Shown here in pieces: positions 1 through 62,644 of a stretch of DNA of 62,644 nucleotides. A program made the position numbers and the translations under genes. The first letter of the stretch is position 1. Each line of letters starts with the position of its first letter. Source of the DNA: Blautia sp. (GTDB lineage: Bacteria > Bacillota > Clostridia > Lachnospirales > Lachnospiraceae). The stretch lies in assembly GCA_023667395.1 (NCBI GenBank), contig JAMPAC010000014.1:1-62644 (forward strand). Reading direction: 5' to 3'. The notes beneath the pieces are model-generated. The model worked only from the letters and a program-made list of their open reading frames with translations, was not told the DNA's origin and searched no databases.

Positions 1-72
1 TATGGTGGATTGTTTCTTATCAACTCAATTTTACCACAAACCTGTGAGGAGTTGTCCTATTTTAGCAAAGAA

Positions 73-100
73 AAAAGCCTGATTTTATGCAGGCTGCGGC
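73..100 (-). terminator. hairpin with T-run, minus direction
   Basis: The arms AGCCTG and CAGGCT enclose an 8-base loop, and on the minus strand they are followed by six T residues, the form of an intrinsic terminator. No minus-strand gene is seen to its right before the sigma factor, so its client is unclear. It may belong to an antisense transcript or simply insulate the sigma gene. Confidence 0.4.
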
Positions 101-148
101 GTTTCACAAACGCCTAGGACTTATTTTACTATGAGAGGAGGCCGGATC

Positions 149-706
149 ATGGACGACCTTGCCATTATAGAACTGTATCACCGACGGGACGAGCAGGCCA
201 TCGCCGAATCGGACAAAAAATACGGCTCCCTGTGCCGCTCCATTGCCCTGCGGCTGCTGGGTATCCGGGAGGATATGGAGGAGTGCGTCAATGACACCTG
301 GCACGCGGCCTGGAACAGGATGCCCCCTGACCGTCCCCAGGCCCTGGGCGCGTTCCTTGGGCGTCTCACCCGGAACCTGTCCATCAGCCGATGGCGGCGG
401 GATCACGCCCGGAAACGGTATCATGGGATCGAGGTCATGCTCTCCGAACTGGAAGACTGTGTTCCCGCTCCCGGCACAGTGGAGGAGGATTGGGAACGAA
501 TACAGCTTGCCAGGGCCATCAGCGTCTGGCTGGACAGCCTGGAGGAGGAGAACCGACGGCTCTTTATCCGGCGGTATTGGTATGGCGACGAGGTAAAAAC
601 GCTGGCGGCGGAGCGGGGCGAGAGAGCCAACGCCCTCTCCCAGCGGCTGCTGCGGCTGCGGAAGGATCTGCGGGCTTTTCTGGAATCGGAAGGAGTGGAA
701 GTATGA
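149..706 (+). CDS. sigma-70 family (ECF-like) RNA polymerase sigma factor
   Basis: A 185-residue protein with the two helical regions of short sigma factors. The region-2-like part (about residues 15-90) includes the DMEECVNDTWHAAWN stretch and the ISRWRRDHARKR segment. The region-4-like helix-turn-helix part is near 130-180. It would direct RNA polymerase to a small regulon. I chose the ATG at 149 because AGAGGAGG lies 7-14 bases before it; the ATG at 131 lies upstream of that site. The gene overlaps the serpin gene by ATGA, so the two are translationally coupled, which is the normal arrangement for an ECF sigma and its membrane anti-sigma. The DNA here is visibly more G+C-rich than at 2246-2692. 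The family is clear; the regulon is unknown. Confidence 0.88.
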   Translation: MDDLAIIELYHRRDEQAIAESDKKYGSLCRSIALRLLGIREDMEECVNDTWHAAWNRMPPDRPQALGAFLGRLTRNLSISRWRRDHARKRYHGIEVMLSELEDCVPAPGTVEEDWERIQLARAISVWLDSLEEENRRLFIRRYWYGDEVKTLAAERGERANALSQRLLRLRKDLRAFLESEGVEV

Positions 707-2181
707 ATTCACAGGATATTTTTAACGGCGTTACCGACATTCGGGACGACCTGATCACAGGGGCGAGTGCAGCCCCGGCGGGTGCAGCCCCGGCGAGTGC
801 AGCCCCGGCAAAGCCGTCCCCCAAAAGACGATGCCGGATTCGGAAGCGCTGGCTGGGAGCGGTTGCCGCCGTGCTGGCGGTGGCCATACTGGCAGGCGTC
901 TTCCTGCGCCCCGGCGTCAGACTGACCGCCTACGCCATTGCCCGGGCGGAATACCCCAAAATGGCCTCCTATCCCAGCGGCTCTGCCCAGCTGATCGAAC
1001 CCCTCTACGACGCATGGTGGGAGGACGTGAAAGCCCAGCGCCGGGATCTGGGGGATACCACGCCCCTGCAGGATTTCTTCCGCCAGAGCGCCCAGGTCTT
1101 CCTGGCCGGAGACGGGGATGACAACCGGGTCTACTCCCCCTTGAACATCTACATGGCCCTGTCCATGCTGGCCCAGCTTACGGATGGGGAGAGCCGGGAA
1201 CAGATCCTGACCCTGTTAGGCAGCGATGGCATGGACGCCCTGCGACAGCAGGCCAGCGACGTATGGAACGGCAATTACCGGGACGACGGGGCGCTGACTT
1301 CCATCCTGGCCAATTCCCTGTGGCTGGACAGAGACGTGAAATTTGATCAGGACACCATGGACATCCTGGCACGGGATTTCTATGCCTCCTCCTATCGGGG
1401 GAAAATGGGCTCGGAGCAGTTCAACAAAGCTCTGCAAAGCTGGCTCAATAAGCAGACCGGGGGGCTTCTGGAAGAGCAGGCCGGGAACATCGAACTGGAC
1501 AACGATACCATCCTTGCCCTGGCTTCCACGGTCTATTTCAGGGCCAAGTGGCACACCGAATTTTCCAAAGGAAAGACCACGCCCCAGACATTCCACACAC
1601 CCGCCGGGGATGTGGAGACCGATTTCATGCACCAGCGGGACAACCAATCCTACTTCTGGGGGGATACCTTCGCCGCCGTCAGCCAGCCTTTCTCACAGGG
1701 CGGCTCCATGTGGTTCCTGCTGCCCGACGAGGGAATCACCCCGGAGGAACTTCTCTCCGACGGGGAAGCCATGGACTTTCTCTTTGCTTCTGACAAGTAC
1801 GAGTGGGAAAACCAGAAGTTTCTCTATGTAAACAAGTCCATCCCCAAGTTTGACGTGGCATCCCGGTTTGACCTGAAAGAGGGGCTTCAGACGCTGGGCA
1901 TTACCGACATCTTTGACCCGGCGCTGTCCGACTTTGCCCCCATGACCACCGACGTGGAGGAACCCATTGTCCTCTCCCAAAGCAGCCACGCCGCCAGGGT
2001 GACCATCGACGAGGAGGGCTGTACCGCCACAGCTTTTACCGCCATGGCTGCCGCCGGTTCGGCGGCGCCCCCTGACGACGAGGTGGACTTCGTTCTGGAT
2101 CGGCCGTTCCTCTTCTGCATCACCGGGGACAGCGGCCTGCCCCTGTTCATAGGGATCGTCAATTACCCTGACAGAGAATGA
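703..2181 (+). CDS. membrane-anchored serpin in the anti-sigma position
   Basis: A 492-residue protein. Residues 1-20 resemble the short cytoplasmic start of Firmicute sigma-linked membrane proteins. An Ala/Pro-rich stretch (22-38), a basic stretch (41-49) and one membrane helix (about 50-68) follow, then a full serpin domain outside the cell. The reactive-centre hinge is visible at about 437-453: EEG, then small residues (CTATAFTAMAAAGS). By normal counting P1 falls on a small residue, which would suit elastase-like serine proteases. The C-terminal serpin strand (DRPFLFCI, then LPLFIGIV) is intact. Serpins are suicide protease inhibitors. I infer that this one both inhibits a protease and may report protease attack to the coupled sigma factor. 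The overlap start at 703 uses the sigma stop. Confidence 0.85.
   Translation: MNSQDIFNGVTDIRDDLITGASAAPAGAAPASAAPAKPSPKRRCRIRKRWLGAVAAVLAVAILAGVFLRPGVRLTAYAIARAEYPKMASYPSGSAQLIEPLYDAWWEDVKAQRRDLGDTTPLQDFFRQSAQVFLAGDGDDNRVYSPLNIYMALSMLAQLTDGESREQILTLLGSDGMDALRQQASDVWNGNYRDDGALTSILANSLWLDRDVKFDQDTMDILARDFYASSYRGKMGSEQFNKALQSWLNKQTGGLLEEQAGNIELDNDTILALASTVYFRAKWHTEFSKGKTTPQTFHTPAGDVETDFMHQRDNQSYFWGDTFAAVSQPFSQGGSMWFLLPDEGITPEELLSDGEAMDFLFASDKYEWENQKFLYVNKSIPKFDVASRFDLKEGLQTLGITDIFDPALSDFAPMTTDVEEPIVLSQSSHAARVTIDEEGCTATAFTAMAAAGSAAPPDDEVDFVLDRPFLFCITGDSGLPLFIGIVNYPDRE
765..809 (+). repeat. three 15-bp tandem units inside the serpin gene
   Basis: The unit GAGTGCAGCCCCGGC occurs at 765-779, 780-794 (one base changed) and 795-809. 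It encodes the Ala/Pro-rich spacer before the membrane helix. As a multiple of three, it can change spacer length without a frameshift. Confidence 0.9.
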
Positions 2182-2202
2182 AAGATATCAGATGTATAGG
2201 AA

Positions 2203-2237
2203 AACAGAGCGGACGCAGGTTCCGCTCTGTTCGTTTT
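2203..2237 (+). terminator. intrinsic terminator of the sigma-serpin operon
   Basis: The perfect 10-bp stem ACAGAGCGGA/TCCGCTCTGT has a 7-base loop, followed by TCGTTTTA. It lies 22 bases after the serpin stop. Confidence 0.85.
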
Positions 2238-2245
2238 ATAGTTGT

Positions 2246-2692
2246 TTACTTCCATCCGTCTTTATTACTTCCTGTTTCAAAACTTAACGGAGAAACATGG
2301 GGATACTCGTCAACGGAGCCCTGATGTTTGAATGCCCATGCCCTCTGAGGGACATAAAGCAGGGACTCGAACTCCATGCCCCACACATTTTTTTCTTTGC
2401 CCTGTCTGACTTTTTCATAATAAGCCGGTCCGTTTATCAACGCAACGCACCTGGAATATAAAAAGGTGTCGTCAGACATCAGCGGATCAACTTTTCTGCA
2501 CTGTTCCGCCAGTTTTTCCATATCCAGATGATATAACAGTTCCGTCATCAGATCGTCAAATTCGAAAATAGCAGAATCGTCCTGTTTTGAAAGATATGCA
2601 ATAACCGGTTTAAGCACCTGATCGTCATCTCCTTCTTTCTCCCAGTCACACAATTCCATCGTCTTCCAAAAGAAATCATATTTCCTGTTCAT
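2246..2692 (-). CDS. DUF4240-like protein
   Basis: About 148 residues. The opening FFWKTMELCDWEKEGDDD and the later LYSRCVALINGPAYYEKV are the pattern I associate with DUF4240, a family of unknown function found widely in Firmicutes and Actinobacteria. It has no signal peptide or membrane helix, so it is probably cytoplasmic. The ATG at 2692 is preferred: the ATG at 2704 has AGGAGG almost touching it, whereas 2692 sits 13 bases after it, itself a little long. It starts about 38 bases after the GLUG-protein stop and may be the last gene of that operon. Base composition is more A+T-rich than its neighbours. Confidence 0.65.
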   Translation of the reverse strand: MNRKYDFFWKTMELCDWEKEGDDDQVLKPVIAYLSKQDDSAIFEFDDLMTELLYHLDMEKLAEQCRKVDPLMSDDTFLYSRCVALINGPAYYEKVRQGKEKNVWGMEFESLLYVPQRAWAFKHQGSVDEYPHVSPLSFETGSNKDGWK

Positions 2693-2730
2693 AACTCTTT
2701 TCATTCCTCCTGAAAATCCCTGTTGATCTT

Positions 2731-5688
2731 TTACTTTTGCTTCCGTCTCCTGCGGACGCCCCTCACAACAAGCGCCACCCCCAGCGCAACAGCCGCAGTG
2801 GCTGCGCCTCCAAGCCAAAGCCGTCCGCCGTCATCCGCCTTTTCCGTCAGCCGGAACGTTCCGGGGCACTCCATGGAAAACGCCACATAACTGCCCATCA
2901 CTTCCGCAGGAACCTGCCTGTAGCCGCCGTTTTCATACAATTCCGCCAACATATCCTCCGGATTTGCGCAGACCACCCTCACTGTCACGGAGCCTGTGAA
3001 ATCTTCCGTCTCCCCGGTTCCCCTGACAGCGATCGCGGTTCCCTCCGGGGTCTCGTTCAGCACCAGCCTCATTTCCGGCAGGAACTCGCCCTGAACCAGG
3101 ACGCGCACCTTGCCCTCCTCATCCCGCTCCTCGCTTGCCAGGGAAGCCACCCAGTTCTCGTACTGCGCTTCCAGCACACGATTGCCGGTAATGTAAGCAT
3201 AGTCGAACTCCGGCCAGAAGCCGTAACAGCCCTCCTTTTCCGGAACCTCGGGAATCTCCGCCGCATCGATGGATTCCCCATAGCGGCGCTGGAACGAAGC
3301 CAGTTCTTTTCCCTCCGCCTGGAAGCTTATGGTAAACTCGGAAAACGCCGCCGGAACTCCCTCGCTGGCACAGAACTCCTCATAGGCAAGGGGCGCCGCG
3401 CCGCCCTCATAACCGATGGCGTCGATGCCGGGCAGATTTCCGCGCACATAATAATTCCCGGCCAGATATCCGTCCTCCTGAAGCTGGCCTGCGATGGAAC
3501 CGCCCCGCTCCCCGGTCAGTTCGATCTGAGGATAGGCGTAACTGTAGAAAATATCGCAGCCTTTCCCCGCGATTCCGCCCACACAGTTTTTGCCCGAAAG
3601 CTGTCCCATGGCGTAACAGCTTCTGACGCAGTAGCTGGAAGACCCCGCGATTCCGCCCACATAACTTCCGCTGGCGCTGCTGACCGCGCCGTAGGATTCG
3701 CAGGAGATCACCGCCCCGAAGTCCGCCCGGCCCACTACGCCGCCCACATAGTCTTTCTTGCCTGCCACGTCGCCGAAATTCCGGCTCTCCCTGATCACTG
3801 CCTTGATGGTCTGCTCGATATGGAAGCTTTCCACGCCGCTGACCGACACATCCTCCTCGGGGTCAAAGTCATACTCCGTGGCCACCTGTCCCACAATGCC
3901 GCCCACGCTGTTATCCGCCTCCACAAGTCCCCTGTTGGTGCACAGCGTTATCTTTCCCTGCTGGAAAGCGGAGGTATCGTAATAAGCCGTCTCCACTTCC
4001 CCCAGTTCCTCTCCCGCCGCCTCGTCGGAATCATCGGACACCGTGATGCCCTCATAACGAAACAGGTCGTCCCGCAGTTCCTGGATGGATCGGCGCAGGA
4101 TCTTGCTCTGTTCGATCACCGCCTCCACATCGGCGCTGATGTGATCCGTGCCCTGCTGCAATACGGTGGCAAGCTGCTGCAGATGATTTCCCGCCGCCTC
4201 CAGTTCCGCGTTGAAAATGTTTAAGTTGTTGGTGACGGTATCCCGGCTGTCTCCGGTGGCTGCGGTCATATTGCTGATATGGGAACCCGCGCTGTCCCCG
4301 AACCGTCTCAGCGCCGCCCGGTAGCTTTCCGTGTTATCCGGCAGCTGTATGTTCAGGTCGCCGCTGCTGATATTTCCCGAACTGACCGAGTTATCAGGAA
4401 TCGTGATCTCAATATTATCATTGCCCGCCTGCTCCGCCAGATCCGCGTTCAGACGCTGCAGGTCGCTGCCAAGCCCCGCCAGTTCCTGGTTATAGAGATA
4501 CCAGAGATCGTTGGTGGTTGTGGTCAGGACGCTGGCGGCGCTGCTCACATTGGTAAGGTTGGCGGACACACTCCCTGCCAGGTCGGACGCCTGTCCGCCA
4601 TAACTGCTGATATCCTCCTGGGCCGCGTCCAGCAGGTCGAACAGCTGATCCGTCTCCCTGTCGATCTCCCCCAGCTTGTCATTGAGATACTGAACCTCCA
4701 GAAAAGGCTCCATCTGCCCCACGATACCGCCCACGTCTTTCCGCCCCATCACATGTCCGGTGTTGGTACAGCTTTGGAGATATCCCTGATGCAGGCGTCC
4801 CACGATACCACCTGTATTATAACCGATATGGGAGTAGCCCACAATGCCGGAATTGCTGCAATAATAAATCTTGCCCTGGGAATAGCCCGCGATGCCCCCT
4901 GTATCTGTATGAGCCTCCATGTTGGCCGCACTGTTCAGGTCTCTTAAATTTTCCACGGTCAGGTCTTCCAGGTCATATTCCACATCCGTGCTGTAAATGT
5001 TGATGCCGCCGGAATTCTGGCAGTGGTTCAGGGTTCCGTTGTTGGAGCCGCAGATGCCCCCTGCGGAATGATCCCCCACCACCAGAGCCGTTGACTGGCA
5101 CGCCCTGATCTCCCCTGTAGCCTCATTTATGCCCGCAATGCCGCCCACGTCCTGGCCTCCTGCCACGCTGCCATGGACGGTGCAGTCCGTGATGCGCCCG
5201 TAATTGACCCCCGCCAGGATACCCACCTGGCTCCGCGTGCCCTGGGGAAGCACCCTGCCCGACACTTCCAGATTGCGCACGACTCCCGCCTCCTGGACAT
5301 ACCGGAACAAGCCCTGGGCGGAGCCCGCACGGGTGATCGTCAGATTGGTTATCCTGTGCCCGCCTCCGTCAAAGATTCCGCCAAAGCTGGGAATCGACAG
5401 GTCCGTATGCTCCTCCAGGCTGATATCGTTCTCCAGCTGGACATACTTATCCCTGGACCAGACGTCCAGTTCGCAGTTTTCCGCCAATTCCGCCAGTTCT
5501 TCCTCGGTGGAGATAACGATCACCGTGTAGCCGCTCTCGCTGGCGGGATGCTCCGCCCCTTTTCCCGACTGGTACCGGCTGAACGACGTGTCGCCCTCCG
5601 CCTGCGCCTGCATGGGGGAAAACAGCACAAGCGCGCCAGTCAGGGCAAGGGACAAATATTTCCGAAAAGATTTATGTACATATTTCAT
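2731..5688 (-). CDS. GLUG-repeat cell-surface protein with C-terminal anchor
   Basis: A 985-residue secreted protein. It has a signal peptide at 1-31 (ending MQAQAEG), then many Gly-rich repeats of the GGIAG / GGIVG type in the first third and again near 590-720. These repeats form beta-helical folds in adhesins and are known as GLUG motifs. A helical, coiled-coil-like middle part (about 330-540) is rich in Ser, Asn and Asp. A single membrane helix near 957-977, followed by RRRRKQK, anchors it. The start overlaps the stop of the MMPL gene by four bases, so the two are translationally coupled and probably work together at the envelope. The ligand is unknown. Confidence 0.85.
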   Translation of the reverse strand: MKYVHKSFRKYLSLALTGALVLFSPMQAQAEGDTSFSRYQSGKGAEHPASESGYTVIVISTEEELAELAENCELDVWSRDKYVQLENDISLEEHTDLSIPSFGGIFDGGGHRITNLTITRAGSAQGLFRYVQEAGVVRNLEVSGRVLPQGTRSQVGILAGVNYGRITDCTVHGSVAGGQDVGGIAGINEATGEIRACQSTALVVGDHSAGGICGSNNGTLNHCQNSGGINIYSTDVEYDLEDLTVENLRDLNSAANMEAHTDTGGIAGYSQGKIYYCSNSGIVGYSHIGYNTGGIVGRLHQGYLQSCTNTGHVMGRKDVGGIVGQMEPFLEVQYLNDKLGEIDRETDQLFDLLDAAQEDISSYGGQASDLAGSVSANLTNVSSAASVLTTTTNDLWYLYNQELAGLGSDLQRLNADLAEQAGNDNIEITIPDNSVSSGNISSGDLNIQLPDNTESYRAALRRFGDSAGSHISNMTAATGDSRDTVTNNLNIFNAELEAAGNHLQQLATVLQQGTDHISADVEAVIEQSKILRRSIQELRDDLFRYEGITVSDDSDEAAGEELGEVETAYYDTSAFQQGKITLCTNRGLVEADNSVGGIVGQVATEYDFDPEEDVSVSGVESFHIEQTIKAVIRESRNFGDVAGKKDYVGGVVGRADFGAVISCESYGAVSSASGSYVGGIAGSSSYCVRSCYAMGQLSGKNCVGGIAGKGCDIFYSYAYPQIELTGERGGSIAGQLQEDGYLAGNYYVRGNLPGIDAIGYEGGAAPLAYEEFCASEGVPAAFSEFTISFQAEGKELASFQRRYGESIDAAEIPEVPEKEGCYGFWPEFDYAYITGNRVLEAQYENWVASLASEERDEEGKVRVLVQGEFLPEMRLVLNETPEGTAIAVRGTGETEDFTGSVTVRVVCANPEDMLAELYENGGYRQVPAEVMGSYVAFSMECPGTFRLTEKADDGGRLWLGGAATAAVALGVALVVRGVRRRRKQK

Positions 5689-8261
5689 GATCTGTCACCT
5701 CCTGCTTCCTCATCTGATGCAGTATCGCTTGATGCATCCGTCTGCCCGTCCGCATTTCCCGCCAGACCGCCGGATGAGGCATCCGCTTCCTCCACAGCTT
5801 CCAGCTTCGGTACTGCCTCCGCCTGTTCCGCCCCGTCCAGATCCTCCATGGTATCCTTCGCCCGGATCACAGCGCCCATCTCGCCGTCGATGACGCCGTA
5901 AAATTCTCCGTCCACAACGCCGTTTACATAACCCTTGATGTGGCCGTTCATGCGGATCCTGCCGCCGGATGGCAGGGGCTTCACCAGATCGCGTTTCAGG
6001 GTAAACGCCGTCTTCTCTATGATAATGTCGCCGATCAGCAGCGTCTGTGGCAATGCCAGCAGCACCAGGGCGATGGAAGTCAGCGTGCCCCTCCCCAGGG
6101 CCAGGCCGATGGCCGCCACCACCGCGTTGGACGATACATTGCTGATGATAAAGCCTGCCGCCACCAGCATGGAACCGCTGGTGACAATGGTGGGGAACGC
6201 CTGGTTCAGGGTTTCCACAATGGCCTCTTTGATGGGCATATATGTCTTCAGATCCATGTAACGGCTGGTGATGACGATGGCGTAGTCGATGGTAGCGCCC
6301 ATCTGGATGGCGGAAACCACCAGATACCCCAGGAAATACACCGGTTCGTTCTGCAGGTAGGGCAGGGAAAAGTTCATCCAGATACTGCCCTGGATGGTCA
6401 AAACCAGCAGTACCGGAAGTCCTGCGGACTGGAACGTGAACAGCAGTATGATCATGACAAACAGCGCCGTCAGCACGGTGATAATGGTATTGTCCATTCC
6501 AAAGGAGGTGCTCAGATCCTTGTCGCTGGTGGAATTTCCCACCAGATAGATGTCTTCATAATCATAAAACCGCGCCACCGTACTGCGGATCCTCTCCAGC
6601 GCCGCATAGGTCTCCTCGCCCTCCACAGGCACCGACAGTTCCAGCACGAAGCGGCTGCAGTCCTCTCCCAGCAGCTGATCCTTTGCAATGCTGATCTGAG
6701 AATAGGCATCCGTCAGCGTCTCCTCCAAATCCTCCTCCAGCGTAATGTTCCCGCTCTCTTTCTGGTCATAGATAAAGAGGAAAATATCGATCAGCGGCAC
6801 CTTATAATCGCTGATACCGCTCACCAGCGCGCCATAATTGCTCCCGTCCACGGCGTAAGCCGAATACAGCAGGTTCGCCACCTCAATGTCCATATCGATC
6901 AATTCGGCGAACTCCCTGGGGGAAAGCTGTTGGGTCAGGATATAACCGTCCATGGCCTCGATATTCGCCAGACCCATGCAGGAATCCACTTCTTCCATGG
7001 CCGCCAGGGCTTTCAGCGCCTGAGCCTCCCTCTCATAATCCCCGTTGGGCACGATCACAGCCAGCTGGTTGACGGTTCCGAACTCCCGGTTCACCATGCT
7101 GACGGAGAAACGGTTGGCGCTCATTTTATTGGCTTCCAGCGTATTGACGTCATAAACGTATTCCGCCTTTCCGGACAGCACCGCCGCCACGATCACCACC
7201 GCGATCAGGATGGGCGGCACAATATAACGGGTATGTACGCAGAACTTACCCACCATGGTGATCTTCGGCACGAAGCTTTTGTGATGGGAATGGTCAATGG
7301 CCCTGGCAAAGGTCAACAGCAGTCCGGGCATCAGGAAAAACACCGACACAAGGCTGAGCACGATGGCCTTTGCCAGCACGATACCCATATCGTAACCGAT
7401 CCGAAACTGCATGAACATCATGGCGATCATGCCGGACACCGTGGTCAGGGAACTGGACGAGATCTCCGGGATCGCCTTGCTCAGCGCCACGATCACCGCC
7501 TCCCTGGCGTCCTTATCCTCATGCTCCTCCATGAACCGATGGCATAGGATGATGGCATAGTCCACCGCCAACGCCAACTGCAGCACCACCGCAATGGAAT
7601 TGGTGACAAAACTGATAGTGCCAAACCAATAGTTGGTGCCCTTATTCAAAATAGCCGCTGTGATAAAAGTCATCAGGAATACCGGAATCTCCGCGTAAGT
7701 GGTGGAGGTGAAAAGCAGCACCGCCACGATCACCACCCCCGCCAGCATCAGAATGACAATCATATCCTTGTCCAGGTCGGAGGCGTCCCGCTCCTCCTGG
7801 CCGATATCGGAAGTGTAATACACATCATAGCCGGACAGTCCCTCCAGCACACCGTTCAGATACGCCAGCGTCTCCTCCTGATCCGCCTCGCCCGCGAAAG
7901 TGACCTCGAACAGCGCCTCCATATCATGATAATTTTCTTCCCCGAAATCCAGCATACTGACCCCATCCATCTCCTCGATGAGGGGCGCAAGCCGCTCCGC
8001 CTCCTCCAGCGTGATATTGCACACCATGATGCGGGCGGTTCCGTAGGTGGTAAACTGCTCATCCATCAGATCCAGCCCCTGCCTGGTCTCCGTAGTGTCA
8101 GGCAGATAAGTGGTCAGGTCGTTGTTGACTTTTACCCTGTTCATGGAGAATATGCTGAATACGATCAGCATAATGAAAACCAGATAAAAGCCCTTGCGCT
8201 TATCCACGATCAGCGTGGAAAGCTTCATCATAAATGAGTTACCCTGCTTCTCCTTTTCCAT
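5685..8261 (-). CDS. MMPL/RND-type membrane transporter
   Basis: An 858-residue protein with the MMPL layout: a helix near the start, a large external loop (about 40-165), a block of helices, a second external loop and a second block of helices. A hydrophilic tail of about 110 residues follows, containing the Gly-rich run GYVNGVVDGEFYGVIDGE. Proteins of this family move lipids, glycolipids or peptides driven by the proton gradient. ATG 8261 is chosen because AGAGGAG precedes it by four bases; upstream in-frame codons lack such a site. It is first in an operon with the GLUG protein and diverges from a TetR regulator. Substrate unknown. Confidence 0.85.
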   Translation of the reverse strand: MEKEKQGNSFMMKLSTLIVDKRKGFYLVFIMLIVFSIFSMNRVKVNNDLTTYLPDTTETRQGLDLMDEQFTTYGTARIMVCNITLEEAERLAPLIEEMDGVSMLDFGEENYHDMEALFEVTFAGEADQEETLAYLNGVLEGLSGYDVYYTSDIGQEERDASDLDKDMIVILMLAGVVIVAVLLFTSTTYAEIPVFLMTFITAAILNKGTNYWFGTISFVTNSIAVVLQLALAVDYAIILCHRFMEEHEDKDAREAVIVALSKAIPEISSSSLTTVSGMIAMMFMQFRIGYDMGIVLAKAIVLSLVSVFFLMPGLLLTFARAIDHSHHKSFVPKITMVGKFCVHTRYIVPPILIAVVIVAAVLSGKAEYVYDVNTLEANKMSANRFSVSMVNREFGTVNQLAVIVPNGDYEREAQALKALAAMEEVDSCMGLANIEAMDGYILTQQLSPREFAELIDMDIEVANLLYSAYAVDGSNYGALVSGISDYKVPLIDIFLFIYDQKESGNITLEEDLEETLTDAYSQISIAKDQLLGEDCSRFVLELSVPVEGEETYAALERIRSTVARFYDYEDIYLVGNSTSDKDLSTSFGMDNTIITVLTALFVMIILLFTFQSAGLPVLLVLTIQGSIWMNFSLPYLQNEPVYFLGYLVVSAIQMGATIDYAIVITSRYMDLKTYMPIKEAIVETLNQAFPTIVTSGSMLVAAGFIISNVSSNAVVAAIGLALGRGTLTSIALVLLALPQTLLIGDIIIEKTAFTLKRDLVKPLPSGGRIRMNGHIKGYVNGVVDGEFYGVIDGEMGAVIRAKDTMEDLDGAEQAEAVPKLEAVEEADASSGGLAGNADGQTDASSDTASDEEAGGDRS

Positions 8262-8357
8262 AGTCTCCTCTTTCCGGGAATCACAGCCCCTTTGTTGACT
8301 TTCTTTTTCAGAGTTATTATAATAAAACTCAATAAAAAGGCAATAAACAGATTTTTT

Positions 8358-8383
8358 ACAAATGTTCATTTATAGACACTTGT
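8358..8383. promoter_or_regulatory. candidate TetR operator between MMPL operon and tetR
   Basis: Imperfect dyad ACAAATGT - 10 bases - ACACTTGT, pairing at 7 of 8 positions, in the 175-base space between divergent genes. TetR proteins usually bind such dyads next to their own gene. The link is inferred from position. Confidence 0.45.
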
Positions 8384-8436
8384 GCGGATTATGTCTAATT
8401 TTAATGAAAATTTTAGAAACACGGAATGATACTATT

Positions 8437-9000
8437 ATGGATAAGAAGACTGACAGGCGGGTGCGCCGCACGCGGGCGCTGCTGCAGCAGAGCCTGATCC
8501 GGCTGATGGCCGAAAAAGAGATCAAGGACATTACGGTCAAGGAACTCACCGAACTGGCGGATATCACCAGGGGGACATTCTACCTGCACTACAGCGACAT
8601 TTACGACGTCTTAAGAAGCATAGAGTATGAGATGTTCGTGGAGTTCAATGAGATCCTCAACCGCTCCCTCAACCTGGAGCAAAAGAAATCCACACCGGAA
8701 GCCGTGCTGACCGATATCTTTCTCTTTCTGGAGCGCTACCGCGATATCGCGAAAGTGATGATGGGGCCTCACGGGGATATGGCTTTCGTCAATCATTTGA
8801 AAAATCTGGTAAGGGAGCGAATCTACCAGGCCCTGGAAAAGAAAAAGACCGACTGCGAATACGATTACGCGGAAGCTTTCGTCATCTCCGGCTGTATCGG
8901 CGTGGTGGAGACCTGGCTATACCACCCCTCTCCCCTCCCGCCCCGGGAAGTCGCCAAAATATGCTGCGACATGCTGGTACAGGGACTTGACCTGACGTAA
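8437..9000 (+). CDS. TetR/AcrR family transcriptional regulator
   Basis: A 187-residue protein. The N-terminal TetR helix-turn-helix is clear: TRALLQQSLIRLMAEKEIKDITVKEL, then ADITRGTFYLHYSDI (about residues 8-58). The C-terminal ligand domain is variable, as usual. It is transcribed away from the MMPL-GLUG operon and is very likely its repressor. The ATG at 8437 follows GGAATGATACTATT, a weak site; an in-frame ATG at 8404 would add 11 residues not typical of the family. Ligand unknown. Confidence 0.88.
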   Translation: MDKKTDRRVRRTRALLQQSLIRLMAEKEIKDITVKELTELADITRGTFYLHYSDIYDVLRSIEYEMFVEFNEILNRSLNLEQKKSTPEAVLTDIFLFLERYRDIAKVMMGPHGDMAFVNHLKNLVRERIYQALEKKKTDCEYDYAEAFVISGCIGVVETWLYHPSPLPPREVAKICCDMLVQGLDLT

Positions 9001-9026
9001 GATCATTCAGAAAGGAACACGAAGCC

Positions 9027-10100
9027 ATGGCGATCTTAAAATGTAAAATGTGCGGCGGCACGCTGGACTACGATCAGGAGCAGGATCTGGCCGTCTGCCC
9101 CTACTGCGGGAATAAGTCCACCGTGTTCGACCACGACAGGAAACTTTTTGAACAGTTTCAGAATCAGTTCGCGGCGCTTTTAAACCAGAGCCCCAAGGCT
9201 GCCCCGGAGGAGGGCTTCTGGGTGGATGCCAGCAGGGAGGAACTGATCAGAGAGGATGGCAGGATCATAGAGATCGCTTATCTGACCAAACGCAGGGCGG
9301 ATCTGTGCACCATGTACGTGGCAAGGCATAATATCATCTATATCTTTGAAAGCGGTCATGCCGACCATGCCGCCCGCTACCGGGAAATGGTCGGGAAACT
9401 CCATTACCCCACGCCGGAGATGGAACGCGAACTGGCAAATTATGTGCCCAGGCTGGTCACGGAATGCCGGCTGGAGGACGGACGGTTCTTCCTGGCCATC
9501 GAGAAAAAGGAGGGAACCTATCCCCTGAAAATGCTGGGCAGACTGACCCACCGCCATGTGGCCTGGGTGATCAGCAGGCTGGAAAACCTCTGCTGCCTGC
9601 TGGATTACAACGATATGGTGCTGAACGCCTTCACGGCAGAAAACCTTTTTGCGGATCCCGCAAACCATCAGCTTTATCTCTACGGCGGCTGGTGGTTTTC
9701 CGGATATACGGGGGCGGAGACCATCGGCGCGTCGGAAAGCGTCATCCCCTATCTGGAGAGGAACCTGAAATCCGCCTCTTTCCACACCCCGGATCAGAAA
9801 AACCGCTATACCCCCAGGACCGATCTGGAAAGCATCCGGCTGGTGGCGGGAAAGCTTTTGGGCTACCCCGACAGGGAGGCATTGCAGGCGGAACAGGCGG
9901 CCGCTTCCAAGGCGCCCGTTCAGGAAATGGCTTTGCCCGAACCTTTCCGCCGGTTTCTGCTCCAGCCGCCGAAGCCGGACGCCAGGGCGGATTTTGCGGA
10001 ATGGGACAGGGTGCTGGAGGAATCCTACGGGGAACGCAGATTTATCCCTCTGTCAGTGACGGAGGAGGAAATATACAGTAAAAGCGGAGAGAAAATATAA
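9027..10100 (+). CDS. zinc-ribbon protein with degenerate kinase-like domain
   Basis: A 357-residue cytoplasmic protein. It opens with a zinc ribbon, cysteines 6, 9, 24 and 27 (CKMC and CPYC). From about residue 70 it resembles a decayed protein-kinase fold: a helical ligand segment (RHVAWVISRLENLCCLLDY), an ENLFADP stretch where the catalytic loop Asn would be, and YGGWW in place of DFG. The catalytic His-Arg-Asp is missing, so it is probably not an active kinase. The kinase resemblance is my reading and is uncertain. It is the first of three same-strand genes with a VWA protein and a PurA homologue, and may be the sensor or scaffold of that cassette. Confidence 0.6.
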   Translation: MAILKCKMCGGTLDYDQEQDLAVCPYCGNKSTVFDHDRKLFEQFQNQFAALLNQSPKAAPEEGFWVDASREELIREDGRIIEIAYLTKRRADLCTMYVARHNIIYIFESGHADHAARYREMVGKLHYPTPEMERELANYVPRLVTECRLEDGRFFLAIEKKEGTYPLKMLGRLTHRHVAWVISRLENLCCLLDYNDMVLNAFTAENLFADPANHQLYLYGGWWFSGYTGAETIGASESVIPYLERNLKSASFHTPDQKNRYTPRTDLESIRLVAGKLLGYPDREALQAEQAAASKAPVQEMALPEPFRRFLLQPPKPDARADFAEWDRVLEESYGERRFIPLSVTEEEIYSKSGEKI

Positions 10101-10212
10101 AAAACAGTCTCGGAGTGGAAGTGCCCGAAAGAAATTCTCAGCTGCGGTTTTTGCAGATGAAATTTCTTTCAGAGCAGGGGCACTGAAACGCAGAGACGGA
10201 ACTGGAATTAGG
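10101..10212 (+). repeat. copy B of dispersed structured leader element
   Basis: Begins AAAAACAGTCTCGG, as do the other copies. GTCTC (10107-10111) pairs with GAGAC (10193-10197). The inner helix GTGCCC (10121-10126) pairs with GGGCAC (10178-10183). Inside is a hairpin with a perfect 10-bp stem, GAAAGAAATT/AATTTCTTTC, plus CTGC/GCAG. It ends directly before AGGAGG of the VWA gene and lies in the same direction. This copy lacks the 3' AATTGCCGC hairpin seen in copy A. Confidence 0.8.
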
Positions 10213-10222
10213 AGGGTAATAT

Positions 10223-11137
10223 ATGGGACACGGAAGTTATCAGAGCAGGGACTGGGACAGATTAAAGTCTGCCCGCAACATCAGCCAACAGTCAACGGTA
10301 CAGGATCTGTACCAGTCCAGATCCATGAAAGCGCACTTGAACCCCTACGGGGTAACTTATCGGGAATCCTGCGACTCCCTGGACAATCCTGCGTCCACCG
10401 CCATTATCGTGGGACTGGACGTGACGGGATCCATGGGATATCTGTCGGAACATATCGCCAAGGGCGCGCTGAACCGCACCATGCTGGAGATCTACGACAA
10501 GAACCCAGTGACAAATCCCCACATCATGTTCCAGGCCATCGGTGATTCCAAAAGCGACGAAGCGCCCCTGCAGACCACTCAGTTTGAGGCGGACATCCGC
10601 ATCGCGGAACAACTCCTGGATGTGTATTTCGAGGGCAGGGGCGGCGGAAACGGCGGGGAATCCTACCTGCTGTCCTGGTACTTTGCCGCCAGGCATACAA
10701 AGATCGACTGCTATGAAAAGCGGCGCGAAAAGGGATTTCTCTTTACCATCGGCGACGAATGCTGCCACAAGACACTGACCTCGGAGGAGATTCTGCGGGT
10801 ATTCGGCGATAAGGACGTGGAAAAGGAATACAGCGCCAGGGAACTGTTTGACGAAGCCTCTGAAAAATACGAAATCTTCCATATTGTCATGAAAGCCGGG
10901 GCATATGGCTATCAGCACAGCGGAAAGGACTGGCATGACCTGATCGGCAGCCGGGCCATCGAACTGGATCCGGATGACCTGGATGTCCTTCCGGAAATCT
11001 TCGTGAGCCTGATGCAGTATACCAAAGGTTTGACCAGGGATCAGATCCTTGCACAGTGGAGCGGGAAAGCCGCAGATGTGGTAAACCGTATCCTGAAAGA
11101 TATGGATGCTGCATCCAGTCTGTTCCTGTCATGGTAG
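10223..11137 (+). CDS. VWA-domain protein
   Basis: A 304-residue cytoplasmic protein. The metal-ion-dependent adhesion site appears as DVTGSM (a DxTxS variant of DxSxS) at about residues 70-75. GGGNGGESYLLS and LFTIGDE supply further metal-site positions. VWA proteins commonly hold partners together in multi-protein or chaperone-like complexes. The start is fixed by AGGAGGGTAATAT before ATG 10223. Its last seven bases overlap the start of the PurA-like gene, so the two are made together. The gene is preceded by structured leader copy B, which separates it from the zinc-ribbon gene. Function within the cassette is unknown. Confidence 0.75.
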   Translation: MGHGSYQSRDWDRLKSARNISQQSTVQDLYQSRSMKAHLNPYGVTYRESCDSLDNPASTAIIVGLDVTGSMGYLSEHIAKGALNRTMLEIYDKNPVTNPHIMFQAIGDSKSDEAPLQTTQFEADIRIAEQLLDVYFEGRGGGNGGESYLLSWYFAARHTKIDCYEKRREKGFLFTIGDECCHKTLTSEEILRVFGDKDVEKEYSARELFDEASEKYEIFHIVMKAGAYGYQHSGKDWHDLIGSRAIELDPDDLDVLPEIFVSLMQYTKGLTRDQILAQWSGKAADVVNRILKDMDAASSLFLSW

Positions 11138-12372
11138 AGGTAAAGGCGGTCATCGGCAAGAATTTCGGCGACGAAGGAAAGGGACAGACCGTGGACTTTC
11201 TCTGTGGCGGAAAAAACGCGCTGGTACTGCGTCACAATGGCGGAGCACAATCGGGACATACCGTGGAGGAGGGGGACTTCCGTTTTGTCTTTCACCAGCT
11301 TGGCAGCGGCAGCTTTCAGGGCTGCCCCACCTATTGGTGCAGGACTTTCCTGCCCGATCTGTTAAAGCTTGGCGAGGAAATGACGGATGCGGAACATGCC
11401 GGTATGGATATCAGGACCGTCTACGCCCACCCGGACTGCGCCTGCGTCACCGTTTACGACGTGCTCCTGAACAGCCTGACAGAACAGCTGCGGGGAAAGG
11501 ACAGGCACGGTTCCTGCGGCATGGGCATCTTTGAGGCCGTCCTGCGCAGCCGGGAGCATCCCTTTGCCCTGCACCTGTGTGATTTTGAAAGCGGGGACAC
11601 ACACCGGATCCTGGAGCGTCTCCGTCATATTCGGGATCATTACGCCATTCCACGCTTGACGGAACTGAAAAACAAATATCCCCGCTCATTCTCCCTGCCC
11701 GGAAACGTGAAATGGGCGGAACTGATCGGGGACGATAATGTGTTGTATAATTCTGCGGAGATCATGTGCGAAAATTACGGGAAATATGTGACCCTGGCGG
11801 ACTGGCCCCACATGGCGGCGCAGTATGATACGCTGATATTTGAAAACGGCCAGGGGCTGATGCTGGACTGGGATAACGAGGAATACGCGCCCCACCTGAC
11901 CGCGTCCCACACCGGGTTGAAGAACGTGGCGGAACTGCTGAATGAACTGGAGGCCGGGCAGGAACACGTTCCTTATACCCTGGAGATCGTTTATGTCAGC
12001 CGCACCTATGTCACCAGACACGGCGCGGGCAGGCTGGATCACGAATGTGCCGGGGAGGCCATTCATCCCGCGATCACAGACCGGACAAACGTATATAACC
12101 CCTGGCAGGATAGCCTGCGCTATGGCAGGCATCCCGCAGGGGAAGATTTCTTTCTCTATATCCGAAAAGACCTGGAATGGCTGAAACTGCTGCCACACCA
12201 GGCTTTTTCCGTGGCGTTGTACCTGACGCACCTTGACGAGACCCGGGGAAAAGTGCTTTTTTCAGACGGGGACATAGACTTTGAAGAATTCCGCCGCTAT
12301 TGCATGGAGGAATCCCATTGTATATCAACGGTTTTGCCCAGACCCTACACCGGTTCTTACGATGCCTTCTGA
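11131..12372 (+). CDS. divergent adenylosuccinate synthetase (PurA) homologue
   Basis: A 413-residue protein, close to PurA length (about 430). The P-loop-like FGDEGKGQ keeps the catalytic Asp (residue 14), and SGHT keeps the catalytic His (43), matching Asp13 and His41 of the E. coli enzyme. ENGQGLMLDWD matches the EGAQGTLLDID region, SRTYVTRHGAGRL matches STRVGAGPFP, and LTHLD matches the GTP-binding LTKLD with Lys changed to His. The Arg-rich loop that binds IMP and aspartate (TTGRRRRTGW) is absent; DRTNVYNPWQD stands there. I infer a retained phosphoryl-transfer/ligase chemistry with a changed substrate. There is no separate ribosome site; ATG 11131 is reached by coupling to the VWA stop. 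It is unlikely to be the housekeeping purA. Confidence 0.8.
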   Translation: MVEVKAVIGKNFGDEGKGQTVDFLCGGKNALVLRHNGGAQSGHTVEEGDFRFVFHQLGSGSFQGCPTYWCRTFLPDLLKLGEEMTDAEHAGMDIRTVYAHPDCACVTVYDVLLNSLTEQLRGKDRHGSCGMGIFEAVLRSREHPFALHLCDFESGDTHRILERLRHIRDHYAIPRLTELKNKYPRSFSLPGNVKWAELIGDDNVLYNSAEIMCENYGKYVTLADWPHMAAQYDTLIFENGQGLMLDWDNEEYAPHLTASHTGLKNVAELLNELEAGQEHVPYTLEIVYVSRTYVTRHGAGRLDHECAGEAIHPAITDRTNVYNPWQDSLRYGRHPAGEDFFLYIRKDLEWLKLLPHQAFSVALYLTHLDETRGKVLFSDGDIDFEEFRRYCMEESHCISTVLPRPYTGSYDAF

Positions 12373-12391
12373 GTTCCTCCCGCATGATAAG

Positions 12392-14254
12392 TTACCGTTT
12401 TTTCAGGTAATAAAACCCATAGGCCGGAATAGGAACGCTGACCGGATTCATTTCCTCTCCTGAAACCATTTCCACATAATCGCCGTCCGTTTCCTCAATC
12501 CAGGCGGTTTTGTCCTGCTCGCTGAAATTAAACAGACCGATCAGTTTCTCCCCGTCAAAATACCTGCCAATGCACAGCACAGACTGATCATGGGTCTCAA
12601 TGGTCCAGGCATCCGCGTTTGACATAAAGACTTTTTCCGCTTTCCTGATCTGCTCCAGCCGGTTCAGTCCCTGGAAAATCTTTCCCTCCACCGTGTCCGC
12701 ATCCAGGATATTTCCCGCCAGTTCCCAATTCATGGGACCCCTGTGGATATAGCGGGAATCCGCCGCCTTATTGGGATCCTCTTTATAAGTGTAGTCATTG
12801 ACCTGTCCGATCTCGTCGCCGCTGTACAGTACCGGGATCCCGGACTGCATGAACATATAGGCGTGCAGCATCAGCACCAGCCTGACAGCCCTGTCCATGG
12901 CTTCAGGATCCTGCTCGAACCCGGCTTTCTCCACGCCGCACATGGAAGCCGTGGTACCGCAGAATCTGGCGTCCCCGGTGACGGGATCCGCATTGTAAAG
13001 TTCGCCCCGGCTGTTGCTGCCCCCGGCATATCCCTGGAAAAAATCATTCAGGTACTGCTTATGGCTCCTCTCTTCCATGCCGTCCTGCATCAATACGCCA
13101 TAGTCAAGCCCCCAGCCGATATCGTCATGGCAGCGCAGATAATTCAGGAATACATACTCCTTGGGCAGGGAATTCACAATGTCAAGCTGCCTCTTTAAAA
13201 GCCTTACATCCCGGGTCGCCACCGTATGCCAGGTGGCAGCCATGGTGGTCACATTATAGAGCATATGGCATTCCGGCTTTTCCACCGTCCCAAAATAGGG
13301 AACCACTTTCTCCGGCTCCATCACCACCTCCCCCAACAGCAGGACGCCCGGACAGACAATCTCGCTGATCATGCGCATCATGCGCACGATGGTGTGCACC
13401 TGGGGCAGGTTGCGGCAGGAAGTGTTCAGTTCCTTCCAGATATAGGGCACCGCGTCGATGCGGATAATATCGATTCCCCTGTTTGCCAGATAGAGAAAAT
13501 TGTACATCATCTCGTTAAACACCCTGGGATTTTGGTAGTTCAGATCCCACTGATAGGGATAAAAGCTGGTCATCACATAGTGCCCCGCATCCTCCAGCCA
13601 TGTGAAATTGCCGGGAGCAGTGGTGGGGAACACCTGGGGAACCGTCCTCTCATACATGGCCGGTTCGTCATAAGTACGATAGAAAAAATACCGGCTCATG
13701 TACTCGCCATCCCCCTGGCGGGCTTTCCTGGCCCACTCGTGATCCTCCGAGGTATGATTCATGACAAAATCCATGCAGACATTGATACCCCTTTTGTGGC
13801 AGGACGCTGTCAGACTCTCCAGATCCTCCATGGAGCCCAGCTTTTCCTGTACCTTACGGAAATCCGACACGGCGTAGCCTCCGTCGGAACGTCCCTCCGT
13901 TGTATCCAGGAAAGGCATCAGATGCACATAATTGACATTACACTGTTCAATATAATCCAGCCTGGATTCCACGCCTTTCATATTGCCTGCGAAATTGTCA
14001 ATGTAGAACATCATTCCCAGCATGTCGTTTTTCTGATACCAGTTCCGGTTCCGCTCCCGTTCCCGGTCGCGGGCTTTCAGTTCCCGGTTCCGCTCACAAT
14101 AGAACCGGTGCAGGCGGTCGCACAATTCCGCAAACATGGAATCATTTTCATATAGTTCCATGTAGAGCCAGCGCAGTTCGTCATGATGCCTGGCTAACCT
14201 GTCCCGGAAAATACTCTCTTCCTCCGCCTGATTTTCTTTCTTTTCCCTGCCCAT
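12392..14254 (-). CDS. amylosucrase-like GH13 enzyme
   Basis: A 620-residue cytoplasmic enzyme, the length of amylosucrases. Like the Neisseria enzyme it has a helical N-terminal domain (about 1-75) and a catalytic barrel with DNFAGNMKG, YVHLMPFLD, GKSDGGYAVS-like GRSDGGYAVS, and DFVMNHTSEDHEWA. Catalytic residues read as nucleophile Asp267 (IIRIDAV), acid/base Glu309 (LLGEVVM) and Asp377 (RCHDDIGW). Amylosucrase builds alpha-1,4-glucan from sucrose, releasing fructose; a sucrose hydrolase or phosphorylase role cannot be excluded by eye. It is convergent with the PurA-like gene, 19 bases apart, with no obvious terminator of its own. Confidence 0.85.
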   Translation of the reverse strand: MGREKKENQAEEESIFRDRLARHHDELRWLYMELYENDSMFAELCDRLHRFYCERNRELKARDRERERNRNWYQKNDMLGMMFYIDNFAGNMKGVESRLDYIEQCNVNYVHLMPFLDTTEGRSDGGYAVSDFRKVQEKLGSMEDLESLTASCHKRGINVCMDFVMNHTSEDHEWARKARQGDGEYMSRYFFYRTYDEPAMYERTVPQVFPTTAPGNFTWLEDAGHYVMTSFYPYQWDLNYQNPRVFNEMMYNFLYLANRGIDIIRIDAVPYIWKELNTSCRNLPQVHTIVRMMRMISEIVCPGVLLLGEVVMEPEKVVPYFGTVEKPECHMLYNVTTMAATWHTVATRDVRLLKRQLDIVNSLPKEYVFLNYLRCHDDIGWGLDYGVLMQDGMEERSHKQYLNDFFQGYAGGSNSRGELYNADPVTGDARFCGTTASMCGVEKAGFEQDPEAMDRAVRLVLMLHAYMFMQSGIPVLYSGDEIGQVNDYTYKEDPNKAADSRYIHRGPMNWELAGNILDADTVEGKIFQGLNRLEQIRKAEKVFMSNADAWTIETHDQSVLCIGRYFDGEKLIGLFNFSEQDKTAWIEETDGDYVEMVSGEEMNPVSVPIPAYGFYYLKKR

Positions 14255-14287
14255 TATTGATTATCCCCCTTTTCGCTTCCGGTTCCG

Positions 14288-14512
14288 TCAGCATAAAAAT
14301 GGAGCGATTTTTTCCTTAATACCCAGATCATCTGAATGATACCTCAGGCGAAGCGGACCTGACAAATCCAATGCCAGCACCCCAAGGATCGATTTTGCAT
14401 CGACCACCCTGTGTCCTGAACCCAGGTCAAGGTTAGCATCCAGTTTTTCCACGATGCTGATAAATTGTTTGATCTGTTCCATACTGTGAAATCTTACATT
14501 AACCTGCTGCAT
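14288..14512 (-). CDS. HPr-like protein lacking the phospho-histidine
   Basis: A 74-residue HPr fold. The segment VVDAKSILGVLALDLSG matches the Ser46 region of HPr (target of HPr kinase), so the regulatory serine is present. The active-site loop where HPr has GIHARPA reads FHSMEQI here, and no histidine lies at position 15. It therefore cannot carry phosphate for sugar uptake and may act like Crh, as a regulatory partner only. The start at 14512 is set by AGGAGGAGG just upstream. It lies between amylosucrase and hemerythrin genes on the same strand; a link to sucrose use is possible but unproven. Confidence 0.75.
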   Translation of the reverse strand: MQQVNVRFHSMEQIKQFISIVEKLDANLDLGSGHRVVDAKSILGVLALDLSGPLRLRYHSDDLGIKEKIAPFLC

Positions 14513-14672
14513 ACTGTTCCTCCTCCTGTTTCCGAAAACGCGGTTCCGGGAATGCCGCTCCCGTCCCGCATTTTCTGATATGTTCTGGATTTCATTCGCG
14601 ATTCTATGATACCCATAACGGCGGATGCTGTAAATTGGCATTTTTTATAAATTTTGGAATTTTAAGCTGGAA

Positions 14673-14700
14673 TTTTTGGTGAAACCAGTCCCACCAAAAA
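14673..14700. terminator. bidirectional hairpin TTTTTGGTG/CACCAAAAA
   Basis: A nine-bp perfect stem with a 10-base loop and A and T runs built into the arms, so it can act in either direction. It sits between the hemerythrin and HPr-like genes. Confidence 0.6.
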
Positions 14701-14711
14701 AGCTTGTGATA

Positions 14712-14751
14712 AAACAAAAACTCCTCCTTTTAAATGCCGCAGGGAGAAGTT
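14712..14751 (-). terminator. terminator after the hemerythrin gene
   Basis: On the minus strand AACTTCTCC pairs with GGAGGAGTT (one T-G wobble), and TTTTGTTTT follows. It lies 36 bases after the hemerythrin stop. Confidence 0.75.
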
Positions 14752-14786
14752 TTCTTTGATACAATATACAGTTTTCCAGCCCTGGT

Positions 14787-15605
14787 CTAATGGGGTATCT
14801 TCTTGTCCGTATACAAGATATGGTTGATCAGCCACCCCAGCAGGAATTCCAACAGTTCCTGCAGATATTCTTCCGGATTATCCTCCACTTCGTTTAAATT
14901 GATGTTCTCCAGTTTGTCGATAAAGGCCTCATGAGCGCGCTTCTGGGCGTTTAAGCCCTCATAACGGATGCTTTCCATATACGCTTCCTCGTCGCTGAAG
15001 TGCTCCTTGGTATAATTCTTTAACTCCTCCAGGATCTCCGTGATCCTGTCGTAGCCGGAGGAGGCGTCAAAGGACTTGATCAGCCGGTTTGCCCTGTCCA
15101 CAATTTGAAACAGCTTTTCATGCTCTTTATCGATCAACTCTATCCCTGTCAGATATTCCTCCGTGAACTCGCAGGGATTTTCCCTGATCATCCACTCCTC
15201 CAGGGGCGGCAGCTTGCCGATCATGATATCGCTGCTCAGGATATGGCGGTAAAGCCATTTTGCCAGGAAAGCCACAAGTTCCGCAAGGAGTCGCTGCTGA
15301 TCCTCCACGCTGTCTATATTGGCAAAATCAAAATCCAGTATCTTGTCACGGAAAAAGGCATGCTGGGTGCGCTGGAGGATCAGTTCCGGATCCCGAATCT
15401 GCATCATGTATGCCTCTTCATGGGCAAAATGTTCTTCCGCGTAGCGATCCAGTTCCGTCAGTATCTCCTTGATCTGCTGGTAATAGTCGCTGTGATAATC
15501 CGTAACCGCCAGCTGATAGGCCTTATTCAGCAGTTCAAACAGGAAACGGTGCTCGCTGTCAATCTGCTCTATTCCTGTCAGGCAGTCATCCGTAAATTCA
15601 AACAT
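14787..15605 (-). CDS. tandem bacteriohemerythrin
   Basis: 272 residues holding two complete hemerythrin four-helix domains. Domain 1 (about 1-130) shows iron ligands His19, His59, Glu63, His82, His121 and Asp126. Domain 2 (about 145-272) shows His162, His202, Glu206, His225, His262 and Asp267. Each carries HFxxEEAYM and a terminal HIL-(x)n-D. Such proteins bind oxygen or nitric oxide at a di-iron site and help anaerobes handle oxygen. Single-domain forms are about 135 residues, so this is a duplication or fusion. The ATG at 15605 follows AGGAGGAAC. No membrane or signalling domain is attached. Confidence 0.92.
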   Translation of the reverse strand: MFEFTDDCLTGIEQIDSEHRFLFELLNKAYQLAVTDYHSDYYQQIKEILTELDRYAEEHFAHEEAYMMQIRDPELILQRTQHAFFRDKILDFDFANIDSVEDQQRLLAELVAFLAKWLYRHILSSDIMIGKLPPLEEWMIRENPCEFTEEYLTGIELIDKEHEKLFQIVDRANRLIKSFDASSGYDRITEILEELKNYTKEHFSDEEAYMESIRYEGLNAQKRAHEAFIDKLENINLNEVEDNPEEYLQELLEFLLGWLINHILYTDKKIPH

Positions 15606-15655
15606 GATGTTCCTCCTCCTGAAATCTTCTCATATGCCCACAGAGAAACCTGCTC

Positions 15656-15982
15656 TTAATGACCGTCCGCGCTGGCTGCAGCATTTTCCGATGCCGCTTC
15701 ATCCACATTGGATTTCATGTTCTTATGCGGCGATTTTCCTACAATTTCAATTCCCTGGCTTACGGCCACCGTAACCTCAATATCCCTCTGCATCTGATTG
15801 GACTCGAACCGATACATTACTTTCCCCTGCATCGACTGTACATACTGCGCCGGAAGACGGTTCAAAGCGTAGGTCGCTATATCCATCCGGCATTGCTCGC
15901 ATTTACAGTAGTCTGTGCCCGCCCACAGCTGGTCGATCTTCCGTAATACGGTTTCTTCCATTAAGTTGATCAGTCCCGTCAT
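15656..15982 (-). CDS. comFB: ComFB family protein
   Basis: 108 residues. The N-terminal part (INLMEETVLRKIDQL, then CKCEQCRMDIATYALNRLPAQYV) matches the ComFB family, with paired cysteines that may bind metal. In Bacillus ComFB lies in the late competence operon but is not required for DNA uptake; in other bacteria ComFB-like proteins are nucleotide-messenger receptors. The C-terminal 25 residues are Ser/Ala/Asn-rich and probably disordered. An in-frame GTG at 15997 could add five residues. No other competence gene is nearby; the neighbours are hemerythrin and TrpB2. Confidence 0.8.
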   Translation of the reverse strand: MTGLINLMEETVLRKIDQLWAGTDYCKCEQCRMDIATYALNRLPAQYVQSMQGKVMYRFESNQMQRDIEVTVAVSQGIEIVGKSPHKNMKSNVDEAASENAAASADGH

Positions 15983-16027
15983 TCCCCTATACCCCACTCA
16001 AAAAACTCTGGTCAAAGTAAATTTATC

Positions 16028-16059
16028 GTAACAGTCCAGCGCCCTGTCTGAACTGTTAC
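16028..16059. other. hairpin GTAACAGT/ACTGTTAC before comFB
   Basis: A perfect eight-bp inverted repeat with a 16-base loop, between the comFB start and the trpB stop. No T-run follows on either strand, so it is more likely an operator or RNA stem than a terminator. Confidence 0.4.
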
Positions 16060-16123
16060 AATTTATCAATAACAGTATAAACCCTTTTTTCCACAGATAC
16101 AAGATAATATTGTCACAGATCCG

Positions 16124-17497
16124 TTACACGTTTACTTTCGGCAGTTTGGAGATCGCTTCCGCCAGTTCTTCGTCCGTGGGAATATGATCGCTCATTTCTC
16201 CGTCATTGTATTTCTGGTATGCCACCATATCAAAATAACCTGTGCCTGTGAGGCCGAATATGATGTTCTTCTCTTCCCCGGTCTCCTTGCACTTCATAGC
16301 CTCATCGATGGCAACCTTGATAGCATGGCTGCTTTCCGGCGCAGGGAGAATGCCCTCCACCCTGGCAAAGGTTTCCGCCGCCTTGAACACCGCCGTCTGC
16401 TCCACGCTCCTGGCCTCGATCAGTCCCTGATCGTACAATTCGGAGACTGTGGAACTCATGCCGTGGTAACGCAGGCCGCCCGCATGGTTGGCGGAGGGTA
16501 TGAATCCGCTTCCCAAGGTGTACATCTTGGCAAGGGGGCATACCTTTCCGGTATCACAGAAATCATATGCATAAACTCCCCTTGTCAGGCTGGGGCAGGA
16601 TGCGGGCTCCACCGCAATGATCCTGTACTCTGCCTCTCCTCTCAGGATCTCGCCTGCAAAAGGCGCAATCAGCCCGCCCAGGTTGGAACCGCCCCCGGCG
16701 CAGCCGATGATGGTGTCCGCCTTGATGCCGTATTTGTCCAGGGCCGCTTTCGTCTCCAGGCCGATAATGGACTGATGCAGCAGTACCTGCGCAAGCACCG
16801 AGCCCAGCACATAGCGATAGCCCTCCTGGCTGGTGGCCGCTTCCACCGCTTCTGAAATGGCGCAGCCAAGGCTTCCTGTGGTTCCCGGGAATTCCTCGTT
16901 GATCTTGCGCCCCACGTTCGTATTCATGGAGGGGGAGGGTGTCACCTGCGCCCCATAAGTGCGCATCACTTCCCGGCGGAACGGCTTCTGCTCATAGGAG
17001 CATTTTACCATATAAACCTGGCAGTCCAGGTCGAAATAGGAACATGCCATGGAAAGCGCCGTTCCCCACTGTCCCGCGCCGGTCTCCGTGGTCACGCCTT
17101 TCAGTCCCTGCTTTTTCGCGTAATAGGCCTGGGCAATGGCGGAATTCAGCTTATGGCTTCCGGAGGTATTGTTTCCCTCAAATTTGTAGTAGATGTGGGC
17201 AGGGGTCTGCAGCTTTTCCTCCAGACAGTACGCCCGTACCAGGGGAGACGGACGGTACATTTTGTAAAAATCCTGTATTTCCTGGGGGATATCAAAGTAA
17301 GGCGTGGTATCGTCCAGTTCCTGCTTTGCCAGTTCATTACAGAAAATGCCCGAAAGCTCCTCCTCGGTAACGGGCTGCAAAGTTCCCGGGTTCAGGATCG
17401 GCGCCGGTTTCCTCTCCATATCCGCCCGCACGTTGTACCACTGCTTCGGCATCTCCTGCTCTTCCAGATAAATTTTATAGGGTATTTTTTTGTCCAT
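16124..17497 (-). CDS. trpB: tryptophan synthase beta-like protein (TrpB2 type)
   Basis: A 457-residue PLP enzyme. GSHKLN holds the PLP lysine (116), ETGAGQWG holds the catalytic Glu138, and GCAGGGSNLGG binds the phosphate. The extra N-terminal about 75 residues and overall length are those of the TrpB2 branch, which often works without TrpA. It condenses indole with serine to tryptophan, or may salvage external indole, common in the gut. No trpA or other trp gene lies beside it. The start at 17497 is followed by a normal family N-terminus; the ribosome site (GTGAGAAAAGA) is moderate. Confidence 0.9.
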   Translation of the reverse strand: MDKKIPYKIYLEEQEMPKQWYNVRADMERKPAPILNPGTLQPVTEEELSGIFCNELAKQELDDTTPYFDIPQEIQDFYKMYRPSPLVRAYCLEEKLQTPAHIYYKFEGNNTSGSHKLNSAIAQAYYAKKQGLKGVTTETGAGQWGTALSMACSYFDLDCQVYMVKCSYEQKPFRREVMRTYGAQVTPSPSMNTNVGRKINEEFPGTTGSLGCAISEAVEAATSQEGYRYVLGSVLAQVLLHQSIIGLETKAALDKYGIKADTIIGCAGGGSNLGGLIAPFAGEILRGEAEYRIIAVEPASCPSLTRGVYAYDFCDTGKVCPLAKMYTLGSGFIPSANHAGGLRYHGMSSTVSELYDQGLIEARSVEQTAVFKAAETFARVEGILPAPESSHAIKVAIDEAMKCKETGEEKNIIFGLTGTGYFDMVAYQKYNDGEMSDHIPTDEELAEAISKLPKVNV

Positions 17498-17630
17498 GTT
17501 CTTTTCTCACTTTCTATGCTTGATAGGTTGCAATCATTTTATTTATATCATGTTTTACAGAACTAATCAATGAAATATTTAAAACCCCGGATGATCAGGA
17601 GGGCACGCGGATCCCTCTCCCTGCTGCAGG

Positions 17631-18197
17631 TCACGGCCACTCTATCTTGATATCAGGATACCTTCTATAATGGTTCAGCACTTCCGAAAGATCTTCCTGC
17701 TCCGTCTTTACTCTTTCGGTCTTTCCATTCTTCAGTTCCAGACATATGTAATAATAAACAGTCCTTTTGGAATGTTCCTTCTCCGTATAGGCCCGGACGA
17801 TCTCTGTATTTTCCACCACTACGCAGCGCATGTCATGGCTGAATGTCCGATGCTGACCGAACCACATATTGCCGATCTTCTCAGCGCTGTCGAACTCCTG
17901 GTCCAGCTGCGCCATGGTAACCTCGGGGTGTTTTGCCAGAAAGCGTTCCACATTCTTGCCCACGGAGTCCACGATCGATCGGATGATGAGCCCCACGCTG
18001 ATCACCAGCATGATAAGCCCTATGGCGCTCATGCCGTAGATATTACTCACGGACTCATCCCGCAAGGGCGGCCTCCCCTGCAATAACGCCAGGACAGAAG
18101 GCCCATACCAACAAAGCGGAGCAATCGCCAGCACCAGGCACACCGCCAGCCAAAGTCCTGAACTCGTCCATGACTTGATCGTTAATTTCTTTACCAT
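17631..18197 (-). CDS. two-helix membrane protein of unknown function
   Basis: 188 residues. Membrane helices lie near 13-31 (GLWLAVCLVLAIAPLCWYG) and 56-76 (MSAIGLIMLVISVGLIIRS), followed by a soluble part of about 110 residues (NVERFLAKHPEVTMAQLDQEF onward) with alternating charged and beta-like segments. The family is not recognised with certainty. The start is set by GGAGG eight bases before ATG 18197. It lies just downstream of the AAA/nuclease gene on the same strand, 41 bases away, but there is no reason to link their functions. Confidence 0.7.
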   Translation of the reverse strand: MVKKLTIKSWTSSGLWLAVCLVLAIAPLCWYGPSVLALLQGRPPLRDESVSNIYGMSAIGLIMLVISVGLIIRSIVDSVGKNVERFLAKHPEVTMAQLDQEFDSAEKIGNMWFGQHRTFSHDMRCVVVENTEIVRAYTEKEHSKRTVYYYICLELKNGKTERVKTEQEDLSEVLNHYRRYPDIKIEWP

Positions 18198-18238
18198 TCT
18201 CTTATCCTCCCTGCATACTATGATATGTTCCGTATATC

Positions 18239-19957
18239 CTATATATCCGTTTCCTCGCTGCCTATCAGCACTTTCTTCCCGCAAAAGGCAAATCCATATT
18301 TACGGATCCGCTCCACCGGGATCCCTTTTGCCGTCAGCGACGCCTGATAACCACGCTCCCCGATCTGCCGCAGGGCCGACTGCACCGTGTCTGACAGTTC
18401 TTTCTCCCTGGCGTCCTGCACCTTGAATTCCAGGATGATGGCATCGTCCCTTGACGCATCCCTGGGCTCCAGCATCACGTCGTACCTGCCAAAGCCGCTT
18501 TCACGGTTGGACGTGATTACATAGCGGTCCGTCAGCTTCACCATCAGCCCCAGCACAAACCCGTGGTAGAAACGTTCCGGAGCCTGACCCATTTCCCCCT
18601 GGACGCCCCTGCCTGTGTCAAAATAGCTGAACATCTCCAGCGTCACCCTGTTCATGTAGGTGTTCATGGCCAACTCGTCACCCAGAAGCAGCGCACGGAT
18701 GAAATCATCATAACCGGCGGAAGGATTGTCAAACCATCCGCGAACCATGGCACGGAACATGACACGAACCTCGAAATTGGTCAGTTCCAGTTCATAGTCC
18801 TCCCGCCACTCGCCATATTCCGTGGCATATGCCTCATAATGCTTCACTTTCAGGTAGCCGCTGGCAAGGAGCAGGCTCCAGACCGCGTTATTTCCCAGGG
18901 ACAACTGGTTATATACAATCTGTTCGTCAATCTCCACCCGGATGCTCTCCCCCTGAAGCAGGCGCTCGAACGTCTTTTTTACCTCAGGGCTCCCCTCGCG
19001 GAGCAGCTTGCCCACCAATCTGTTGGAACTGGTGTTGGCCCAGTAGACCCCCACTTTTTTCTCATCGAGGAAGTTGAGGATGGACCATGGATTATAAATG
19101 TCCCTCATATTGCCAAAAGTAAATCCGTCATACCAATCCTTGACCTGCTGTTTCTGCGCTGACAGGCCGTACTCTTCCAGGGCTGCAAACACTTCCTCCT
19201 CCGTGAAGCCAAAACTGTCAGAATAAATGTCCGAAGTAGTGGTCACCACTTTCAGATTGTTTAAGTCCGAAAAAATGGACTCTTTGCTGACCCGGGTGAT
19301 GCCTGTCATAACGGCCCGCTCCATACAGGGGTTCGTTTTAAATGTGGCGCCGAACAGATTTCTGGTAAAGGCCGTCAGTTCCTCCCAGTAGCCTTCTATA
19401 TACGCTTCCTGCATGGGCGTGTCGTACTCGTCCAGCAGGATGATCGCTTTTTTGCCATAATGCCGCATCAGGAGGCGGGATAAAAGGTTCAGCGACTCCG
19501 CCGCCACATAATCCTCCATATCAGCCGAAACGGCCCGATATAACTCTTTCTCCCTTTGGCTCAATTTTTCACTGTCCAGCAGGAATTCGTACTGTCTGTA
19601 TAAATCCGCAATGATCCAGCAGATCCGTTTCCTGGCGCCTGGGTAGGAGGACTCCTTTACTTTCGCAAAACTGAGGGCGATCACCGGATACGTCCCCTGC
19701 AGCAGGCGGTACTTTTCCTCCTGCCAGATGGAAAGCCCCTCGAACAGGTCGCCCCGTCCGGCATAATTGACAGAAAAGAACTGCTCCAGCATACTCATGT
19801 TCAGCGTCTTGCCAAAACGCCTGGGGCGGGTGATCAGGGTCACGCTGTCGCCCCTCTCCCACCACTGCCGTATAAATCCTGTTTTATCGATATAGAAATA
19901 TCCTTCCCGTCTGATCGTCTCGTAATCCTGATTGCCAATCCCTATAGTCCTTGCCAT
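18239..19957 (-). CDS. AAA-ATPase-like plus PD-(D/E)XK protein
   Basis: 572 residues. The N-terminal part matches the AAA-ATPase-like family: YIDKTGFI, the Walker A RPRRFGKT (44-51) and the Walker-B-like AIILLDEYDTPM. The C-terminal part has a degenerate PD-(D/E)XK nuclease core, GRYDVMLEP then ILEFKVQ. Genes of this kind are common and multi-copy in Lachnospiraceae and Bacteroidetes. They have been annotated as transposase-like, but the cellular role is unknown. The start at 19957 follows GAGAGGTGGAAC; the longer in-frame start at 20026 lacks a site. No inverted repeats bound it here. Confidence 0.85.
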   Translation of the reverse strand: MARTIGIGNQDYETIRREGYFYIDKTGFIRQWWERGDSVTLITRPRRFGKTLNMSMLEQFFSVNYAGRGDLFEGLSIWQEEKYRLLQGTYPVIALSFAKVKESSYPGARKRICWIIADLYRQYEFLLDSEKLSQREKELYRAVSADMEDYVAAESLNLLSRLLMRHYGKKAIILLDEYDTPMQEAYIEGYWEELTAFTRNLFGATFKTNPCMERAVMTGITRVSKESIFSDLNNLKVVTTTSDIYSDSFGFTEEEVFAALEEYGLSAQKQQVKDWYDGFTFGNMRDIYNPWSILNFLDEKKVGVYWANTSSNRLVGKLLREGSPEVKKTFERLLQGESIRVEIDEQIVYNQLSLGNNAVWSLLLASGYLKVKHYEAYATEYGEWREDYELELTNFEVRVMFRAMVRGWFDNPSAGYDDFIRALLLGDELAMNTYMNRVTLEMFSYFDTGRGVQGEMGQAPERFYHGFVLGLMVKLTDRYVITSNRESGFGRYDVMLEPRDASRDDAIILEFKVQDAREKELSDTVQSALRQIGERGYQASLTAKGIPVERIRKYGFAFCGKKVLIGSEETDI

Positions 19958-20226
19958 GTTCCACCTCTCTCCGGCTGTTTCGCCGTCATGTTCCGATGAC
20001 CTGCCGACTGCCCTTAATAAGGTCATTTTATCACGAAATGCTCTTTCTTACAACAACAAAATACCGGAATTTTGTTTTGCATTTCCAAAGGCTCCCACCG
20101 TGATTCCCTGTTTAATCTACCGAACAGCCTTTCTGCTCTCACAAAATATCCATATACCAAAAACCACATTTGTGTTATACTGGAGAGCGAGGGGATAACT
20201 CAGAATGAAAGGGAAGCGATACTATT
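19958..20226. promoter_or_regulatory. divergent intergenic space
   Basis: 269 bases between divergent genes, presumably holding promoters for both. The T/A-rich TTGTGTTATACT near 20168-20180 is a possible -10 region for the MATE gene. I see no clear operator. Confidence 0.3.
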
Positions 20227-21609
20227 ATGGAAAATGCTGAAAAAACAGAACTCTTTGAAAAGATGCCCATTCCCAAAGCGGTGATGACGCTGGCGATCCC
20301 AACGATCCTCAGTTCCCTGGTCATGGTCATCTACAATCTGGCCGACACTTATTTCGTGGGAATACTGAACGATTCCGTGCAGAATGCTGCAGTGACCCTG
20401 GCGGCGCCGGTGCTGCTTGCCTTCAACGCCGTCAACAATCTCTTCGGCGTGGGCTCCTCCAGCATGATGAGCCGGGGGCTTGGCGCCAAGGACTACGATA
20501 CGGTCTACCGCAGTTCCGCCCTGGGCTTCTACTGCGCGCTGATCTGCGGGCTGCTCTTTTCCACGCTGTATAGTGTTTTTCACACGCCCCTGCTCTCCAT
20601 GTTGGGTGCAGACAGCCAGACCGTCTCCGCCACCGGCGATTACCTGATGTGGACGGTCAGTTTCGGGGCTGCCCCGGCCATCCTGAATGTAGTCATGGCC
20701 TATCTGGTGCGGGCGGAAGGTTCCTCCCTCCACGCCAGCCTGGGCACTATGAGCGGCTGCCTTTTAAATATGATCCTGGATCCCATTTTCATCCTGCCAT
20801 GGGGACTGAACATGGGCGCGGCGGGAGCGGGATGTGCCACATTCCTGTCCAACTGCGTCGCCTGCATTTATTTCTTTGTGCTGTTATTCGTGAAACGGGG
20901 GCGGACCTATGTGTGCATCAGACCCTCCATGTTCCGTTTTCAAAAGAATATCGTGCTGGGAATCTTCGCCGTGGGGATCCCCGCCTCCATCCAGAACCTG
21001 CTGAACGTGACGGGAATGACCGTATTAAACAATTCCACCGCCTCCTACGGCGCGGACGCCGTGGCCGCCATGGGCATCTCCCAGAAGATCAACATGGTGC
21101 CCATGCAGGTTTCCATGGGGCTGTCCCAGGGCATTATGCCGCTGATCAGCTACAATTACGCCAGCGGCAATGTAAACCGGATGAAAAAGACGCTGACCTT
21201 CACCATGAAGATCACACTCTCTTTCATGGCGGTCATTTCCCTGGGTTATTACCTTGGGGCGGGATTCCTCATCACCCTTTTCATGAAAAATCCCGCCATC
21301 GTGGCATACGGAACCAGATTCCTCCGGGGGCTGTGCCTTGGGATGCCTTTCCTCTGTATGGATTTCCTGGCGGTGGGCGTGTTCCAGGCCTGCGGTCTGG
21401 GGCAGAAGTCCCTGGTCTTCGCCATCCTGCGCAAGATCGTCCTGGAGATCCCGGCGCTGTTTATCTTAAATTACCTTTTCCCGCTGTACGGACTGGCATA
21501 CGCCCAGCTGACCGCGGAAGTGATCCTGGCCATCGCGGCGGTGGTCGTCCTGGTCAGACTGTTCCAGAAGCTGCAGAGGGAGAGGGGCAGCGTCAGTTCT
21601 GCCTCATGA
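20227..21609 (+). CDS. MATE family efflux transporter
   Basis: 460 residues with 12 predicted membrane helices in two similar halves. The opening LFEKMPIPKAVMTLAIPTILSSLVMVIYNLADTYFVG-type sequence is characteristic of MATE exporters. They expel cationic drugs or metabolites using sodium or proton gradients. ATG 20227 follows GGGAAGCGATACTATT. The last 17 bases overlap the end of the convergent bile salt hydrolase gene. Export of bile acids or toxins is a possibility from context only. Confidence 0.92.
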   Translation: MENAEKTELFEKMPIPKAVMTLAIPTILSSLVMVIYNLADTYFVGILNDSVQNAAVTLAAPVLLAFNAVNNLFGVGSSSMMSRGLGAKDYDTVYRSSALGFYCALICGLLFSTLYSVFHTPLLSMLGADSQTVSATGDYLMWTVSFGAAPAILNVVMAYLVRAEGSSLHASLGTMSGCLLNMILDPIFILPWGLNMGAAGAGCATFLSNCVACIYFFVLLFVKRGRTYVCIRPSMFRFQKNIVLGIFAVGIPASIQNLLNVTGMTVLNNSTASYGADAVAAMGISQKINMVPMQVSMGLSQGIMPLISYNYASGNVNRMKKTLTFTMKITLSFMAVISLGYYLGAGFLITLFMKNPAIVAYGTRFLRGLCLGMPFLCMDFLAVGVFQACGLGQKSLVFAILRKIVLEIPALFILNYLFPLYGLAYAQLTAEVILAIAAVVVLVRLFQKLQRERGSVSSAS

Positions 21610-22567
21610 TCTGCTCGCCCTGGATGGGCGCGTAACGCACCAGGCTGATATCGTCAAGGTTCTCCTTGTGCATATCCACCGCAGTGATCTGATGGTTGTC
21701 GTAGGTAGTGTAATAATAGATTCCCTTGTCCGCGTTGCAGCAGCAGGTAAAAATGGTGATCTCATATTTTCCGTCCTTAAGTTCACAGCAGCCCCTCTGC
21801 TGGTCAACGGAACCCAGGATATGGAAAAACTGGCTCACGCTCTCGGCCTCCGAATCCCCGGAAACGGAATTCAGCTTCACAAAAGCCGCCCTGATAAAAC
21901 GGGACTGGGAGGACAGATCCCCGGGAAGCCCCAGCGCTCCCATGCCCCGGCTGTAAGCGGATAACTGCAGCTTGTCGCAGAAATGGTTCTGGGGTTCCTT
22001 AGGGGACAGGTTCATATAATTGTTCAGCTGGAACATCTGCTCCCCAAAGGGCGGGTTATTGGTCAGTATCCCCACCGGGTTGTCGTATACCTTAACGCCA
22101 TCCGCGACGGATTCCACCGTAACGGCCTCCTCCCGATCCGCAATGATCCAGTGAAGCTGCGCCAGGGGCAGTTTTTCACTAAAAGGGATGTTGGTCAGGT
22201 TGATCTTCTCCAACAGCGCCCTAGCCTCCTTTACCGTGGCGCACTGTGCCAGGATCCAGGGGATGAATTCAAACTGCGCCAGATTATCCTTGTCCGGCAT
22301 GGGGTTCTTGTAATCCGCGTTTCCCACAAAGTTCAGGCCTGCCATCCCAAGTCCCTTTTCGTTCACCGCCTCATAATAAAGGGGGCATTCCTCCTCCACA
22401 TGAGCCATGCCGATCATGGCGTAATGCTTCGCCATGATCCCCATATTGCGGAAGCGGAAAGGGTAATTGCGGGGCGTTATGGTGATCTCGTCCCCATAGG
22501 AAAACTCATAATCCAGCGTCCTCCCAAAATAGAAATCCTTTGTCCGATATGTTGCTGCTGTACACAT
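21593..22567 (-). CDS. bsh: choloylglycine hydrolase family (bile salt hydrolase type)
   Basis: A 324-residue N-terminal nucleophile hydrolase. Removal of Met1 exposes Cys2, the nucleophile. Other catalytic positions align with the Clostridium perfringens enzyme: Arg16, Asp19, Asn79 (GLNF), Asn170 (LTN) and Arg223 (SRFIR). The close match in GLPGD, SRFIRAAF and GIYYYTTYDNHQI favours bile salt hydrolase over penicillin V acylase. It deconjugates glycine or taurine from bile salts. No signal peptide, so it is cytoplasmic. It is preceded by a full copy (A) of the structured leader element, which ends just before its AGGAGG. It overlaps the MATE gene end to end by 17 bases. Confidence 0.92.
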   Translation of the reverse strand: MCTAATYRTKDFYFGRTLDYEFSYGDEITITPRNYPFRFRNMGIMAKHYAMIGMAHVEEECPLYYEAVNEKGLGMAGLNFVGNADYKNPMPDKDNLAQFEFIPWILAQCATVKEARALLEKINLTNIPFSEKLPLAQLHWIIADREEAVTVESVADGVKVYDNPVGILTNNPPFGEQMFQLNNYMNLSPKEPQNHFCDKLQLSAYSRGMGALGLPGDLSSQSRFIRAAFVKLNSVSGDSEAESVSQFFHILGSVDQQRGCCELKDGKYEITIFTCCCNADKGIYYYTTYDNHQITAVDMHKENLDDISLVRYAPIQGEQIMRQN

Positions 22568-22580
22568 AATATAACCTCCT

Positions 22581-22730
22581 ATTCAATTGCCGCTTGCGGC
22601 AATTTGTTCCGGTCTCTTCACTTCAATGCCCTTGTCCTGAAAGAAATTTTCATCTGCATAAACCGCAGCTGGAAATTTCTTTCATGTGCCGCTCTCTGGC
22701 ACATTGCATTTACCGTTCCGAGACTGTTTT
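22581..22730 (-). repeat. copy A (full length) of dispersed structured leader element
   Basis: On the minus strand it begins AAAAACAGTCTCGGAACGG. GTCTC (22720-22724) pairs with GAGAC (22612-22616), and AATGC (22706-22710) pairs with GCATT (22625-22629). The interior has two hairpins: GTGCC/GGCAC, and a long GAAAGAAATTT/AAATTTCTTTC stem. It ends in a perfect hairpin AATTGCCGC-AA-GCGGCAATT (22585-22604), immediately before AGGAGG of the bile salt hydrolase gene. Confidence 0.85.
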
Positions 22731-22731
22731 T

Positions 22732-22768
22732 ATTCAATTGCCGCTTGCGGCAATTTGTTTTGGTCTCT
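22732..22768 (-). repeat. truncated copy A' joined in tandem to copy A
   Basis: Only the 3' part is present: GAGACCAAAACAAATTGCC followed by the same AATTGCCGC hairpin. The hairpin runs straight into the AAAAACAG start of copy A. This junction suggests the unit runs from AAAAACAGTC to GCAATTGAAT. Confidence 0.8.
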
Positions 22769-22818
22769 GTTGTTTTCTTTTCTTTAAAGTATGACACAAA
22801 TTTTAAAATATATCACCC

Positions 22819-24171
22819 CTATTCCGGCAGGTATCTCTGGTATAGCGCCACATGGTCGGCGATGCAGGACCATGTGGTGCCTGCGCCTGCGGTCACGCAG
22901 AGGTATTCCCGCCCGCTGTGATCCGCCGCCAGGCTTGCGGCGCAGTGCAGGGACTGATCCACAAAGCCCGTCTTGGCGCACAGCACCTCGCCGTGGGTAT
23001 CCCTGTCCTCGATCCGCCGCAGGAACAGGTTGGACATATCAATTCCCTCGGGATGCACCGTCGTGGGTGTAGTGGCGCGGCGGTGCTCTGAAAGCGCCTG
23101 CCGGCAGAGTGCATTGTCCGCTGCCTCTTTCAGGATCACCGCCATATCATAAACGGTACTGTAATGGTTCTGGTCATAGAGCCCTATACAGTTGGTAAAA
23201 TGGGTGGTCTCCGACAGCCCCAGTTCCTCCAGCTTCGCATTCATCATATCCACAAACGCCTCCTGGGAACCCGCCACATAATATGCCAGGCCAAGAGCCG
23301 CGTCCGCGCCGGAGGGCATCGCCGTACCGTAAAACAGATCTGTCAGCGGTATTTCCTCCCCCACCTCGAATCCCACGCTGCTGCAGTCATGGATAAAAGA
23401 ATAATCCGTAATGTCAATGGTCATTGTAAAAGTATCGTCCAGATCCGCGATATGTTCCGCCGCCACCAGCAGCGTAAGGATCTTCGTCATGGAAGCCGGA
23501 TTGATCCGCTCCCATCCGCCCTTCTGCGCCAGGATCTCCCCGTTCCCCACATCAATGATAATGCCGTAGGGACTGATGATGCTGTCGCTGAAACCGTCAG
23601 TACTCTCCGTGGTATGCGCCTCAAATGCCTGCGGCGCCGCCGGAAGCACAGAGCCGATAACAGCATCCGGATCAGGCCGTGCCCCGTCCATTGCCGGAAA
23701 ATCACCCGGCTGTGTCTGCTGCGGAGCCGTTGAAACCGCCGTCTGCATCATCTCCAACAGTGTCTGGCTGTCTTCTGTATCATTGGCAATCTCTCCCTGC
23801 CCCGGCAGCGATTCCACAGGATTTCCATTTCCTCCCTCCTGATCCCCTTTTGAACGCACCGCCTTAGCGATTCCAACTGCCAGAAGAATAATGCACAGCA
23901 CAACTGCGACCGCCGCACACGGCACACCGTACCGAAACATCATTTCCCGCCGGTGTTTTTCCCTCTTCATCTGTTCGATCCGCTGTCTGCGCCTCCGCTG
24001 CCTTTCCTCTTCCTTTCTCTGCTCCTCAATCCATTCTTCTTCCGTCCATCCCTCCTCCTGCCAATCCTCATTCTGCCAGTCAGCGCTCAACTGAATTCCC
24101 TGCTGCGGCATATTCTGTTGTCCGATGTTCTGCTGCGTTCTTCCCTGTTCTTCTTTATCCTGCTGTATCAT
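22819..24171 (-). CDS. membrane-anchored D-alanyl-D-alanine carboxypeptidase (peptidase S11)
   Basis: 450 residues. A Gln/Glu/Arg-rich cytoplasmic stretch (1-80) with Trp repeats, one membrane helix (about 82-103), a low-complexity spacer, then the S11 domain (about 195-450). The SxxK motif is SMTK (Ser227, Lys230) and the KTG motif is present as CAKTG. The SxN position reads PSGAD, so Asn is replaced by Ala. It trims the terminal D-Ala of peptidoglycan stem peptides. Most family members have a signal peptide and C-terminal anchor; this one is N-terminally anchored. The start is uncertain, since no clear ribosome site precedes ATG 24171. Confidence 0.85.
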   Translation of the reverse strand: MIQQDKEEQGRTQQNIGQQNMPQQGIQLSADWQNEDWQEEGWTEEEWIEEQRKEEERQRRRRQRIEQMKREKHRREMMFRYGVPCAAVAVVLCIILLAVGIAKAVRSKGDQEGGNGNPVESLPGQGEIANDTEDSQTLLEMMQTAVSTAPQQTQPGDFPAMDGARPDPDAVIGSVLPAAPQAFEAHTTESTDGFSDSIISPYGIIIDVGNGEILAQKGGWERINPASMTKILTLLVAAEHIADLDDTFTMTIDITDYSFIHDCSSVGFEVGEEIPLTDLFYGTAMPSGADAALGLAYYVAGSQEAFVDMMNAKLEELGLSETTHFTNCIGLYDQNHYSTVYDMAVILKEAADNALCRQALSEHRRATTPTTVHPEGIDMSNLFLRRIEDRDTHGEVLCAKTGFVDQSLHCAASLAADHSGREYLCVTAGAGTTWSCIADHVALYQRYLPE

Positions 24172-24420
24172 GTTCTGTTTTCTCTGTTTTGCCTCTGCTG
24201 TATCATGTTCTCTTTGGCGTCACTGCGCCCCGTTCCGCCGTTCTCCGCCCTGTCGTGTTCTGTCCTGCCACGCTCTCTGTTCCGTTGCTTCTGATTCTGC
24301 TGTTCCTCTCTGTACTGCACCCTGTTCTGGCGTGTTCCATTCCGCTGCTCTACACTTTATCCCGTTCCGTTGTTCTCTCTTTCTGTTTTGTCCGCTTTAC
24401 ATTCTTTCCTTTCCGTTAAA
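24172..24420 (-). other. low-complexity GAACA-rich tract without a gene
   Basis: About 250 bases in which the minus strand is built from short, imperfect units such as GGAACA, CAGAAC and GAGAACA. It extends the Gln/Glu/Arg codon pattern of the following gene, but stop codons interrupt every frame, including a TGA in the frame of ATG 24171 near 24220. It may be slippage-prone DNA that once extended the coding region. Confidence 0.55.
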
Positions 24421-24460
24421 TGTAAAAATATTCAGGACATCCCAAACAATGCGTTTCATC

Positions 24461-25135
24461 TTAATCCGTCAAATTTACTGCCGCCACAAAACGCTCATAC
24501 CGCTGGTCAAACTGCTCATAAAAATCCCGCTCCGTATCATATTCCGCCAGATAAAACACCTGTAGCAGCGCCATATTGACCTGCTTTGCCAGCGCTTCAT
24601 CCTGACAAGTTCCCACCAATGCCTCCAGATCGTTCAAAAGATAATGCCACCTGCAGAGAAACGCATGGTTCTTCCCCTGCTGCGGTGTGTCGATCCACTT
24701 GCTGACTTTCACCTTGGACCGATTCCCGGCGGGACACTCATGGATCTGAAGCATATATTTAAAGTCGCCGTTTTCATAATACCTGCCCAGGGGGAACAGC
24801 CTGCAGATCCCCGGCCGGAAAGCATGGATGCCGCATCGTCCCTGCGGATCCAGGAAAGCGCACGCCTCCCCCTGTCCCGCCATTTTCAGGTTGGGCAGGA
24901 TACAGCCGTCCACCACGTTCCATTCCACTTTCCCCTCTCCCAGCAGGATCTCCAGCCTTTTACCCAGTCCCGCCTGCAGCCTGTATATGTCATAGGGATC
25001 CAGGATAACGGAACTGCCCATGCCCCGACAGCAGTCCGAGCAGCCGGGACACCCATGACAGTCCGCTTTCACCATATCGTTTGCACCGTATAACCGTCCG
25101 TCCGAAATTTCCGCAAGGCTTACATTTCTTTTCAA
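24461..25135 (-). CDS. YkgJ-type cysteine-cluster protein
   Basis: About 224 residues. The core CHGCPGCSDCCRGMGSSVIL, then GRCGIHAFRPGICRLFPLG, is the cysteine cluster of the YkgJ/CxxCxxCC family, thought to hold zinc or an iron-sulfur cluster; function is unknown. Later cysteines (HECPAG, FLCRWHY) add to the set. The start is not certain: TTG 25135 has GGGAG seven bases before it, while an upstream TTG at 25159 has no site. It is the last of four same-strand genes (ybaK, mtnA, GH43, this). Confidence 0.8.
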   Translation of the reverse strand: MKRNVSLAEISDGRLYGANDMVKADCHGCPGCSDCCRGMGSSVILDPYDIYRLQAGLGKRLEILLGEGKVEWNVVDGCILPNLKMAGQGEACAFLDPQGRCGIHAFRPGICRLFPLGRYYENGDFKYMLQIHECPAGNRSKVKVSKWIDTPQQGKNHAFLCRWHYLLNDLEALVGTCQDEALAKQVNMALLQVFYLAEYDTERDFYEQFDQRYERFVAAVNLTD

Positions 25136-25185
25136 AATCCCGCTCCCTTTTCCCGTCAAAAACGCTTATTTCCCATCCGGATTTC

Positions 25186-26082
25186 CTATTCCCGGCATCC
25201 GTATTTGTCCGCAAGCCTCCGATATTCCTCCTCCGTTATGGGAATGACGCCGCCGTGGCGTTTCCTGGTCTGTCCCATATCGAACTCGCTGTCCTTAAGG
25301 ATTCGGAACTCCCCGCCTGCCAGGTCATCCGTCACCAGGGGAAGATAACCTTTTCCCTCGGCAAAGCGATCCACAATCAGGCACCATTCCTGCCGGTCGT
25401 TAAACCGGAAGATCTCCGGTCCCTCCACCCCGTATAAGTTCGCAAGTGTGTCAGACTTTACCTCTTTGAAATCCTCCGGATGCAGGGTTTTGCTGCAATC
25501 CACGCAGATCGTTTTCACGGTTTCATCCTTGGTGTAACGGTAATATCCCTCTTCCGTGCGGATGATCGTGCTGTCTATCACATGGTTTTCCTTTTCCAGA
25601 AAGAGAAAAGCCTCCGTGAAATTCTCAAAATCCCTGGTGTGGGAAGCGTATATCCTCTGCTTTCCGTCCACCATGGACGCCCAGAATACCAGCGCCGCAT
25701 CCTGCTCCTCGTCATAAACTGCCTCCGGCGCCCAGACGCAGCCCGCTCCCTCCACACCAATGGTGTGGGCTTTGGGTCCCTGCCAGTTGACCAGATCGGA
25801 AGATTTCCACACAAGCATGTCCCTGCTTCCGTTATACTGCGCCGTCTCCCAGCCCTTTCCCGCCTCTATCCGCAGGTCGGTGGCGATCAGGTAGAACATA
25901 TCCGGGGTGCGGATCAGGAAAGGATCCCTTGCCCCTTTCTCCCCGATCCCGCTTCTCAGCATGGGCTGACCAGCCTGCAGGTCATTCCAGTGCAGCCCGT
26001 CACGGCTTAAGGAAAAGTAAATCTGCTCCCCGTCTTTCTGTTCCCCAATAAAATGTACGAATAAGTAACCTGTGTATTTCAT
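25186..26082 (-). CDS. GH43-like five-bladed propeller glycosidase
   Basis: 298 residues with the repeating blade pattern of family 43 glycosidases (FSLSRDGLHWNDL, VWKSSDLVNWQGP, ASHTRDFENFTEAF). Likely catalytic acids are Asp53 (ARDPF), Asp170 (HVIDSTI) and Glu223 (VEGPEIF); WAPE is also typical. Such enzymes release arabinose or xylose from plant polysaccharides. There is no signal peptide, so it would act on imported oligosaccharides. ATG 26082 is preceded by AAGGGGTCAACGG and, just upstream, by copy D of the structured leader element. Exact substrate cannot be read by eye. Confidence 0.85.
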   Translation of the reverse strand: MKYTGYLFVHFIGEQKDGEQIYFSLSRDGLHWNDLQAGQPMLRSGIGEKGARDPFLIRTPDMFYLIATDLRIEAGKGWETAQYNGSRDMLVWKSSDLVNWQGPKAHTIGVEGAGCVWAPEAVYDEEQDAALVFWASMVDGKQRIYASHTRDFENFTEAFLFLEKENHVIDSTIIRTEEGYYRYTKDETVKTICVDCSKTLHPEDFKEVKSDTLANLYGVEGPEIFRFNDRQEWCLIVDRFAEGKGYLPLVTDDLAGGEFRILKDSEFDMGQTRKRHGGVIPITEEEYRRLADKYGCRE

Positions 26083-26096
26083 CCGTTGACCCCTTT

Positions 26097-26180
26097 CATT
26101 CCAGCTGCCGCCTGTGGCAGTTCATTCCGGTCTCCGCACTGTAACGCCCCGTCCTTTGCGTTTCCGGCTTTGAGACTGAT
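26097..26180 (-). repeat. copy D of dispersed structured leader element
   Basis: Minus strand: CAGTCTC, where GTCTC (26172-26176) pairs with GAGAC (26130-26134). The inner helix is AACGC (26158-26162) with GCGTT (26143-26147), where copies A and C have AATGC/GCATT: a compensating pair change. The 3' hairpin is CTGCC/GGCAG (26103-26119). It lies 14 bases before the GH43 start codon. Confidence 0.7.
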
Positions 26181-26193
26181 TCCAAATTCTGCA

Positions 26194-27303
26194 TCATGGC
26201 GTCTGTTTTCTCCCCATGATCTCTTTCAGGCTCTCCGTATAGGGCGCCCTGGCAATGCCATATTCCGTGACAATACCGGCAATCAGTCCATGATCCGTCA
26301 CGTCAAAGGCAGGATTGTAAACCTTCACCTTTTCCGGAGCCATCCGCTCCCGATACCACATCTCCGTCACCTCATGGGGCGGACGCTCCTCAATCCTGAT
26401 CTCCACGCCAGTGGGCGTATCCATATCGATGGTGGAGGTAGGGGCGCAGATGTACACCGGCACACGGTAATATTTTGCCACTGCAGCCACCACGGAAGTG
26501 CCTATCTTGTTGGCAGTATCCCCGTTGGCAGCCACCCGGTCGCATCCCACGAACACCGCCTGCACCAGCCCCTTTTCCATCACGCTGGCGCACATATTGT
26601 CACAGATCAGGGTGACGTCCACGCCTGATGAACCAAGTTCAAAAGCAGTCAGCCTCGCTCCCTGTAAAAGGGGTCTGGTCTCGTCCGCAAATACATGCAA
26701 CCCGTACCCTCTCTCCTGCCCCAGATAAATGGGCGCCGTCGCCGTGCCATATCTTACCGCCGCAAGCTTGCCCGCATTGCAGTGGGTCAGGATCCCGTCC
26801 CCGGGGTTCACCAGGGTCAGACCGCTTTCACCGATCCTGCGACAGACCTGGATATCCTCATCCCGGATTCCCAGAGCCTCCCGGTGCAGGATCTCTTTCA
26901 CCTCCGCAACTGGTCTCCGCTCCTCTTTTCCCGCCTTTAACGCCGCCTTTTCCATGCGCTTTAAGGCCCAGGAAAGGTTCACCGCCGTAGGCCGGGAAGA
27001 GTCCAGATATGCCTGATACTCGCGGAATTTCCCGTAAAAAACGCCGAAATCCTCCGTATCGACCTGCTTGGACAGTACGTAGATCCCCATGGCTGCGGCA
27101 ACGCCGATGGCGGGAGCCCCGCGCACTTTCAGCAGGTAAATGGCGTCCCATAGTTCCTGCGCTGTCTTAAGGGATATCAGTTCCGTCCTGCCTGGAAGCA
27201 GGGTCTGGTCGATGATGACCACAGCGTTGTTTTCATCATCCAGCGCCACGGTATCACATTCCATGATATTGATCCTTGTATTGTCTGCCTCTATATGGTT
27301 CAT
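26194..27303 (-). CDS. mtnA: S-methyl-5-thioribose-1-phosphate isomerase
   Basis: A 369-residue enzyme of the methionine salvage pathway, converting methylthioribose-1-phosphate to the ribulose form. Family motifs are intact: VRGAPAIG, THCNAGKLA with the catalytic Cys, and GCDRVAANGDTANKIGT with the catalytic Asp. Its length is typical. No other mtn gene is in the window, so the substrate may come from a truncated methionine salvage or from 5'-deoxyribose salvage, which uses the same isomerase fold. No SAM riboswitch is visible before it; the 60-base gap to ybaK holds only a hairpin. Confidence 0.95.
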   Translation of the reverse strand: MNHIEADNTRINIMECDTVALDDENNAVVIIDQTLLPGRTELISLKTAQELWDAIYLLKVRGAPAIGVAAAMGIYVLSKQVDTEDFGVFYGKFREYQAYLDSSRPTAVNLSWALKRMEKAALKAGKEERRPVAEVKEILHREALGIRDEDIQVCRRIGESGLTLVNPGDGILTHCNAGKLAAVRYGTATAPIYLGQERGYGLHVFADETRPLLQGARLTAFELGSSGVDVTLICDNMCASVMEKGLVQAVFVGCDRVAANGDTANKIGTSVVAAVAKYYRVPVYICAPTSTIDMDTPTGVEIRIEERPPHEVTEMWYRERMAPEKVKVYNPAFDVTDHGLIAGIVTEYGIARAPYTESLKEIMGRKQTP

Positions 27304-27325
27304 TTTATCTTATCCGCCTCCATCC

Positions 27326-27353
27326 ACGGATCCCCGCCTGCGGATCCGTTTTT
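27326..27353 (+). terminator. hairpin ACGGATCC/GGATCCGT with T-run
   Basis: A perfect eight-bp stem; on the plus strand it is followed by TTTTT. Both flanking genes read in the minus direction, where no T-run follows, so it may stop antisense transcription or serve only as an RNA stem between ybaK and mtnA. Confidence 0.4.
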
Positions 27354-27363
27354 CCCTGCCCGG

Positions 27364-27849
27364 CTAATGCCTGATGATATCCGCGAATTCCGCCCCCGCC
27401 GCCCTTGCCAGATCCTGCGGGGAAAGTTCCAGCTGGGAGCCGATCCTGCCGCCGCTGACAATGATCTGTTCCTGTGCCTGGGCGGAACTGTCTATCCGGG
27501 TGACATACTGCTTCTTCATTCCCACTGCGGTGCATCCGCCCCTGATATAGCCTGTGATGGCGTTGATGTCTTTCACATGGATCATCTCCACGCTTTTCTC
27601 CCCCACGCTCCTGGCCGCCGCTTTCAGGTCCAGTTCCTCCGCAATGGGAATCACGAACACAAAATAATTCCTGCTGCTGCCCACCGTGACCAGCGTTTTG
27701 TACACCTTTTCATGGGGCAGCGAAAGTTTATCCGCTATCTGGATACCGTCTATAAATTCGTCGCACTCGTAGGTATAATGCCGAAACGGAATCTTCATGG
27801 TCTCCAGGATCCTCATGGCGTTGGTCTTGACTTCTTTTTGTTTTGCCAT
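27364..27849 (-). CDS. ybaK: YbaK/EbsC-type aminoacyl-tRNA deacylase
   Basis: 161 residues. The fold signature is visible: HYTYECDEFIDGIQIADKL, then VYKTLVTVGSSRNYFVFVIPIAEELDLKAAA, and GGCTAVGMKKQYVTRIDSSA near the end. YbaK proteins hydrolyse Cys-tRNA(Pro) formed by mischarging and protect translation accuracy. GGGAGG eight bases upstream sets ATG 27849; the longer in-frame start lacks a site. It is probably the first gene of the ybaK-mtnA-GH43-ykgJ run. Confidence 0.93.
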   Translation of the reverse strand: MAKQKEVKTNAMRILETMKIPFRHYTYECDEFIDGIQIADKLSLPHEKVYKTLVTVGSSRNYFVFVIPIAEELDLKAAARSVGEKSVEMIHVKDINAITGYIRGGCTAVGMKKQYVTRIDSSAQAQEQIIVSGGRIGSQLELSPQDLARAAGAEFADIIRH

Positions 27850-28015
27850 TGCCGCCTCCCATAGTTCACACTTTTTGTGCATAACCTTTCAAAATAATTC
27901 TACTATAAAATATCCCCGTTGTCATTTAGATTTTAAGGGAAGTTTGGCTATTGAGAAACCTGCTCCTTTATGATATGATAAAAGTACCAGATTAAATATT
28001 GAGGAGGTTATTCTT

Positions 28016-29242
28016 ATGCACGGAAATGTTATTGTAGGACAGTCGGGCGGACCCACTTCGGTGATCAACTCCAGTCTTGTGGGGGTATACAAGACGGCAA
28101 AAGACCGCGGTGCGAAGAAAGTGTACGGTATGCTCCACGGCATCAAGGGACTGCTGGACAGACAATATGTGGATCTGTCAGAGCATATCAAGTCAGACCT
28201 GGACATCGACCTCTTAAAGAGGACTCCCTCTTCTTTCCTGGGTTCCTGCCGCTTTAAGCTGCCGGAGATCAAGGAAGGCAAGGAAATCTATGACAAGATT
28301 TTCGAGATCTTAAAGGAACTGGAGATCGAGGCGTTCTTCTACATCGGCGGAAACGATTCCATGGATACCATCAAGAAGCTGTCCGATTACGCGATCCTGA
28401 TCAGCAGCGATATCAAGTTCATGGGCGTACCCAAGACCATTGACAACGACCTCGCATGCACCGACCATACGCCGGGCTTCGGAAGCGCTGCCAAGTATAT
28501 TGCCGCTGCCACAAAGGAAATCATCCGCGACGGCCTGGTTTACGATTATCCCGTTATCACCATCCTGGAGATCATGGGACGGAATGCCGGATGGCTTACC
28601 GCCGCTACCGCGCTGTCCAAGGGCGAGGACTGCGAGGGCGTGGATATGATATTCCTCCCCGAGGTAGCGTTCGATATCGATAAATTCATGACAAAAATAA
28701 AGGAACTGAGCCAAAACGGAAAGTCCATGGTCATTGCGGTTTCCGAGGGCATCAAGGTGGCGGATGGCAGGTATGTGTTCGAACTGACGGATCACGTTGA
28801 GTTTGTGGACGCTTTCGGTCACAAGCAGCTTCAGGGTTCCGCCAAGTTCCTGGCTGACAAGATCGGCAATGAACTGGGCGTAAAGACCCGCGCCATCGAA
28901 CTCAGCACCCTGCAGAGATGCGCTTCCCACATGACCTCCCGGGTGGATATCACGGAGGCGTTCCAGGTAGGCGGCGCTGCCGTGAAAGCCGCTTTTGAGG
29001 GCGATACCGGGAAAGTGGTGGTACTGGACAGGGTTTCCGAGGATCCCTACATCTGCACCACCGGCACCCAGGATGTGCATAAGATTGCCAATGTGGAGAA
29101 AAAGGTTCCCCTGGAGTGGATCACCGAGGACGGCACTTTTGTCAGCGACGAACTGATCCATTACATCCGTCCTTTGATCCAGGCGGAACTTTCACCCGTG
29201 ATGGTGGACGGACTTCCCAGACATCTGCGTCTGGATCTGTAA
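28016..29242 (+). CDS. pfp: 6-phosphofructokinase, pyrophosphate type
   Basis: 408 residues. The donor site reads GGNDS, and PKTIDNDL carries Lys where ATP enzymes have Gly (PGTIDND). This Lys blocks ATP and is the usual mark of pyrophosphate-dependent enzymes. MGRNAGW and the substrate loops are present. It phosphorylates fructose-6-phosphate in glycolysis, reversibly, at the expense of PPi. ATG 28016 follows GAGGAGGTTATTCTT. The codon usage looks strongly biased, as expected for a highly expressed gene. It is a single-gene unit followed by a hairpin. Confidence 0.9.
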   Translation: MHGNVIVGQSGGPTSVINSSLVGVYKTAKDRGAKKVYGMLHGIKGLLDRQYVDLSEHIKSDLDIDLLKRTPSSFLGSCRFKLPEIKEGKEIYDKIFEILKELEIEAFFYIGGNDSMDTIKKLSDYAILISSDIKFMGVPKTIDNDLACTDHTPGFGSAAKYIAAATKEIIRDGLVYDYPVITILEIMGRNAGWLTAATALSKGEDCEGVDMIFLPEVAFDIDKFMTKIKELSQNGKSMVIAVSEGIKVADGRYVFELTDHVEFVDAFGHKQLQGSAKFLADKIGNELGVKTRAIELSTLQRCASHMTSRVDITEAFQVGGAAVKAAFEGDTGKVVVLDRVSEDPYICTTGTQDVHKIANVEKKVPLEWITEDGTFVSDELIHYIRPLIQAELSPVMVDGLPRHLRLDL

Positions 29243-29266
29243 TGAGATAATATTTTCATATATAAT

Positions 29267-29315
29267 ATGGAACTGTTGCATCATGGATATTTCCTCTATC
29301 ATGCAGCAGTTCCAT
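29267..29315 (+). terminator. long hairpin after the phosphofructokinase gene
   Basis: 15-base arms ATGGAACTGTTGCAT and ATGCAGCAGTTCCAT pair fully when one U-G wobble is allowed, which works only in plus-strand RNA. No strong T-run follows, so termination may be weak; it may instead protect the 3' end. Confidence 0.6.
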
Positions 29316-29425
29316 TAAGTTTCAAATTAACTGTAGGTCAAATTGCCATTACCGAGGGAGCAATGGCAACGAAGGACTTCAACTATCAATGTTTCGCCTG
29401 GCTCATTACCTGCCCCAAATTATCA

Positions 29426-29454
29426 TTGTATTTTTATTGCAAATGGCATACAAT
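29426..29454 (+). promoter_or_regulatory. candidate promoter of the toxin-antitoxin operon
   Basis: TTGTAT (29426-29431) and TACAAT (29449-29454) are 17 bases apart, 29 bases before the antitoxin ATG. TTGCAA/TATAAA, slightly downstream, is an alternative. No clear operator dyad was found. Confidence 0.5.
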
Positions 29455-29482
29455 AGTAATATAAAATCAATGGAGGTGCAAT

Positions 29483-29746
29483 ATGGCAACACTACAAATT
29501 CGAGTTGAGGATTCACTAAAGTCTCAGGCAGACAATCTTTTTTCCAGCCTTGGGCTGGATACATCAACAGCAGTACGCATTTTTCTAAATGCTGCTGTTG
29601 AAAATAATGGAATCCCCTTTTCTATTGAACATAAAAGGGAGTATCCTTCCCTTGCGCAGGCTATTTATGACAGCAGGAATCGTCAAAACCTGCATGGTCC
29701 TTTCGATAATGGCGAAGCGGCTGTGTCAGCAATGCTAGAGGATTAA
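29483..29746 (+). CDS. relB: RelB/DinJ-type antitoxin
   Basis: 87 residues. The N-terminal half is a ribbon-helix-helix DNA-binding domain (LQIRVEDSLKSQADNLFSSLGLDTSTAVRIFLNAAV), typical of RelB/DinJ. The C-terminal half should wrap the toxin. It neutralises the next gene's product and represses the shared promoter. ATG 29483 is preceded by GGAGGTGCAAT. The four-base spacing to the toxin gene indicates a single operon. Confidence 0.92.
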   Translation: MATLQIRVEDSLKSQADNLFSSLGLDTSTAVRIFLNAAVENNGIPFSIEHKREYPSLAQAIYDSRNRQNLHGPFDNGEAAVSAMLED

Positions 29747-29749
29747 GCC

Positions 29750-30028
29750 ATGTATAGGATTGTCTACACAAACCGTATGAAACACGATGCAAAACTAATG
29801 AAAAAGCGTGGAAAGGATATGAACAAATTGGTTTTAGTACTTTCCATGCTTTCCAGCGGACATCCTCTCCCCAAACAATACCGAGACCATCAGCTTACCG
29901 GCAATCTACGTGACTTTCGTGAATGTCACATAGAACCTGACTGGTTGCTCATATATCAAATTTTTGAGGACACACTTATTTTATCAGCCACCGCTACTGG
30001 TACTCATGCTGATTTATTGGGCATCTGA
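29750..30028 (+). CDS. yafQ: YafQ-type mRNA interferase toxin
   Basis: 92 residues of the RelE/ParE superfamily, closest in pattern to YafQ: LPKQYRDHQLTGNLRDFRECHIEPDWLLIYQI, then TGTHADL at the end. Conserved His and Asp residues at the active site are present. YafQ cuts mRNA on the ribosome at in-frame codons. It lies directly beside the truncated end of the LanM gene, so the pair may mark or stabilise a rearrangement point. Confidence 0.92.
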   Translation: MYRIVYTNRMKHDAKLMKKRGKDMNKLVLVLSMLSSGHPLPKQYRDHQLTGNLRDFRECHIEPDWLLIYQIFEDTLILSATATGTHADLLGI

Positions 30029-30175
30029 AGTTTTTGTTTCTAAGCGGCCATGCTACGCTCACAGCAAAGCTGTTCGCTATTGGGCTCTCGTCTGATGAAA
30101 CACCGCTGATATATTATCTGTTAAGATAAACCGCTACCATAAGTAGACAATATTCAATTTTTATATGTTGCTCCG

Positions 30176-31480
30176 TTAAATGAGTTTCCTGTCCGAATCT
30201 CTGACCAGCAGGTCAGGATGTCCCAATGTCATCAGCATCATGGCGTACTGCTGTGTGTCCCGCACCAGATAACGAACCGACACATTCCGAAACAATCCCA
30301 GCATTTCCAAAGTCTTTTCCCGTTGTCTTGTGAAAAAGGAATATGCATTCTCAAATCCCTCTATGATTTCTTGCAGGAATTCATACGGTTCAATAAACTC
30401 TCCATTTAATATCGCCAGATTCTTTCCCTCTCCCATCTTGGGACGCCGATATTCAATATGCATTCTCACCGTGCCGGGATCCGCCACCACAGGCATTACC
30501 ACGGGTACCAGCTGACCTCCCTCCCCGTTGATCGCGCCTACGTTTACCCCTTCCCCCGCCTCGTTCCATGTATATAAGGGAAGAATCCCTATCTGTAAGA
30601 CAGAATCCCGATAGAATTGTTCCGTGAATGACATCCCTTCCTCTATTCCGGCTCCACGGCTTCCCACAGTCATCTCCAGATCCACAATAACCGGATACTC
30701 ACCGTGTGCAATCAGATTCTCATAATGCATATCTTCCGAACCCAGCAGGTAACTGACACATAACAACACTCCGTTCCTGTAATAATACCGTGATAATTCT
30801 TCACGGGAAATACAGGAAAGGGACGATACCCATTGGCACCAGCCATACTCACCCCTGTCCCAGGCCTGATACCACCAACAGGACATACCGATATTTTCAA
30901 AGACCCACCCCAGGAAAACCGCATATGCCTCGTCAACAGCCATGCTTCTGGGCTTATATACCAGCCTTTCGCCATTATCCAGTTCCAGAAGCAAGACCCA
31001 GCGCCCATGACGGTGGCTGTCTGAACCGCCTCCCCCAATCTTCCTGATCTCTCTACAGGGATTCTCAGGATACAGTCTCCGATTGAGTTCTTTCCTGTCC
31101 AGGGCGAATCTATCCAGCAACTCATTCATATTGCGAACAAAGTCGTCCATTGTCTGCACAAGCCCCTCATACAACATGGGATATGCCTCATAGATCTCCT
31201 TTCTGTAGGCCGGATTCCCAAGAAACATTTCACTGAAATATTCATACCGTTCCTGTATGGCTGCTCCTTTCAGCATTCCGTTTTCTTCACAGATTTCCAT
31301 CTCAAGGATCAATGTCCTGATGGTAATTGTCTGAACCTGTTTCGTAAATGCCTCCAACAACTCCTCCGCAAGTTCCGGAATTTCTTCCATTCCTTTTCTG
31401 TTTTCCTTTATTTTATGTAAGACAGTCTGTTGCAGATATTCGTAATATTCTTCAAATACGCCCTGTTTTTCCCTTTGCAT
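30176..31480 (-). pseudogene. truncated LanM lanthipeptide synthetase (dehydratase part only)
   Basis: 434 residues of the LanM dehydratase (DUF4135) domain. The kinase-like catalytic set is present: Lys176 (LVYKPRS), Asp250-His252-Asn255 (EDMHYEN) and Asp267/Glu269 (VIVDLEM). The protein stops at HPDLLVRDSDRKLI, in the middle of the dehydratase, and the whole LanC cyclase domain is missing. Normal LanM has 900-1000 residues, and the N-terminus is also about 100 residues short. I therefore call it a remnant, though the dehydratase sites are intact. ATG 31480 follows GGAGAGG. It follows a lanthipeptide precursor gene on the same strand. Confidence 0.8.
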
Positions 31481-31550
31481 AGCTTTACATCCTCTCCGGG
31501 CTTGAACGGATAGTATTCTCCGCACAGCCCATAAGACCATAGATGAAATC

Positions 31551-31577
31551 AGAAAAAGAAGGCATCCATACCTTCTT
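31551..31577 (-). terminator. attenuator between precursor and lanM remnant
   Basis: Minus strand AAGAAGG and CCTTCTT, with an 8-base loop, followed by TTTCT. A partial terminator at this spot is usual in lantibiotic operons, letting the precursor be made in excess over the modifying enzyme. Confidence 0.7.
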
Positions 31578-31595
31578 CTTCCTGCCATTCCCATA

Positions 31596-31763
31596 TTAAC
31601 AGCAAATAATTGTAAGAAACTCACCACATGATACTGTTATGGTTTCGATACCGTCCACTCTGCTATTCCCCTGTAACTTCTGCACTTCCCTCAGTTCCAG
31701 TTCCACACTTCCTGCCGCAGATTTCCCGCCCTGTTTTGCATTCCTGAGTTTTGTCATATCCAT
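31596..31763 (-). CDS. lacticin-481/salivaricin-A-like lanthipeptide precursor
   Basis: A 55-residue peptide. The leader part ends VELELREVQKLQGN, echoing the acidic leader and double-glycine-type site of class II lanthipeptides (here Gly-Asn, at residues 32-33). The predicted 22-residue core ends with DGIETITVSCGEFLTIICC. It has TITVSC, matching the TxSxEC motif of this family (Ser in place of Asp/Glu), and terminal Cys-Cys. The predicted ring pairs are core Thr8-Cys13, Thr10-Cys21 and Thr18-Cys22, the nested pattern of lacticin 481. AGGGGGTG sets the start. It lies just before the LanM remnant, and the gene is too short to stand out among the shadow frames. Confidence 0.78.
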   Translation of the reverse strand: MDMTKLRNAKQGGKSAAGSVELELREVQKLQGNSRVDGIETITVSCGEFLTIICC

Positions 31764-31776
31764 ATTTACACCCCCT

Positions 31777-31792
31777 GTCCGCTTCAGCGGAC
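31777..31792 (-). repeat. hairpin GTCCGC/GCGGAC before lanthipeptide start
   Basis: A perfect six-bp stem with loop TGAA on the minus strand, followed by AGGGGGTGTAAA and the start codon. The same arrangement (stem, AGGAGGGTGTAAA, ATGGAT) occurs before crt at 45748-45763. Confidence 0.65.
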
Positions 31793-31798
31793 ATTAAT

Positions 31799-31824
31799 TC
31801 AAAATTTGGAAGTTTACTTCCAAA
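31799..31824 (-). terminator. terminator after the RiPP ABC operon
   Basis: The perfect stem TTTGGAAG/CTTCCAAA with a four-base loop is followed by TTTT on the minus strand. It separates the upstream maturase-transporter operon from the lanthipeptide genes. Confidence 0.75.
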
Positions 31825-31958
31825 CTTTTTCCTCCAGACAGCAGCCTGCATCATACTCTATATAGTATTCCGCGCCTTCTTTCATTATGCAGGCCATTTC
31901 CCACAATCGTCAGTTTCTGACATATATCTGAAAGCCCAAACCCTCTGTCACAAAACAC

Positions 31959-32696
31959 TTATTTTAACTCCGATCTTTCAAAGATCAGGATCGATGCAGT
32001 CAGCGTAATAAAAAGTGTGACCAACGAAACTCCGACAAAAAGACCTTTTTGCAGTTCCTCCCAGTCCGACAGAATAAACATCTGACAGATAAACGAATAT
32101 TTTACTGGAGAAAATATCATCATATCTGCGTTGACATAATTAGAGGTTAATACCAGCAAAAGATATGATATCCCCAAACCTATCCCTATAGTTGCCACTG
32201 CATTTTTCGTTGCCAGTGCCAGGAATACAAAGAAACCACCCATTGCCATACATATCAGCCAGAAAAAGATAACCTGCGCCAGAACCTCCATGCAGCCCGC
32301 CATTGTCAGTTCCATTCCAAATCCATTCACGAGTGTCATGACTACCATCGGCACAGTTACAACTGTGGATAACAGACATAATAATCCTATGAAGAAAACC
32401 ACAATCTTGGCTAAAAAAACACTTCGCCGCGGTAAACCACAGAACAGCCCCATCCCCATGGTGCGGTCAGAAAATTCACTACAAAGGAACATGGCCGTAA
32501 ACACGCTTGTAAATATAGTGTGGAACAACACAAACGAATCCATGATGGGTAACATCTGATATCCCGATGCTTTAACCGAATTTGCAATCCAGAAAAAAGC
32601 AAAAAACAACCCCACTCCCACAGATAAAGCCATCGCCATCCTGTAACCGAAAGATTTTAATAATTTAAAAAATTCCGCCTTAATCAAATTCTTCAT
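31959..32696 (-). CDS. ABC-2 type permease of RiPP island
   Basis: 245 residues with six membrane helices and the opening MKNLIKAEFFKLLKS, typical of ABC-2 permeases of the lantibiotic-immunity (LanEG/BcrB) kind. It would expel a membrane-active peptide or lipid substrate together with the ATPase encoded just upstream; the genes overlap by four bases. In this setting it probably protects the producer from its own peptide. No signal peptide is needed. Confidence 0.85.
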   Translation of the reverse strand: MKNLIKAEFFKLLKSFGYRMAMALSVGVGLFFAFFWIANSVKASGYQMLPIMDSFVLFHTIFTSVFTAMFLCSEFSDRTMGMGLFCGLPRRSVFLAKIVVFFIGLLCLLSTVVTVPMVVMTLVNGFGMELTMAGCMEVLAQVIFFWLICMAMGGFFVFLALATKNAVATIGIGLGISYLLLVLTSNYVNADMMIFSPVKYSFICQMFILSDWEELQKGLFVGVSLVTLFITLTASILIFERSELK

Positions 32697-33622
32697 TTTG
32701 CCCTCCCTATCAACGACAGATAGTATTGGTCCAACTCATCACCTTTCAACGCTATTGTCCTTATATTTATTCCTTCCAGAACCAATACCCTACCTATTGC
32801 CCCGGTATCCAGATTATCCGGCATGTCATATACCTTTATCTCATTATCCGGCATCAACTTAAGATTCTGCAATCGCAGCTTCGTCTTTAAAACTGTTTCG
32901 GCCTTTGCTATATTATCTACTTTAATACATAAATATTTTTTGCACTTCTTGTTCAATTCTTCCGAAGTAATCTGTTCCAACATTTTTCCATTACGAATGA
33001 ATCCATAGCATGTAGCCAACTGATGCAACTCGCTTAACAAATGGCTGGAAATCAGAATGGTAATATTCATTTCCCGATTCAGCTTCCTTAACAATTCACG
33101 CAGACTCACCATGCCCTCAGGATCCAGACCGTTTATCGGTTCGTCGAGGAATAAAAATTCCGCTCCGCTTAATAATGCCATAGCGATTCCCAACCGCTGT
33201 TTCATTCCCAAAGAGAAGTTCCCTGCTTTCTTGGAACCGGTATTAGACAGACCTACTGCCTGTAAGGCTTCCATGATACACCTGTCCCCTATGATTCCCC
33301 GCTGCATCCTGCAGATCTCCAGATTATCTTTCGCCGTGAGGTGAGAATAAATTGCCGGTTTCTCAATAATACCGTTTATGCGTCTCCGCTGTATGTATAA
33401 CTTTTGAGGATCGTCCTCCCCGAACAATTCCAGCTTTCCCTCCGTCGGCATTGCAAATCCTGCCAGAATACGAATCAGAGTGGTTTTTCCCGCTCCATTC
33501 GCACCCACAAATCCGTAAATTTCTCCCCGCCTGATCTCCATATTCAAATGGTTTAGAACAGGATGATCTGTGCTTTTGTATTTTTTTATGATATCGCTCG
33601 CCTTAAATACTATTTCTGCCAT
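32693..33622 (-). CDS. ABC transporter ATPase of RiPP island
   Basis: 309 residues. Walker A is GANGAGKTT, the signature is FSLGMKQRL, Walker B is FLFLDEPINGLD, and ISSHLLSE holds the switch His. The BcrA/LanF-like C-terminal domain follows. It pairs with the overlapping permease. ATG 33622 is chosen because GGGGG precedes it closely; the in-frame start at 33670 lacks a ribosome site. It lies downstream of the small partner gene, suggesting that self-immunity or export belongs to the same operon as the radical SAM enzyme. Confidence 0.88.
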   Translation of the reverse strand: MAEIVFKASDIIKKYKSTDHPVLNHLNMEIRRGEIYGFVGANGAGKTTLIRILAGFAMPTEGKLELFGEDDPQKLYIQRRRINGIIEKPAIYSHLTAKDNLEICRMQRGIIGDRCIMEALQAVGLSNTGSKKAGNFSLGMKQRLGIAMALLSGAEFLFLDEPINGLDPEGMVSLRELLRKLNREMNITILISSHLLSELHQLATCYGFIRNGKMLEQITSEELNKKCKKYLCIKVDNIAKAETVLKTKLRLQNLKLMPDNEIKVYDMPDNLDTGAIGRVLVLEGINIRTIALKGDELDQYYLSLIGRAK

Positions 33623-33705
33623 TTTACCCCCATTTCTGCACATGTTTCCGTGAATCAGAGCAATGTACAATGCAACTCCTGAATATGATATTTATCACTG
33701 CTTCC

Positions 33706-34023
33706 TCATTCTTTTATCGTATTCTCCTGTCTGACAGGGACTATATACAACTTCTTATACTTATAATCAACTGTAAATTCACTATTATCTCCCAGCATAT
33801 GACCATATTTCTCAAAATAGGGATGCCATACTTTACTATATTTTTTCATACATTCCTTATAATCCTTCACCAACTCTGAGTACAGCAGGCTGTCTTCCTT
33901 TAAAATATCATTATTTCCGGCAATCTGCATGATCAGGCTTTCCAATGTACTTTTCATTTCAAATATATCCAACAATTCCCTCATTGCTTCTTCGGATACA
34001 TCGCATACAAATGTCTTGTTCAT
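33706..34023 (-). CDS. small partner protein of CXXX-repeat peptide maturation
   Basis: A 105-residue, mostly helical protein (VSEEAMRELLDIFEMKSTLESLIMQIAG, then YSELVKDYKECMKKYSKVWHPYFEKYG). Its size and place right after the radical SAM gene fit the small 'CXXX repeat peptide modification system protein' known from such loci; I rely on context more than on sequence. It may present the precursor to the maturase. No membrane segment. Start ATG 34023 is preceded by AGAAAGGCGGTTTATAATA. Confidence 0.6.
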   Translation of the reverse strand: MNKTFVCDVSEEAMRELLDIFEMKSTLESLIMQIAGNNDILKEDSLLYSELVKDYKECMKKYSKVWHPYFEKYGHMLGDNSEFTVDYKYKKLYIVPVRQENTIKE

Positions 34024-34079
34024 TATTATAAACCGCCTTTCTGTAAAATACTTTTCTGCGCTGGTTATTCGGCTTTCGG

Positions 34080-36245
34080 TTACAATAGCGAGCCACTCGC
34101 TGTGGGATTCCCCTGGGCAAGCCTTTCCAACGGATCATCATGATCACTTTGCGGTATATGGAAACTTTGAAATCCCTGAACACCCTGCTCTTTCAGCATT
34201 TCCAATAATTTCGCACTGTACCTTTTCTCCAGATGCGCAATTCTACACTGCATCTTAGTAGGCGTATTCACCTCGCCTGTTCCGAGATAGTTCCTGTACA
34301 CACAGCGGTCACAATGATATGCATCACAATTATCACAAGCCGGCGCCTTAGACAGATACGTCAATTTTCTGGTTCTTTCAAAGTTCAGATTCAATTCCTT
34401 ATTAAAGTAAAATGCCGGGCAAAAATAAAACTTACCATCCGGTGCAAGCGTTATATTCTTTTCACCCGCAAAGCAGTTATTCATCTTCTTCATAAAGATC
34501 CTGTCAGTGAGCTGACGTATCTCCTTGGGTTGACCTTTGATGATATAATCCAGCAGAATCTTGTTAAGCTTCTCCAGCTGCCTTTCATATTCCGTAATAT
34601 CAAAATTACTGTCCACTCCTGATAAGTTAATATTGACACGGGAAGTAAAAGGCAATATTCCTTTTACAACATCAGCCAGACCAGCCAGGTCGTATGCATT
34701 GATATTGAGTATGACCGGGGCATTTAATTCCCCGTCAGGCTTATCGGAAGTTTCATCAATGACATAAATAGCATCCTTGCGCTGTTTCCCTTTCTCAAAT
34801 TTCATGATGTGCCTGACAATATGGCGTTTCAATTCCTTTGCCAGCAAACCGCCATATTTTTCATCTGCCAACAATTTCTCCAGCCATATCTGACTGTCTG
34901 CCGAATGTACGAAAACCGGCTGGTAAAAATGGTCGAACGCATACTGCAAACCTTCCAGCAGTTTCTCCGGTTCCATCATTACTTTCGTTTCCGCCGGCAT
35001 AAACTGGCAGTAATTAACGCATTCCGATGACAAGATAAAATACATGAAGAATTCCTGCTGCAGCTTGACAGAGCGCTTTATGGAATGCTCATTATACAGT
35101 CTTGCCCAGAGATAATTATTCGCCCTCACCCGCGCCTTGTGCATATCACATATGGCCACAGAGCGGTAATACAGGGAATCACTGTCAGACTCATCATAAT
35201 TATTTCCCGCGCAATAAGTACAGCCCATGCTGACCCTGCAATCCAGGCATTTTTGCTCGCTCAGATATTTGGGGAACAAGGTTTGTAAAGGTCTTACCCT
35301 GTCAACATCAATTCCATGATATATGTCGCCTATTTTTTTCCCTGGTTTGCCATTTAAGGAATATTCCATAAACCTGACACAATTATAGATATCCCCCTTT
35401 GCATCCACACAGTACATTTTTCCTGTTCCACAGGAAGCGTGCATCAGCATTTCATCGGTTATTCTGAATCCTAAATTGTCATAGAAAAAAGAAGTATTAT
35501 ATTTATCCCAAAGACGATTATCTACAATATAGTCCGCCAAGGAGATCAATTGTTCCTGATAAACAACATCATCGCCTTTTTTCCACACATCCTCATATAC
35601 AACATTGGCCGGTATGTCTTCTATTCCCATGGACCATAAATGTATAATGCTATCCTTTAGATATTTCAGATCCTCCCTTCCAAAGGTCACTTTCGTGCCG
35701 CCCGCAAATCCCTGCTGTATGGCCATATTGTAGTTTCTCTCCACAATATCGTAGGAACCTGCACCATTTGGGAAAACACGCTGTAGATCATGCTTTTCCT
35801 TTGTCCCGTCAATGGTTATTCCCACTGATACCAGATTTCTGTTTTTCCTTAAAAATCTTTGGAAATCTTCACTGTCAACCAACAGTCCGTTAGACTGAAC
35901 ATTAATCCGAAACCTCCCAAACCACTTTGATTTTTTCTTATATGCAGCCAGCCGGAAATAATCGACTATCTGGTCAATCAGCTTTATTTCAAGTAACGCT
36001 TCGCCCCCGATAAAGTCCAGAATGATATAATCCCTTATGAATAGAGTTTCTTTATTATCCATAAAATAATCCACTGCCTTTTTTGCGACATCAAAACTCA
36101 TCACATTTTTATCATTCTTAACCATATAGCAATATTTACATCGCAGGTTACAGTCCTGCGTCACCACAAAGGTCAGCTGCTGCGACTCATTAGTTCGCCA
36201 CGAATTTTGCTTAAAGTCCCCCATTACATATTTCTTATCTTCCAT
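34080..36245 (-). CDS. radical SAM/SPASM peptide maturase, apparent two-module fusion
   Basis: 721 residues. Module 1 (about 1-390): radical SAM cluster Cys32, Cys36, Cys39 (CNLRCKYC), GGEALL, then a SPASM region with Cys272, 279, 289, 333, 336, 342, 345 and 366 for auxiliary iron-sulfur clusters. Module 2 (about 395-721) ends in its own cluster: Cys591, 609, 637, 640, 645, 648 and 667, following an ITLAPDGKFYFCP segment. In known CXXX-repeat RiPP loci these appear to be two separate maturase proteins, so this is probably a fusion. It should form thioether or related crosslinks on the cysteine-rich peptide encoded 119 bases upstream. The only in-frame radical SAM site is in module 1. Confidence 0.85.
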   Translation of the reverse strand: MEDKKYVMGDFKQNSWRTNESQQLTFVVTQDCNLRCKYCYMVKNDKNVMSFDVAKKAVDYFMDNKETLFIRDYIILDFIGGEALLEIKLIDQIVDYFRLAAYKKKSKWFGRFRINVQSNGLLVDSEDFQRFLRKNRNLVSVGITIDGTKEKHDLQRVFPNGAGSYDIVERNYNMAIQQGFAGGTKVTFGREDLKYLKDSIIHLWSMGIEDIPANVVYEDVWKKGDDVVYQEQLISLADYIVDNRLWDKYNTSFFYDNLGFRITDEMLMHASCGTGKMYCVDAKGDIYNCVRFMEYSLNGKPGKKIGDIYHGIDVDRVRPLQTLFPKYLSEQKCLDCRVSMGCTYCAGNNYDESDSDSLYYRSVAICDMHKARVRANNYLWARLYNEHSIKRSVKLQQEFFMYFILSSECVNYCQFMPAETKVMMEPEKLLEGLQYAFDHFYQPVFVHSADSQIWLEKLLADEKYGGLLAKELKRHIVRHIMKFEKGKQRKDAIYVIDETSDKPDGELNAPVILNINAYDLAGLADVVKGILPFTSRVNINLSGVDSNFDITEYERQLEKLNKILLDYIIKGQPKEIRQLTDRIFMKKMNNCFAGEKNITLAPDGKFYFCPAFYFNKELNLNFERTRKLTYLSKAPACDNCDAYHCDRCVYRNYLGTGEVNTPTKMQCRIAHLEKRYSAKLLEMLKEQGVQGFQSFHIPQSDHDDPLERLAQGNPTASGSLL

Positions 36246-36285
36246 GTATATTCAAGTCTCCCTGAAAATATATTTTTTGATATAG

Positions 36286-36338
36286 CATACAATGTGTGAA
36301 AGTAGAGATATTCCCAATGCCTGCTTCCACACAGTATG
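36286..36338. other. long imperfect hairpin between precursor and maturase genes
   Basis: The arms at 36286-36302 and 36324-36338 (CATACAATGTGTGAAAG against CTTCCACACAGTATG) pair with a few mismatches. In minus-strand RNA it has no T-run after it. It could limit read-through or fix the 3' end of the precursor message, giving more peptide than enzyme. Confidence 0.5.
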
Positions 36339-36364
36339 CAACCACTGATATTCAAGACCTATAA

Positions 36365-36535
36365 TTAATCCAGAGCCTTAAATACCTGTATCCAGGTACA
36401 ATTGTCACTGCAACTGAAGTGACACCCATGACTGCAATCACGCATACAGCCTGCAGCCCCGCTTGACGATGAACATGCAAAGTTTACTTCGTCTTCTTCA
36501 CCTGGCGAAAGATTAAACTGATTGTCATACATCAT
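36365..36535 (-). CDS. CXXX-repeat cysteine-rich RiPP precursor
   Basis: A 56-residue peptide (ATG at 36535, or the next ATG). The leader (1-20) is acidic, with LSPGEEDEVNFA. The core has six cysteines: Cys21, then Cys30, 34, 38, 42 and 46 in a strict four-residue repeat (CMRD, CSHG, CHFS, CSDN, C). A hydrophobic tail TWIQVFKALD follows. GGAAGGAGGG gives a strong ribosome site. Radical SAM/SPASM enzymes act on peptides of this kind, and the gene directly precedes one. The spacing suggests crosslinks along one helical face. Found by translating the gap between regulator and maturase. Confidence 0.85.
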   Translation of the reverse strand: MMYDNQFNLSPGEEDEVNFACSSSSGAAGCMRDCSHGCHFSCSDNCTWIQVFKALD

Positions 36536-36702
36536 ACCGATTCCCTCCTTCCTTTTAAGTTGATTTTTCAGTTATCAACTCTTTTTAAGAGCGTCGCCAT
36601 TTAAGCCATTTTATTTTAAAATCAGCATTTGTTCCTGTCATATTCAGCAATGCTATGTCCAATGACTTAAAAATAAGCCTGCCACGAAGCCCTTATATTT
36701 AT

Positions 36703-36767
36703 TTTATACTATCTCTTCTTCTATTTTTACAATAGTCTGACCGTAAACAGTAGTATTAGTGACCTTA
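36703..36767 (-). promoter_or_regulatory. candidate LytTR-controlled promoter of the RiPP operon
   Basis: The -35 TTGTAA (36727-36732) and -10 TATAAA (36703-36708) are 18 bases apart on the minus strand. Just upstream, a direct repeat TGACC(G/T)TA (as read on the plus strand) occurs at 36738-36745 and 36760-36767, 22 bases apart: two helical turns, as in LytTR/AgrA operators. A long leader follows, with a hairpin AGTTGAT/ATCAACT (36558-36580) just before the precursor's ribosome site. Confidence 0.6.
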
Positions 36768-36805
36768 TCCTGCCAGGAACCGTTCTCTGACAAAAGGTGA
36801 CAAAA

Positions 36806-37519
36806 TCATTTTCTCCAATACTTTGCCAATGCTTCCCTGACGCCTGAAATCATCCCCCGGCTGACCACATGCATGATTTCATCATTGTTCAGCCAAACCT
36901 CGTCCTTTTGAAAGCTGGAAATGTGCCGCATATTTACAATACAGCCCTTATTGATGTATAGAAAACGTTCATGGGGAAGCTGCCTGTATACTTCTCCCAA
37001 TGTACTTCTTTCCTTATAAATCCGCCCATTGGTACAATGAAAGACAACATATTTCTTTTCCTTTTCCAAATACAGGATTTCATTCAGGCGCATCCTTTTT
37101 ACCCAGGTAACCGCCTGGATAAAATAATATTCCTCACCGCTTAACCTTTCTCTCCGTATTCTGTCCAGGACAGGCGGAATTTCCTCTTTGTATCTGTCTT
37201 TCATAATATAGTCGTATGCCCTGACCTTATATGCCGGCAGCGCATATTTCTCAAATCCTGAGAGAATGACAATATTCGCATCTTCCTCCGCTTCCCTGAT
37301 TCTGCCAGCCAGTTCCAATCCGTTCAGTTCCGGCATCTCTACATCCAGGATATAGATATCATAATTCTTCTTTTCTTCCAGTTCCATTAATAACAGGGAA
37401 CCTTCCGCAAAATGCTTCACTGTAATCGCTTCGCCGATTCCCTGACTGAAATCCAAGACGACTTTCTCCACTCTCCCTGCAAATTCCACATCATCATCCA
37501 CTACGGCTATCCGCACCAT
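36806..37519 (-). CDS. LytTR family response regulator
   Basis: 237 residues. The receiver domain (1-120) has acidic pocket VDDD at 7-10, phospho-acceptor Asp59 (YILDVEMPELNG) and Lys111 in place of the usual K-P-F loop (IMKDRYK). The LytTR DNA-binding domain (about 130-237) shows RLNEILYLEKEKKYVVFH, then RFLYINKGCIVNM. It pairs with the GHKL kinase two genes upstream. The pair resembles AgrA/AgrC quorum sensing, so the finished peptide may induce its own operon. It lies 21 bases after the ABC exporter stop. Confidence 0.92.
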   Translation of the reverse strand: MVRIAVVDDDVEFAGRVEKVVLDFSQGIGEAITVKHFAEGSLLLMELEEKKNYDIYILDVEMPELNGLELAGRIREAEEDANIVILSGFEKYALPAYKVRAYDYIMKDRYKEEIPPVLDRIRRERLSGEEYYFIQAVTWVKRMRLNEILYLEKEKKYVVFHCTNGRIYKERSTLGEVYRQLPHERFLYINKGCIVNMRHISSFQKDEVWLNNDEIMHVVSRGMISGVREALAKYWRK

Positions 37520-37540
37520 TTCATTTTCCTCCCTGACATT

Positions 37541-39289
37541 CTATTTCCCGCCCTCGAATTTCCGTCTGACCATACAATAATAATTACCCTTGCTTTCCAT
37601 GAGTTCTTCATGCGTTCCTGCCTCACAGACACCGTGGTCATTCATAACATAGATCATATCGGCATCCCTGATTGTAGATAGTCGGTGCGTAATCATAACC
37701 ACTGTTTTATTGTACAGACTTTTTCTAATATTGTATAAGATTTTACTTTCCATGATTTGATCCAAAGCTGACGTTGCCTCATCCAATATCAAGACCGGAG
37801 CGTCGTTGAACAGGGCCCGTGCAATTGCTATCCTCTGATTTTGTCCGCCTGACAGCCTGCTTCCATTCTCACCGACCTGGGTATGATATTTGTCCTTCAG
37901 GTTTTCCGCGAATTCATCAACACAGGCAATGCGGCATACTTCCCTGAAACGCTGCTCTGTACCATTGGGATTACCCAGTACGATATTATTGTAAATAGTA
38001 TCATCGATCAGATATGTATCCTGCCTGACAACCATGATGGCACTCCTGATATAATTTAAATCATATGTTCTGATATCCCTGCCATCAACTTCTATTTTTC
38101 CTTCTTCCACATCCCATAGGCGATAAAGCAGGTTCAAAATGGTTGATTTGCCTTCCCCGCTTTCTCCGACAATCGCTGTCAGCTTTGCAGGCATAAAGTT
38201 CATATTGATATTCCTCAATACCTGTACGTCGCCATAGGAAAAGGAAACATTGCAATACGCAACCTTCCCTGACAGCTGACGCTCCGGAATAAAACAGGAT
38301 CCCTCCAGCGAGATATCGCTTTCTCTGGACAGGAAGGAATAGATTCTGTCCATTGACACATACACTGACTGAAACATCATATTGACATTGGAAATTCTCA
38401 TTATGGGAGCGATCAATCCCTGGGAATACATATGAAACGCCATTAATCCCCCGACAGTGAATGTTCCCATTATTATTTTATATCCGCCATATCCCAGGAT
38501 GGATATGGACATCGCAGCAGCGATAATGCTTAAAATACTTCTGCTTATGGTATTCACCATTGCCATCTGCACTTCCAAATCCGTGTTCTTTTCTATCGTT
38601 TTCTTATACTGGGCATAAAAATATGATTGTACTTTCATAATGACATGACTTATGATATTGGCAGACAAACCCTGCAGCAAAGAACTCAACCTACCCGTGC
38701 ATTCCCTCAGAACCTGGGACTGATTCATTATTTTTTCCCTGAATACCTTCTGTACAATAAAGATAGGGGGAAGAAAAATGAGTATTACAGCCAGCAGTTC
38801 CCACTGCAAAAATGCCAAAAAGACAATCATCACCCCTCCCGCTAAAGCATCCGATATAAAGCCCAAAAATGTACTTGTCGCAAATGACCTGATGTTATTT
38901 ATATCCTGCATGAGTATTGTCATCATTTCGCCGGGCTGCATATATGCATAAAATCCCCCTGATAACCCATATAAATGGTTGATGCACTTTTCCTGATAGG
39001 AAATTAAGATTTTTTTCCCTATAACAGAATAACAACATTGCATAACATTATTGGTCAAAGCATTGCAGACCGTTACGATCAGATAAACAGCTATAAGGGC
39101 CAGCATAAATTTCAGGTCTTTCCGAGGTATTGCTTCATCGATGATCTTCATCATGAATAACGGAGATAATAACGCCAGTACCATCTGAACGGCAGTTAAG
39201 ATTGCAATGATCACATAAAGCCATTTGTATCCTGAGATATCCTTCACCAGTTTTTTCAATAATTCTCTTTTCCGGTCTTTATCCAACAT
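37541..39289 (-). CDS. peptide-type ABC exporter (fused membrane and ATPase domains)
   Basis: 582 residues: six membrane helices (about 20-305) then an ATPase domain with GESGEGKST, LSGGQNQRI and VLILDEATSALD. The layout fits exporters of bacteriocins and lipids. It has no N-terminal C39 peptidase domain (length and start show this), so the leader must be removed by another protease or kept until outside. It lies between kinase and regulator genes of the RiPP island, which suggests export of the island's peptide. ATG 39289 follows AAAGGAGCATGCC. Confidence 0.9.
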   Translation of the reverse strand: MLDKDRKRELLKKLVKDISGYKWLYVIIAILTAVQMVLALLSPLFMMKIIDEAIPRKDLKFMLALIAVYLIVTVCNALTNNVMQCCYSVIGKKILISYQEKCINHLYGLSGGFYAYMQPGEMMTILMQDINNIRSFATSTFLGFISDALAGGVMIVFLAFLQWELLAVILIFLPPIFIVQKVFREKIMNQSQVLRECTGRLSSLLQGLSANIISHVIMKVQSYFYAQYKKTIEKNTDLEVQMAMVNTISRSILSIIAAAMSISILGYGGYKIIMGTFTVGGLMAFHMYSQGLIAPIMRISNVNMMFQSVYVSMDRIYSFLSRESDISLEGSCFIPERQLSGKVAYCNVSFSYGDVQVLRNINMNFMPAKLTAIVGESGEGKSTILNLLYRLWDVEEGKIEVDGRDIRTYDLNYIRSAIMVVRQDTYLIDDTIYNNIVLGNPNGTEQRFREVCRIACVDEFAENLKDKYHTQVGENGSRLSGGQNQRIAIARALFNDAPVLILDEATSALDQIMESKILYNIRKSLYNKTVVMITHRLSTIRDADMIYVMNDHGVCEAGTHEELMESKGNYYCMVRRKFEGGK

Positions 39290-39437
39290 GGCATGCTCCT
39301 TTAAACCGACAGCCCGAACGCCTGGTTCAAGTAAAATGAGTCTGAATCTATTGCACCTTTATCATATATAGTCATTCTCTCTTTTACAATACACTGGCCT
39401 CAAACGGCTGTCATTTTGACCCCCAATTGCTTACCGT

Positions 39438-40754
39438 TTAAAATCCTTTCAAATACACTGTCAGGTCAAAGACGCCATCTTTATTCTCTATCCGCATATG
39501 TCCCTCATATGTATTGACCACCTGCCTTATGCTGCGCATCCCAAATCCATGGTTCCTTTTATCCCCTTTTGTGGTTTCCGGAAGTCCCTCTGAAAACCGC
39601 ATTCCTGTTCCCGTCATCGGGTTAGATGTATGGAGTATCAGCATCTGACCCTTTCTCGCGCAGGTCAGTTCTATCCAACGCTCCATGCCTTCTGCGATTC
39701 TGCCGTTTGCCTCAATGGCATTATCCAGCATATTAGAAAATAAAGCGCAGATTTCTATTGGCTTCAGCAGCAGGCCGCTCATATCCTCCAGTTCATATCG
39801 CAGGGAAATGCCTACCCCTTCTGCCTCCCGGAATTTCTGGTTCACGATCAGGTTGATCAGATCATGATTCGCCAGGTTCCTGTTCCTGCCCTTCTGGAAC
39901 ACGCTGTCCATCTCATCCAGATAACAGAGTATCTCCTGATCATGCCCTTCTTCCGCCATTTCCCGGATTACCCTCATATGCATTTTGATGTCATGCCGCA
40001 GAATTTCCTTTTCTTCATAGACACGCATCAGTTCCGCATAGTCACCTTCCAGCATATCCATTTTCATTTTCAGCAGCCTGCCGTTCTCCCGTTCTTTCTG
40101 TATGACAGCATATGCCCCGAAAGCCAGCGCCGCCAACAGACTTCCCATCAGGAAAAGCCACCAGCGCTGTATCACCCGTTCAGAAATCAGCAGCTTATAT
40201 ACCCGCTGGAAGTAAATCTCACACACTAAAAACAATGGAACCAGAAACCAGCCCCATTTCAGGTATTTGCCCGCATTACATCCTTTCACACGACTGCGCA
40301 CAGATCGCACCACCATATAGAGCAAAACGGCGCATAGCAGCAGATAAACACTCCTATAAGAAGTGACCGTCAGAAAAATATCTGTTGGTAGTCCACTGTC
40401 CATCAAAACCATGCAGGCAATTGTCTGGAAAAAGAAATCCAGCAAAGCTAATCCTGTCCACAGCAGGAATATGATACAAAACGAATCTCGATATCTGCAA
40501 TAAAATGTAGTGCCACAGGCAAACGACAAGCATATAATAATGACAGTCATGCACCCATTTGAAAACAATGTGCTGATTACACTGTCATTATAGGCATTTA
40601 ACGAAGACAGCAACAAAATCACAACAATCCAGATCGTATTCTGTTTCTTCCTACCCCACCTGGGACCTGCGAACATCTCCATCAACCGCCAGGTCGCCCA
40701 CACTTTTACGACTGTATACAGGAAGTCACATCCAAAATAAAGTATCCTTGCCAT
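39438..40754 (-). CDS. AgrC-like GHKL sensor histidine kinase
   Basis: 438 residues. Six membrane helices in the first 215 residues form an AgrC-type sensor. The phospho-accepting His254 lies in ILRHDIKMHM, and the GHKL ATPase domain shows NMLDNAIEA (Asn345) and GFGMRSIRQV. Such kinases sense secreted peptides. It is first in the run kinase, exporter, regulator, precursor, maturase. The ribosome site before ATG 40754 (GTAGGT) is weak. Confidence 0.92.
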   Translation of the reverse strand: MARILYFGCDFLYTVVKVWATWRLMEMFAGPRWGRKKQNTIWIVVILLLSSLNAYNDSVISTLFSNGCMTVIIICLSFACGTTFYCRYRDSFCIIFLLWTGLALLDFFFQTIACMVLMDSGLPTDIFLTVTSYRSVYLLLCAVLLYMVVRSVRSRVKGCNAGKYLKWGWFLVPLFLVCEIYFQRVYKLLISERVIQRWWLFLMGSLLAALAFGAYAVIQKERENGRLLKMKMDMLEGDYAELMRVYEEKEILRHDIKMHMRVIREMAEEGHDQEILCYLDEMDSVFQKGRNRNLANHDLINLIVNQKFREAEGVGISLRYELEDMSGLLLKPIEICALFSNMLDNAIEANGRIAEGMERWIELTCARKGQMLILHTSNPMTGTGMRFSEGLPETTKGDKRNHGFGMRSIRQVVNTYEGHMRIENKDGVFDLTVYLKGF

Positions 40755-40787
40755 ACCTACACCCCATGTACGCCTTTAACAGGCACG

Positions 40788-40819
40788 AAAAGGGTTCCCT
40801 GCATCAAGAGAACCCTTTT
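40788..40819. terminator. bidirectional terminator after etfA
   Basis: AAAAGGGTTC and GAACCCTTTT form a perfect 10-bp stem with A and T runs in the arms. It ends the butyrate operon on the minus strand, 39 bases after etfA, and separates it from the RiPP island. Confidence 0.85.
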
Positions 40820-40857
40820 AACTCGTACTGTTTCCTTTTCAATTATCAGATGCCTCG

Positions 40858-41916
40858 TCAGTTCTTAGCCGCCTTCTCAGCCTTCAGCGCCGCCGTCAGG
40901 GCGGGAACGATCTTATTCAGGTCGCCCACAATGCCGTAATCAGCCACGTCAAAGATGGGCGCGGTGTCATCCTTATTGATGGCAACGATCAGGTCGGACT
41001 CCTCCATACCTGCCACATGCTGGATCGCGCCGGAAATACCGATGGCGAAGTAGATCTGGGGACGAACCGTCTTACCGGTCTGGCCTACCTGCAGATCCTT
41101 GGGCTTCCAGCCGCTGTCCACCACCGCACGGGAGCAGGATACGGTACCGCCCATCACTTCCGCCAGTTCCTCCAGTATCTTGAAGTTCTCCGGGCTTCCT
41201 ACGCCGCGGCCGCCGGATACCAACACCTTTGCGTCCATGATATCCACGGTGTCGGCAACTGCCTTTACCACTTCCTTGATGGTCACATATTTCTCATTGG
41301 GCGTAAAGCCGGGATTGAATTCTTCCACAACAGCCTTTGCGCCTGCGATGGGATCGATCTTCTGCATAACGCCGGGACGTACCGTTGCCATCTGGGGACG
41401 ATTGTCCGGGCAGGCAATGGTGGCGATGGTGTTGCCGCCGAAAGCGGGACGGGTCATCAGCAGCTGGTTATGCTTCTGCTCCACGCCGGGAGCCGCCGTC
41501 AGGGGGAAATCACCGATTTCCAGTACGGTACAGTCTGCGGTCAGGCCTGTTGCAACCCTTGCGGAAACCGTGGGGCCAAGGTCTCTTCCGATGGCGGTAG
41601 CGCCTACCAGCACGATCTCCGGTTTATACTGATTGATCACGGAAGACAGCGCGTGAGCGTAGGGCTCTGTCCTGTAGACCTCCAGTTCGGGATCGTCCAC
41701 AACGATCACCTTGTCAGCGCCGTACTCCGCCAGCTTATCAGCCAGACCCTTTACCTGATATCCGATCAGCACCGCCACAACCTCTGTTCCCAGCTTCGCG
41801 GCAAGTTCCTTACCCTTTCCCAACAGTTCGAAAGCAATGCCGCTGATCTCATTGTCCACCTGCTGGGCAAACACATATACACCTTTATACTCTTCAAGAA
41901 CGATATCCTTGTTCAT
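40858..41916 (-). CDS. etfA: electron transfer flavoprotein, alpha subunit
   Basis: 352 residues. The FAD-binding C-terminal domain is clear: SRAVVDSGWKPKDLQVGQTGKTV, YFAIGISGAIQHVAGM, IVAINKDDTAPIF. With EtfB it forms the bifurcating partner of butyryl-CoA dehydrogenase, coupling crotonyl-CoA reduction to ferredoxin reduction by NADH. It is the last gene of the butyrate operon, 21 bases after etfB. Cytoplasmic. Confidence 0.96.
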   Translation of the reverse strand: MNKDIVLEEYKGVYVFAQQVDNEISGIAFELLGKGKELAAKLGTEVVAVLIGYQVKGLADKLAEYGADKVIVVDDPELEVYRTEPYAHALSSVINQYKPEIVLVGATAIGRDLGPTVSARVATGLTADCTVLEIGDFPLTAAPGVEQKHNQLLMTRPAFGGNTIATIACPDNRPQMATVRPGVMQKIDPIAGAKAVVEEFNPGFTPNEKYVTIKEVVKAVADTVDIMDAKVLVSGGRGVGSPENFKILEELAEVMGGTVSCSRAVVDSGWKPKDLQVGQTGKTVRPQIYFAIGISGAIQHVAGMEESDLIVAINKDDTAPIFDVADYGIVGDLNKIVPALTAALKAEKAAKN

Positions 41917-41937
41917 GACTAAACCTCCAATTTTCTA

Positions 41938-42723
41938 TTAAACGATGTGCTTCTCTTTGAATTTACCCACAATGTATGCAACCGCATCTTCGGGAGAATC
42001 GGGAACTACTTTCTCGCCTGCGCCCTTGCGGACCTTATCGGATGCCTTCGCGATCTTGGTGGGGGAACCTTTCAGCCCCAGGTCGCTGTCGTCCACATCC
42101 TTCAGGTCGGCCCTGCCCCACTGGGTGATCTCGGCGTCGCATGCGTCAAAGATTCCGCCGGGGGTCATGTAACGGGGCTCGTTCAGTTCGGAAAGCGCGG
42201 TGATCAGGCAGGGCATCTTTGCCTCCAGGACATGGTATCTGTCGTCATACTGTCTCTGTACGATCACCTTGTCGCCCTCAATCTTAATCTCCTGCGCATA
42301 GGAAATCACGGGAATGCCAAGGTGCTCCGCGATCTGGGGGCCAACCTGTGCGGTATCGCCGTCGATGGCCTGACGGCCGGTGATGATCAGGTCATAATCG
42401 ATATTTCTCAGCGCGCCCGCGATGGTGGTGGAAGTCGCCCATGTGTCAGCGCCGCCCAGCACTCTGTCGGTCACAAGGATGCCCTTGTCCGCGCCCATGG
42501 CCATTGCCTCGCGGAGTACGTCCGCCGCCTTGGGAAGACCCATGGTGAGAACGGTCACCTCTGCGCCAAACTGCTCCTTTAATCTCAGCGCCGCTTCCAA
42601 GCCGGCCTTGTCATCAGGATTCATGATTGCAAGCATCGCACCCCTGTCAAGGGTTCCGTCCGGATTAAATTTCACGCCGCCCTTTGTATCGGGCACCTGC
42701 TTAATACAAACAACAATCTTCAT
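41938..42723 (-). CDS. etfB: electron transfer flavoprotein, beta subunit
   Basis: 261 residues with VVCIKQVPDT at the start and the DLIITGRQAIDGDTAQVGPQIAE motif. In bifurcating complexes this subunit carries the NADH-accepting flavin. It lies between bcd (30-base gap) and etfA, the standard clostridial order, and GAGAAAAGACA precedes its start. Confidence 0.96.
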   Translation of the reverse strand: MKIVVCIKQVPDTKGGVKFNPDGTLDRGAMLAIMNPDDKAGLEAALRLKEQFGAEVTVLTMGLPKAADVLREAMAMGADKGILVTDRVLGGADTWATSTTIAGALRNIDYDLIITGRQAIDGDTAQVGPQIAEHLGIPVISYAQEIKIEGDKVIVQRQYDDRYHVLEAKMPCLITALSELNEPRYMTPGGIFDACDAEITQWGRADLKDVDDSDLGLKGSPTKIAKASDKVRKGAGEKVVPDSPEDAVAYIVGKFKEKHIV

Positions 42724-42753
42724 TGTCTTTTCTCCTTCATTTCATCGATATTT

Positions 42754-43920
42754 TTATTTCAGAAGCGCGGACGAGATGACCATTCTCTGAACCTCGCTGG
42801 TTCCCTCATAGATCTCAGTAATCTTTGCGTCACGCATCATGCGCTCCACGTCATACTCCCTGATATAACCGTAACCGCCGTGCAGCTGGACAGCCTTGGT
42901 GGTCACCTCCATGGCAACCTCCGCCGCGTACAGCTTCGCCATAGCCGCCTCCTCGGAATAGGAGATCTTGGGATTGGTCCTGTACTCGTCTTTCTTCAGG
43001 GCAGCCTTGTAAACCAGCATCTTGGCAGCCTCTACCTTGGTAGCCATATCCGCCAGCTGGAACTGGGTGTTCTGGAAGCCGCTGATGGACTTGCCGAACT
43101 GTTTTCTCTCTTTTGTATAGGCGATGGTTCTCTCCAGCGCGCCCTCCGCGATGCCCAGGGCCTGCGCCGCGATACCGATACGGCCGCCGTCCAGGGTATG
43201 CATGGCGATCTTGAAGCCCTGTCCCTGCTTGCCCAGGATATTCTCCTTGGGGATGCGGCAATCGGTAAAGATCAGTTCATACGTGGAAGAACCCCGGATA
43301 CCCATTTTTTTCTCCTTGGTACCGAAGGAAAATCCGGGCGTGCCTTTTTCCACGATAAAGGAGGAAATCTCTTTCATCTTTCTGCCGTTCTTTTCAATGA
43401 TGCCGGTCACGGCGATGACAATATACACATCGGCCTCTTTGCCGTTGGTGATAAAGCACTTGGAGCCGTTGAGCACCCACTCGTCCCCGTCCAGGACGGC
43501 CTTGGTCTGCTGCCCCTGTGCGTCCGTGCCTGCGCCGGGCTCGGTCAGGCCGAATGCACCGATCTTCCTGCCGCTTGCCAGGTCGGGAACGTATTTCTGC
43601 TTCTGCTCCTCGGTGCCGTAGGTCAGGATGGGATCCACGCAGAGGGAGGTATGGGCGGAAACGATAACGCCCGTGGTGCCGCACACCTTGGAAAGTTCCT
43701 CCACGCACATCACATAGGTCAGGATATCACAGCCCTGTCCGCCGTACTCCTTGGGAACGGGAATGCCCAGGAACCCGTACTTCGCCATCTTTTCAACCGT
43801 CTCCCTGGGGAAACGCTCTTCCTCGTCCACTTCCTGCGCCAGGGGCTTCACTTCGTTTTCAGCGAAATCCCTGAACAACTGTCTCGCCATCTCATGTTTT
43901 TTGGATAATGTAAAATCCAT
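42754..43920 (-). CDS. bcd: butyryl-CoA dehydrogenase
   Basis: 388 residues, the usual short-chain acyl-CoA dehydrogenase length. FGLTEPGAGTDA, FITNGKEADVYIVIAVT and the C-terminal LHGGYGYIREYDVERMMRDAKITEIYEGTSEVQ are typical; the Glu of YEGTSE is the catalytic base. It reduces crotonyl-CoA to butyryl-CoA with EtfAB. The start ATG 43920 follows GGAGGATGAATTATC. Confidence 0.96.
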   Translation of the reverse strand: MDFTLSKKHEMARQLFRDFAENEVKPLAQEVDEEERFPRETVEKMAKYGFLGIPVPKEYGGQGCDILTYVMCVEELSKVCGTTGVIVSAHTSLCVDPILTYGTEEQKQKYVPDLASGRKIGAFGLTEPGAGTDAQGQQTKAVLDGDEWVLNGSKCFITNGKEADVYIVIAVTGIIEKNGRKMKEISSFIVEKGTPGFSFGTKEKKMGIRGSSTYELIFTDCRIPKENILGKQGQGFKIAMHTLDGGRIGIAAQALGIAEGALERTIAYTKERKQFGKSISGFQNTQFQLADMATKVEAAKMLVYKAALKKDEYRTNPKISYSEEAAMAKLYAAEVAMEVTTKAVQLHGGYGYIREYDVERMMRDAKITEIYEGTSEVQRMVISSALLK

Positions 43921-43947
43921 GATAATTCATCCTCCATCATTCAAAAT

Positions 43948-44787
43948 TTATTTGTTATAATTATAGAAGCCTTCCCCGGTCTTCTTGCCAAGCTTGCCTG
44001 CGCGTACCATCTTTCTCAAAAGGGGAGCGGGCGCATACTTGGAATCGCCGGTCTCCGCATAGATGACTTCCATGATCGCCAGCACGATATCCAGACCGAT
44101 ATAGTCGCCCAGGGCCAGGGGACCCATGGGATGGTTCGCGCCCAGCTGCATTGCCACGTCGATATCCGCCACGGACGCAACGCCCGCCGCATATACGTTG
44201 ATGGCTTCGTTGATCATGGGGATCAGGATCCTGTTCACCACAAAGCCCGCCGCCTCATTTACCTCAACGGGAGTCTTGCCGATCTCTGTCGCGATGGCCT
44301 TGATCTTCTCCACCAGGTCCGCAGGAGTGTTAGCGCCTGCAATGACCTCCACCAGCTTCATCCTGTCAGCCGGGTTAAAGAAATGCATACCGATCAGCGG
44401 ACGATCCAGCCCGTTGCCCATCTCCGTGATGGAAAGGGAAGAAGTATTGGAAGCAAAAATACAATCCTTCTTCACGATCTGCTGCAGTTCCGCAAAGGTC
44501 TGTTTCTTGATGGCCATATTTTCGGGACAAACCTCAATCACAAGATCGCATTCCGTACAGATATCCTTCAGACCTGTGACGATCTTTGCCGCCACAGCGT
44601 CAGCCTTCTCCTGTGTGATCTTCTCCTTGCCCACCAGGAAATTCAGGTTCTTTAAAATCTTTGCCTTGCCGCCGTCAGCGAACTCCTGCTTGATATCGCA
44701 GAGGCAGACCTCGTATCCGTCCGTCATTGCAAATGCCTGCGCAATCCCCGCACCCATGGTGCCAGCGCCGATAATACCTACTTTCAT
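43948..44787 (-). CDS. hbd: 3-hydroxybutyryl-CoA dehydrogenase
   Basis: 279 residues. The N-terminal Rossmann fold opens VGIIGAGTMGAGIAQ, and GMHFFNPADRMKLVEVI carries the catalytic His with Asn and Glu nearby. It reduces acetoacetyl-CoA to 3-hydroxybutyryl-CoA. Unlike its neighbours it is preceded by a 120-base gap holding copy C of the structured leader element, which may set its expression apart within the operon. Confidence 0.96.
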   Translation of the reverse strand: MKVGIIGAGTMGAGIAQAFAMTDGYEVCLCDIKQEFADGGKAKILKNLNFLVGKEKITQEKADAVAAKIVTGLKDICTECDLVIEVCPENMAIKKQTFAELQQIVKKDCIFASNTSSLSITEMGNGLDRPLIGMHFFNPADRMKLVEVIAGANTPADLVEKIKAIATEIGKTPVEVNEAAGFVVNRILIPMINEAINVYAAGVASVADIDVAMQLGANHPMGPLALGDYIGLDIVLAIMEVIYAETGDSKYAPAPLLRKMVRAGKLGKKTGEGFYNYNK

Positions 44788-44800
44788 GATATATCCTCCA

Positions 44801-44888
44801 TTCTAATTGCCGCTTACAGCAATTTCTTCCTGTCTCCTCACTTCAATGCCCCTTGCTCCTGCATTTACCGTTCCAAGACTGTTTCCAT
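44801..44888 (-). repeat. copy C of dispersed structured leader element
   Basis: Minus strand GGAAACAGTCTTGG: GTCTT (44877-44881) pairs with GAGAC (44834-44838) by a U-G wobble, valid only in minus-strand RNA. AATGC (44863-44867) pairs with GCATT (44847-44851). The 3' hairpin AATTGCTG/CGGCAATT (44807-44826) keeps pairing by another U-G wobble. The inner long hairpin of copies A and B is absent. It ends before GGAGG of hbd. Confidence 0.78.
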
Positions 44889-44909
44889 TTGCTATATTGT
44901 AACATGTGT

Positions 44910-45734
44910 TTAACAGTTCTTAAAGGGCTCTTTCACCTTCTCCTTGTTCTTGTCAAGGAAGAAAGCCATGCCGTACTTCTGATCCTCTGTCTCGAAGCAG
45001 TCGCCGAAAAGCTTCTCCTCAAGCACGATGGCCTCATCCATCTCCAGGTCAAGGCCTTCGTCGATTGCTTTCTTGCAATTGCGGACAGCGATGGGGGCAT
45101 TCTTCGCAATGCCGGACGCCATCTTCTCCGCCGCCGCCATCAGGACTTCCTGGGCGGATTTTACCACGTTGCCCTCGTCGTCAACCTCTGCGGAGTACAC
45201 TTCATTCACCAGGCCGATCCGGTATGCCTCCGCCGCCTTGATGTTGCGGGCGGTATAGATCATCTGCTTTGCCATGCCTGCGCCCACCAGACGGGCCAGT
45301 CTCTGGGTGCCGCCGAAACCAGGCGTGATCCCCAGGCCAACCTCCGGCTGGCCGAACACAGCGTTATCGGAACAGAGCCGGATATCACAACTCATGGAGA
45401 TCTCGCATCCGCCGCCCAGGGCGAAACCGTTGACCGCCGCGATCACGGGAATGGGGAAAGTCTCCAGCTTGCGGAACACGTCGTTGCCCTTTTTGCCAAA
45501 AGCCTCTCCCTCCGCCTTGGTCAGCGTGCTCATCTCGCCAATATCAGCGCCTGCCACAAAGGATTTCTGTCCCGCCCCGGTAAGGATGAGACAGCGAACC
45601 TCCTTCAAATCCACTGCATCCAGGGCAGCGTCCAGTTCCTCCAGCACCTGGGAATTCAAGGCGTTCAACGCTTTCTCCCTGTTGATGGTGATGGTGGCGA
45701 TATTGCCCTTCTGCTCATATAAAATAAAATCCAT
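44910..45734 (-). CDS. crt: 3-hydroxybutyryl-CoA dehydratase (crotonase)
   Basis: 274 residues of the enoyl-CoA hydratase family: INREKALNALNS, AGADIGEM (oxyanion-hole region), GFALGGGCEISMSCD and EVGLGITPGFGGTQRL with the two catalytic Glu residues. It dehydrates 3-hydroxybutyryl-CoA to crotonyl-CoA. ATG 45734 is set by AGGAGGGTGTAAA; the longer in-frame start runs back through a hairpin. Its C-terminus is about 12 residues longer than usual (KVKEPFKNC). Confidence 0.95.
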   Translation of the reverse strand: MDFILYEQKGNIATITINREKALNALNSQVLEELDAALDAVDLKEVRCLILTGAGQKSFVAGADIGEMSTLTKAEGEAFGKKGNDVFRKLETFPIPVIAAVNGFALGGGCEISMSCDIRLCSDNAVFGQPEVGLGITPGFGGTQRLARLVGAGMAKQMIYTARNIKAAEAYRIGLVNEVYSAEVDDEGNVVKSAQEVLMAAAEKMASGIAKNAPIAVRNCKKAIDEGLDLEMDEAIVLEEKLFGDCFETEDQKYGMAFFLDKNKEKVKEPFKNC

Positions 45735-45747
45735 TTTACACCCTCCT

Positions 45748-45763
45748 GCCCGCTTCAGCGGGC
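45748..45763 (-). repeat. hairpin GCCCGC/GCGGGC before crt
   Basis: A perfect stem (seven bp if the flanking T/A is counted) with loop TGAA on the minus strand, directly before AGGAGGGTGTAAA and ATGGAT. The same block precedes the lanthipeptide precursor at 31777-31792, with compensating changes in the stem. Confidence 0.65.
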
Positions 45764-45769
45764 ACCAGT

Positions 45770-45910
45770 TCACTCTGCCTTTCTATTGGAAAGGCCTTTC
45801 TCTTTCTCTTTCTCTTTTTTTGCTTCCTGCTTCCTGACTTTCTTTTCTTTCAGCTTATCGCCTGCTTTATAGAGAATCTCTATCAGGGCGCGGTTCGCAT
45901 AAAGTCCCAT
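45770..45910 (-). CDS. 46-residue basic protein inside the butyrate operon
   Basis: ATG 45910 is preceded by AGGGAAGTGACAGT. The product begins MGLYANRALIEILYKAGDKL and ends in a Lys/Glu run (KKEKEKEKG), so a short hydrophobic helix is followed by a charged coil. It fits the thl-crt gap exactly, 22 bases after thl and ending 35 before crt. Not recognised. The AAAGAG/GAGAAA repeat in its DNA could also be slippage-prone. Confidence 0.55.
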   Translation of the reverse strand: MGLYANRALIEILYKAGDKLKEKKVRKQEAKKEKEKEKGLSNRKAE

Positions 45911-45932
45911 ACTGTCACTTCCCTGTATCTTC

Positions 45933-47117
45933 TCAGTCTTCGATCTTCACGATGGTGGAGCAGCCCATACCGCCGCCGATGCACAGGGTAGCCAGGCCGG
46001 TCTTTGCGCCCTTTGCCTGCATCTCATGAAGCAGCGTCACCAGGATACGGCATCCGGAAGCGCCCACGGGATGACCAAGGGCGATGGCGCCGCCGTTGGG
46101 ATTCAGCTGCTTATCCACATCGATGCCCAGTTCTTTTCCAACTGCAACGGACTGTGCGGCAAATGCCTCGTTAGCCTCGATGATGTCAAAGTCCTCTATC
46201 TTCATGCCTGTCTTAGCCAGCACTTTCTTCGTGGCAGCCACGGGACCGATTCCCATAACCTCGGGACGGACGCCTGCCAGGGCGCCTGCCACAAAGGTAG
46301 CCATGGGCTTCACGCCCAGTTCTTTCGCTTTCTCCTCGCTCATGACAACGATCGCCGCCGCGCCGTCGTTGATGCCGGAAGCGTTGCCTGCGGTAACGAA
46401 GCCGTCGGGATTGATGGGACGAAGCTTCTGTAAGCCCTCAATGGTGGAGCCGGGACGGGGACCCTCGTCTACCTTGAATTCAATGGTCTCTTTCTTTTTC
46501 TTCACCGTAACGGGTACGATCTCAGCGTCAAAAGCGCCTGACTTCTGAGCCGCCTCCGCTTTCTGCTGGCTCTTTAACGCGAACTCGTCCAGTTCCTCCC
46601 GGGTAAGACCCCACTCGCGGCAGATATTGTCTGCGGTGGTGATCATATGGTAATCGTTGAACGCGTCCCAGAGGGCGTCCTTGATCATGGTATCAACCAG
46701 CGTTCCGTTGTTCATCCTGTAGCCGTAACGCGCCTGGGGAATCGCGTAGGGAGCCATGGACATATTCTCCATACCGCCTGCCACAACCACATCCGCGTCC
46801 CCTGCCATGATCATCTGCGCCGCCTGGTTCACACAGTTCAGACCGGAACCGCAGACAACATTCATGGTGACAGCAGGCACTTCGATGGGAAGTCCCGCCT
46901 TGATGGATGCCTGACGGGCCACATTCTGCCCCTGGCCTGCCTGGATCACGCAGCCCATGTAGACCTGATCCACATCCTCGGGCTTCACGCCCGCTCTGTT
47001 CAGGGCTTCCTTAATCACAATGGCGCCAAGATCCACAACGGGGGTGGTGCTCAATGTGCCTCCCATGGTACCGATGGCAGTACGGCAGGCTCCGGCTAAA
47101 ACTACTTTTTTTGACAT
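45933..47117 (-). CDS. thl: acetyl-CoA acetyltransferase (thiolase)
   Basis: 394 residues. Active-site Cys89 in [17 protein letters not shown] with the catalytic His, and CIGGGMGCS near the C-terminus with the second Cys. It condenses two acetyl-CoA to acetoacetyl-CoA, the first step of butyrate formation. It is the first gene of the operon; AAGGAGGATTTACA precedes ATG 47117. No butyrate kinase or butyryl-CoA:acetate CoA-transferase gene lies in the window. Confidence 0.96.
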
Positions 47118-47182
47118 TGTAAATCCTCCTTGTCATTCTCCCTTATAATAAGGTAATTTATTGATTGTTATTTTTTTATCAT

Positions 47183-47224
47183 AGTCACTGTGACTAGTGT
47201 ATCACAGTCACTCAAGATTTGCAA
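47183..47224 (-). promoter_or_regulatory. promoter and palindromic operator of the butyrate operon
   Basis: On the minus strand TTGCAA (47219-47224) and TACACT (47196-47201) stand 17 bases apart. AGTCAC/GTGACT half-sites occur three times (47183-47188, 47190-47195, 47206-47211), forming two overlapping dyads around the -10 box. A repressor or redox regulator could bind here; it does not look like the Rex consensus. Confidence 0.55.
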
Positions 47225-47341
47225 TGGCTTTTCAGGGAAAATATATAACGGAACTATTACAATCTTTAAGATTGCGCTCCGTCACTTGTGGGCAAAAATG
47301 GAATATGCTAAAATTCACATTACAGGGAATGATATTTGGAG

Positions 47342-47357
47342 GAAACAGTCTCGGAAT
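47342..47357 (+). repeat. 5' fragment of the dispersed leader element
   Basis: GAAACAGTCTCGGAATGG equals the first bases of copies A-C, but no pairing partner follows. It passes directly into the GGAGG of the next gene. Confidence 0.5.
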
Positions 47358-47370
47358 GGAGGACTATCTA

Positions 47371-48522
47371 ATGAAAAACAGAATGTATTATTTACTTTTT
47401 CCGGTATACCTGGCTGTGGTGGGGTTTGTACTGATCATAAACGGCGTGTTTACGGGACAGGTCGCATCCATGAGCAACCTGGTGATCAACCTGACTTTCC
47501 TGCTGCTGATCGGCATCCTGTTCCTGGTTTCTTTTTTCAGCTTTGCAAGGTTAAACCGCATGACGGACAGGCTGCTCGACGTGGCGGACAAGATCTATGA
47601 AGCCTATGACAAGGGCGACCGTAACCTGTGGGATGCCTACTGCAACAAAGCCAAGATCTTTGGGGATGATGCGCTGGACGAAGCCTTTTACCGTTATCAG
47701 AAGAAGATGAACAGCTTTCAGACCAAACACGGTCTGATGGGACGCTGTGAGATCGAAGATTACCTGAACGAGGATCTGCTGAACCAGGCAGGCATGAGTT
47801 ATTACAATTCCGCCATCTCCGGCACCATGACAGGGCTGGGCATCCTGGGCACGTTCATCGGCCTGTCCATCGGTCTGGGCTCCTTTAACGGCAATGATAT
47901 CTACACCATCTCGGATAATGTGGGGCCGCTGCTGGACGGCATGAAAGTAGCTTTCCACACTTCCGTGTACGGCATCCTGTTTTCCCTGGTGTTCCAGTTT
48001 GCCTATCGCGGCCTGATGGCGGACGCTTACGACAAACTGCAGGATTTTCTGGCCGCATTCCGGGAATGCGTGGAACCCACGGTCAACAGCGCGGATGCCA
48101 ACATCAGGGCCATGCTGGTCTATCAGGCCAATATGGCTAATTCCATGAAGCAGATCACGGAACTTTTAAAGGGGGAAGCCAGGGAACAGACGGAATGCCT
48201 GGATAAAATGGCACAGAGTTTCGCGGAACGGATCGAACAGGCTTTGGGGACCGATTTTGACAGACTGGGGCAGACCCTGCGGAAAGCCTGCGACGCCCAG
48301 GAGACTTATGCGGACAATTACAAGAGTATGACAGAAACCGCCATGGAACTCCTGGAAGCTGACCGCACCCTGCAAAAAGCGTTGGAGGATACCATGGACA
48401 GACAGGAATCCATGACCAGGCAGCTTAAGGAGCAGGCGGAGCGGATCGACGCCACCTGTAGCGCCATCAATGAGGAGATCAGCAACCAGCTGTACACCTA
48501 TGCGGAAATCCATGATATGTAG
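47371..48522 (+). CDS. MotA/TolQ/ExbB-type proton channel protein (ZorA-like)
   Basis: 383 residues. Two membrane helices at the N-terminus, then a pair near 145-170 and 195-215 that carry the channel pattern GTMTGLGILGTFIGLSIGL and SVYGILFSLVFQFAYRGLMAD. A long cytoplasmic helical tail (about 240-383) follows, as in ZorA. With the next gene's product it should form a stator-like proton channel. ATG 47371 follows GGAGGACTATCTA. No ZorC, ZorD or ZorE gene is near. Confidence 0.82.
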   Translation: MKNRMYYLLFPVYLAVVGFVLIINGVFTGQVASMSNLVINLTFLLLIGILFLVSFFSFARLNRMTDRLLDVADKIYEAYDKGDRNLWDAYCNKAKIFGDDALDEAFYRYQKKMNSFQTKHGLMGRCEIEDYLNEDLLNQAGMSYYNSAISGTMTGLGILGTFIGLSIGLGSFNGNDIYTISDNVGPLLDGMKVAFHTSVYGILFSLVFQFAYRGLMADAYDKLQDFLAAFRECVEPTVNSADANIRAMLVYQANMANSMKQITELLKGEAREQTECLDKMAQSFAERIEQALGTDFDRLGQTLRKACDAQETYADNYKSMTETAMELLEADRTLQKALEDTMDRQESMTRQLKEQAERIDATCSAINEEISNQLYTYAEIHDM

Positions 48523-48541
48523 CGGGAAAGGCAGGACACAA

Positions 48542-49465
48542 ATGGCAAAAAGAGATCGGAAAACCAGAACATTCGAGGAGCCCAGCTACTGGCAGTCCTA
48601 TTCGGACATGATGGCGGCCCTGCTGCTCATCTTTATTTTGATCATCGCCATTACCCTGGCGATCTATAAACAGAAGACCACGGACCTGGAGCAGACCCAG
48701 GCCGAGTTAAACGCGGCGAAACAGACCCTGGAGACAGCCAGGATCGACCTGGACAACTACCGCAGCGAGATCGAGGCGTCCAGGCATGAGCTGGAGGATT
48801 CCCTGTTAAAGCTGCAGGAGGCCTATGACGCCGCTGCCCTGACCCAGGAGCAGCTGGCCGCGGCTTACCTGGAGATCGACGAAGCCCGGGGAGAACTGGA
48901 ATCCACCCGGAGCCAGCTGCAGGATATCGTGGGAGTGAGGACGGACATCATCGGGCAGCTGCAGTCCAGATTTAACAATTCCAGCATGGAAGTGGATGCC
49001 CAGAACGGTTCCATCAGCTTTTCGTCGGATGTGTTGTTCAAATATGGCAGCGCCAACCTGACGGACGCCAGCAAGGCCACTTTGTCAGAGATCATTCCCA
49101 TGTATCTGGATGTGCTGCTCCAGGATCAGTTCCGCGATTATATCGCCGAGATCATTATTGAAGGCCACACGGATACCTCCGGCAGTTATCAGCATAATAT
49201 GAATCTGTCCTCAGATCGTGCAGGTTCCGTGGCGAGATATATCCTGGATCCTGCCAACGGTCTCAGTGAAGAGAAGGTGGAACAGCTGCAATCCCTGCTG
49301 ACCATCAACGGGCGGTCTTACAGCAGCCCCATTTATGTGGAGGGTACAAACGAGATCGATATGGCCGCTTCCCGGCGGGTGGAGATCAAATTCCGCTTAA
49401 AGGAGGAGGAACTGATCCAGAGGATTACGGAAATTTTGGCGCAACAGGCGGAAACAGGGCAATAA
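48542..49465 (+). CDS. OmpA/MotB-like partner protein (ZorB-like)
   Basis: 307 residues. One membrane helix (about 22-42) with Asp22 at its start (YSDMMAALLLIFILI), the likely proton-binding residue. A coiled coil follows (45-150, EQTQAELNAAKQTLETARID onward), then an OmpA-type peptidoglycan-binding domain with IIEGHTDTSGSYQHNMNLSSDRA. The coil is longer than in MotB. ATG 48542 overlaps no other gene; GCAGGACACAA precedes it. It forms a two-gene unit with the channel protein. Confidence 0.85.
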   Translation: MAKRDRKTRTFEEPSYWQSYSDMMAALLLIFILIIAITLAIYKQKTTDLEQTQAELNAAKQTLETARIDLDNYRSEIEASRHELEDSLLKLQEAYDAAALTQEQLAAAYLEIDEARGELESTRSQLQDIVGVRTDIIGQLQSRFNNSSMEVDAQNGSISFSSDVLFKYGSANLTDASKATLSEIIPMYLDVLLQDQFRDYIAEIIIEGHTDTSGSYQHNMNLSSDRAGSVARYILDPANGLSEEKVEQLQSLLTINGRSYSSPIYVEGTNEIDMAASRRVEIKFRLKEEELIQRITEILAQQAETGQ

Positions 49466-49558
49466 GAATGTATCCCTGAATTGCAGCTTGACAGAAAATT
49501 TCCCTGAGAGTATGATTTTACTATAAACATATTTTCACAAAAAGAATGAGGTAGGCAG

Positions 49559-49924
49559 ATGGCAAACGGACAGGAAGAACAAATCAGGATCGTGCAGGAG
49601 ACCGTGGCGGGCAAGGAGATCACTTTTGCCCATGTGATGGGTGGACCAGCGCCGATCATATACCAGAAACTGGGCTTAAATCCCCAAGTGGATTACCAGT
49701 CTTCCGCCATCGGCATCATGAACATGACGCCCCCGGAATCCGCTGTCATTGCATCAGATATCGCAGTCAAGAGCGGGAACGTCTATCTGGGCTTCGCGGA
49801 CCGTTTCACGGGAACGCTGATCATTACGGGAGAGATTGCGGACGTAACGTCGGCAATGACGGAGATCGTGAATTATTTCCGGGACACGCTGGAATACGTC
49901 GTCTGCAAAATCACAAAGAGATAG
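49559..49924 (+). CDS. eutS: EutS-type microcompartment shell protein
   Basis: 121 residues. The permuted BMC domain of EutS is clear: RIVQETVAGKEITFAHVM, AIGIMNMTPPESAVIASDIAVKSGNVYLGFADRFTGTLIITG. EutS forms bent hexamers in ethanolamine-utilisation shells. GAGGTAGGCAG precedes the start. It is followed 11 bases later by a second EutS homologue and then EutP, but no enzyme or other shell gene. Confidence 0.9.
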   Translation: MANGQEEQIRIVQETVAGKEITFAHVMGGPAPIIYQKLGLNPQVDYQSSAIGIMNMTPPESAVIASDIAVKSGNVYLGFADRFTGTLIITGEIADVTSAMTEIVNYFRDTLEYVVCKITKR

Positions 49925-49935
49925 GGAGTGCGGCC

Positions 49936-50364
49936 ATGGCCCGAATCACCAGGGAAGAACTGCTGGAAAAACTGTTTCATGACGATTATGAAAATCTGAA
50001 AGGGAAAAAACTGCGCATCACCCGTGTGCGGATTCCCGGAAAAGAGGTCTGCCTGGCACATGTGATCAGTTCCGCACAGGCCTGCGTATACCGGAATCTG
50101 GGACTGCATATCGGCGTCCATGAGGGGGAAGACCACACCGGGGAATCCATCGGCCTGATCCGTTTTACCCCATGGGAGGCGGTGGTAGTGGCCGCCGACG
50201 TGGCAATGAAAAGCGCCGATGTGCAGATTGGTTTTATGGATCGTTTCTGCGGCTCCCTGATCATCACCGGCGGACTCGCCGAAGTGGAAACCGCCGTGGA
50301 GGAAGTGGTCAGATTTTTCGGAGAAACGCTGGGCTTTCAAACCTGCGGGATTCATAAAAGTTAG
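49936..50364 (+). CDS. second EutS-like shell protein with N-terminal extension
   Basis: 142 residues. It shares the EutS core with its neighbour (SIGLIRFTPWEAVVVAADVAMKSADVQIGFMDRFCGSLIITGGLAEVE) but has an extra stretch of about 20 residues at the N-terminus (MARITREELLEKLFHDDYEN). Such an extension could bind a partner or cargo. Two adjacent paralogues may build a mixed hexamer. GGGAGTGCGGCC precedes ATG 49936. Confidence 0.85.
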   Translation: MARITREELLEKLFHDDYENLKGKKLRITRVRIPGKEVCLAHVISSAQACVYRNLGLHIGVHEGEDHTGESIGLIRFTPWEAVVVAADVAMKSADVQIGFMDRFCGSLIITGGLAEVETAVEEVVRFFGETLGFQTCGIHKS

Positions 50365-50434
50365 CCGTTCAGGCCTGAGCATGACAACAGACAGTTTCCA
50401 GGCAGCAATCAAAAAATGCAGGACGATACAGAGT

Positions 50435-50962
50435 ATGAAAAAATTATTTTTAATGGGCAGGAGCGAAGCCGGGAAAACCTCCCTGACACAGGCGTTACGA
50501 GGCGAAGAACTCCGCTATGTGAAAACGCAATACACCAGTTCGGACGAGGATACCATCGACACTCCCGGAGAATATGCAGAGTCCAAACGCTTCAGCGTGG
50601 GGCTTGCCTGCTTTTCTTTCGAGGCGGATGTGGTGGCTGTGGTCCAGGCGGCGGATGAGCCTTACAACCTGTTCAGCCCGAGTCTCCGCTCTTTTATCTT
50701 CCGCCCCCTCATCGGCATTATCACAAAGATCGATTCCCCCCATGCCAACATCCCCATGGTCAGGCAATGGCTGACCAATGCCGGCTGCGAGCGTATCTTT
50801 CTGATCAACAATGTGACCAGGGAGGGGATCGACGAACTGATGGAATATCTGGAGGAGGATCTGCCCCGTTTGACGTTTGAGCAGGCAAAAACAAAACAAG
50901 GCATGGGCTTGAACGAATGGGATCCTCTGCCGGAAGGAACGGACTATCCGGCTCCGAATTGA
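50435..50962 (+). CDS. eutP: EutP/PduV-type small GTPase
   Basis: 175 residues. P-loop GRSEAGKTS near residue 8, DTPGEY as the switch II motif, and TKID as the guanine-specificity motif. EutP proteins are associated with ethanolamine or propanediol microcompartments; an acetate-kinase role has also been proposed for one. ATG 50435 gives the normal family start (KKLFLMGRSE); an in-frame start at 50381 adds 18 residues. It closes the EutS-EutS-EutP unit. Confidence 0.88.
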   Translation: MKKLFLMGRSEAGKTSLTQALRGEELRYVKTQYTSSDEDTIDTPGEYAESKRFSVGLACFSFEADVVAVVQAADEPYNLFSPSLRSFIFRPLIGIITKIDSPHANIPMVRQWLTNAGCERIFLINNVTREGIDELMEYLEEDLPRLTFEQAKTKQGMGLNEWDPLPEGTDYPAPN

Positions 50963-51028
50963 CCTTATTCGCTTTGTTATCTTCCCTTCCCCTTGAAATC
51001 GAAATCAACCACTTCCAAGGAGACTTTC

Positions 51029-52378
51029 ATGGAACAGCTGTCCCTTTTTGACACCCAAACCGAACATTCCCTCTCTCCCGCCGCAGCGCCCCTGGCGGAC
51101 CGGATGCGCCCCCGTACCCTGGAGGACTACATCGGTCAGAAGCACCTGCTGGGCGAGGGAAAACTGCTGCGGCGGATGTTGGAACAGGATCAGATTCCCT
51201 CCATGATCTTCTGGGGACCGCCCGGAGTGGGCAAGACTACCCTGGCGCGGATCATAGCCAATCGCACCAAATCCGGCTTTGTCAATTTCAGCGCCGTCAC
51301 CAGCGGCATCAAGGAGATAAAGGACATCATGAAGCAGGCGGAGGAAAACCGCGCCTACGGCGTCCGTACCCTCTGCTTTGTGGATGAGATCCATCGGTTT
51401 AACAAAGCCCAGCAGGACGCCTTTTTGCCCTATGTGGAAAAGGGCAGCATCACGCTGATCGGCGCCACCACGGAAAATCCCTCCTTTGAGATCAATGCCG
51501 CTCTCCTGTCACGCTGCAAGGTATTTGTGTTGAAAGAACTGACAGAGGATGACCTGACGGAGCTGCTCTTCCGCACCATGGCGGACGCGCGCGGTTTCGG
51601 TTCCATGGATGTACGCATGGACAGGGAACTTCTCGCCACCATCGCCGCTTTTGCCAACGGGGATGCACGCACCGCTTTGAACACGCTGGAAATGGCCGTG
51701 CTGAACGGGGAGATTTCCCCGGAGGGCGCTGTCACCGTGACCAGGGAGACGCTGGAACAATGCCTGGGCAAAAAGACCTTATTATACGATAAAAAAGGCG
51801 AAGAACACTATAACCTGATCTCCGCCCTCCACAAATCCATGCGCAATTCCGATCCCGACGCCGCAGTCTACTGGCTGGCGCGCATGCTGGAGGCAGGGGA
51901 GGATCCCCTGTTCATCGCCCGGCGGCTGATCCGTTTCGCCAGCGAGGATATCGGCCTGGCGGACAATCAGGCCCTGCAGATCGCTGTGGCGGCCTATCAG
52001 GCGTGCCACTTTAACGGGATGCCCGAATGTAACCTGAACCTGACCCAGGCTGTGGTCTATCTGTCCCTGGCGCCCCGTTCCAACACCCTCTACAGGGCTT
52101 ACGAGACCGCCAAAGCGGACGCCATGACCCGGCTTTCGGAGCCGGTGCCCCTGGTCATCCGCAACGCCCCCACCCAGCTGATGGACGACCTGCACTACGG
52201 TGAGGGATACATCTATGCCCATGATACCGAGGAGAAGATCGCCCATATGACCTGCCTGCCCGAAAGTTTAAAGGACAGGCGTTATTACCTGCCCACAGAG
52301 GAGGGCGGGGAAAAGGTCATGAAAGAAAGGCTGGAACGCAGCAGGGCGTTTCGGTTGGGGGATGAAAGCAATTTCTAA
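51029..52378 (+). CDS. rarA: replication-associated recombination protein RarA (MgsA)
   Basis: 449 residues of the AAA+ clamp-loader-like family: FWGPPGVGKTTLA (Walker A), FVDEIHRFNKAQQ (Walker B) and GATTENPSFEINAALLSR (sensor 1), then the RarA C-terminal domain. It acts at stalled replication forks. The extreme N-terminus MEQLSLFDTQ contains QLSLF, the sliding-clamp-binding motif. AGGAGACTTTC precedes ATG 51029; the longer in-frame start at 50993 has no site. Its last bases overlap the end of the convergent peptidase remnant. Confidence 0.95.
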   Translation: MEQLSLFDTQTEHSLSPAAAPLADRMRPRTLEDYIGQKHLLGEGKLLRRMLEQDQIPSMIFWGPPGVGKTTLARIIANRTKSGFVNFSAVTSGIKEIKDIMKQAEENRAYGVRTLCFVDEIHRFNKAQQDAFLPYVEKGSITLIGATTENPSFEINAALLSRCKVFVLKELTEDDLTELLFRTMADARGFGSMDVRMDRELLATIAAFANGDARTALNTLEMAVLNGEISPEGAVTVTRETLEQCLGKKTLLYDKKGEEHYNLISALHKSMRNSDPDAAVYWLARMLEAGEDPLFIARRLIRFASEDIGLADNQALQIAVAAYQACHFNGMPECNLNLTQAVVYLSLAPRSNTLYRAYETAKADAMTRLSEPVPLVIRNAPTQLMDDLHYGEGYIYAHDTEEKIAHMTCLPESLKDRRYYLPTEEGGEKVMKERLERSRAFRLGDESNF

Positions 52379-52645
52379 AATAAAAGCTGCATTCCCGCCT
52401 CATACTCCTCCACCGCCGGGTCCACAATATTCGTAGTCCTCTTCCACTCTTTCGTCCCCTCCACCTTCACCGCCGTCTGGGTGTGCTTCGCCAGGAATCT
52501 GGTCAGGGCATACAGATCAATCCAAATCTCATTATTCCCTTCCTTCTGTGACTCATCAAAAATAAGCTGCAGCCCCCAGTGAAGGTGCACTATGTCAATA
52601 TTATTCACATTCTCCTTGGCACTGTACCCCGTATGCCCCATATAG
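52375..52645 (-). pseudogene. C-terminal fragment of an M23 peptidase, cut by the integrated element
   Basis: About 88 residues remain: YMGHTGYSAKENVNNIDIVHLHWGLQLIFDESQKEG onward. HLHWG is the last zinc-site motif of M23 (lysostaphin-type) peptidases. All upstream parts, including the first zinc ligands, are missing, and the homology stops at about 52640-52646. Immediately beyond lie the recombinase genes, so the element probably inserted here. The other half should lie past the window's right end. Confidence 0.65.
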
Positions 52646-52709
52646 GATTGTGTCAAGTACAGACTAAACTTTTTTAACAATTCTGTAACAACTTATGCCG
52701 CCCTCCCCC

Positions 52710-54269
52710 CTATTCCACCTTTATTTCGTCAATTTTCCACTTAATCTCCACCCTGTCGCCATCATACACCTCAACCCGCTCGATCAGCAGGTCCGCCAGT
52801 TCTTTCGTCAGGCTCCCTGCCCCTGCCAGCCGGGCCAGCCCCTCTTTCTGCCCCGGTATCTCCTGGCAGACAAGCATCTCCTCCAGGCATTGCCCCACTT
52901 GTTCCAACTCTTTCTGGCACTCCGCCTCCTGGGCATGGAACTGCTCTTTCTTCCTGATATATTCCTCCTTGGCAATCTCCCCCTCTTTCCACTGATGGTA
53001 CAGTTCCAGGCGGCTGGTCCGGCAGTGTTCTATTTTACCTTCCCACATCCGTTTCCTCTCTTTCGCCTCACTGATGGATGCCAGCATCTGCGCCCTCTCG
53101 TTTTCCCGTGCCGTCTCTTGTTCGCAGTATGTTTCCATCAGCTTCTGCAGGATGCCCCAGACCGTTGCCTCCAGCAGTTCCACATTGATCTTCGTATACG
53201 CGCCGCACCCTTTCCCGGAACAGCAGCGGTAATACGGCTCCTTTGCCTCACGCCTGACCGACATGCTGTACCCACAGTTCCCACATTTCACCCTGCCTTT
53301 CAGGGCGGAATCATATTCCGTCTTCCTGGCCATCTTCCCCCCTGGCTTTAACACACCCTGGGCTTTCCGGAACAGTTCCTCCCCCACCAGCCCCTCATGG
53401 TGGTTTTCAATGGTGATGTATTCACAGCTCTGGTTCCTTTTCACCACCCCCGGCCTCACCGTGGATTCCTTGTGTGCCACATAAGTCCCCCGGTAAACGT
53501 CATTCCGCAGGATCAGGTTGACCTGGGCGGCTTTCCACAGGTTCCGCTTTTCATTGATAAAGCGGTAGGGGATCCCCGCCCTGTCCCTCTTATATGCCCC
53601 CGGCGTTGGCACGGCCTCCTTATTCAGTATGTCCGCAATCCCTGATGTGGTGTGCCCGTCCGCCGCAAGCCCGAAAATCCTCCTTACAATCCCCGCCGCT
53701 TCCGGGTCTGGGATAAGCGGCGCATCTTTATCCCCTTTATCACCCAGCTTATAGCCGAATGGGACGCCGCCCCCGTTATAGCCGCCCCGCTTCTGGCGCA
53801 TCTTTATGGAGGATTTTATCTTCACGGACAGGTCACGGCTGTACAGGTCATGGACCAGGTTCTTGAACCCGACCTCAAGCCCGGCAGGCCTCTCCGAACT
53901 GTCAAAGCGGTCCGTCACGGAAATGAACCGCACACCCAGGAACGGGAAAATCTGCTCAATGTAATCCCCCACCTCGATATAGTTCCTCCCGAAACGTGAA
54001 AGGTCTTTCACCAGGATGCAGGAGACACTGCCCGCCCGCACTTCGTTCAGTAACTCCTGGACGGCGGGCCGCTGGAAATTCACCCCGGAAACGCCGTCGT
54101 CCACAAACTCCTTTACCGGGCATCCGGCAAATTCCCCATGCGCTGCTATGTAGGCGTCCAGCACCTTCCGCTGGTTTGCAATGCTGTCGCTCTCCTGTTT
54201 GCCCGCCCCCATGTCCTCATCATCTTCCGATATCCTTAGGTATTTTGCCAGGTATGGTAAGTACGGCAT
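52710..54269 (-). CDS. large serine recombinase 3
   Basis: 519 residues. The resolvase-type catalytic domain begins LAKYLRISEDD, with the presumed nucleophile Ser14, and continues with SIANQRKVLD and VKDLSRFGRNYIEVGDYIEQIFP. Then come the recombinase domain (GGYNGGGVPFGYKL), a zinc ribbon (CGNCGYSMS, CCSGKGCGAY) and a coiled coil. ATG 54269 lies one base after the stop of recombinase 2. It has the RISE variant of the usual RVS/RLS motif. Confidence 0.93.
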   Translation of the reverse strand: MPYLPYLAKYLRISEDDEDMGAGKQESDSIANQRKVLDAYIAAHGEFAGCPVKEFVDDGVSGVNFQRPAVQELLNEVRAGSVSCILVKDLSRFGRNYIEVGDYIEQIFPFLGVRFISVTDRFDSSERPAGLEVGFKNLVHDLYSRDLSVKIKSSIKMRQKRGGYNGGGVPFGYKLGDKGDKDAPLIPDPEAAGIVRRIFGLAADGHTTSGIADILNKEAVPTPGAYKRDRAGIPYRFINEKRNLWKAAQVNLILRNDVYRGTYVAHKESTVRPGVVKRNQSCEYITIENHHEGLVGEELFRKAQGVLKPGGKMARKTEYDSALKGRVKCGNCGYSMSVRREAKEPYYRCCSGKGCGAYTKINVELLEATVWGILQKLMETYCEQETARENERAQMLASISEAKERKRMWEGKIEHCRTSRLELYHQWKEGEIAKEEYIRKKEQFHAQEAECQKELEQVGQCLEEMLVCQEIPGQKEGLARLAGAGSLTKELADLLIERVEVYDGDRVEIKWKIDEIKVE

Positions 54270-54270
54270 G

Positions 54271-55998
54271 TCACGCACCCCCTTCCCGCTGCCCGGACAG
54301 GGCCTGTGCATCCCCGCACCACTGCTCCACTATGTCGGCATAGGCAAAAACAACCCCTATCCGGTCAGGGGACAGCACCACGATCTTTTCTATTAGGTGG
54401 TCCAATGCCGTGACAGGTATCTCCTTGTCACCCGACTCCACGGCTTCCTTATAATATCTGCCCAGGGCGTCCATGGTCTCCTGCCCTGCCCCGCTTTGGA
54501 TATCCAGTTCCCTTAATTCCTTTTCATACCGCACCTGCTCCCCCGCAAGCCGCCCGCGCTCGCGCTCATAATCCACCTGCGCCAGCATCCCGTCTTTCAT
54601 ATCCTCATAAAGTTCCTGCTTTTTTCTCTTGATAAGGGAGATTTCCTTTGCCAGTTCCTGCTCCCTTTCCGCAGGGGAAACGCCCGTGCCCCCATCCTTT
54701 CCGGCACTTTCCGCATCCCCCGTATCCTTTATCTGGTCCCACTGCTCCAGTACCGCCCCGATCAGCTGCACCTGGCGGTCCGCCGTATCCCTGATCAGTT
54801 CCATCAGCGGGGTCTCCCACACCATTGTCCGGGTGCATCCCGCATCCAGCTTCGTCCTGTTGGAATCGCAGAAGAAATAATACTTCCTTTCCCCCGCCTG
54901 GACCTTACTCCTGCGAGCCATCCTGCGCCCGCACTGCCCGCAGTATATTTTTTTGCACAGGATGTTCCCCATATGGGGGATGCCCGCATTGGCCTCCCTC
55001 TGCCTCCGATATCTGGCATAGCTTTCTTCCGCCATGGCAGCCGCAGTATCAAACTGCTCCTGCGTCACAAGCGCCTCATGGGCATTCTCCGTGATGAGCC
55101 ATTCCTCTTTTGGCAGGCGGCGCTTTTTCCCGTTGTCCTTAAAATAGCTGCGCCTTGACTTGCCCTGTACCAGATGCCCCAGGTACACAGGGTTTTTCAG
55201 TATCCCGGAAATATGGGAAATGTTCCACTTTGCGTTGCTGCTCTTCCTGTATGCCCGGGCCCCGTTCCTATACCGGTATAACCCCGGCGAGGGGATTGCC
55301 AATTCATTCAGGCTGTTTGCGATCCACGCATTGCTTTTCCCCTGGGCCCGCCACTGGAATATCTTCCGGACCACAACGCCCGCCCCCGGGTCCACGGCCA
55401 GCTTCCTTTTGTCCGCATCCGACCTTTTATACCCATAAGGGCACACGCCGCCAGTGAACTCCCCGTTCTCCTGCATTATCCGCCTGGCCTGCGACACTTT
55501 CCTGGAGATATCCTTTGCATAATAATCATTCACGATATTGGACAGGGAATTCATCAGCATGTTCCCGTCCGCCTGCCCTTTCCGGCTGTCAAAATTGTCA
55601 TTGACGGAGATGACCCTGGTTCCAAGGAAAGGAAATACTTTCTCCAGGTAATTCCCCACCTCGATATAATTCCGGCCCATCCGTGAAAAATCCTTTACCA
55701 CGATGCACTGGATTTCCCCGACCCGGATGTCATCCATCATCTTCTGCCACCCGGTCCGGTCAAAATTGGTCCCGGATGTGCCGTTGTCCACATAGACCCG
55801 CACCAGCTGCAGGTCATCATGGTTTTTGTTCACATACTCCTCCAAGTATTCTCTCTGGTTCTGGATAGAGTCCCTCTCCTCCCCACCATTGTCCTCCACG
55901 GACAGCCGCACATAGATGCCGGTCCGGCACAGCGGGGAAGCCTGGGTTTCCATATGTGGTAAGGGCTGTTTTTCCGGCTTCCTGCTTTTCCTTGCCAT
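54271..55998 (-). CDS. large serine recombinase 2
   Basis: 575 residues. A basic start (ARKSRKPEK), then GIYVRLSVED with nucleophile Ser33, DSIQNQREYLEEY and VVKDFSRMGRNYIEVGNYLEKVFP. The recombinase domain has GGVCPYGYKRSD. The zinc ribbon has CGQCGRRMARRS, and a coiled-coil region follows. Its ATG overlaps the stop of recombinase 1 (TGATG), so the three are co-translated. Confidence 0.94.
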   Translation of the reverse strand: MARKSRKPEKQPLPHMETQASPLCRTGIYVRLSVEDNGGEERDSIQNQREYLEEYVNKNHDDLQLVRVYVDNGTSGTNFDRTGWQKMMDDIRVGEIQCIVVKDFSRMGRNYIEVGNYLEKVFPFLGTRVISVNDNFDSRKGQADGNMLMNSLSNIVNDYYAKDISRKVSQARRIMQENGEFTGGVCPYGYKRSDADKRKLAVDPGAGVVVRKIFQWRAQGKSNAWIANSLNELAIPSPGLYRYRNGARAYRKSSNAKWNISHISGILKNPVYLGHLVQGKSRRSYFKDNGKKRRLPKEEWLITENAHEALVTQEQFDTAAAMAEESYARYRRQREANAGIPHMGNILCKKIYCGQCGRRMARRSKVQAGERKYYFFCDSNRTKLDAGCTRTMVWETPLMELIRDTADRQVQLIGAVLEQWDQIKDTGDAESAGKDGGTGVSPAEREQELAKEISLIKRKKQELYEDMKDGMLAQVDYERERGRLAGEQVRYEKELRELDIQSGAGQETMDALGRYYKEAVESGDKEIPVTALDHLIEKIVVLSPDRIGVVFAYADIVEQWCGDAQALSGQREGGA

Positions 55999-57656
55999 CA
56001 GCGCCGCCCCCTTTCCACAGCGGGCATCCCTTTCCCGCTTTCCCCCTGGGCATACCTGCAGGCCTCCTCATATTCCGTCTGGTACTTGAAAATCACCTCT
56101 ATCCTGTCGCTGTCAAATATCCGTATCTCCTCCACCAGGTTTAACAGGATCTCCCTTGTCAGCTGCTGGAAGCCACGGTACTCTATGAACCGGGCCGCCC
56201 ACCGCACCTTGTCGTCCCTCTCCCTGGCCGTCTTTTCCATCTCCTGCCGCAGCGCCAGGATTTCCTCTTCCAATGCCCCGATCTGGGAGCGGAACGCCGC
56301 TTTCAGTTCCTGGTATTCCGTATTTGTGATGACCCCCTCTTTTAAGTCCTCGTAAATCCCTGCGGCATAGCGCCGCTTCTTTTCTATCAGCGCCTCCTTA
56401 TCCTTGATGCCATCCTGCAGCTTCTCTGACAGATAACCGCAGTAAGGGATACGCTGGGCGGCCTCAAGCATCCTGCTGAGTTCAAACACATTCTCTATAT
56501 GTATGTTGATTATCTGTAAAATTGTTTCCTCAAATTTCTTCAGAGGAATCGCTTTTCGGAAAGAACAGCTATCGCCGTTTTTGTTCTCCACACAGACAAG
56601 GTAAATATACTTCTTCCCCTTTGCCGGGACCGTCCGCCTGGTCATGTTCCCCCCGCAGTGCCCGCACTTCGCAATGCCCGAGAACAGGTATAATGCCTGC
56701 TCGTCCGGCGCAACCCTTGTGTCCTGCCCAAAAGACTGCTGCACCAGACGGAAATCCTCCGGGGAGACAACCGCCTCATGGCAATTCTCACACCGCACCC
56801 AGTCCTTTTCCTCTTTCCGGGTCCTTTTCCTGACCTTATAGCTGGGCGAGGACGTCTTCCCCTGCAGGAGCACGCCGGTGTAAACCTCGTTGCAGAGTAT
56901 GCGCTTTACGCTGTTCGCCGTCCACTGGGAATCAGCCTTTTTCCGGAAGCCGCTCTCATAACGCTCCCCGTTCATCCGCTTGTACTCCATGGGCGTGGGG
57001 ATCCCCATCCCATTCAGCTTATCGGCAATCCGAATCCCGCTCATCCCCTCTATCTTCCACTTGAAAATCTGCCGCACCACGGAGGCCGCCGTTTCATCCA
57101 CGGCCAGCCGGTTCTTATTGTCCGGGGATTTTTTGTACCCATAAGGGGCAAAGGGGCTGATGTACTGCCCATTCTCCCGCTTCACGCCAAGGTGGCTGCG
57201 GACTTTCAGGGAGATGTCCCTGCAGTATGCGTCATTGATCAGGTTCTTGAACGGGATCAGCATTTCATCCGCGGCGCTCATCCCTGACGCCGTATCAATG
57301 CCGTCGTTGATCGCTATGAACCTGACCCCCAGGTAGGGGAATATCTTCTCAATGTAACGCCCCGCCTCTATGTAATTCCTGCCGAACCTGGACAGGTCCT
57401 TTACAATGACGCAGTTCACCCTCCCGGATTTAATGTCCTCCAGCATTTCCTTGAATGCCGGGCGCTCAAAATTAACCCCGGAGAAACCGTCATCCACTTT
57501 TTCGTTAAAGAGTTGGATATCGGGATATGCTTTCAGAAATTCCTTTACCAGCGCACGCTGGTTCACAATGCTGTCGCTCTCCGCCTTGTCCCCATCTTCC
57601 CGTGACAGACGGAAATAAGCGTCAGCCGTATAGATAACACTTAGAATTGTATTCAT
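55998..57656 (-). CDS. large serine recombinase 1
   Basis: 552 residues, the first of three. YFRLSREDGD holds nucleophile Ser18, followed by DSIVNQRALVKEF and VKDLSRFGRNYIEAGRYIEKIFP. The recombinase domain has SPFAPYGYKKSPDNK, the zinc ribbon CGHCGGNMTRR, and a coiled coil near 410-480 follows. GAGGTGGCCAT precedes the start, and an 12-bp palindrome lies 10 bases upstream. Its partners may form a hetero-complex, as with paired Ccr recombinases. Confidence 0.94.
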   Translation of the reverse strand: MNTILSVIYTADAYFRLSREDGDKAESDSIVNQRALVKEFLKAYPDIQLFNEKVDDGFSGVNFERPAFKEMLEDIKSGRVNCVIVKDLSRFGRNYIEAGRYIEKIFPYLGVRFIAINDGIDTASGMSAADEMLIPFKNLINDAYCRDISLKVRSHLGVKRENGQYISPFAPYGYKKSPDNKNRLAVDETAASVVRQIFKWKIEGMSGIRIADKLNGMGIPTPMEYKRMNGERYESGFRKKADSQWTANSVKRILCNEVYTGVLLQGKTSSPSYKVRKRTRKEEKDWVRCENCHEAVVSPEDFRLVQQSFGQDTRVAPDEQALYLFSGIAKCGHCGGNMTRRTVPAKGKKYIYLVCVENKNGDSCSFRKAIPLKKFEETILQIINIHIENVFELSRMLEAAQRIPYCGYLSEKLQDGIKDKEALIEKKRRYAAGIYEDLKEGVITNTEYQELKAAFRSQIGALEEEILALRQEMEKTARERDDKVRWAARFIEYRGFQQLTREILLNLVEEIRIFDSDRIEVIFKYQTEYEEACRYAQGESGKGMPAVERGRR

Positions 57657-57666
57657 ATGGCCACCT

Positions 57667-57698
57667 CAAATAGTTTATTTGACCTCATAAACTATTTG
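57667..57698. promoter_or_regulatory. 12-bp palindrome before the recombinase operon
   Basis: CAAATAGTTTAT and ATAAACTATTTG pair perfectly around 8 bases, ending 10 bases before the recombinase 1 start codon region. It could be an operator for recombinase control or an RNA stem covering the start. Confidence 0.5.
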
Positions 57699-57919
57699 GG
57701 CTTTATTTAGTCCAGTATCAGTATAGCATACCGGCACGGATAAGTCCATTGTTTTATAAGGTTTTCCGCTTATTTTACTGGCGGAAAAGGCTTTTTGGAG
57801 AAAGCTGACTCTATAACCCGTGCCATTTTATGCCGAATCTGCCTGCCCCCTCCAAACCTCTTTCCGCCCCTGTTCATGTTGATTGCTTAAACTCCTGTTC
57901 ATTTGTACCTCCCCCGCCG
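57699..57919. other. intergenic space, no gene seen
   Basis: About 220 bases between the palindrome and the next gene. It presumably holds the recombinase promoter. No ORF or repeat is supportable. Confidence 0.4.
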
Positions 57920-58168
57920 CTATACCGATTGGAAATAGCCTGCCAGTTTATCATCCAGGGTCCCGCCAGACTGCGAGAAACTCATCTTTACCACAATACC
58001 ATTACACTGGACGCAGTAAGGGTTTTTCACCTGCTCCACATAATCGGAAATCCTTTCCTCCCTGCTCCTTGACCTGTCTATCTTTACATCCCTGATATCC
58101 ACCAGGGATTCCTTCGGGACTGTGCGGACATCCACCTCCGCCAGTTCCCTCAAAGTTTCTATATCCAT
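57920..58168 (-). CDS. small DUF6870-like protein
   Basis: 82 residues: MDIETLRELAEVDVRTVPKE at the start, then LVDIRDVKIDRS, ERISDYVEQVKNPYCVQCNGIVVKMSFS. The C-x-x-C pair and NPYC motif fit what I know as DUF6870, common on Lachnospiraceae mobile elements; function unknown. The start could be ATG 58174 or 58168; AGGGGGAAGG lies just upstream and favours 58168. Confidence 0.7.
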   Translation of the reverse strand: MDIETLRELAEVDVRTVPKESLVDIRDVKIDRSRSREERISDYVEQVKNPYCVQCNGIVVKMSFSQSGGTLDDKLAGYFQSV

Positions 58169-58627
58169 CCGCATCCTTCCCCCTGCATATGACGCAGGTA
58201 ACAGCCAAAGATATCTCCTACAAAAATATATTTCTGATCGCCTGTCCAATATTCCATCCTCAACATACGCAGAATCTTCCGGCTGCGGTATGGTTTTATC
58301 CTATACGCTTTTTTATAATTTCCCCACACAGCATACTGGCCTCACGGTCTCCCGCCCTTACCTCAATACGCATTTTCATTTACCCGCCACCGGTGTGGGA
58401 CGGAGCATGTAGGACCGGCCTTGCAGCCTCCTAGCACCCTGCAGCACCCTTTCCCGCTGCAGCATGCCCCGGGTAAGCACCCGGCCGCCGTACTCTCTTC
58501 CGGCTGAGTTTAATTGTCCTCTGACCTTTCAGGCTTTCTTTCCAACGGCAGTTTCCCCATCCCCAGTAATACATACACTACCCTCAATGGTTTACCACCG
58601 CCCTGAATGCCCATGCCGGGGCGCCGC
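58169..58627. other. region without a supportable gene
   Basis: About 460 bases. On the minus strand there are only very short frames, such as one of about 26 codons beginning MKMRIEVRAGDREASML, with no strong ribosome site. It contains CTGCAGC/GCTGCAG-type repeats near 58420-58465. I see no known RNA. Confidence 0.35.
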
Positions 58628-58858
58628 TCATATTTTTCCTTCTTCTATTACGATTCCTTGTTTCATCTGCCAACTAATCCTTTTACTTTCCCCACCTATC
58701 CAACCGCAGACAAATATATCCTGGCGAAGCTGAACCCCCTCATCATCCTGCAGGCCATAACCCCCGGATGCGTCAGATTTTTGTGTCCTTAAAGATATTT
58801 TGTGCCATCCAAACAACCTATGTACCAAAACATCACCATACTGATATTCTGTTGTCAA
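58628..58858 (-). CDS. possible 76-residue protein
   Basis: An open frame from TTG 58858, containing GDVLVHRLFGWHKISLRTQ and ending GIVIEEGKI. It has no clear ribosome site and no recognised family. It is listed because it fills a gap between two element genes on the same strand, but it may not be expressed. Confidence 0.3.
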   Translation of the reverse strand: MTTEYQYGDVLVHRLFGWHKISLRTQKSDASGGYGLQDDEGVQLRQDIFVCGWIGGESKRISWQMKQGIVIEEGKI

Positions 58859-58987
58859 AGTGCGGTGTCTCTGTGCCTTGGTACATTGTCCTCATACCAT
58901 GGTACAATCCAGCCGGCAATTTGCCGGCCTGCCAAAAGGCACCTGCCCCGCAAGATACCCTTTGGCAGGCCCAAACAGCCCGCTTAT

Positions 58988-59320
58988 TTACATCACTACC
59001 AGTTCAATATTCTCCGCCAACGCTTCCATCATATTGGTCATGAATACCGCCTGGGCCTCTGTGCTGCCCAGCAGGATTTCCTGCACCTTTTCAGCACATT
59101 TCTCCTGCACGGTTTCTGTTTCTTTATGTATCACCATGTTCGCATCCAAAAGATTCATCAGTTTCTGGTATGTCCTCATCCCCGGCATCCTGCCCGCCTC
59201 AATCTTCTCCACATAGGAGACGCTTATCTTAAGCTTCTCTGCCAGCTGCTCCTTTGTAATATTACGCTCTCTCCGATATTCCCTGACGGCTTTCCCAATA
59301 TTAATCCGCTCCGTATACAT
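58988..59320 (-). CDS. XRE-type transcriptional regulator
   Basis: 110 residues. The helix-turn-helix spans about 7-60: IGKAVREYRRERNITKEQLAEKLKISVSYVEKIEAG. The C-terminal helical part may hold dimers. GGAGGGATGAA precedes ATG 59320. On such elements these proteins usually control excision or transfer genes; it lies between the recombinase block and the unknown cargo. Confidence 0.9.
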   Translation of the reverse strand: MYTERINIGKAVREYRRERNITKEQLAEKLKISVSYVEKIEAGRMPGMRTYQKLMNLLDANMVIHKETETVQEKCAEKVQEILLGSTEAQAVFMTNMMEALAENIELVVM

Positions 59321-59481
59321 TTCATCCCTCCATCTGTACCCTGATTATAACTGTATTTCTTTGATTTGAGAACTGACTGGGAGTGCAAACTTTCACTAAT
59401 TTTCCGGCATTTTTGCAAATTCAGTTTTTCCCCTGTTTTTCGCCTTTTATTTCAGACTATATTCAACAAATTTTATCCCAC

Positions 59482-59535
59482 TTATATAAAAAAGCCGCCG
59501 CTTTAACAATTAAATCAATCGTAAAGCAGCAGCTT
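59482..59535 (-). terminator. terminator of the element's cargo operon
   Basis: AAGCTGCTGCTTTA pairs with TAAAGCGGCGGCTT on the minus strand. The two non-Watson-Crick positions are U-G there but C-A mismatches on the plus strand, so the helix forms only in minus RNA. TTTTTTATATAAG follows. Confidence 0.8.
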
Positions 59536-59569
59536 AATTTTCATAAAATGCCTTTGTCAATGTTTAAGA

Positions 59570-59725
59570 CTACATCCCCTTACTAAGGTAAAGCTGTACC
59601 CTGTTCTGGGTCAGCTTGGCTGTCATCTCTGCGGTCTTTTGCTCGGCGAAACAGGCTCCCTTTTCTTCATTGATAATGACCATTATGTTTTTATCTTCAA
59701 GCGGGATTGTAGTGACAGACTCCAC
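59570..59725 (-). CDS. short frame after the cargo gene, possible fragment
   Basis: A frame of about 51 codons from GTG 59725 (or ATG 59683), reading VESVTTIPLEDKNIMVIINE, then GACFAEQKTAEMTAKLTQNR. It looks protein-like and starts about 30 bases after the previous gene's stop, in another frame. It may be a small real gene or the broken end of a larger one. No ribosome site is clear. Confidence 0.4.
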   Translation of the reverse strand: MESVTTIPLEDKNIMVIINEEKGACFAEQKTAEMTAKLTQNRVQLYLSKGM

Positions 59726-59754
59726 CCTGCTATCCGTTGGGATCTATGCATCCT

Positions 59755-60312
59755 TTACGCCCTCGCGTCAAACCCGCCCTGCGCCTCCATCCCCGCAATG
59801 CCGGAATTGATCTCCTGCCTTGCCGCCCGGAACGCATCATAGTAGGCGGCCTTCAGGGCGCCATGCACTTCCGTCTCCGCCTTCGACTCCTTCTCATGCC
59901 AGCCCACGCCCGCGGTATATGTAAGGATTTCGTCACCGTTCCCGTCATACACATGGACGGCGGAGCCCGTCCCCTCGGACTGGAACCCGGCCTCATACGG
60001 CTCCCCGAACAGGATGCACAGCCACCGCTCGTCAGCCTCCCTTATCTTCTTCATGTCCGCCATATCTCCGGACATGGCCCGGTTCATTCTGCCAATCAGC
60101 GCAGCCCTGTCCGGAGCGGCTTTGGCGGCCTCGCTTTTCCGCAGGGCGAGGAACTGATTCCCCATATAGACATTCTGCGCCGCATCCTCTTTGGCAAGCG
60201 CAGTGACCTTCTCCCGGAGGGAGTCCGTCAGCTTCCAGCCTTTCTTGGATGATGCCTTTTCTGCTGACGTGCTTCCCATCTGATGGCTTTTTGCTATTCC
60301 TGTAATATCCAT
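59755..60312 (-). CDS. unknown cargo protein with LTY-G-GW motif
   Basis: 185 residues. It begins MDITGIAKSHQMGSTSAEK, then a helical part, and near the C-terminus VHVYDGNGDEILTYTAGVGW followed by an Ala/Glu helix and YYDAFRAARQE. The same motif occurs in the protein at 61383-62054. There is no signal peptide. GAGGAGATTGAA sets the start. Not recognised with certainty; similar proteins of unknown function occur in Lachnospiraceae. Confidence 0.7.
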   Translation of the reverse strand: MDITGIAKSHQMGSTSAEKASSKKGWKLTDSLREKVTALAKEDAAQNVYMGNQFLALRKSEAAKAAPDRAALIGRMNRAMSGDMADMKKIREADERWLCILFGEPYEAGFQSEGTGSAVHVYDGNGDEILTYTAGVGWHEKESKAETEVHGALKAAYYDAFRAARQEINSGIAGMEAQGGFDARA

Positions 60313-60349
60313 TTCAATCTCCTCTCACTTCTCCCCGGAAACCGGGCAT

Positions 60350-61000
60350 CTATGAACACAACACCCCTAAAAGGGATTTGTACCTTTCCGTCTCATTTTT
60401 TATATCTTCGACAGTAACACCGTAATACAAATATATCTTTTTAAACAGTTTCCTTAACTGTTTCATGGTTTTCTTATCCCCGCTGCATGAGCCGTCAAGC
60501 ATCTGCCAGACGGTTTCCACCCCTATCTGCATCCATCCATTCTCTGCCCATTTAATCTCATATATGTGGAAATCTATAGGGAAAATATCATCCGCAATTT
60601 CCGCCGCCCTATCGCACTGCTCCTGAATCTTCTCACAAAATGTTTTTAATGCTTCAACATCCTCCCCAACCGGTGGCTCCAAGTTTACCAGCTCTCCCAA
60701 CAAATCCGGACGGTGACGCATGATAAGGGATGCCTTTAGGGACTGCTTCTGCTCCAGATAATTATGAGACTGCTTCGAAACCTCCACGGCGCCATGCTCC
60801 CGTTTCAGCCATTCCACTACTTCCTCCAGCGTATGGGGATTGGCTATAATCCGCTTTTTTATCCTGTTCCTCTTTATTTTGCGGAAATAATTCTTTATGC
60901 GTGTCGTGAGTTTTACCTTGCCGCCTTTTCCTGCAATAAAAATACTTGTAGGCCCGTCTGCTCCGCCTATAATGGATACGCTGCTTGCAACCTTGTCCAT
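60350..61000 (-). CDS. unknown protein with OadB-like GGADGPTSIF start
   Basis: 216 residues. The N-terminus VSSVSIIGGADGPTSIFIAG-type sequence (residues 5-22) matches the conserved GGADGPTAIF motif near the end of the beta subunit of sodium-pumping decarboxylases. The remainder is a soluble, helical protein with no membrane segment (basic 31-52, then KREHGAVEVSKQSHNYLEQK). So only the motif is shared. It lies in the cargo run of the element. Function unknown. Confidence 0.65.
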   Translation of the reverse strand: MDKVASSVSIIGGADGPTSIFIAGKGGKVKLTTRIKNYFRKIKRNRIKKRIIANPHTLEEVVEWLKREHGAVEVSKQSHNYLEQKQSLKASLIMRHRPDLLGELVNLEPPVGEDVEALKTFCEKIQEQCDRAAEIADDIFPIDFHIYEIKWAENGWMQIGVETVWQMLDGSCSGDKKTMKQLRKLFKKIYLYYGVTVEDIKNETERYKSLLGVLCS

Positions 61001-61074
61001 ACCTACATCCCCTATTCCAAAATAAAATCCCTGCTCACCGATTCCCTGATCTGCCGGAAAACCGATATGCCAGC

Positions 61075-61320
61075 CTATTCCTTATAACCTACGACAGCAA
61101 TAACATTTCCGCCTTTCAAAATGCAGGCAACATTCTTCCCTTCTTCTATCAACGTTGCCCTGCTGTTGAGGATATTCTTATCTGCATTATCCGGCACTTC
61201 CAGCAAAACTTCATATTCTCCTCTATATGTCCCGTCGAGATGCCCTATAAACATCTGTTCCAATTCCTCTATGCTTATCTCTTTTGCAGGCAGCCATGAA
61301 AACACATCTAAAATTTTCAT
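61075..61320 (-). CDS. unknown 81-residue cargo protein
   Basis: Begins MKILDVFSWLPAKEISIEEL and contains GHLDGTYRGEYEVLLEVPDN, then a beta-rich end (VACILKGGNVIAVVGYKE). GGAGG nine bases upstream selects ATG 61320 over the longer in-frame start at 61386, which overlaps the upstream gene's stop. Not recognised. It could be an immunity or adaptor protein for a neighbour, but nothing shows this. Confidence 0.65.
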   Translation of the reverse strand: MKILDVFSWLPAKEISIEELEQMFIGHLDGTYRGEYEVLLEVPDNADKNILNSRATLIEEGKNVACILKGGNVIAVVGYKE

Positions 61321-61382
61321 CCCATCATTCCTCCACAATTCCCCTATCTGCCGGAAATCTCCCCCTATCCGGATACCGCTAC

Positions 61383-62054
61383 TCATGCTTTCATATCAAA
61401 AGTCGGCTTCTCCTCCAGATAATCCGGCAGCTCCTCCAGCCCTGCCCCCTGGCCATTCTTTAAGGAGCGGTACTCATTAAAGTAAATTCCATAAAATTCC
61501 CTTTCCTTTTCCCGTTCAGCCGGAGTCCTCTCACAAGCCCATCCATACCCTGATCCAAGATAGGTCAGCACCTTTGTCCCCTGGTAGTAAATGTCGGCAC
61601 CGTATCCCCCGCTTGTCAGGATCGGGCAGGTAAGCGTACCGCCCCCTGCCAGGGCAAACTTCTTCTCAGCAAGGCTGCCGCCCCTCCCATCCGCCGCCTC
61701 CAGAAAATCAAGCAGCGTCAGTTCACCGCTCCCGTGGCACTTCGGATTGCCGTTCTGCCCTTTGACCGCATTTTTAGCCTGCTGGTACAATGCCTTCCTG
61801 TCGGGCGACACATCGGACATATACTCCGCACACAGTTCCGTCCGCCGCCTGTGGATAGATTCCAGTTCCGCCTTGCTTGCAGCATTCGCCGCCTTCCGTG
61901 CCAGCTCCTTGATCTCGTCAGTAAACTCAGCCTTGGTTTTACTGCTTTTCCCGGAACTTGGAATGACAGACCAGTCAGGCCCTCCGCCGCTGCTTATTGG
62001 CATACTGTATTTTGTATTGGCAGAATTTACTGCACTTGAAACCGAAATTCCCAT
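61383..62054 (-). CDS. unknown cargo protein with LTY-G-GW motif (second)
   Basis: 223 residues. It opens MGISVSSAVNSANTKYSMPI with a Ser/Gly-rich stretch, then an Ala/Glu helix, then DIYYQGTKVLTYLGSGYGW, followed by a charged helix with FYGIYFNEYRS. The last part corresponds to the protein at 59755-60312. GAGGTGGACTC precedes ATG 62054. Function unknown. Confidence 0.7.
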   Translation of the reverse strand: MGISVSSAVNSANTKYSMPISSGGGPDWSVIPSSGKSSKTKAEFTDEIKELARKAANAASKAELESIHRRRTELCAEYMSDVSPDRKALYQQAKNAVKGQNGNPKCHGSGELTLLDFLEAADGRGGSLAEKKFALAGGGTLTCPILTSGGYGADIYYQGTKVLTYLGSGYGWACERTPAEREKEREFYGIYFNEYRSLKNGQGAGLEELPDYLEEKPTFDMKA

Positions 62055-62188
62055 GAGTCCACCTCACAATTTATTTTTCTTATCCGCAGCCCCTCTGTCG
62101 TTCAGAGCCGCCCCTGCCCCCTCGCAATAAGTCCGGGCATTCCGCAGGGGCAAAGGTTTATGCGCCTCTGCGGAATACGGTGTAAACC

Positions 62189-62644
62189 TTATACCTGTAT
62201 ATCCAATGTGCTGCCCGAAACAGATGACCTTTTCACAAGCGTATTGCCGCTTTGGGTAAGCTGGCTTTCCACGGATTCCCTTGTAACGCTGTCCAGTATG
62301 CCTGGATCAAAGGGCTGTCCCGGCTGCCAGTTGGGATTAGCCGCCTTTACCGCCGCATACATCGCGGAACGGTATTTTCCCTCATACTGCTGCAGAGTCC
62401 ATGTTCCTTTTGCACGGTCTTCCTTCTTTACGCTTAATTGGTACTCCCTGAATACTTGCGACCTTTTCGTTGTGTCGCCATTGGAAATCCCATTCTCTTG
62501 GATGAACTCCCTTTTCACATTGTCGAACATCTTTTGCCGCCAATCTTCGGAAACATTTATCATCTGCTGCCATGTCGAACGGTCTACGGTGCCATCTTCT
62601 CCATGGTACATTCCCGGAACAACAATTCCTCCCGGCCCGATAAA
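62189..62644 (-). CDS. unknown cargo protein, cut by the window end
   Basis: At least 151 residues; the frame is open to the last base. It contains GGIVVPGMYHGEDGTVDRS, then VSEDWRQKMFDNVKREFIQEN, a TWTLQQYEGKYRSAMYAAVK helix, and ends SSVSGSTLDIQV. An internal ATG at 62611 lies 16 bases after GGGAGG, too far to be a good start, so the gene probably begins outside. Not recognised; the same style as the other cargo proteins. Confidence 0.6.
   Translation of the reverse strand, partial: FIGPGGIVVPGMYHGEDGTVDRSTWQQMINVSEDWRQKMFDNVKREFIQENGISNGDTTKRSQVFREYQLSVKKEDRAKGTWTLQQYEGKYRSAMYAAVKAANPNWQPGQPFDPGILDSVTRESVESQLTQSGNTLVKRSSVSGSTLDIQV

Follow-up and report, generated by a model that had tools for sequence, protein, structure and literature searches.

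A predicted CXXX-repeat RiPP island in Blautia sp. with a putative private switch and a fused maturase whose second half lacks the SAM-cluster motif

The window analysed here, a stretch of 62,644 nucleotides from Blautia sp. (assembly GCA_023667395.1, contig JAMPAC010000014.1), carries an island of eight genes that is best explained, with a probability of roughly 0.55, as a probably acquired and privately regulated CXXX-repeat RiPP island equipped with a product, a helper half in its maturase, export, protection and a switch. The GHKL kinase, ABC exporter and LytTR regulator genes lie upstream of the peptide and maturase genes, and an ABC-2 transporter pair lies downstream:

39438..40754, minus strand: GHKL (AgrC-type) sensor histidine kinase, 438 aa (PF14501, 83.9 bits, cut-off 22)
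39384..39421, minus strand: operator-like element upstream of the exporter-regulator operon (GGTCA-N17-GGYCRG-N2-TATTGYAA)
37541..39289, minus strand: ABC exporter, 582 aa (PF00664, ABC_membrane, 100.9 bits; PF00005, ABC_tran, 106.5 bits)
36806..37519, minus strand: response regulator with LytTR DNA-binding domain, 237 aa (PF00072, 58.3 bits; PF04397, 52.8 bits)
36727..36764, minus strand: second copy of the operator-like element, same pattern, upstream of the peptide operon
36365..36535, minus strand: CXXX-repeat precursor peptide, 56 aa, with six Cys, five of them in a four-residue register
36246..36364, minus strand: gap between peptide and maturase genes with a stable RNA hairpin (fold of -29.2 kcal/mol)
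34080..36245, minus strand: maturase of two fused halves, 721 aa (N-half TIGR04115, radical SAM/SPASM; C-half TIGR04119, in which a second SPASM domain is present and CX3CX2C absent)
33706..34023, minus strand: TIGR04116-type partner, 105 aa (48.3 bits, cut-off 50; assigned also by position)
32693..33670, minus strand: ABC-2 transporter ATPase (TIGR03740, 203.2 bits, below the cut-off of 309.75)
31959..32696, minus strand: ABC-2 transporter permease, 245 aa (PF12730, 27.7 bits, cut-off 27)

The shared strand that the earlier note had seen for the partner, ABC-2 pair, exporter, regulator and kinase holds throughout, and NCBIfam or Pfam matches now back their identities. Its peptide exporter stands as a transporter with ABC_membrane and ABC_tran domains, and a leader-peptidase domain is absent from the Pfam matches of this protein.

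Profile searches bore out the fusion of two maturases known from CXXX-repeat systems, residues 22-378 of the 721-aa enzyme matching TIGR04115 (437 bits, cut-off 350) and residues 511-709 matching TIGR04119 (217.4 bits, cut-off 150). The two Cys clusters map precisely to 272-366 and 591-667, and the second half, with its seven-Cys SPASM pattern, is related to a maturase family. These matches confirm the island, at the level of sequence, as a predicted CXXX-repeat RiPP operon. TIGR04119 exceeds its cut-off in one of 61 relatives (the genome itself), and in samples of 392 genomes from the order, 391 from the class and 398 from the phylum it does so in 3, 6 and one (again the genome itself); these sets overlap and each include the genome studied. 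Two families that had yielded matches gave 5/11 and 7/130 genomes. This gave 18 loci in 16 genomes, with L063 and L035 (same record length of 115566 bases, same peptide) counted once. All 18 fit one fused frame, which spans 713-736 aa in 16 of them and is shorter in L037 (609 aa, with an in-frame stop in the N part) and L042 (492 aa, at a contig end). Hence fusion is the usual form among the loci searched. A nineteenth locus, L027, comes from a metagenome-assembled genome of an uncultured Lachnospiraceae bacterium and encodes a maturase 82% identical to that in the window.

Ninety-nine plasmid records gave some match, and one reached at least 80% query coverage: Anaerococcus prevotii pAPRE01, whose protein WP_012797095.1 (41.1% identity over 97%) is annotated 'radical SAM peptide maturase, CXXX-repeat target family'. 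Searches of open-access full text for the family accessions, for CXXX-repeat and for CXXX with radical SAM and RiPP returned no paper, and among the phage RiPP papers listed no title or abstract opening concerned this system. The island is therefore a fresh instance of a kind already named by NCBI but without a paper in the open-access full text searched; what is new here is the homology of the C-half to the whole N-half, the shared element, the low G+C and the alternative architectures.

The small partner is a constant companion, a TIGR04116 match lying directly after the maturase in 18/18 loci and exceeding the cut-off in 13 of the 16 genomes; in the window it scores slightly below, and in pAPRE01 its gene is broken by stops. 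Viral contigs gave no match to the single maturase protein, but the family profile matched 76 viral-contig loci, 19 of which have a TIGR04116-like protein. The partner profile used for this had 14 seeds, two of them wrong antisense ORFs that, with their copies, also matched it; the right partners were still recovered. Two arrangements depart from the fused form. In L144 (MT837480.1, a human faecal record labelled bacteriophage, unverified, with genes that look bacterial), the halves are two ORFs overlapping by four bases, at 2689-3957 (630 bits to TIGR04115) and 3954-4919 (235 bits to TIGR04119), preceded by a CXXX peptide of 174 aa that carries a twin-arginine-like motif and followed by TIGR04116 (104.6 bits), TatA and TatC. 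The phage-type loci L070 and L095, flanked by an amidase gene on one side and on the other by a tail-type gene, collagen-like or Peptidase_G2, have a TIGR04116-like protein and CXXX peptides, with an enzyme that in L070 reaches 496 bits against TIGR04115; the stretches fetched for these two loci showed no C-half. The core of the system thus seems to consist of the peptide, the N-half and TIGR04116, with the C-half as an addition.

Beside the peptide and the exporter, the window encodes a GHKL kinase and a LytTR regulator, a pair seen in two of the 19 loci (the window and L027, the others being read as gene maps); in an Anaerococcus-type locus, a LuxR-type regulator takes its place. The element GGTCA-N17-GGYCRG-N2-TATTGYAA occurs in the gap before the peptide and in that before the exporter, in the window as well as in L027. 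The pattern was derived from the same four sites that it then matches, so what informs is where it lies and that it is unique: across the 4.43-Mb genome, the two island sites alone lie within two mismatches, and a third mismatch admits four more, the same number as a reversed-pattern control. Rarity belongs to the longer element, the bare GGTCA-N17-GGTCA with one mismatch not being rare in the window (6 versus 3.84 expected). Its direct repeats have a 22-bp period, which fits LytTR regulators and makes it a putative operator; sites for PlnC/PlnD are given as 9-bp repeats with a 12-bp spacer, and those for SilA as 10-bp repeats with an 11-bp spacer, in the accessible parts of the two reports (PMC2714321, PMC2766830). 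Because the element fits LytTR control before both the peptide operon and the exporter-regulator operon, the description of the island as self-regulated gains cis support, in so far as both would answer to the same regulator. The LytTR regulator would bind the repeat in front of each operon and so raise its own expression and that of the exporter along with peptide and maturase. The product would leave through the ABC exporter, the ABC-2 pair would probably protect the producer, and the AgrC-type kinase would sense an outside signal. Given the kinase type and the shared element, it is plausible that this signal is the product itself.

The peptide does precede the 721-aa enzyme, as had been said, though not immediately: the 119-nt gap between them can fold into a hairpin (z -3.00; 2 of 200 shuffles fold as well), and the last 106 nt of the corresponding gap in L027 give z -5.51 with 0/200 shuffles. 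The hairpin may favour peptide over enzyme. Rfam returned nothing at gathering score over 29000-42000, and scans for sigma-70 promoters (38 sites versus 23.4 expected) and terminators (7 versus 6.1 expected) were not used.

A somewhat unlikely alternative is that the product is bacteriocin-like and not its own inducer, the kinase responding to a different cue, be it stress, a competitor or some other peptide, and the ABC-2 pair serving as immunity. It draws on the likeness of the ABC-2 ATPase to lantibiotic-protection ATPases (the TIGR03740 match, itself below the cut-off) and on the other CXXX loci, which show no sensor pair in their gene maps and in one case a LuxR-type regulator. Coupling of the peptide and exporter-regulator promoters by one element, as in autoinducing loci in the accessible parts of those accounts (PMC2714321, PMC2766830), speaks against it.

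The 56-residue peptide with five Cys in an exact four-residue repeat was found at 36365-36535, with one Cys more than had been reported: positions 30, 34, 38, 42 and 46 form the register, and Cys 21 lies nine residues ahead of them. Among 644 ORFs of 25-160 aa, taken from all six frames of the whole window, it alone has C(...C)3, that is, four or more register Cys; C(...C)4 never arose when these ORFs were shuffled 100 times, and did so in 2 of 20000 shuffles of the peptide itself. It does not match the curated target model TIGR04117 (14.7 bits, far under the cut-off of 50), which the L144 peptide also misses (43 bits), though it lies beside TIGR04115, TIGR04116 and TIGR04119 proteins over their cut-offs. 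CXXX peptides were found near the maturase in 18 of the 19 loci, the exception being a 4-kb contig. In 21 such peptides, several of them near-identical, the step from one Cys to the next is exactly four in 121 of 149 cases, register Cys number up to 16, and each Cys mostly follows S, T, G or N.

The N-terminal radical SAM/SPASM half would modify this peptide, most likely by forming carbon-sulfur (ranthipeptide-type) crosslinks from the register Cys. The next-best families of the N-half are PapB (179.3 bits, cut-off 340) and SCIFF (125.6 bits, cut-off 425), neither equivalog being reached, and its best PDB match is 5wgg (E 1.3e-38), which we take to be the SCIFF maturase CteB. As PapB and SCIFF maturases make thioethers, a thioether ladder is our first guess, to which, taken alone, we give about even odds. 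PapB uses Asp/Glu, according to the accessible part of the source (PMC9413430), and the S, T, G or N before each Cys counts against a simple copy of it. The fullest version of this proposal, an autoinducing thioether ladder crosslinked at every fourth residue by a single chain that would hold up to five iron-sulfur clusters, the degenerate half acting as ladder-holder or electron relay, is rather unlikely as a whole. Less probable again, though deserving some weight, is that the peptide serves as a carrier or shield that binds metal or clusters and is neither a crosslinked antibiotic nor a signal. The high Cys content of these peptides would suit such a role, as would the long L144 peptide, whose twin-arginine-like motif and neighbouring TatA/TatC are as expected for folded cargo, but the radical SAM enzymes nearest the N-half are thioether makers, and the window has a dedicated exporter and sensor pair.

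Alignment of the 17 complete fused enzymes, without L037 and L042 (for their in-frame stop and contig end; both are in a 10-row alignment), shows 18 Cys invariant in 17/17: the CX3CX2C motif (32/36/39), seven of the first SPASM domain, C413 and seven of the second (591, 609, 637, 640, 645, 648 and 667). The C-half lacks CX3CX2C in every one of these enzymes, and of the three positions only C413, which aligns with the second Cys of the N-half motif, is conserved; a Cys at the first position (409) occurs only in the window and L027, the third Cys appears in none shown, and a single Cys is left in the motif region in 15 of the 17.

Profile comparison of the C-half with the whole N-half gave a probability of 98.4 over 282 columns (score 112.5 versus a maximum of 23.1 in 100 shuffles), and the barrel part alone a weaker match (probability 37-44, score 32.8 versus a maximum of 21.6 in shuffles). 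With 8 rows, the halves aligned from the SAM motif through the SPASM domain; with 17 close rows, over 144 columns (barrel alone, probability 18.9); and with 64 N-half and 18 C-half rows, over the full length (for the barrel by itself 43.5, falling to 36.7 once gap columns were taken out). The 64 rows were 17 fused, 46 viral-contig and the L144 sequence; viral ORFs outside 300-480 aa were omitted, and the L144 N-half lacked its first 18 residues in this set. One of 30 shuffles in the 17-row run gave a probability of 99.0, which on rerunning proved a 13-column edge artefact; 150 further half-to-half shuffles gave at most 3.9, and the maximum was 2.17 in 100 shuffles of the barrel and 1.38 in 100 of the full length. 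The C-half profile by itself matches the SPASM region of 5wgg (E 5.1e-6).

In our interpretation of these alignments, the C-half is an old internal duplicate; it would have lost SAM-cluster binding and kept the Cys for auxiliary clusters. It is probably a non-catalytic helper that, with the TIGR04116 partner, would hold and feed the Cys ladder or relay electrons. The idea of two catalysts in one chain is not supported, the second half lacking the motif. A version in which each half is a catalyst or the two together bind a single SAM cluster, the C-half having its own chemistry with non-standard ligands around C413, could appeal to the invariance of C413, the complete second SPASM domain and the Cys 409 of the window and L027; yet the lone motif-region Cys of most enzymes and phage-type systems that manage without a C-half make it improbable, at around one chance in ten.

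Island G+C is 41.7%, compared with 53.2 and 53.9% in the flanks, which suggests acquisition. The next gene to the island is etfA, for which 19 of 27 matches in relatives were fetched, and no island gene was found in their flanks (up to about 1.5 kb, shorter in some; filter >60 aa and >35% identity). We consider acquisition likely, not proven. A truncated LanM gene adjoins the island. Joint lanthionine modification was rejected because this gene is truncated and LanKC occurs only at pAPRE01 among the loci read. That the island is decaying or silent, carried along by mobile DNA with no present function, is very improbable, since against the truncated neighbour and the lack of over-cut-off TIGR04119 matches in the other relatives searched stand open frames in all eight genes and an L027 locus, 82% identical in its maturase, in which the genes, the hairpin and both elements are kept.

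The probably acquired island offers a compact test case, in which peptide, enzyme, partner and exporter come with a putative private switch that has two predicted sites; the degenerate C-half, two-gene L144 and the C-half-free L070 and L095 provide a direct way to ask what the C-half does, and a maturase for repeating Cys ladders would be of interest to peptide engineers. Like CXXX-repeat systems defined by TIGR04115/04116/04119 (WP_012797095.1, pAPRE01), it brings together a fused maturase, small partner, CXXX peptide and ABC exporter; unlike them, it has a GHKL/LytTR pair with a private two-site element, an ABC-2 pair, an extra Cys before the ladder and a peptide without a TIGR04117 match. 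PapB and SCIFF maturases resemble its N-half, as next-best families and, by 5wgg, as best structural match, whereas the window enzyme is much larger, with a second SPASM domain, and its substrate is a Cys ladder without fixed-place Asp/Glu acceptors. Thuricin CD TrnC/TrnD, two related radical SAM modules that act together with only one needing its SAM cluster, is a precedent for a pair with one dispensable cluster; in the accessible part of that account (PMC12093266), these are two separate proteins, and TrnD keeps the SAM motif and has only a 3-Cys twitch domain, whereas the C-half has lost the motif and has seven SPASM Cys. Finally, the pln locus of Lactobacillus plantarum and sil of streptococci likewise combine kinase, LytTR regulator, exporter and peptide, with tandem repeats about two helical turns apart before controlled promoters; going by the accessible parts of their descriptions (PMC2714321, PMC2766830), the window differs in its predicted radical-SAM-modified peptide, an exporter with no recognised peptidase domain and another repeat sequence.

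Three features lie beside the island of CXXX-repeat genes in the window or near it:

29750-30028, plus strand: gene for a YafQ-type toxin (type II toxin-antitoxin system), adjoining the island
30176-31627, minus strand: LanM reduced to its N-terminal part, 483 aa long and covering positions 2-432 of the 932 in the profile
52710-57656, minus strand: three consecutive large serine recombinases

The partial LanM gene, which sits downstream of the island's ABC-2 pair, is probably the remnant of a lanthipeptide synthetase. On the conjugative Anaerococcus prevotii plasmid pAPRE01, a class III lanthionine synthetase is encoded next to the CXXX system, together with its peptides (4632-9920). About 12 kb separates the large serine recombinases from the upstream end of the island; the recombinase region is a separate mobile element.

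Outside the window, the following were found in CXXX loci of other genomes (L038, L059), viral contigs (L070, L095 from IMG/VR; L084, L094) and the faecal record MT837480.1, labelled bacteriophage:

L038 11631-12326 and L059 4690-5385: subtilisin-like protein (PF00082), adjoining the CXXX maturase
L070 4907-10562 and L095 4234-10509: radical SAM enzyme of the maturase's N-half type, TIGR04116-like protein and CXXX peptides
L084 9025-9534 and L094 7255-7764: 169-aa protein adjoining a radical SAM gene
MT837480.1 2222-6270: maturase split over two genes, Tat-like CXXX peptide and TatA/TatC genes

The subtilisin-like protein is a candidate leader protease; three further loci (L039, L058, L061) have ORFs with a similar start. 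In L070 and L095 the CXXX sets are flanked by a collagen-like or Peptidase_G2 tail-type gene on one side and an amidase gene on the other; CXXX peptides are also present in viral contigs L086 and L098, and one neighbour peptide in these phage-type contigs has 195-213 aa. The 169-aa proteins give weak matches to the C-half profile (E 6.6e-9 in L084, 7.3e-8 in L094) and are possibly short relatives of the maturase's helper half. The Tat-like CXXX peptide of MT837480.1 is probably exported in the folded state.
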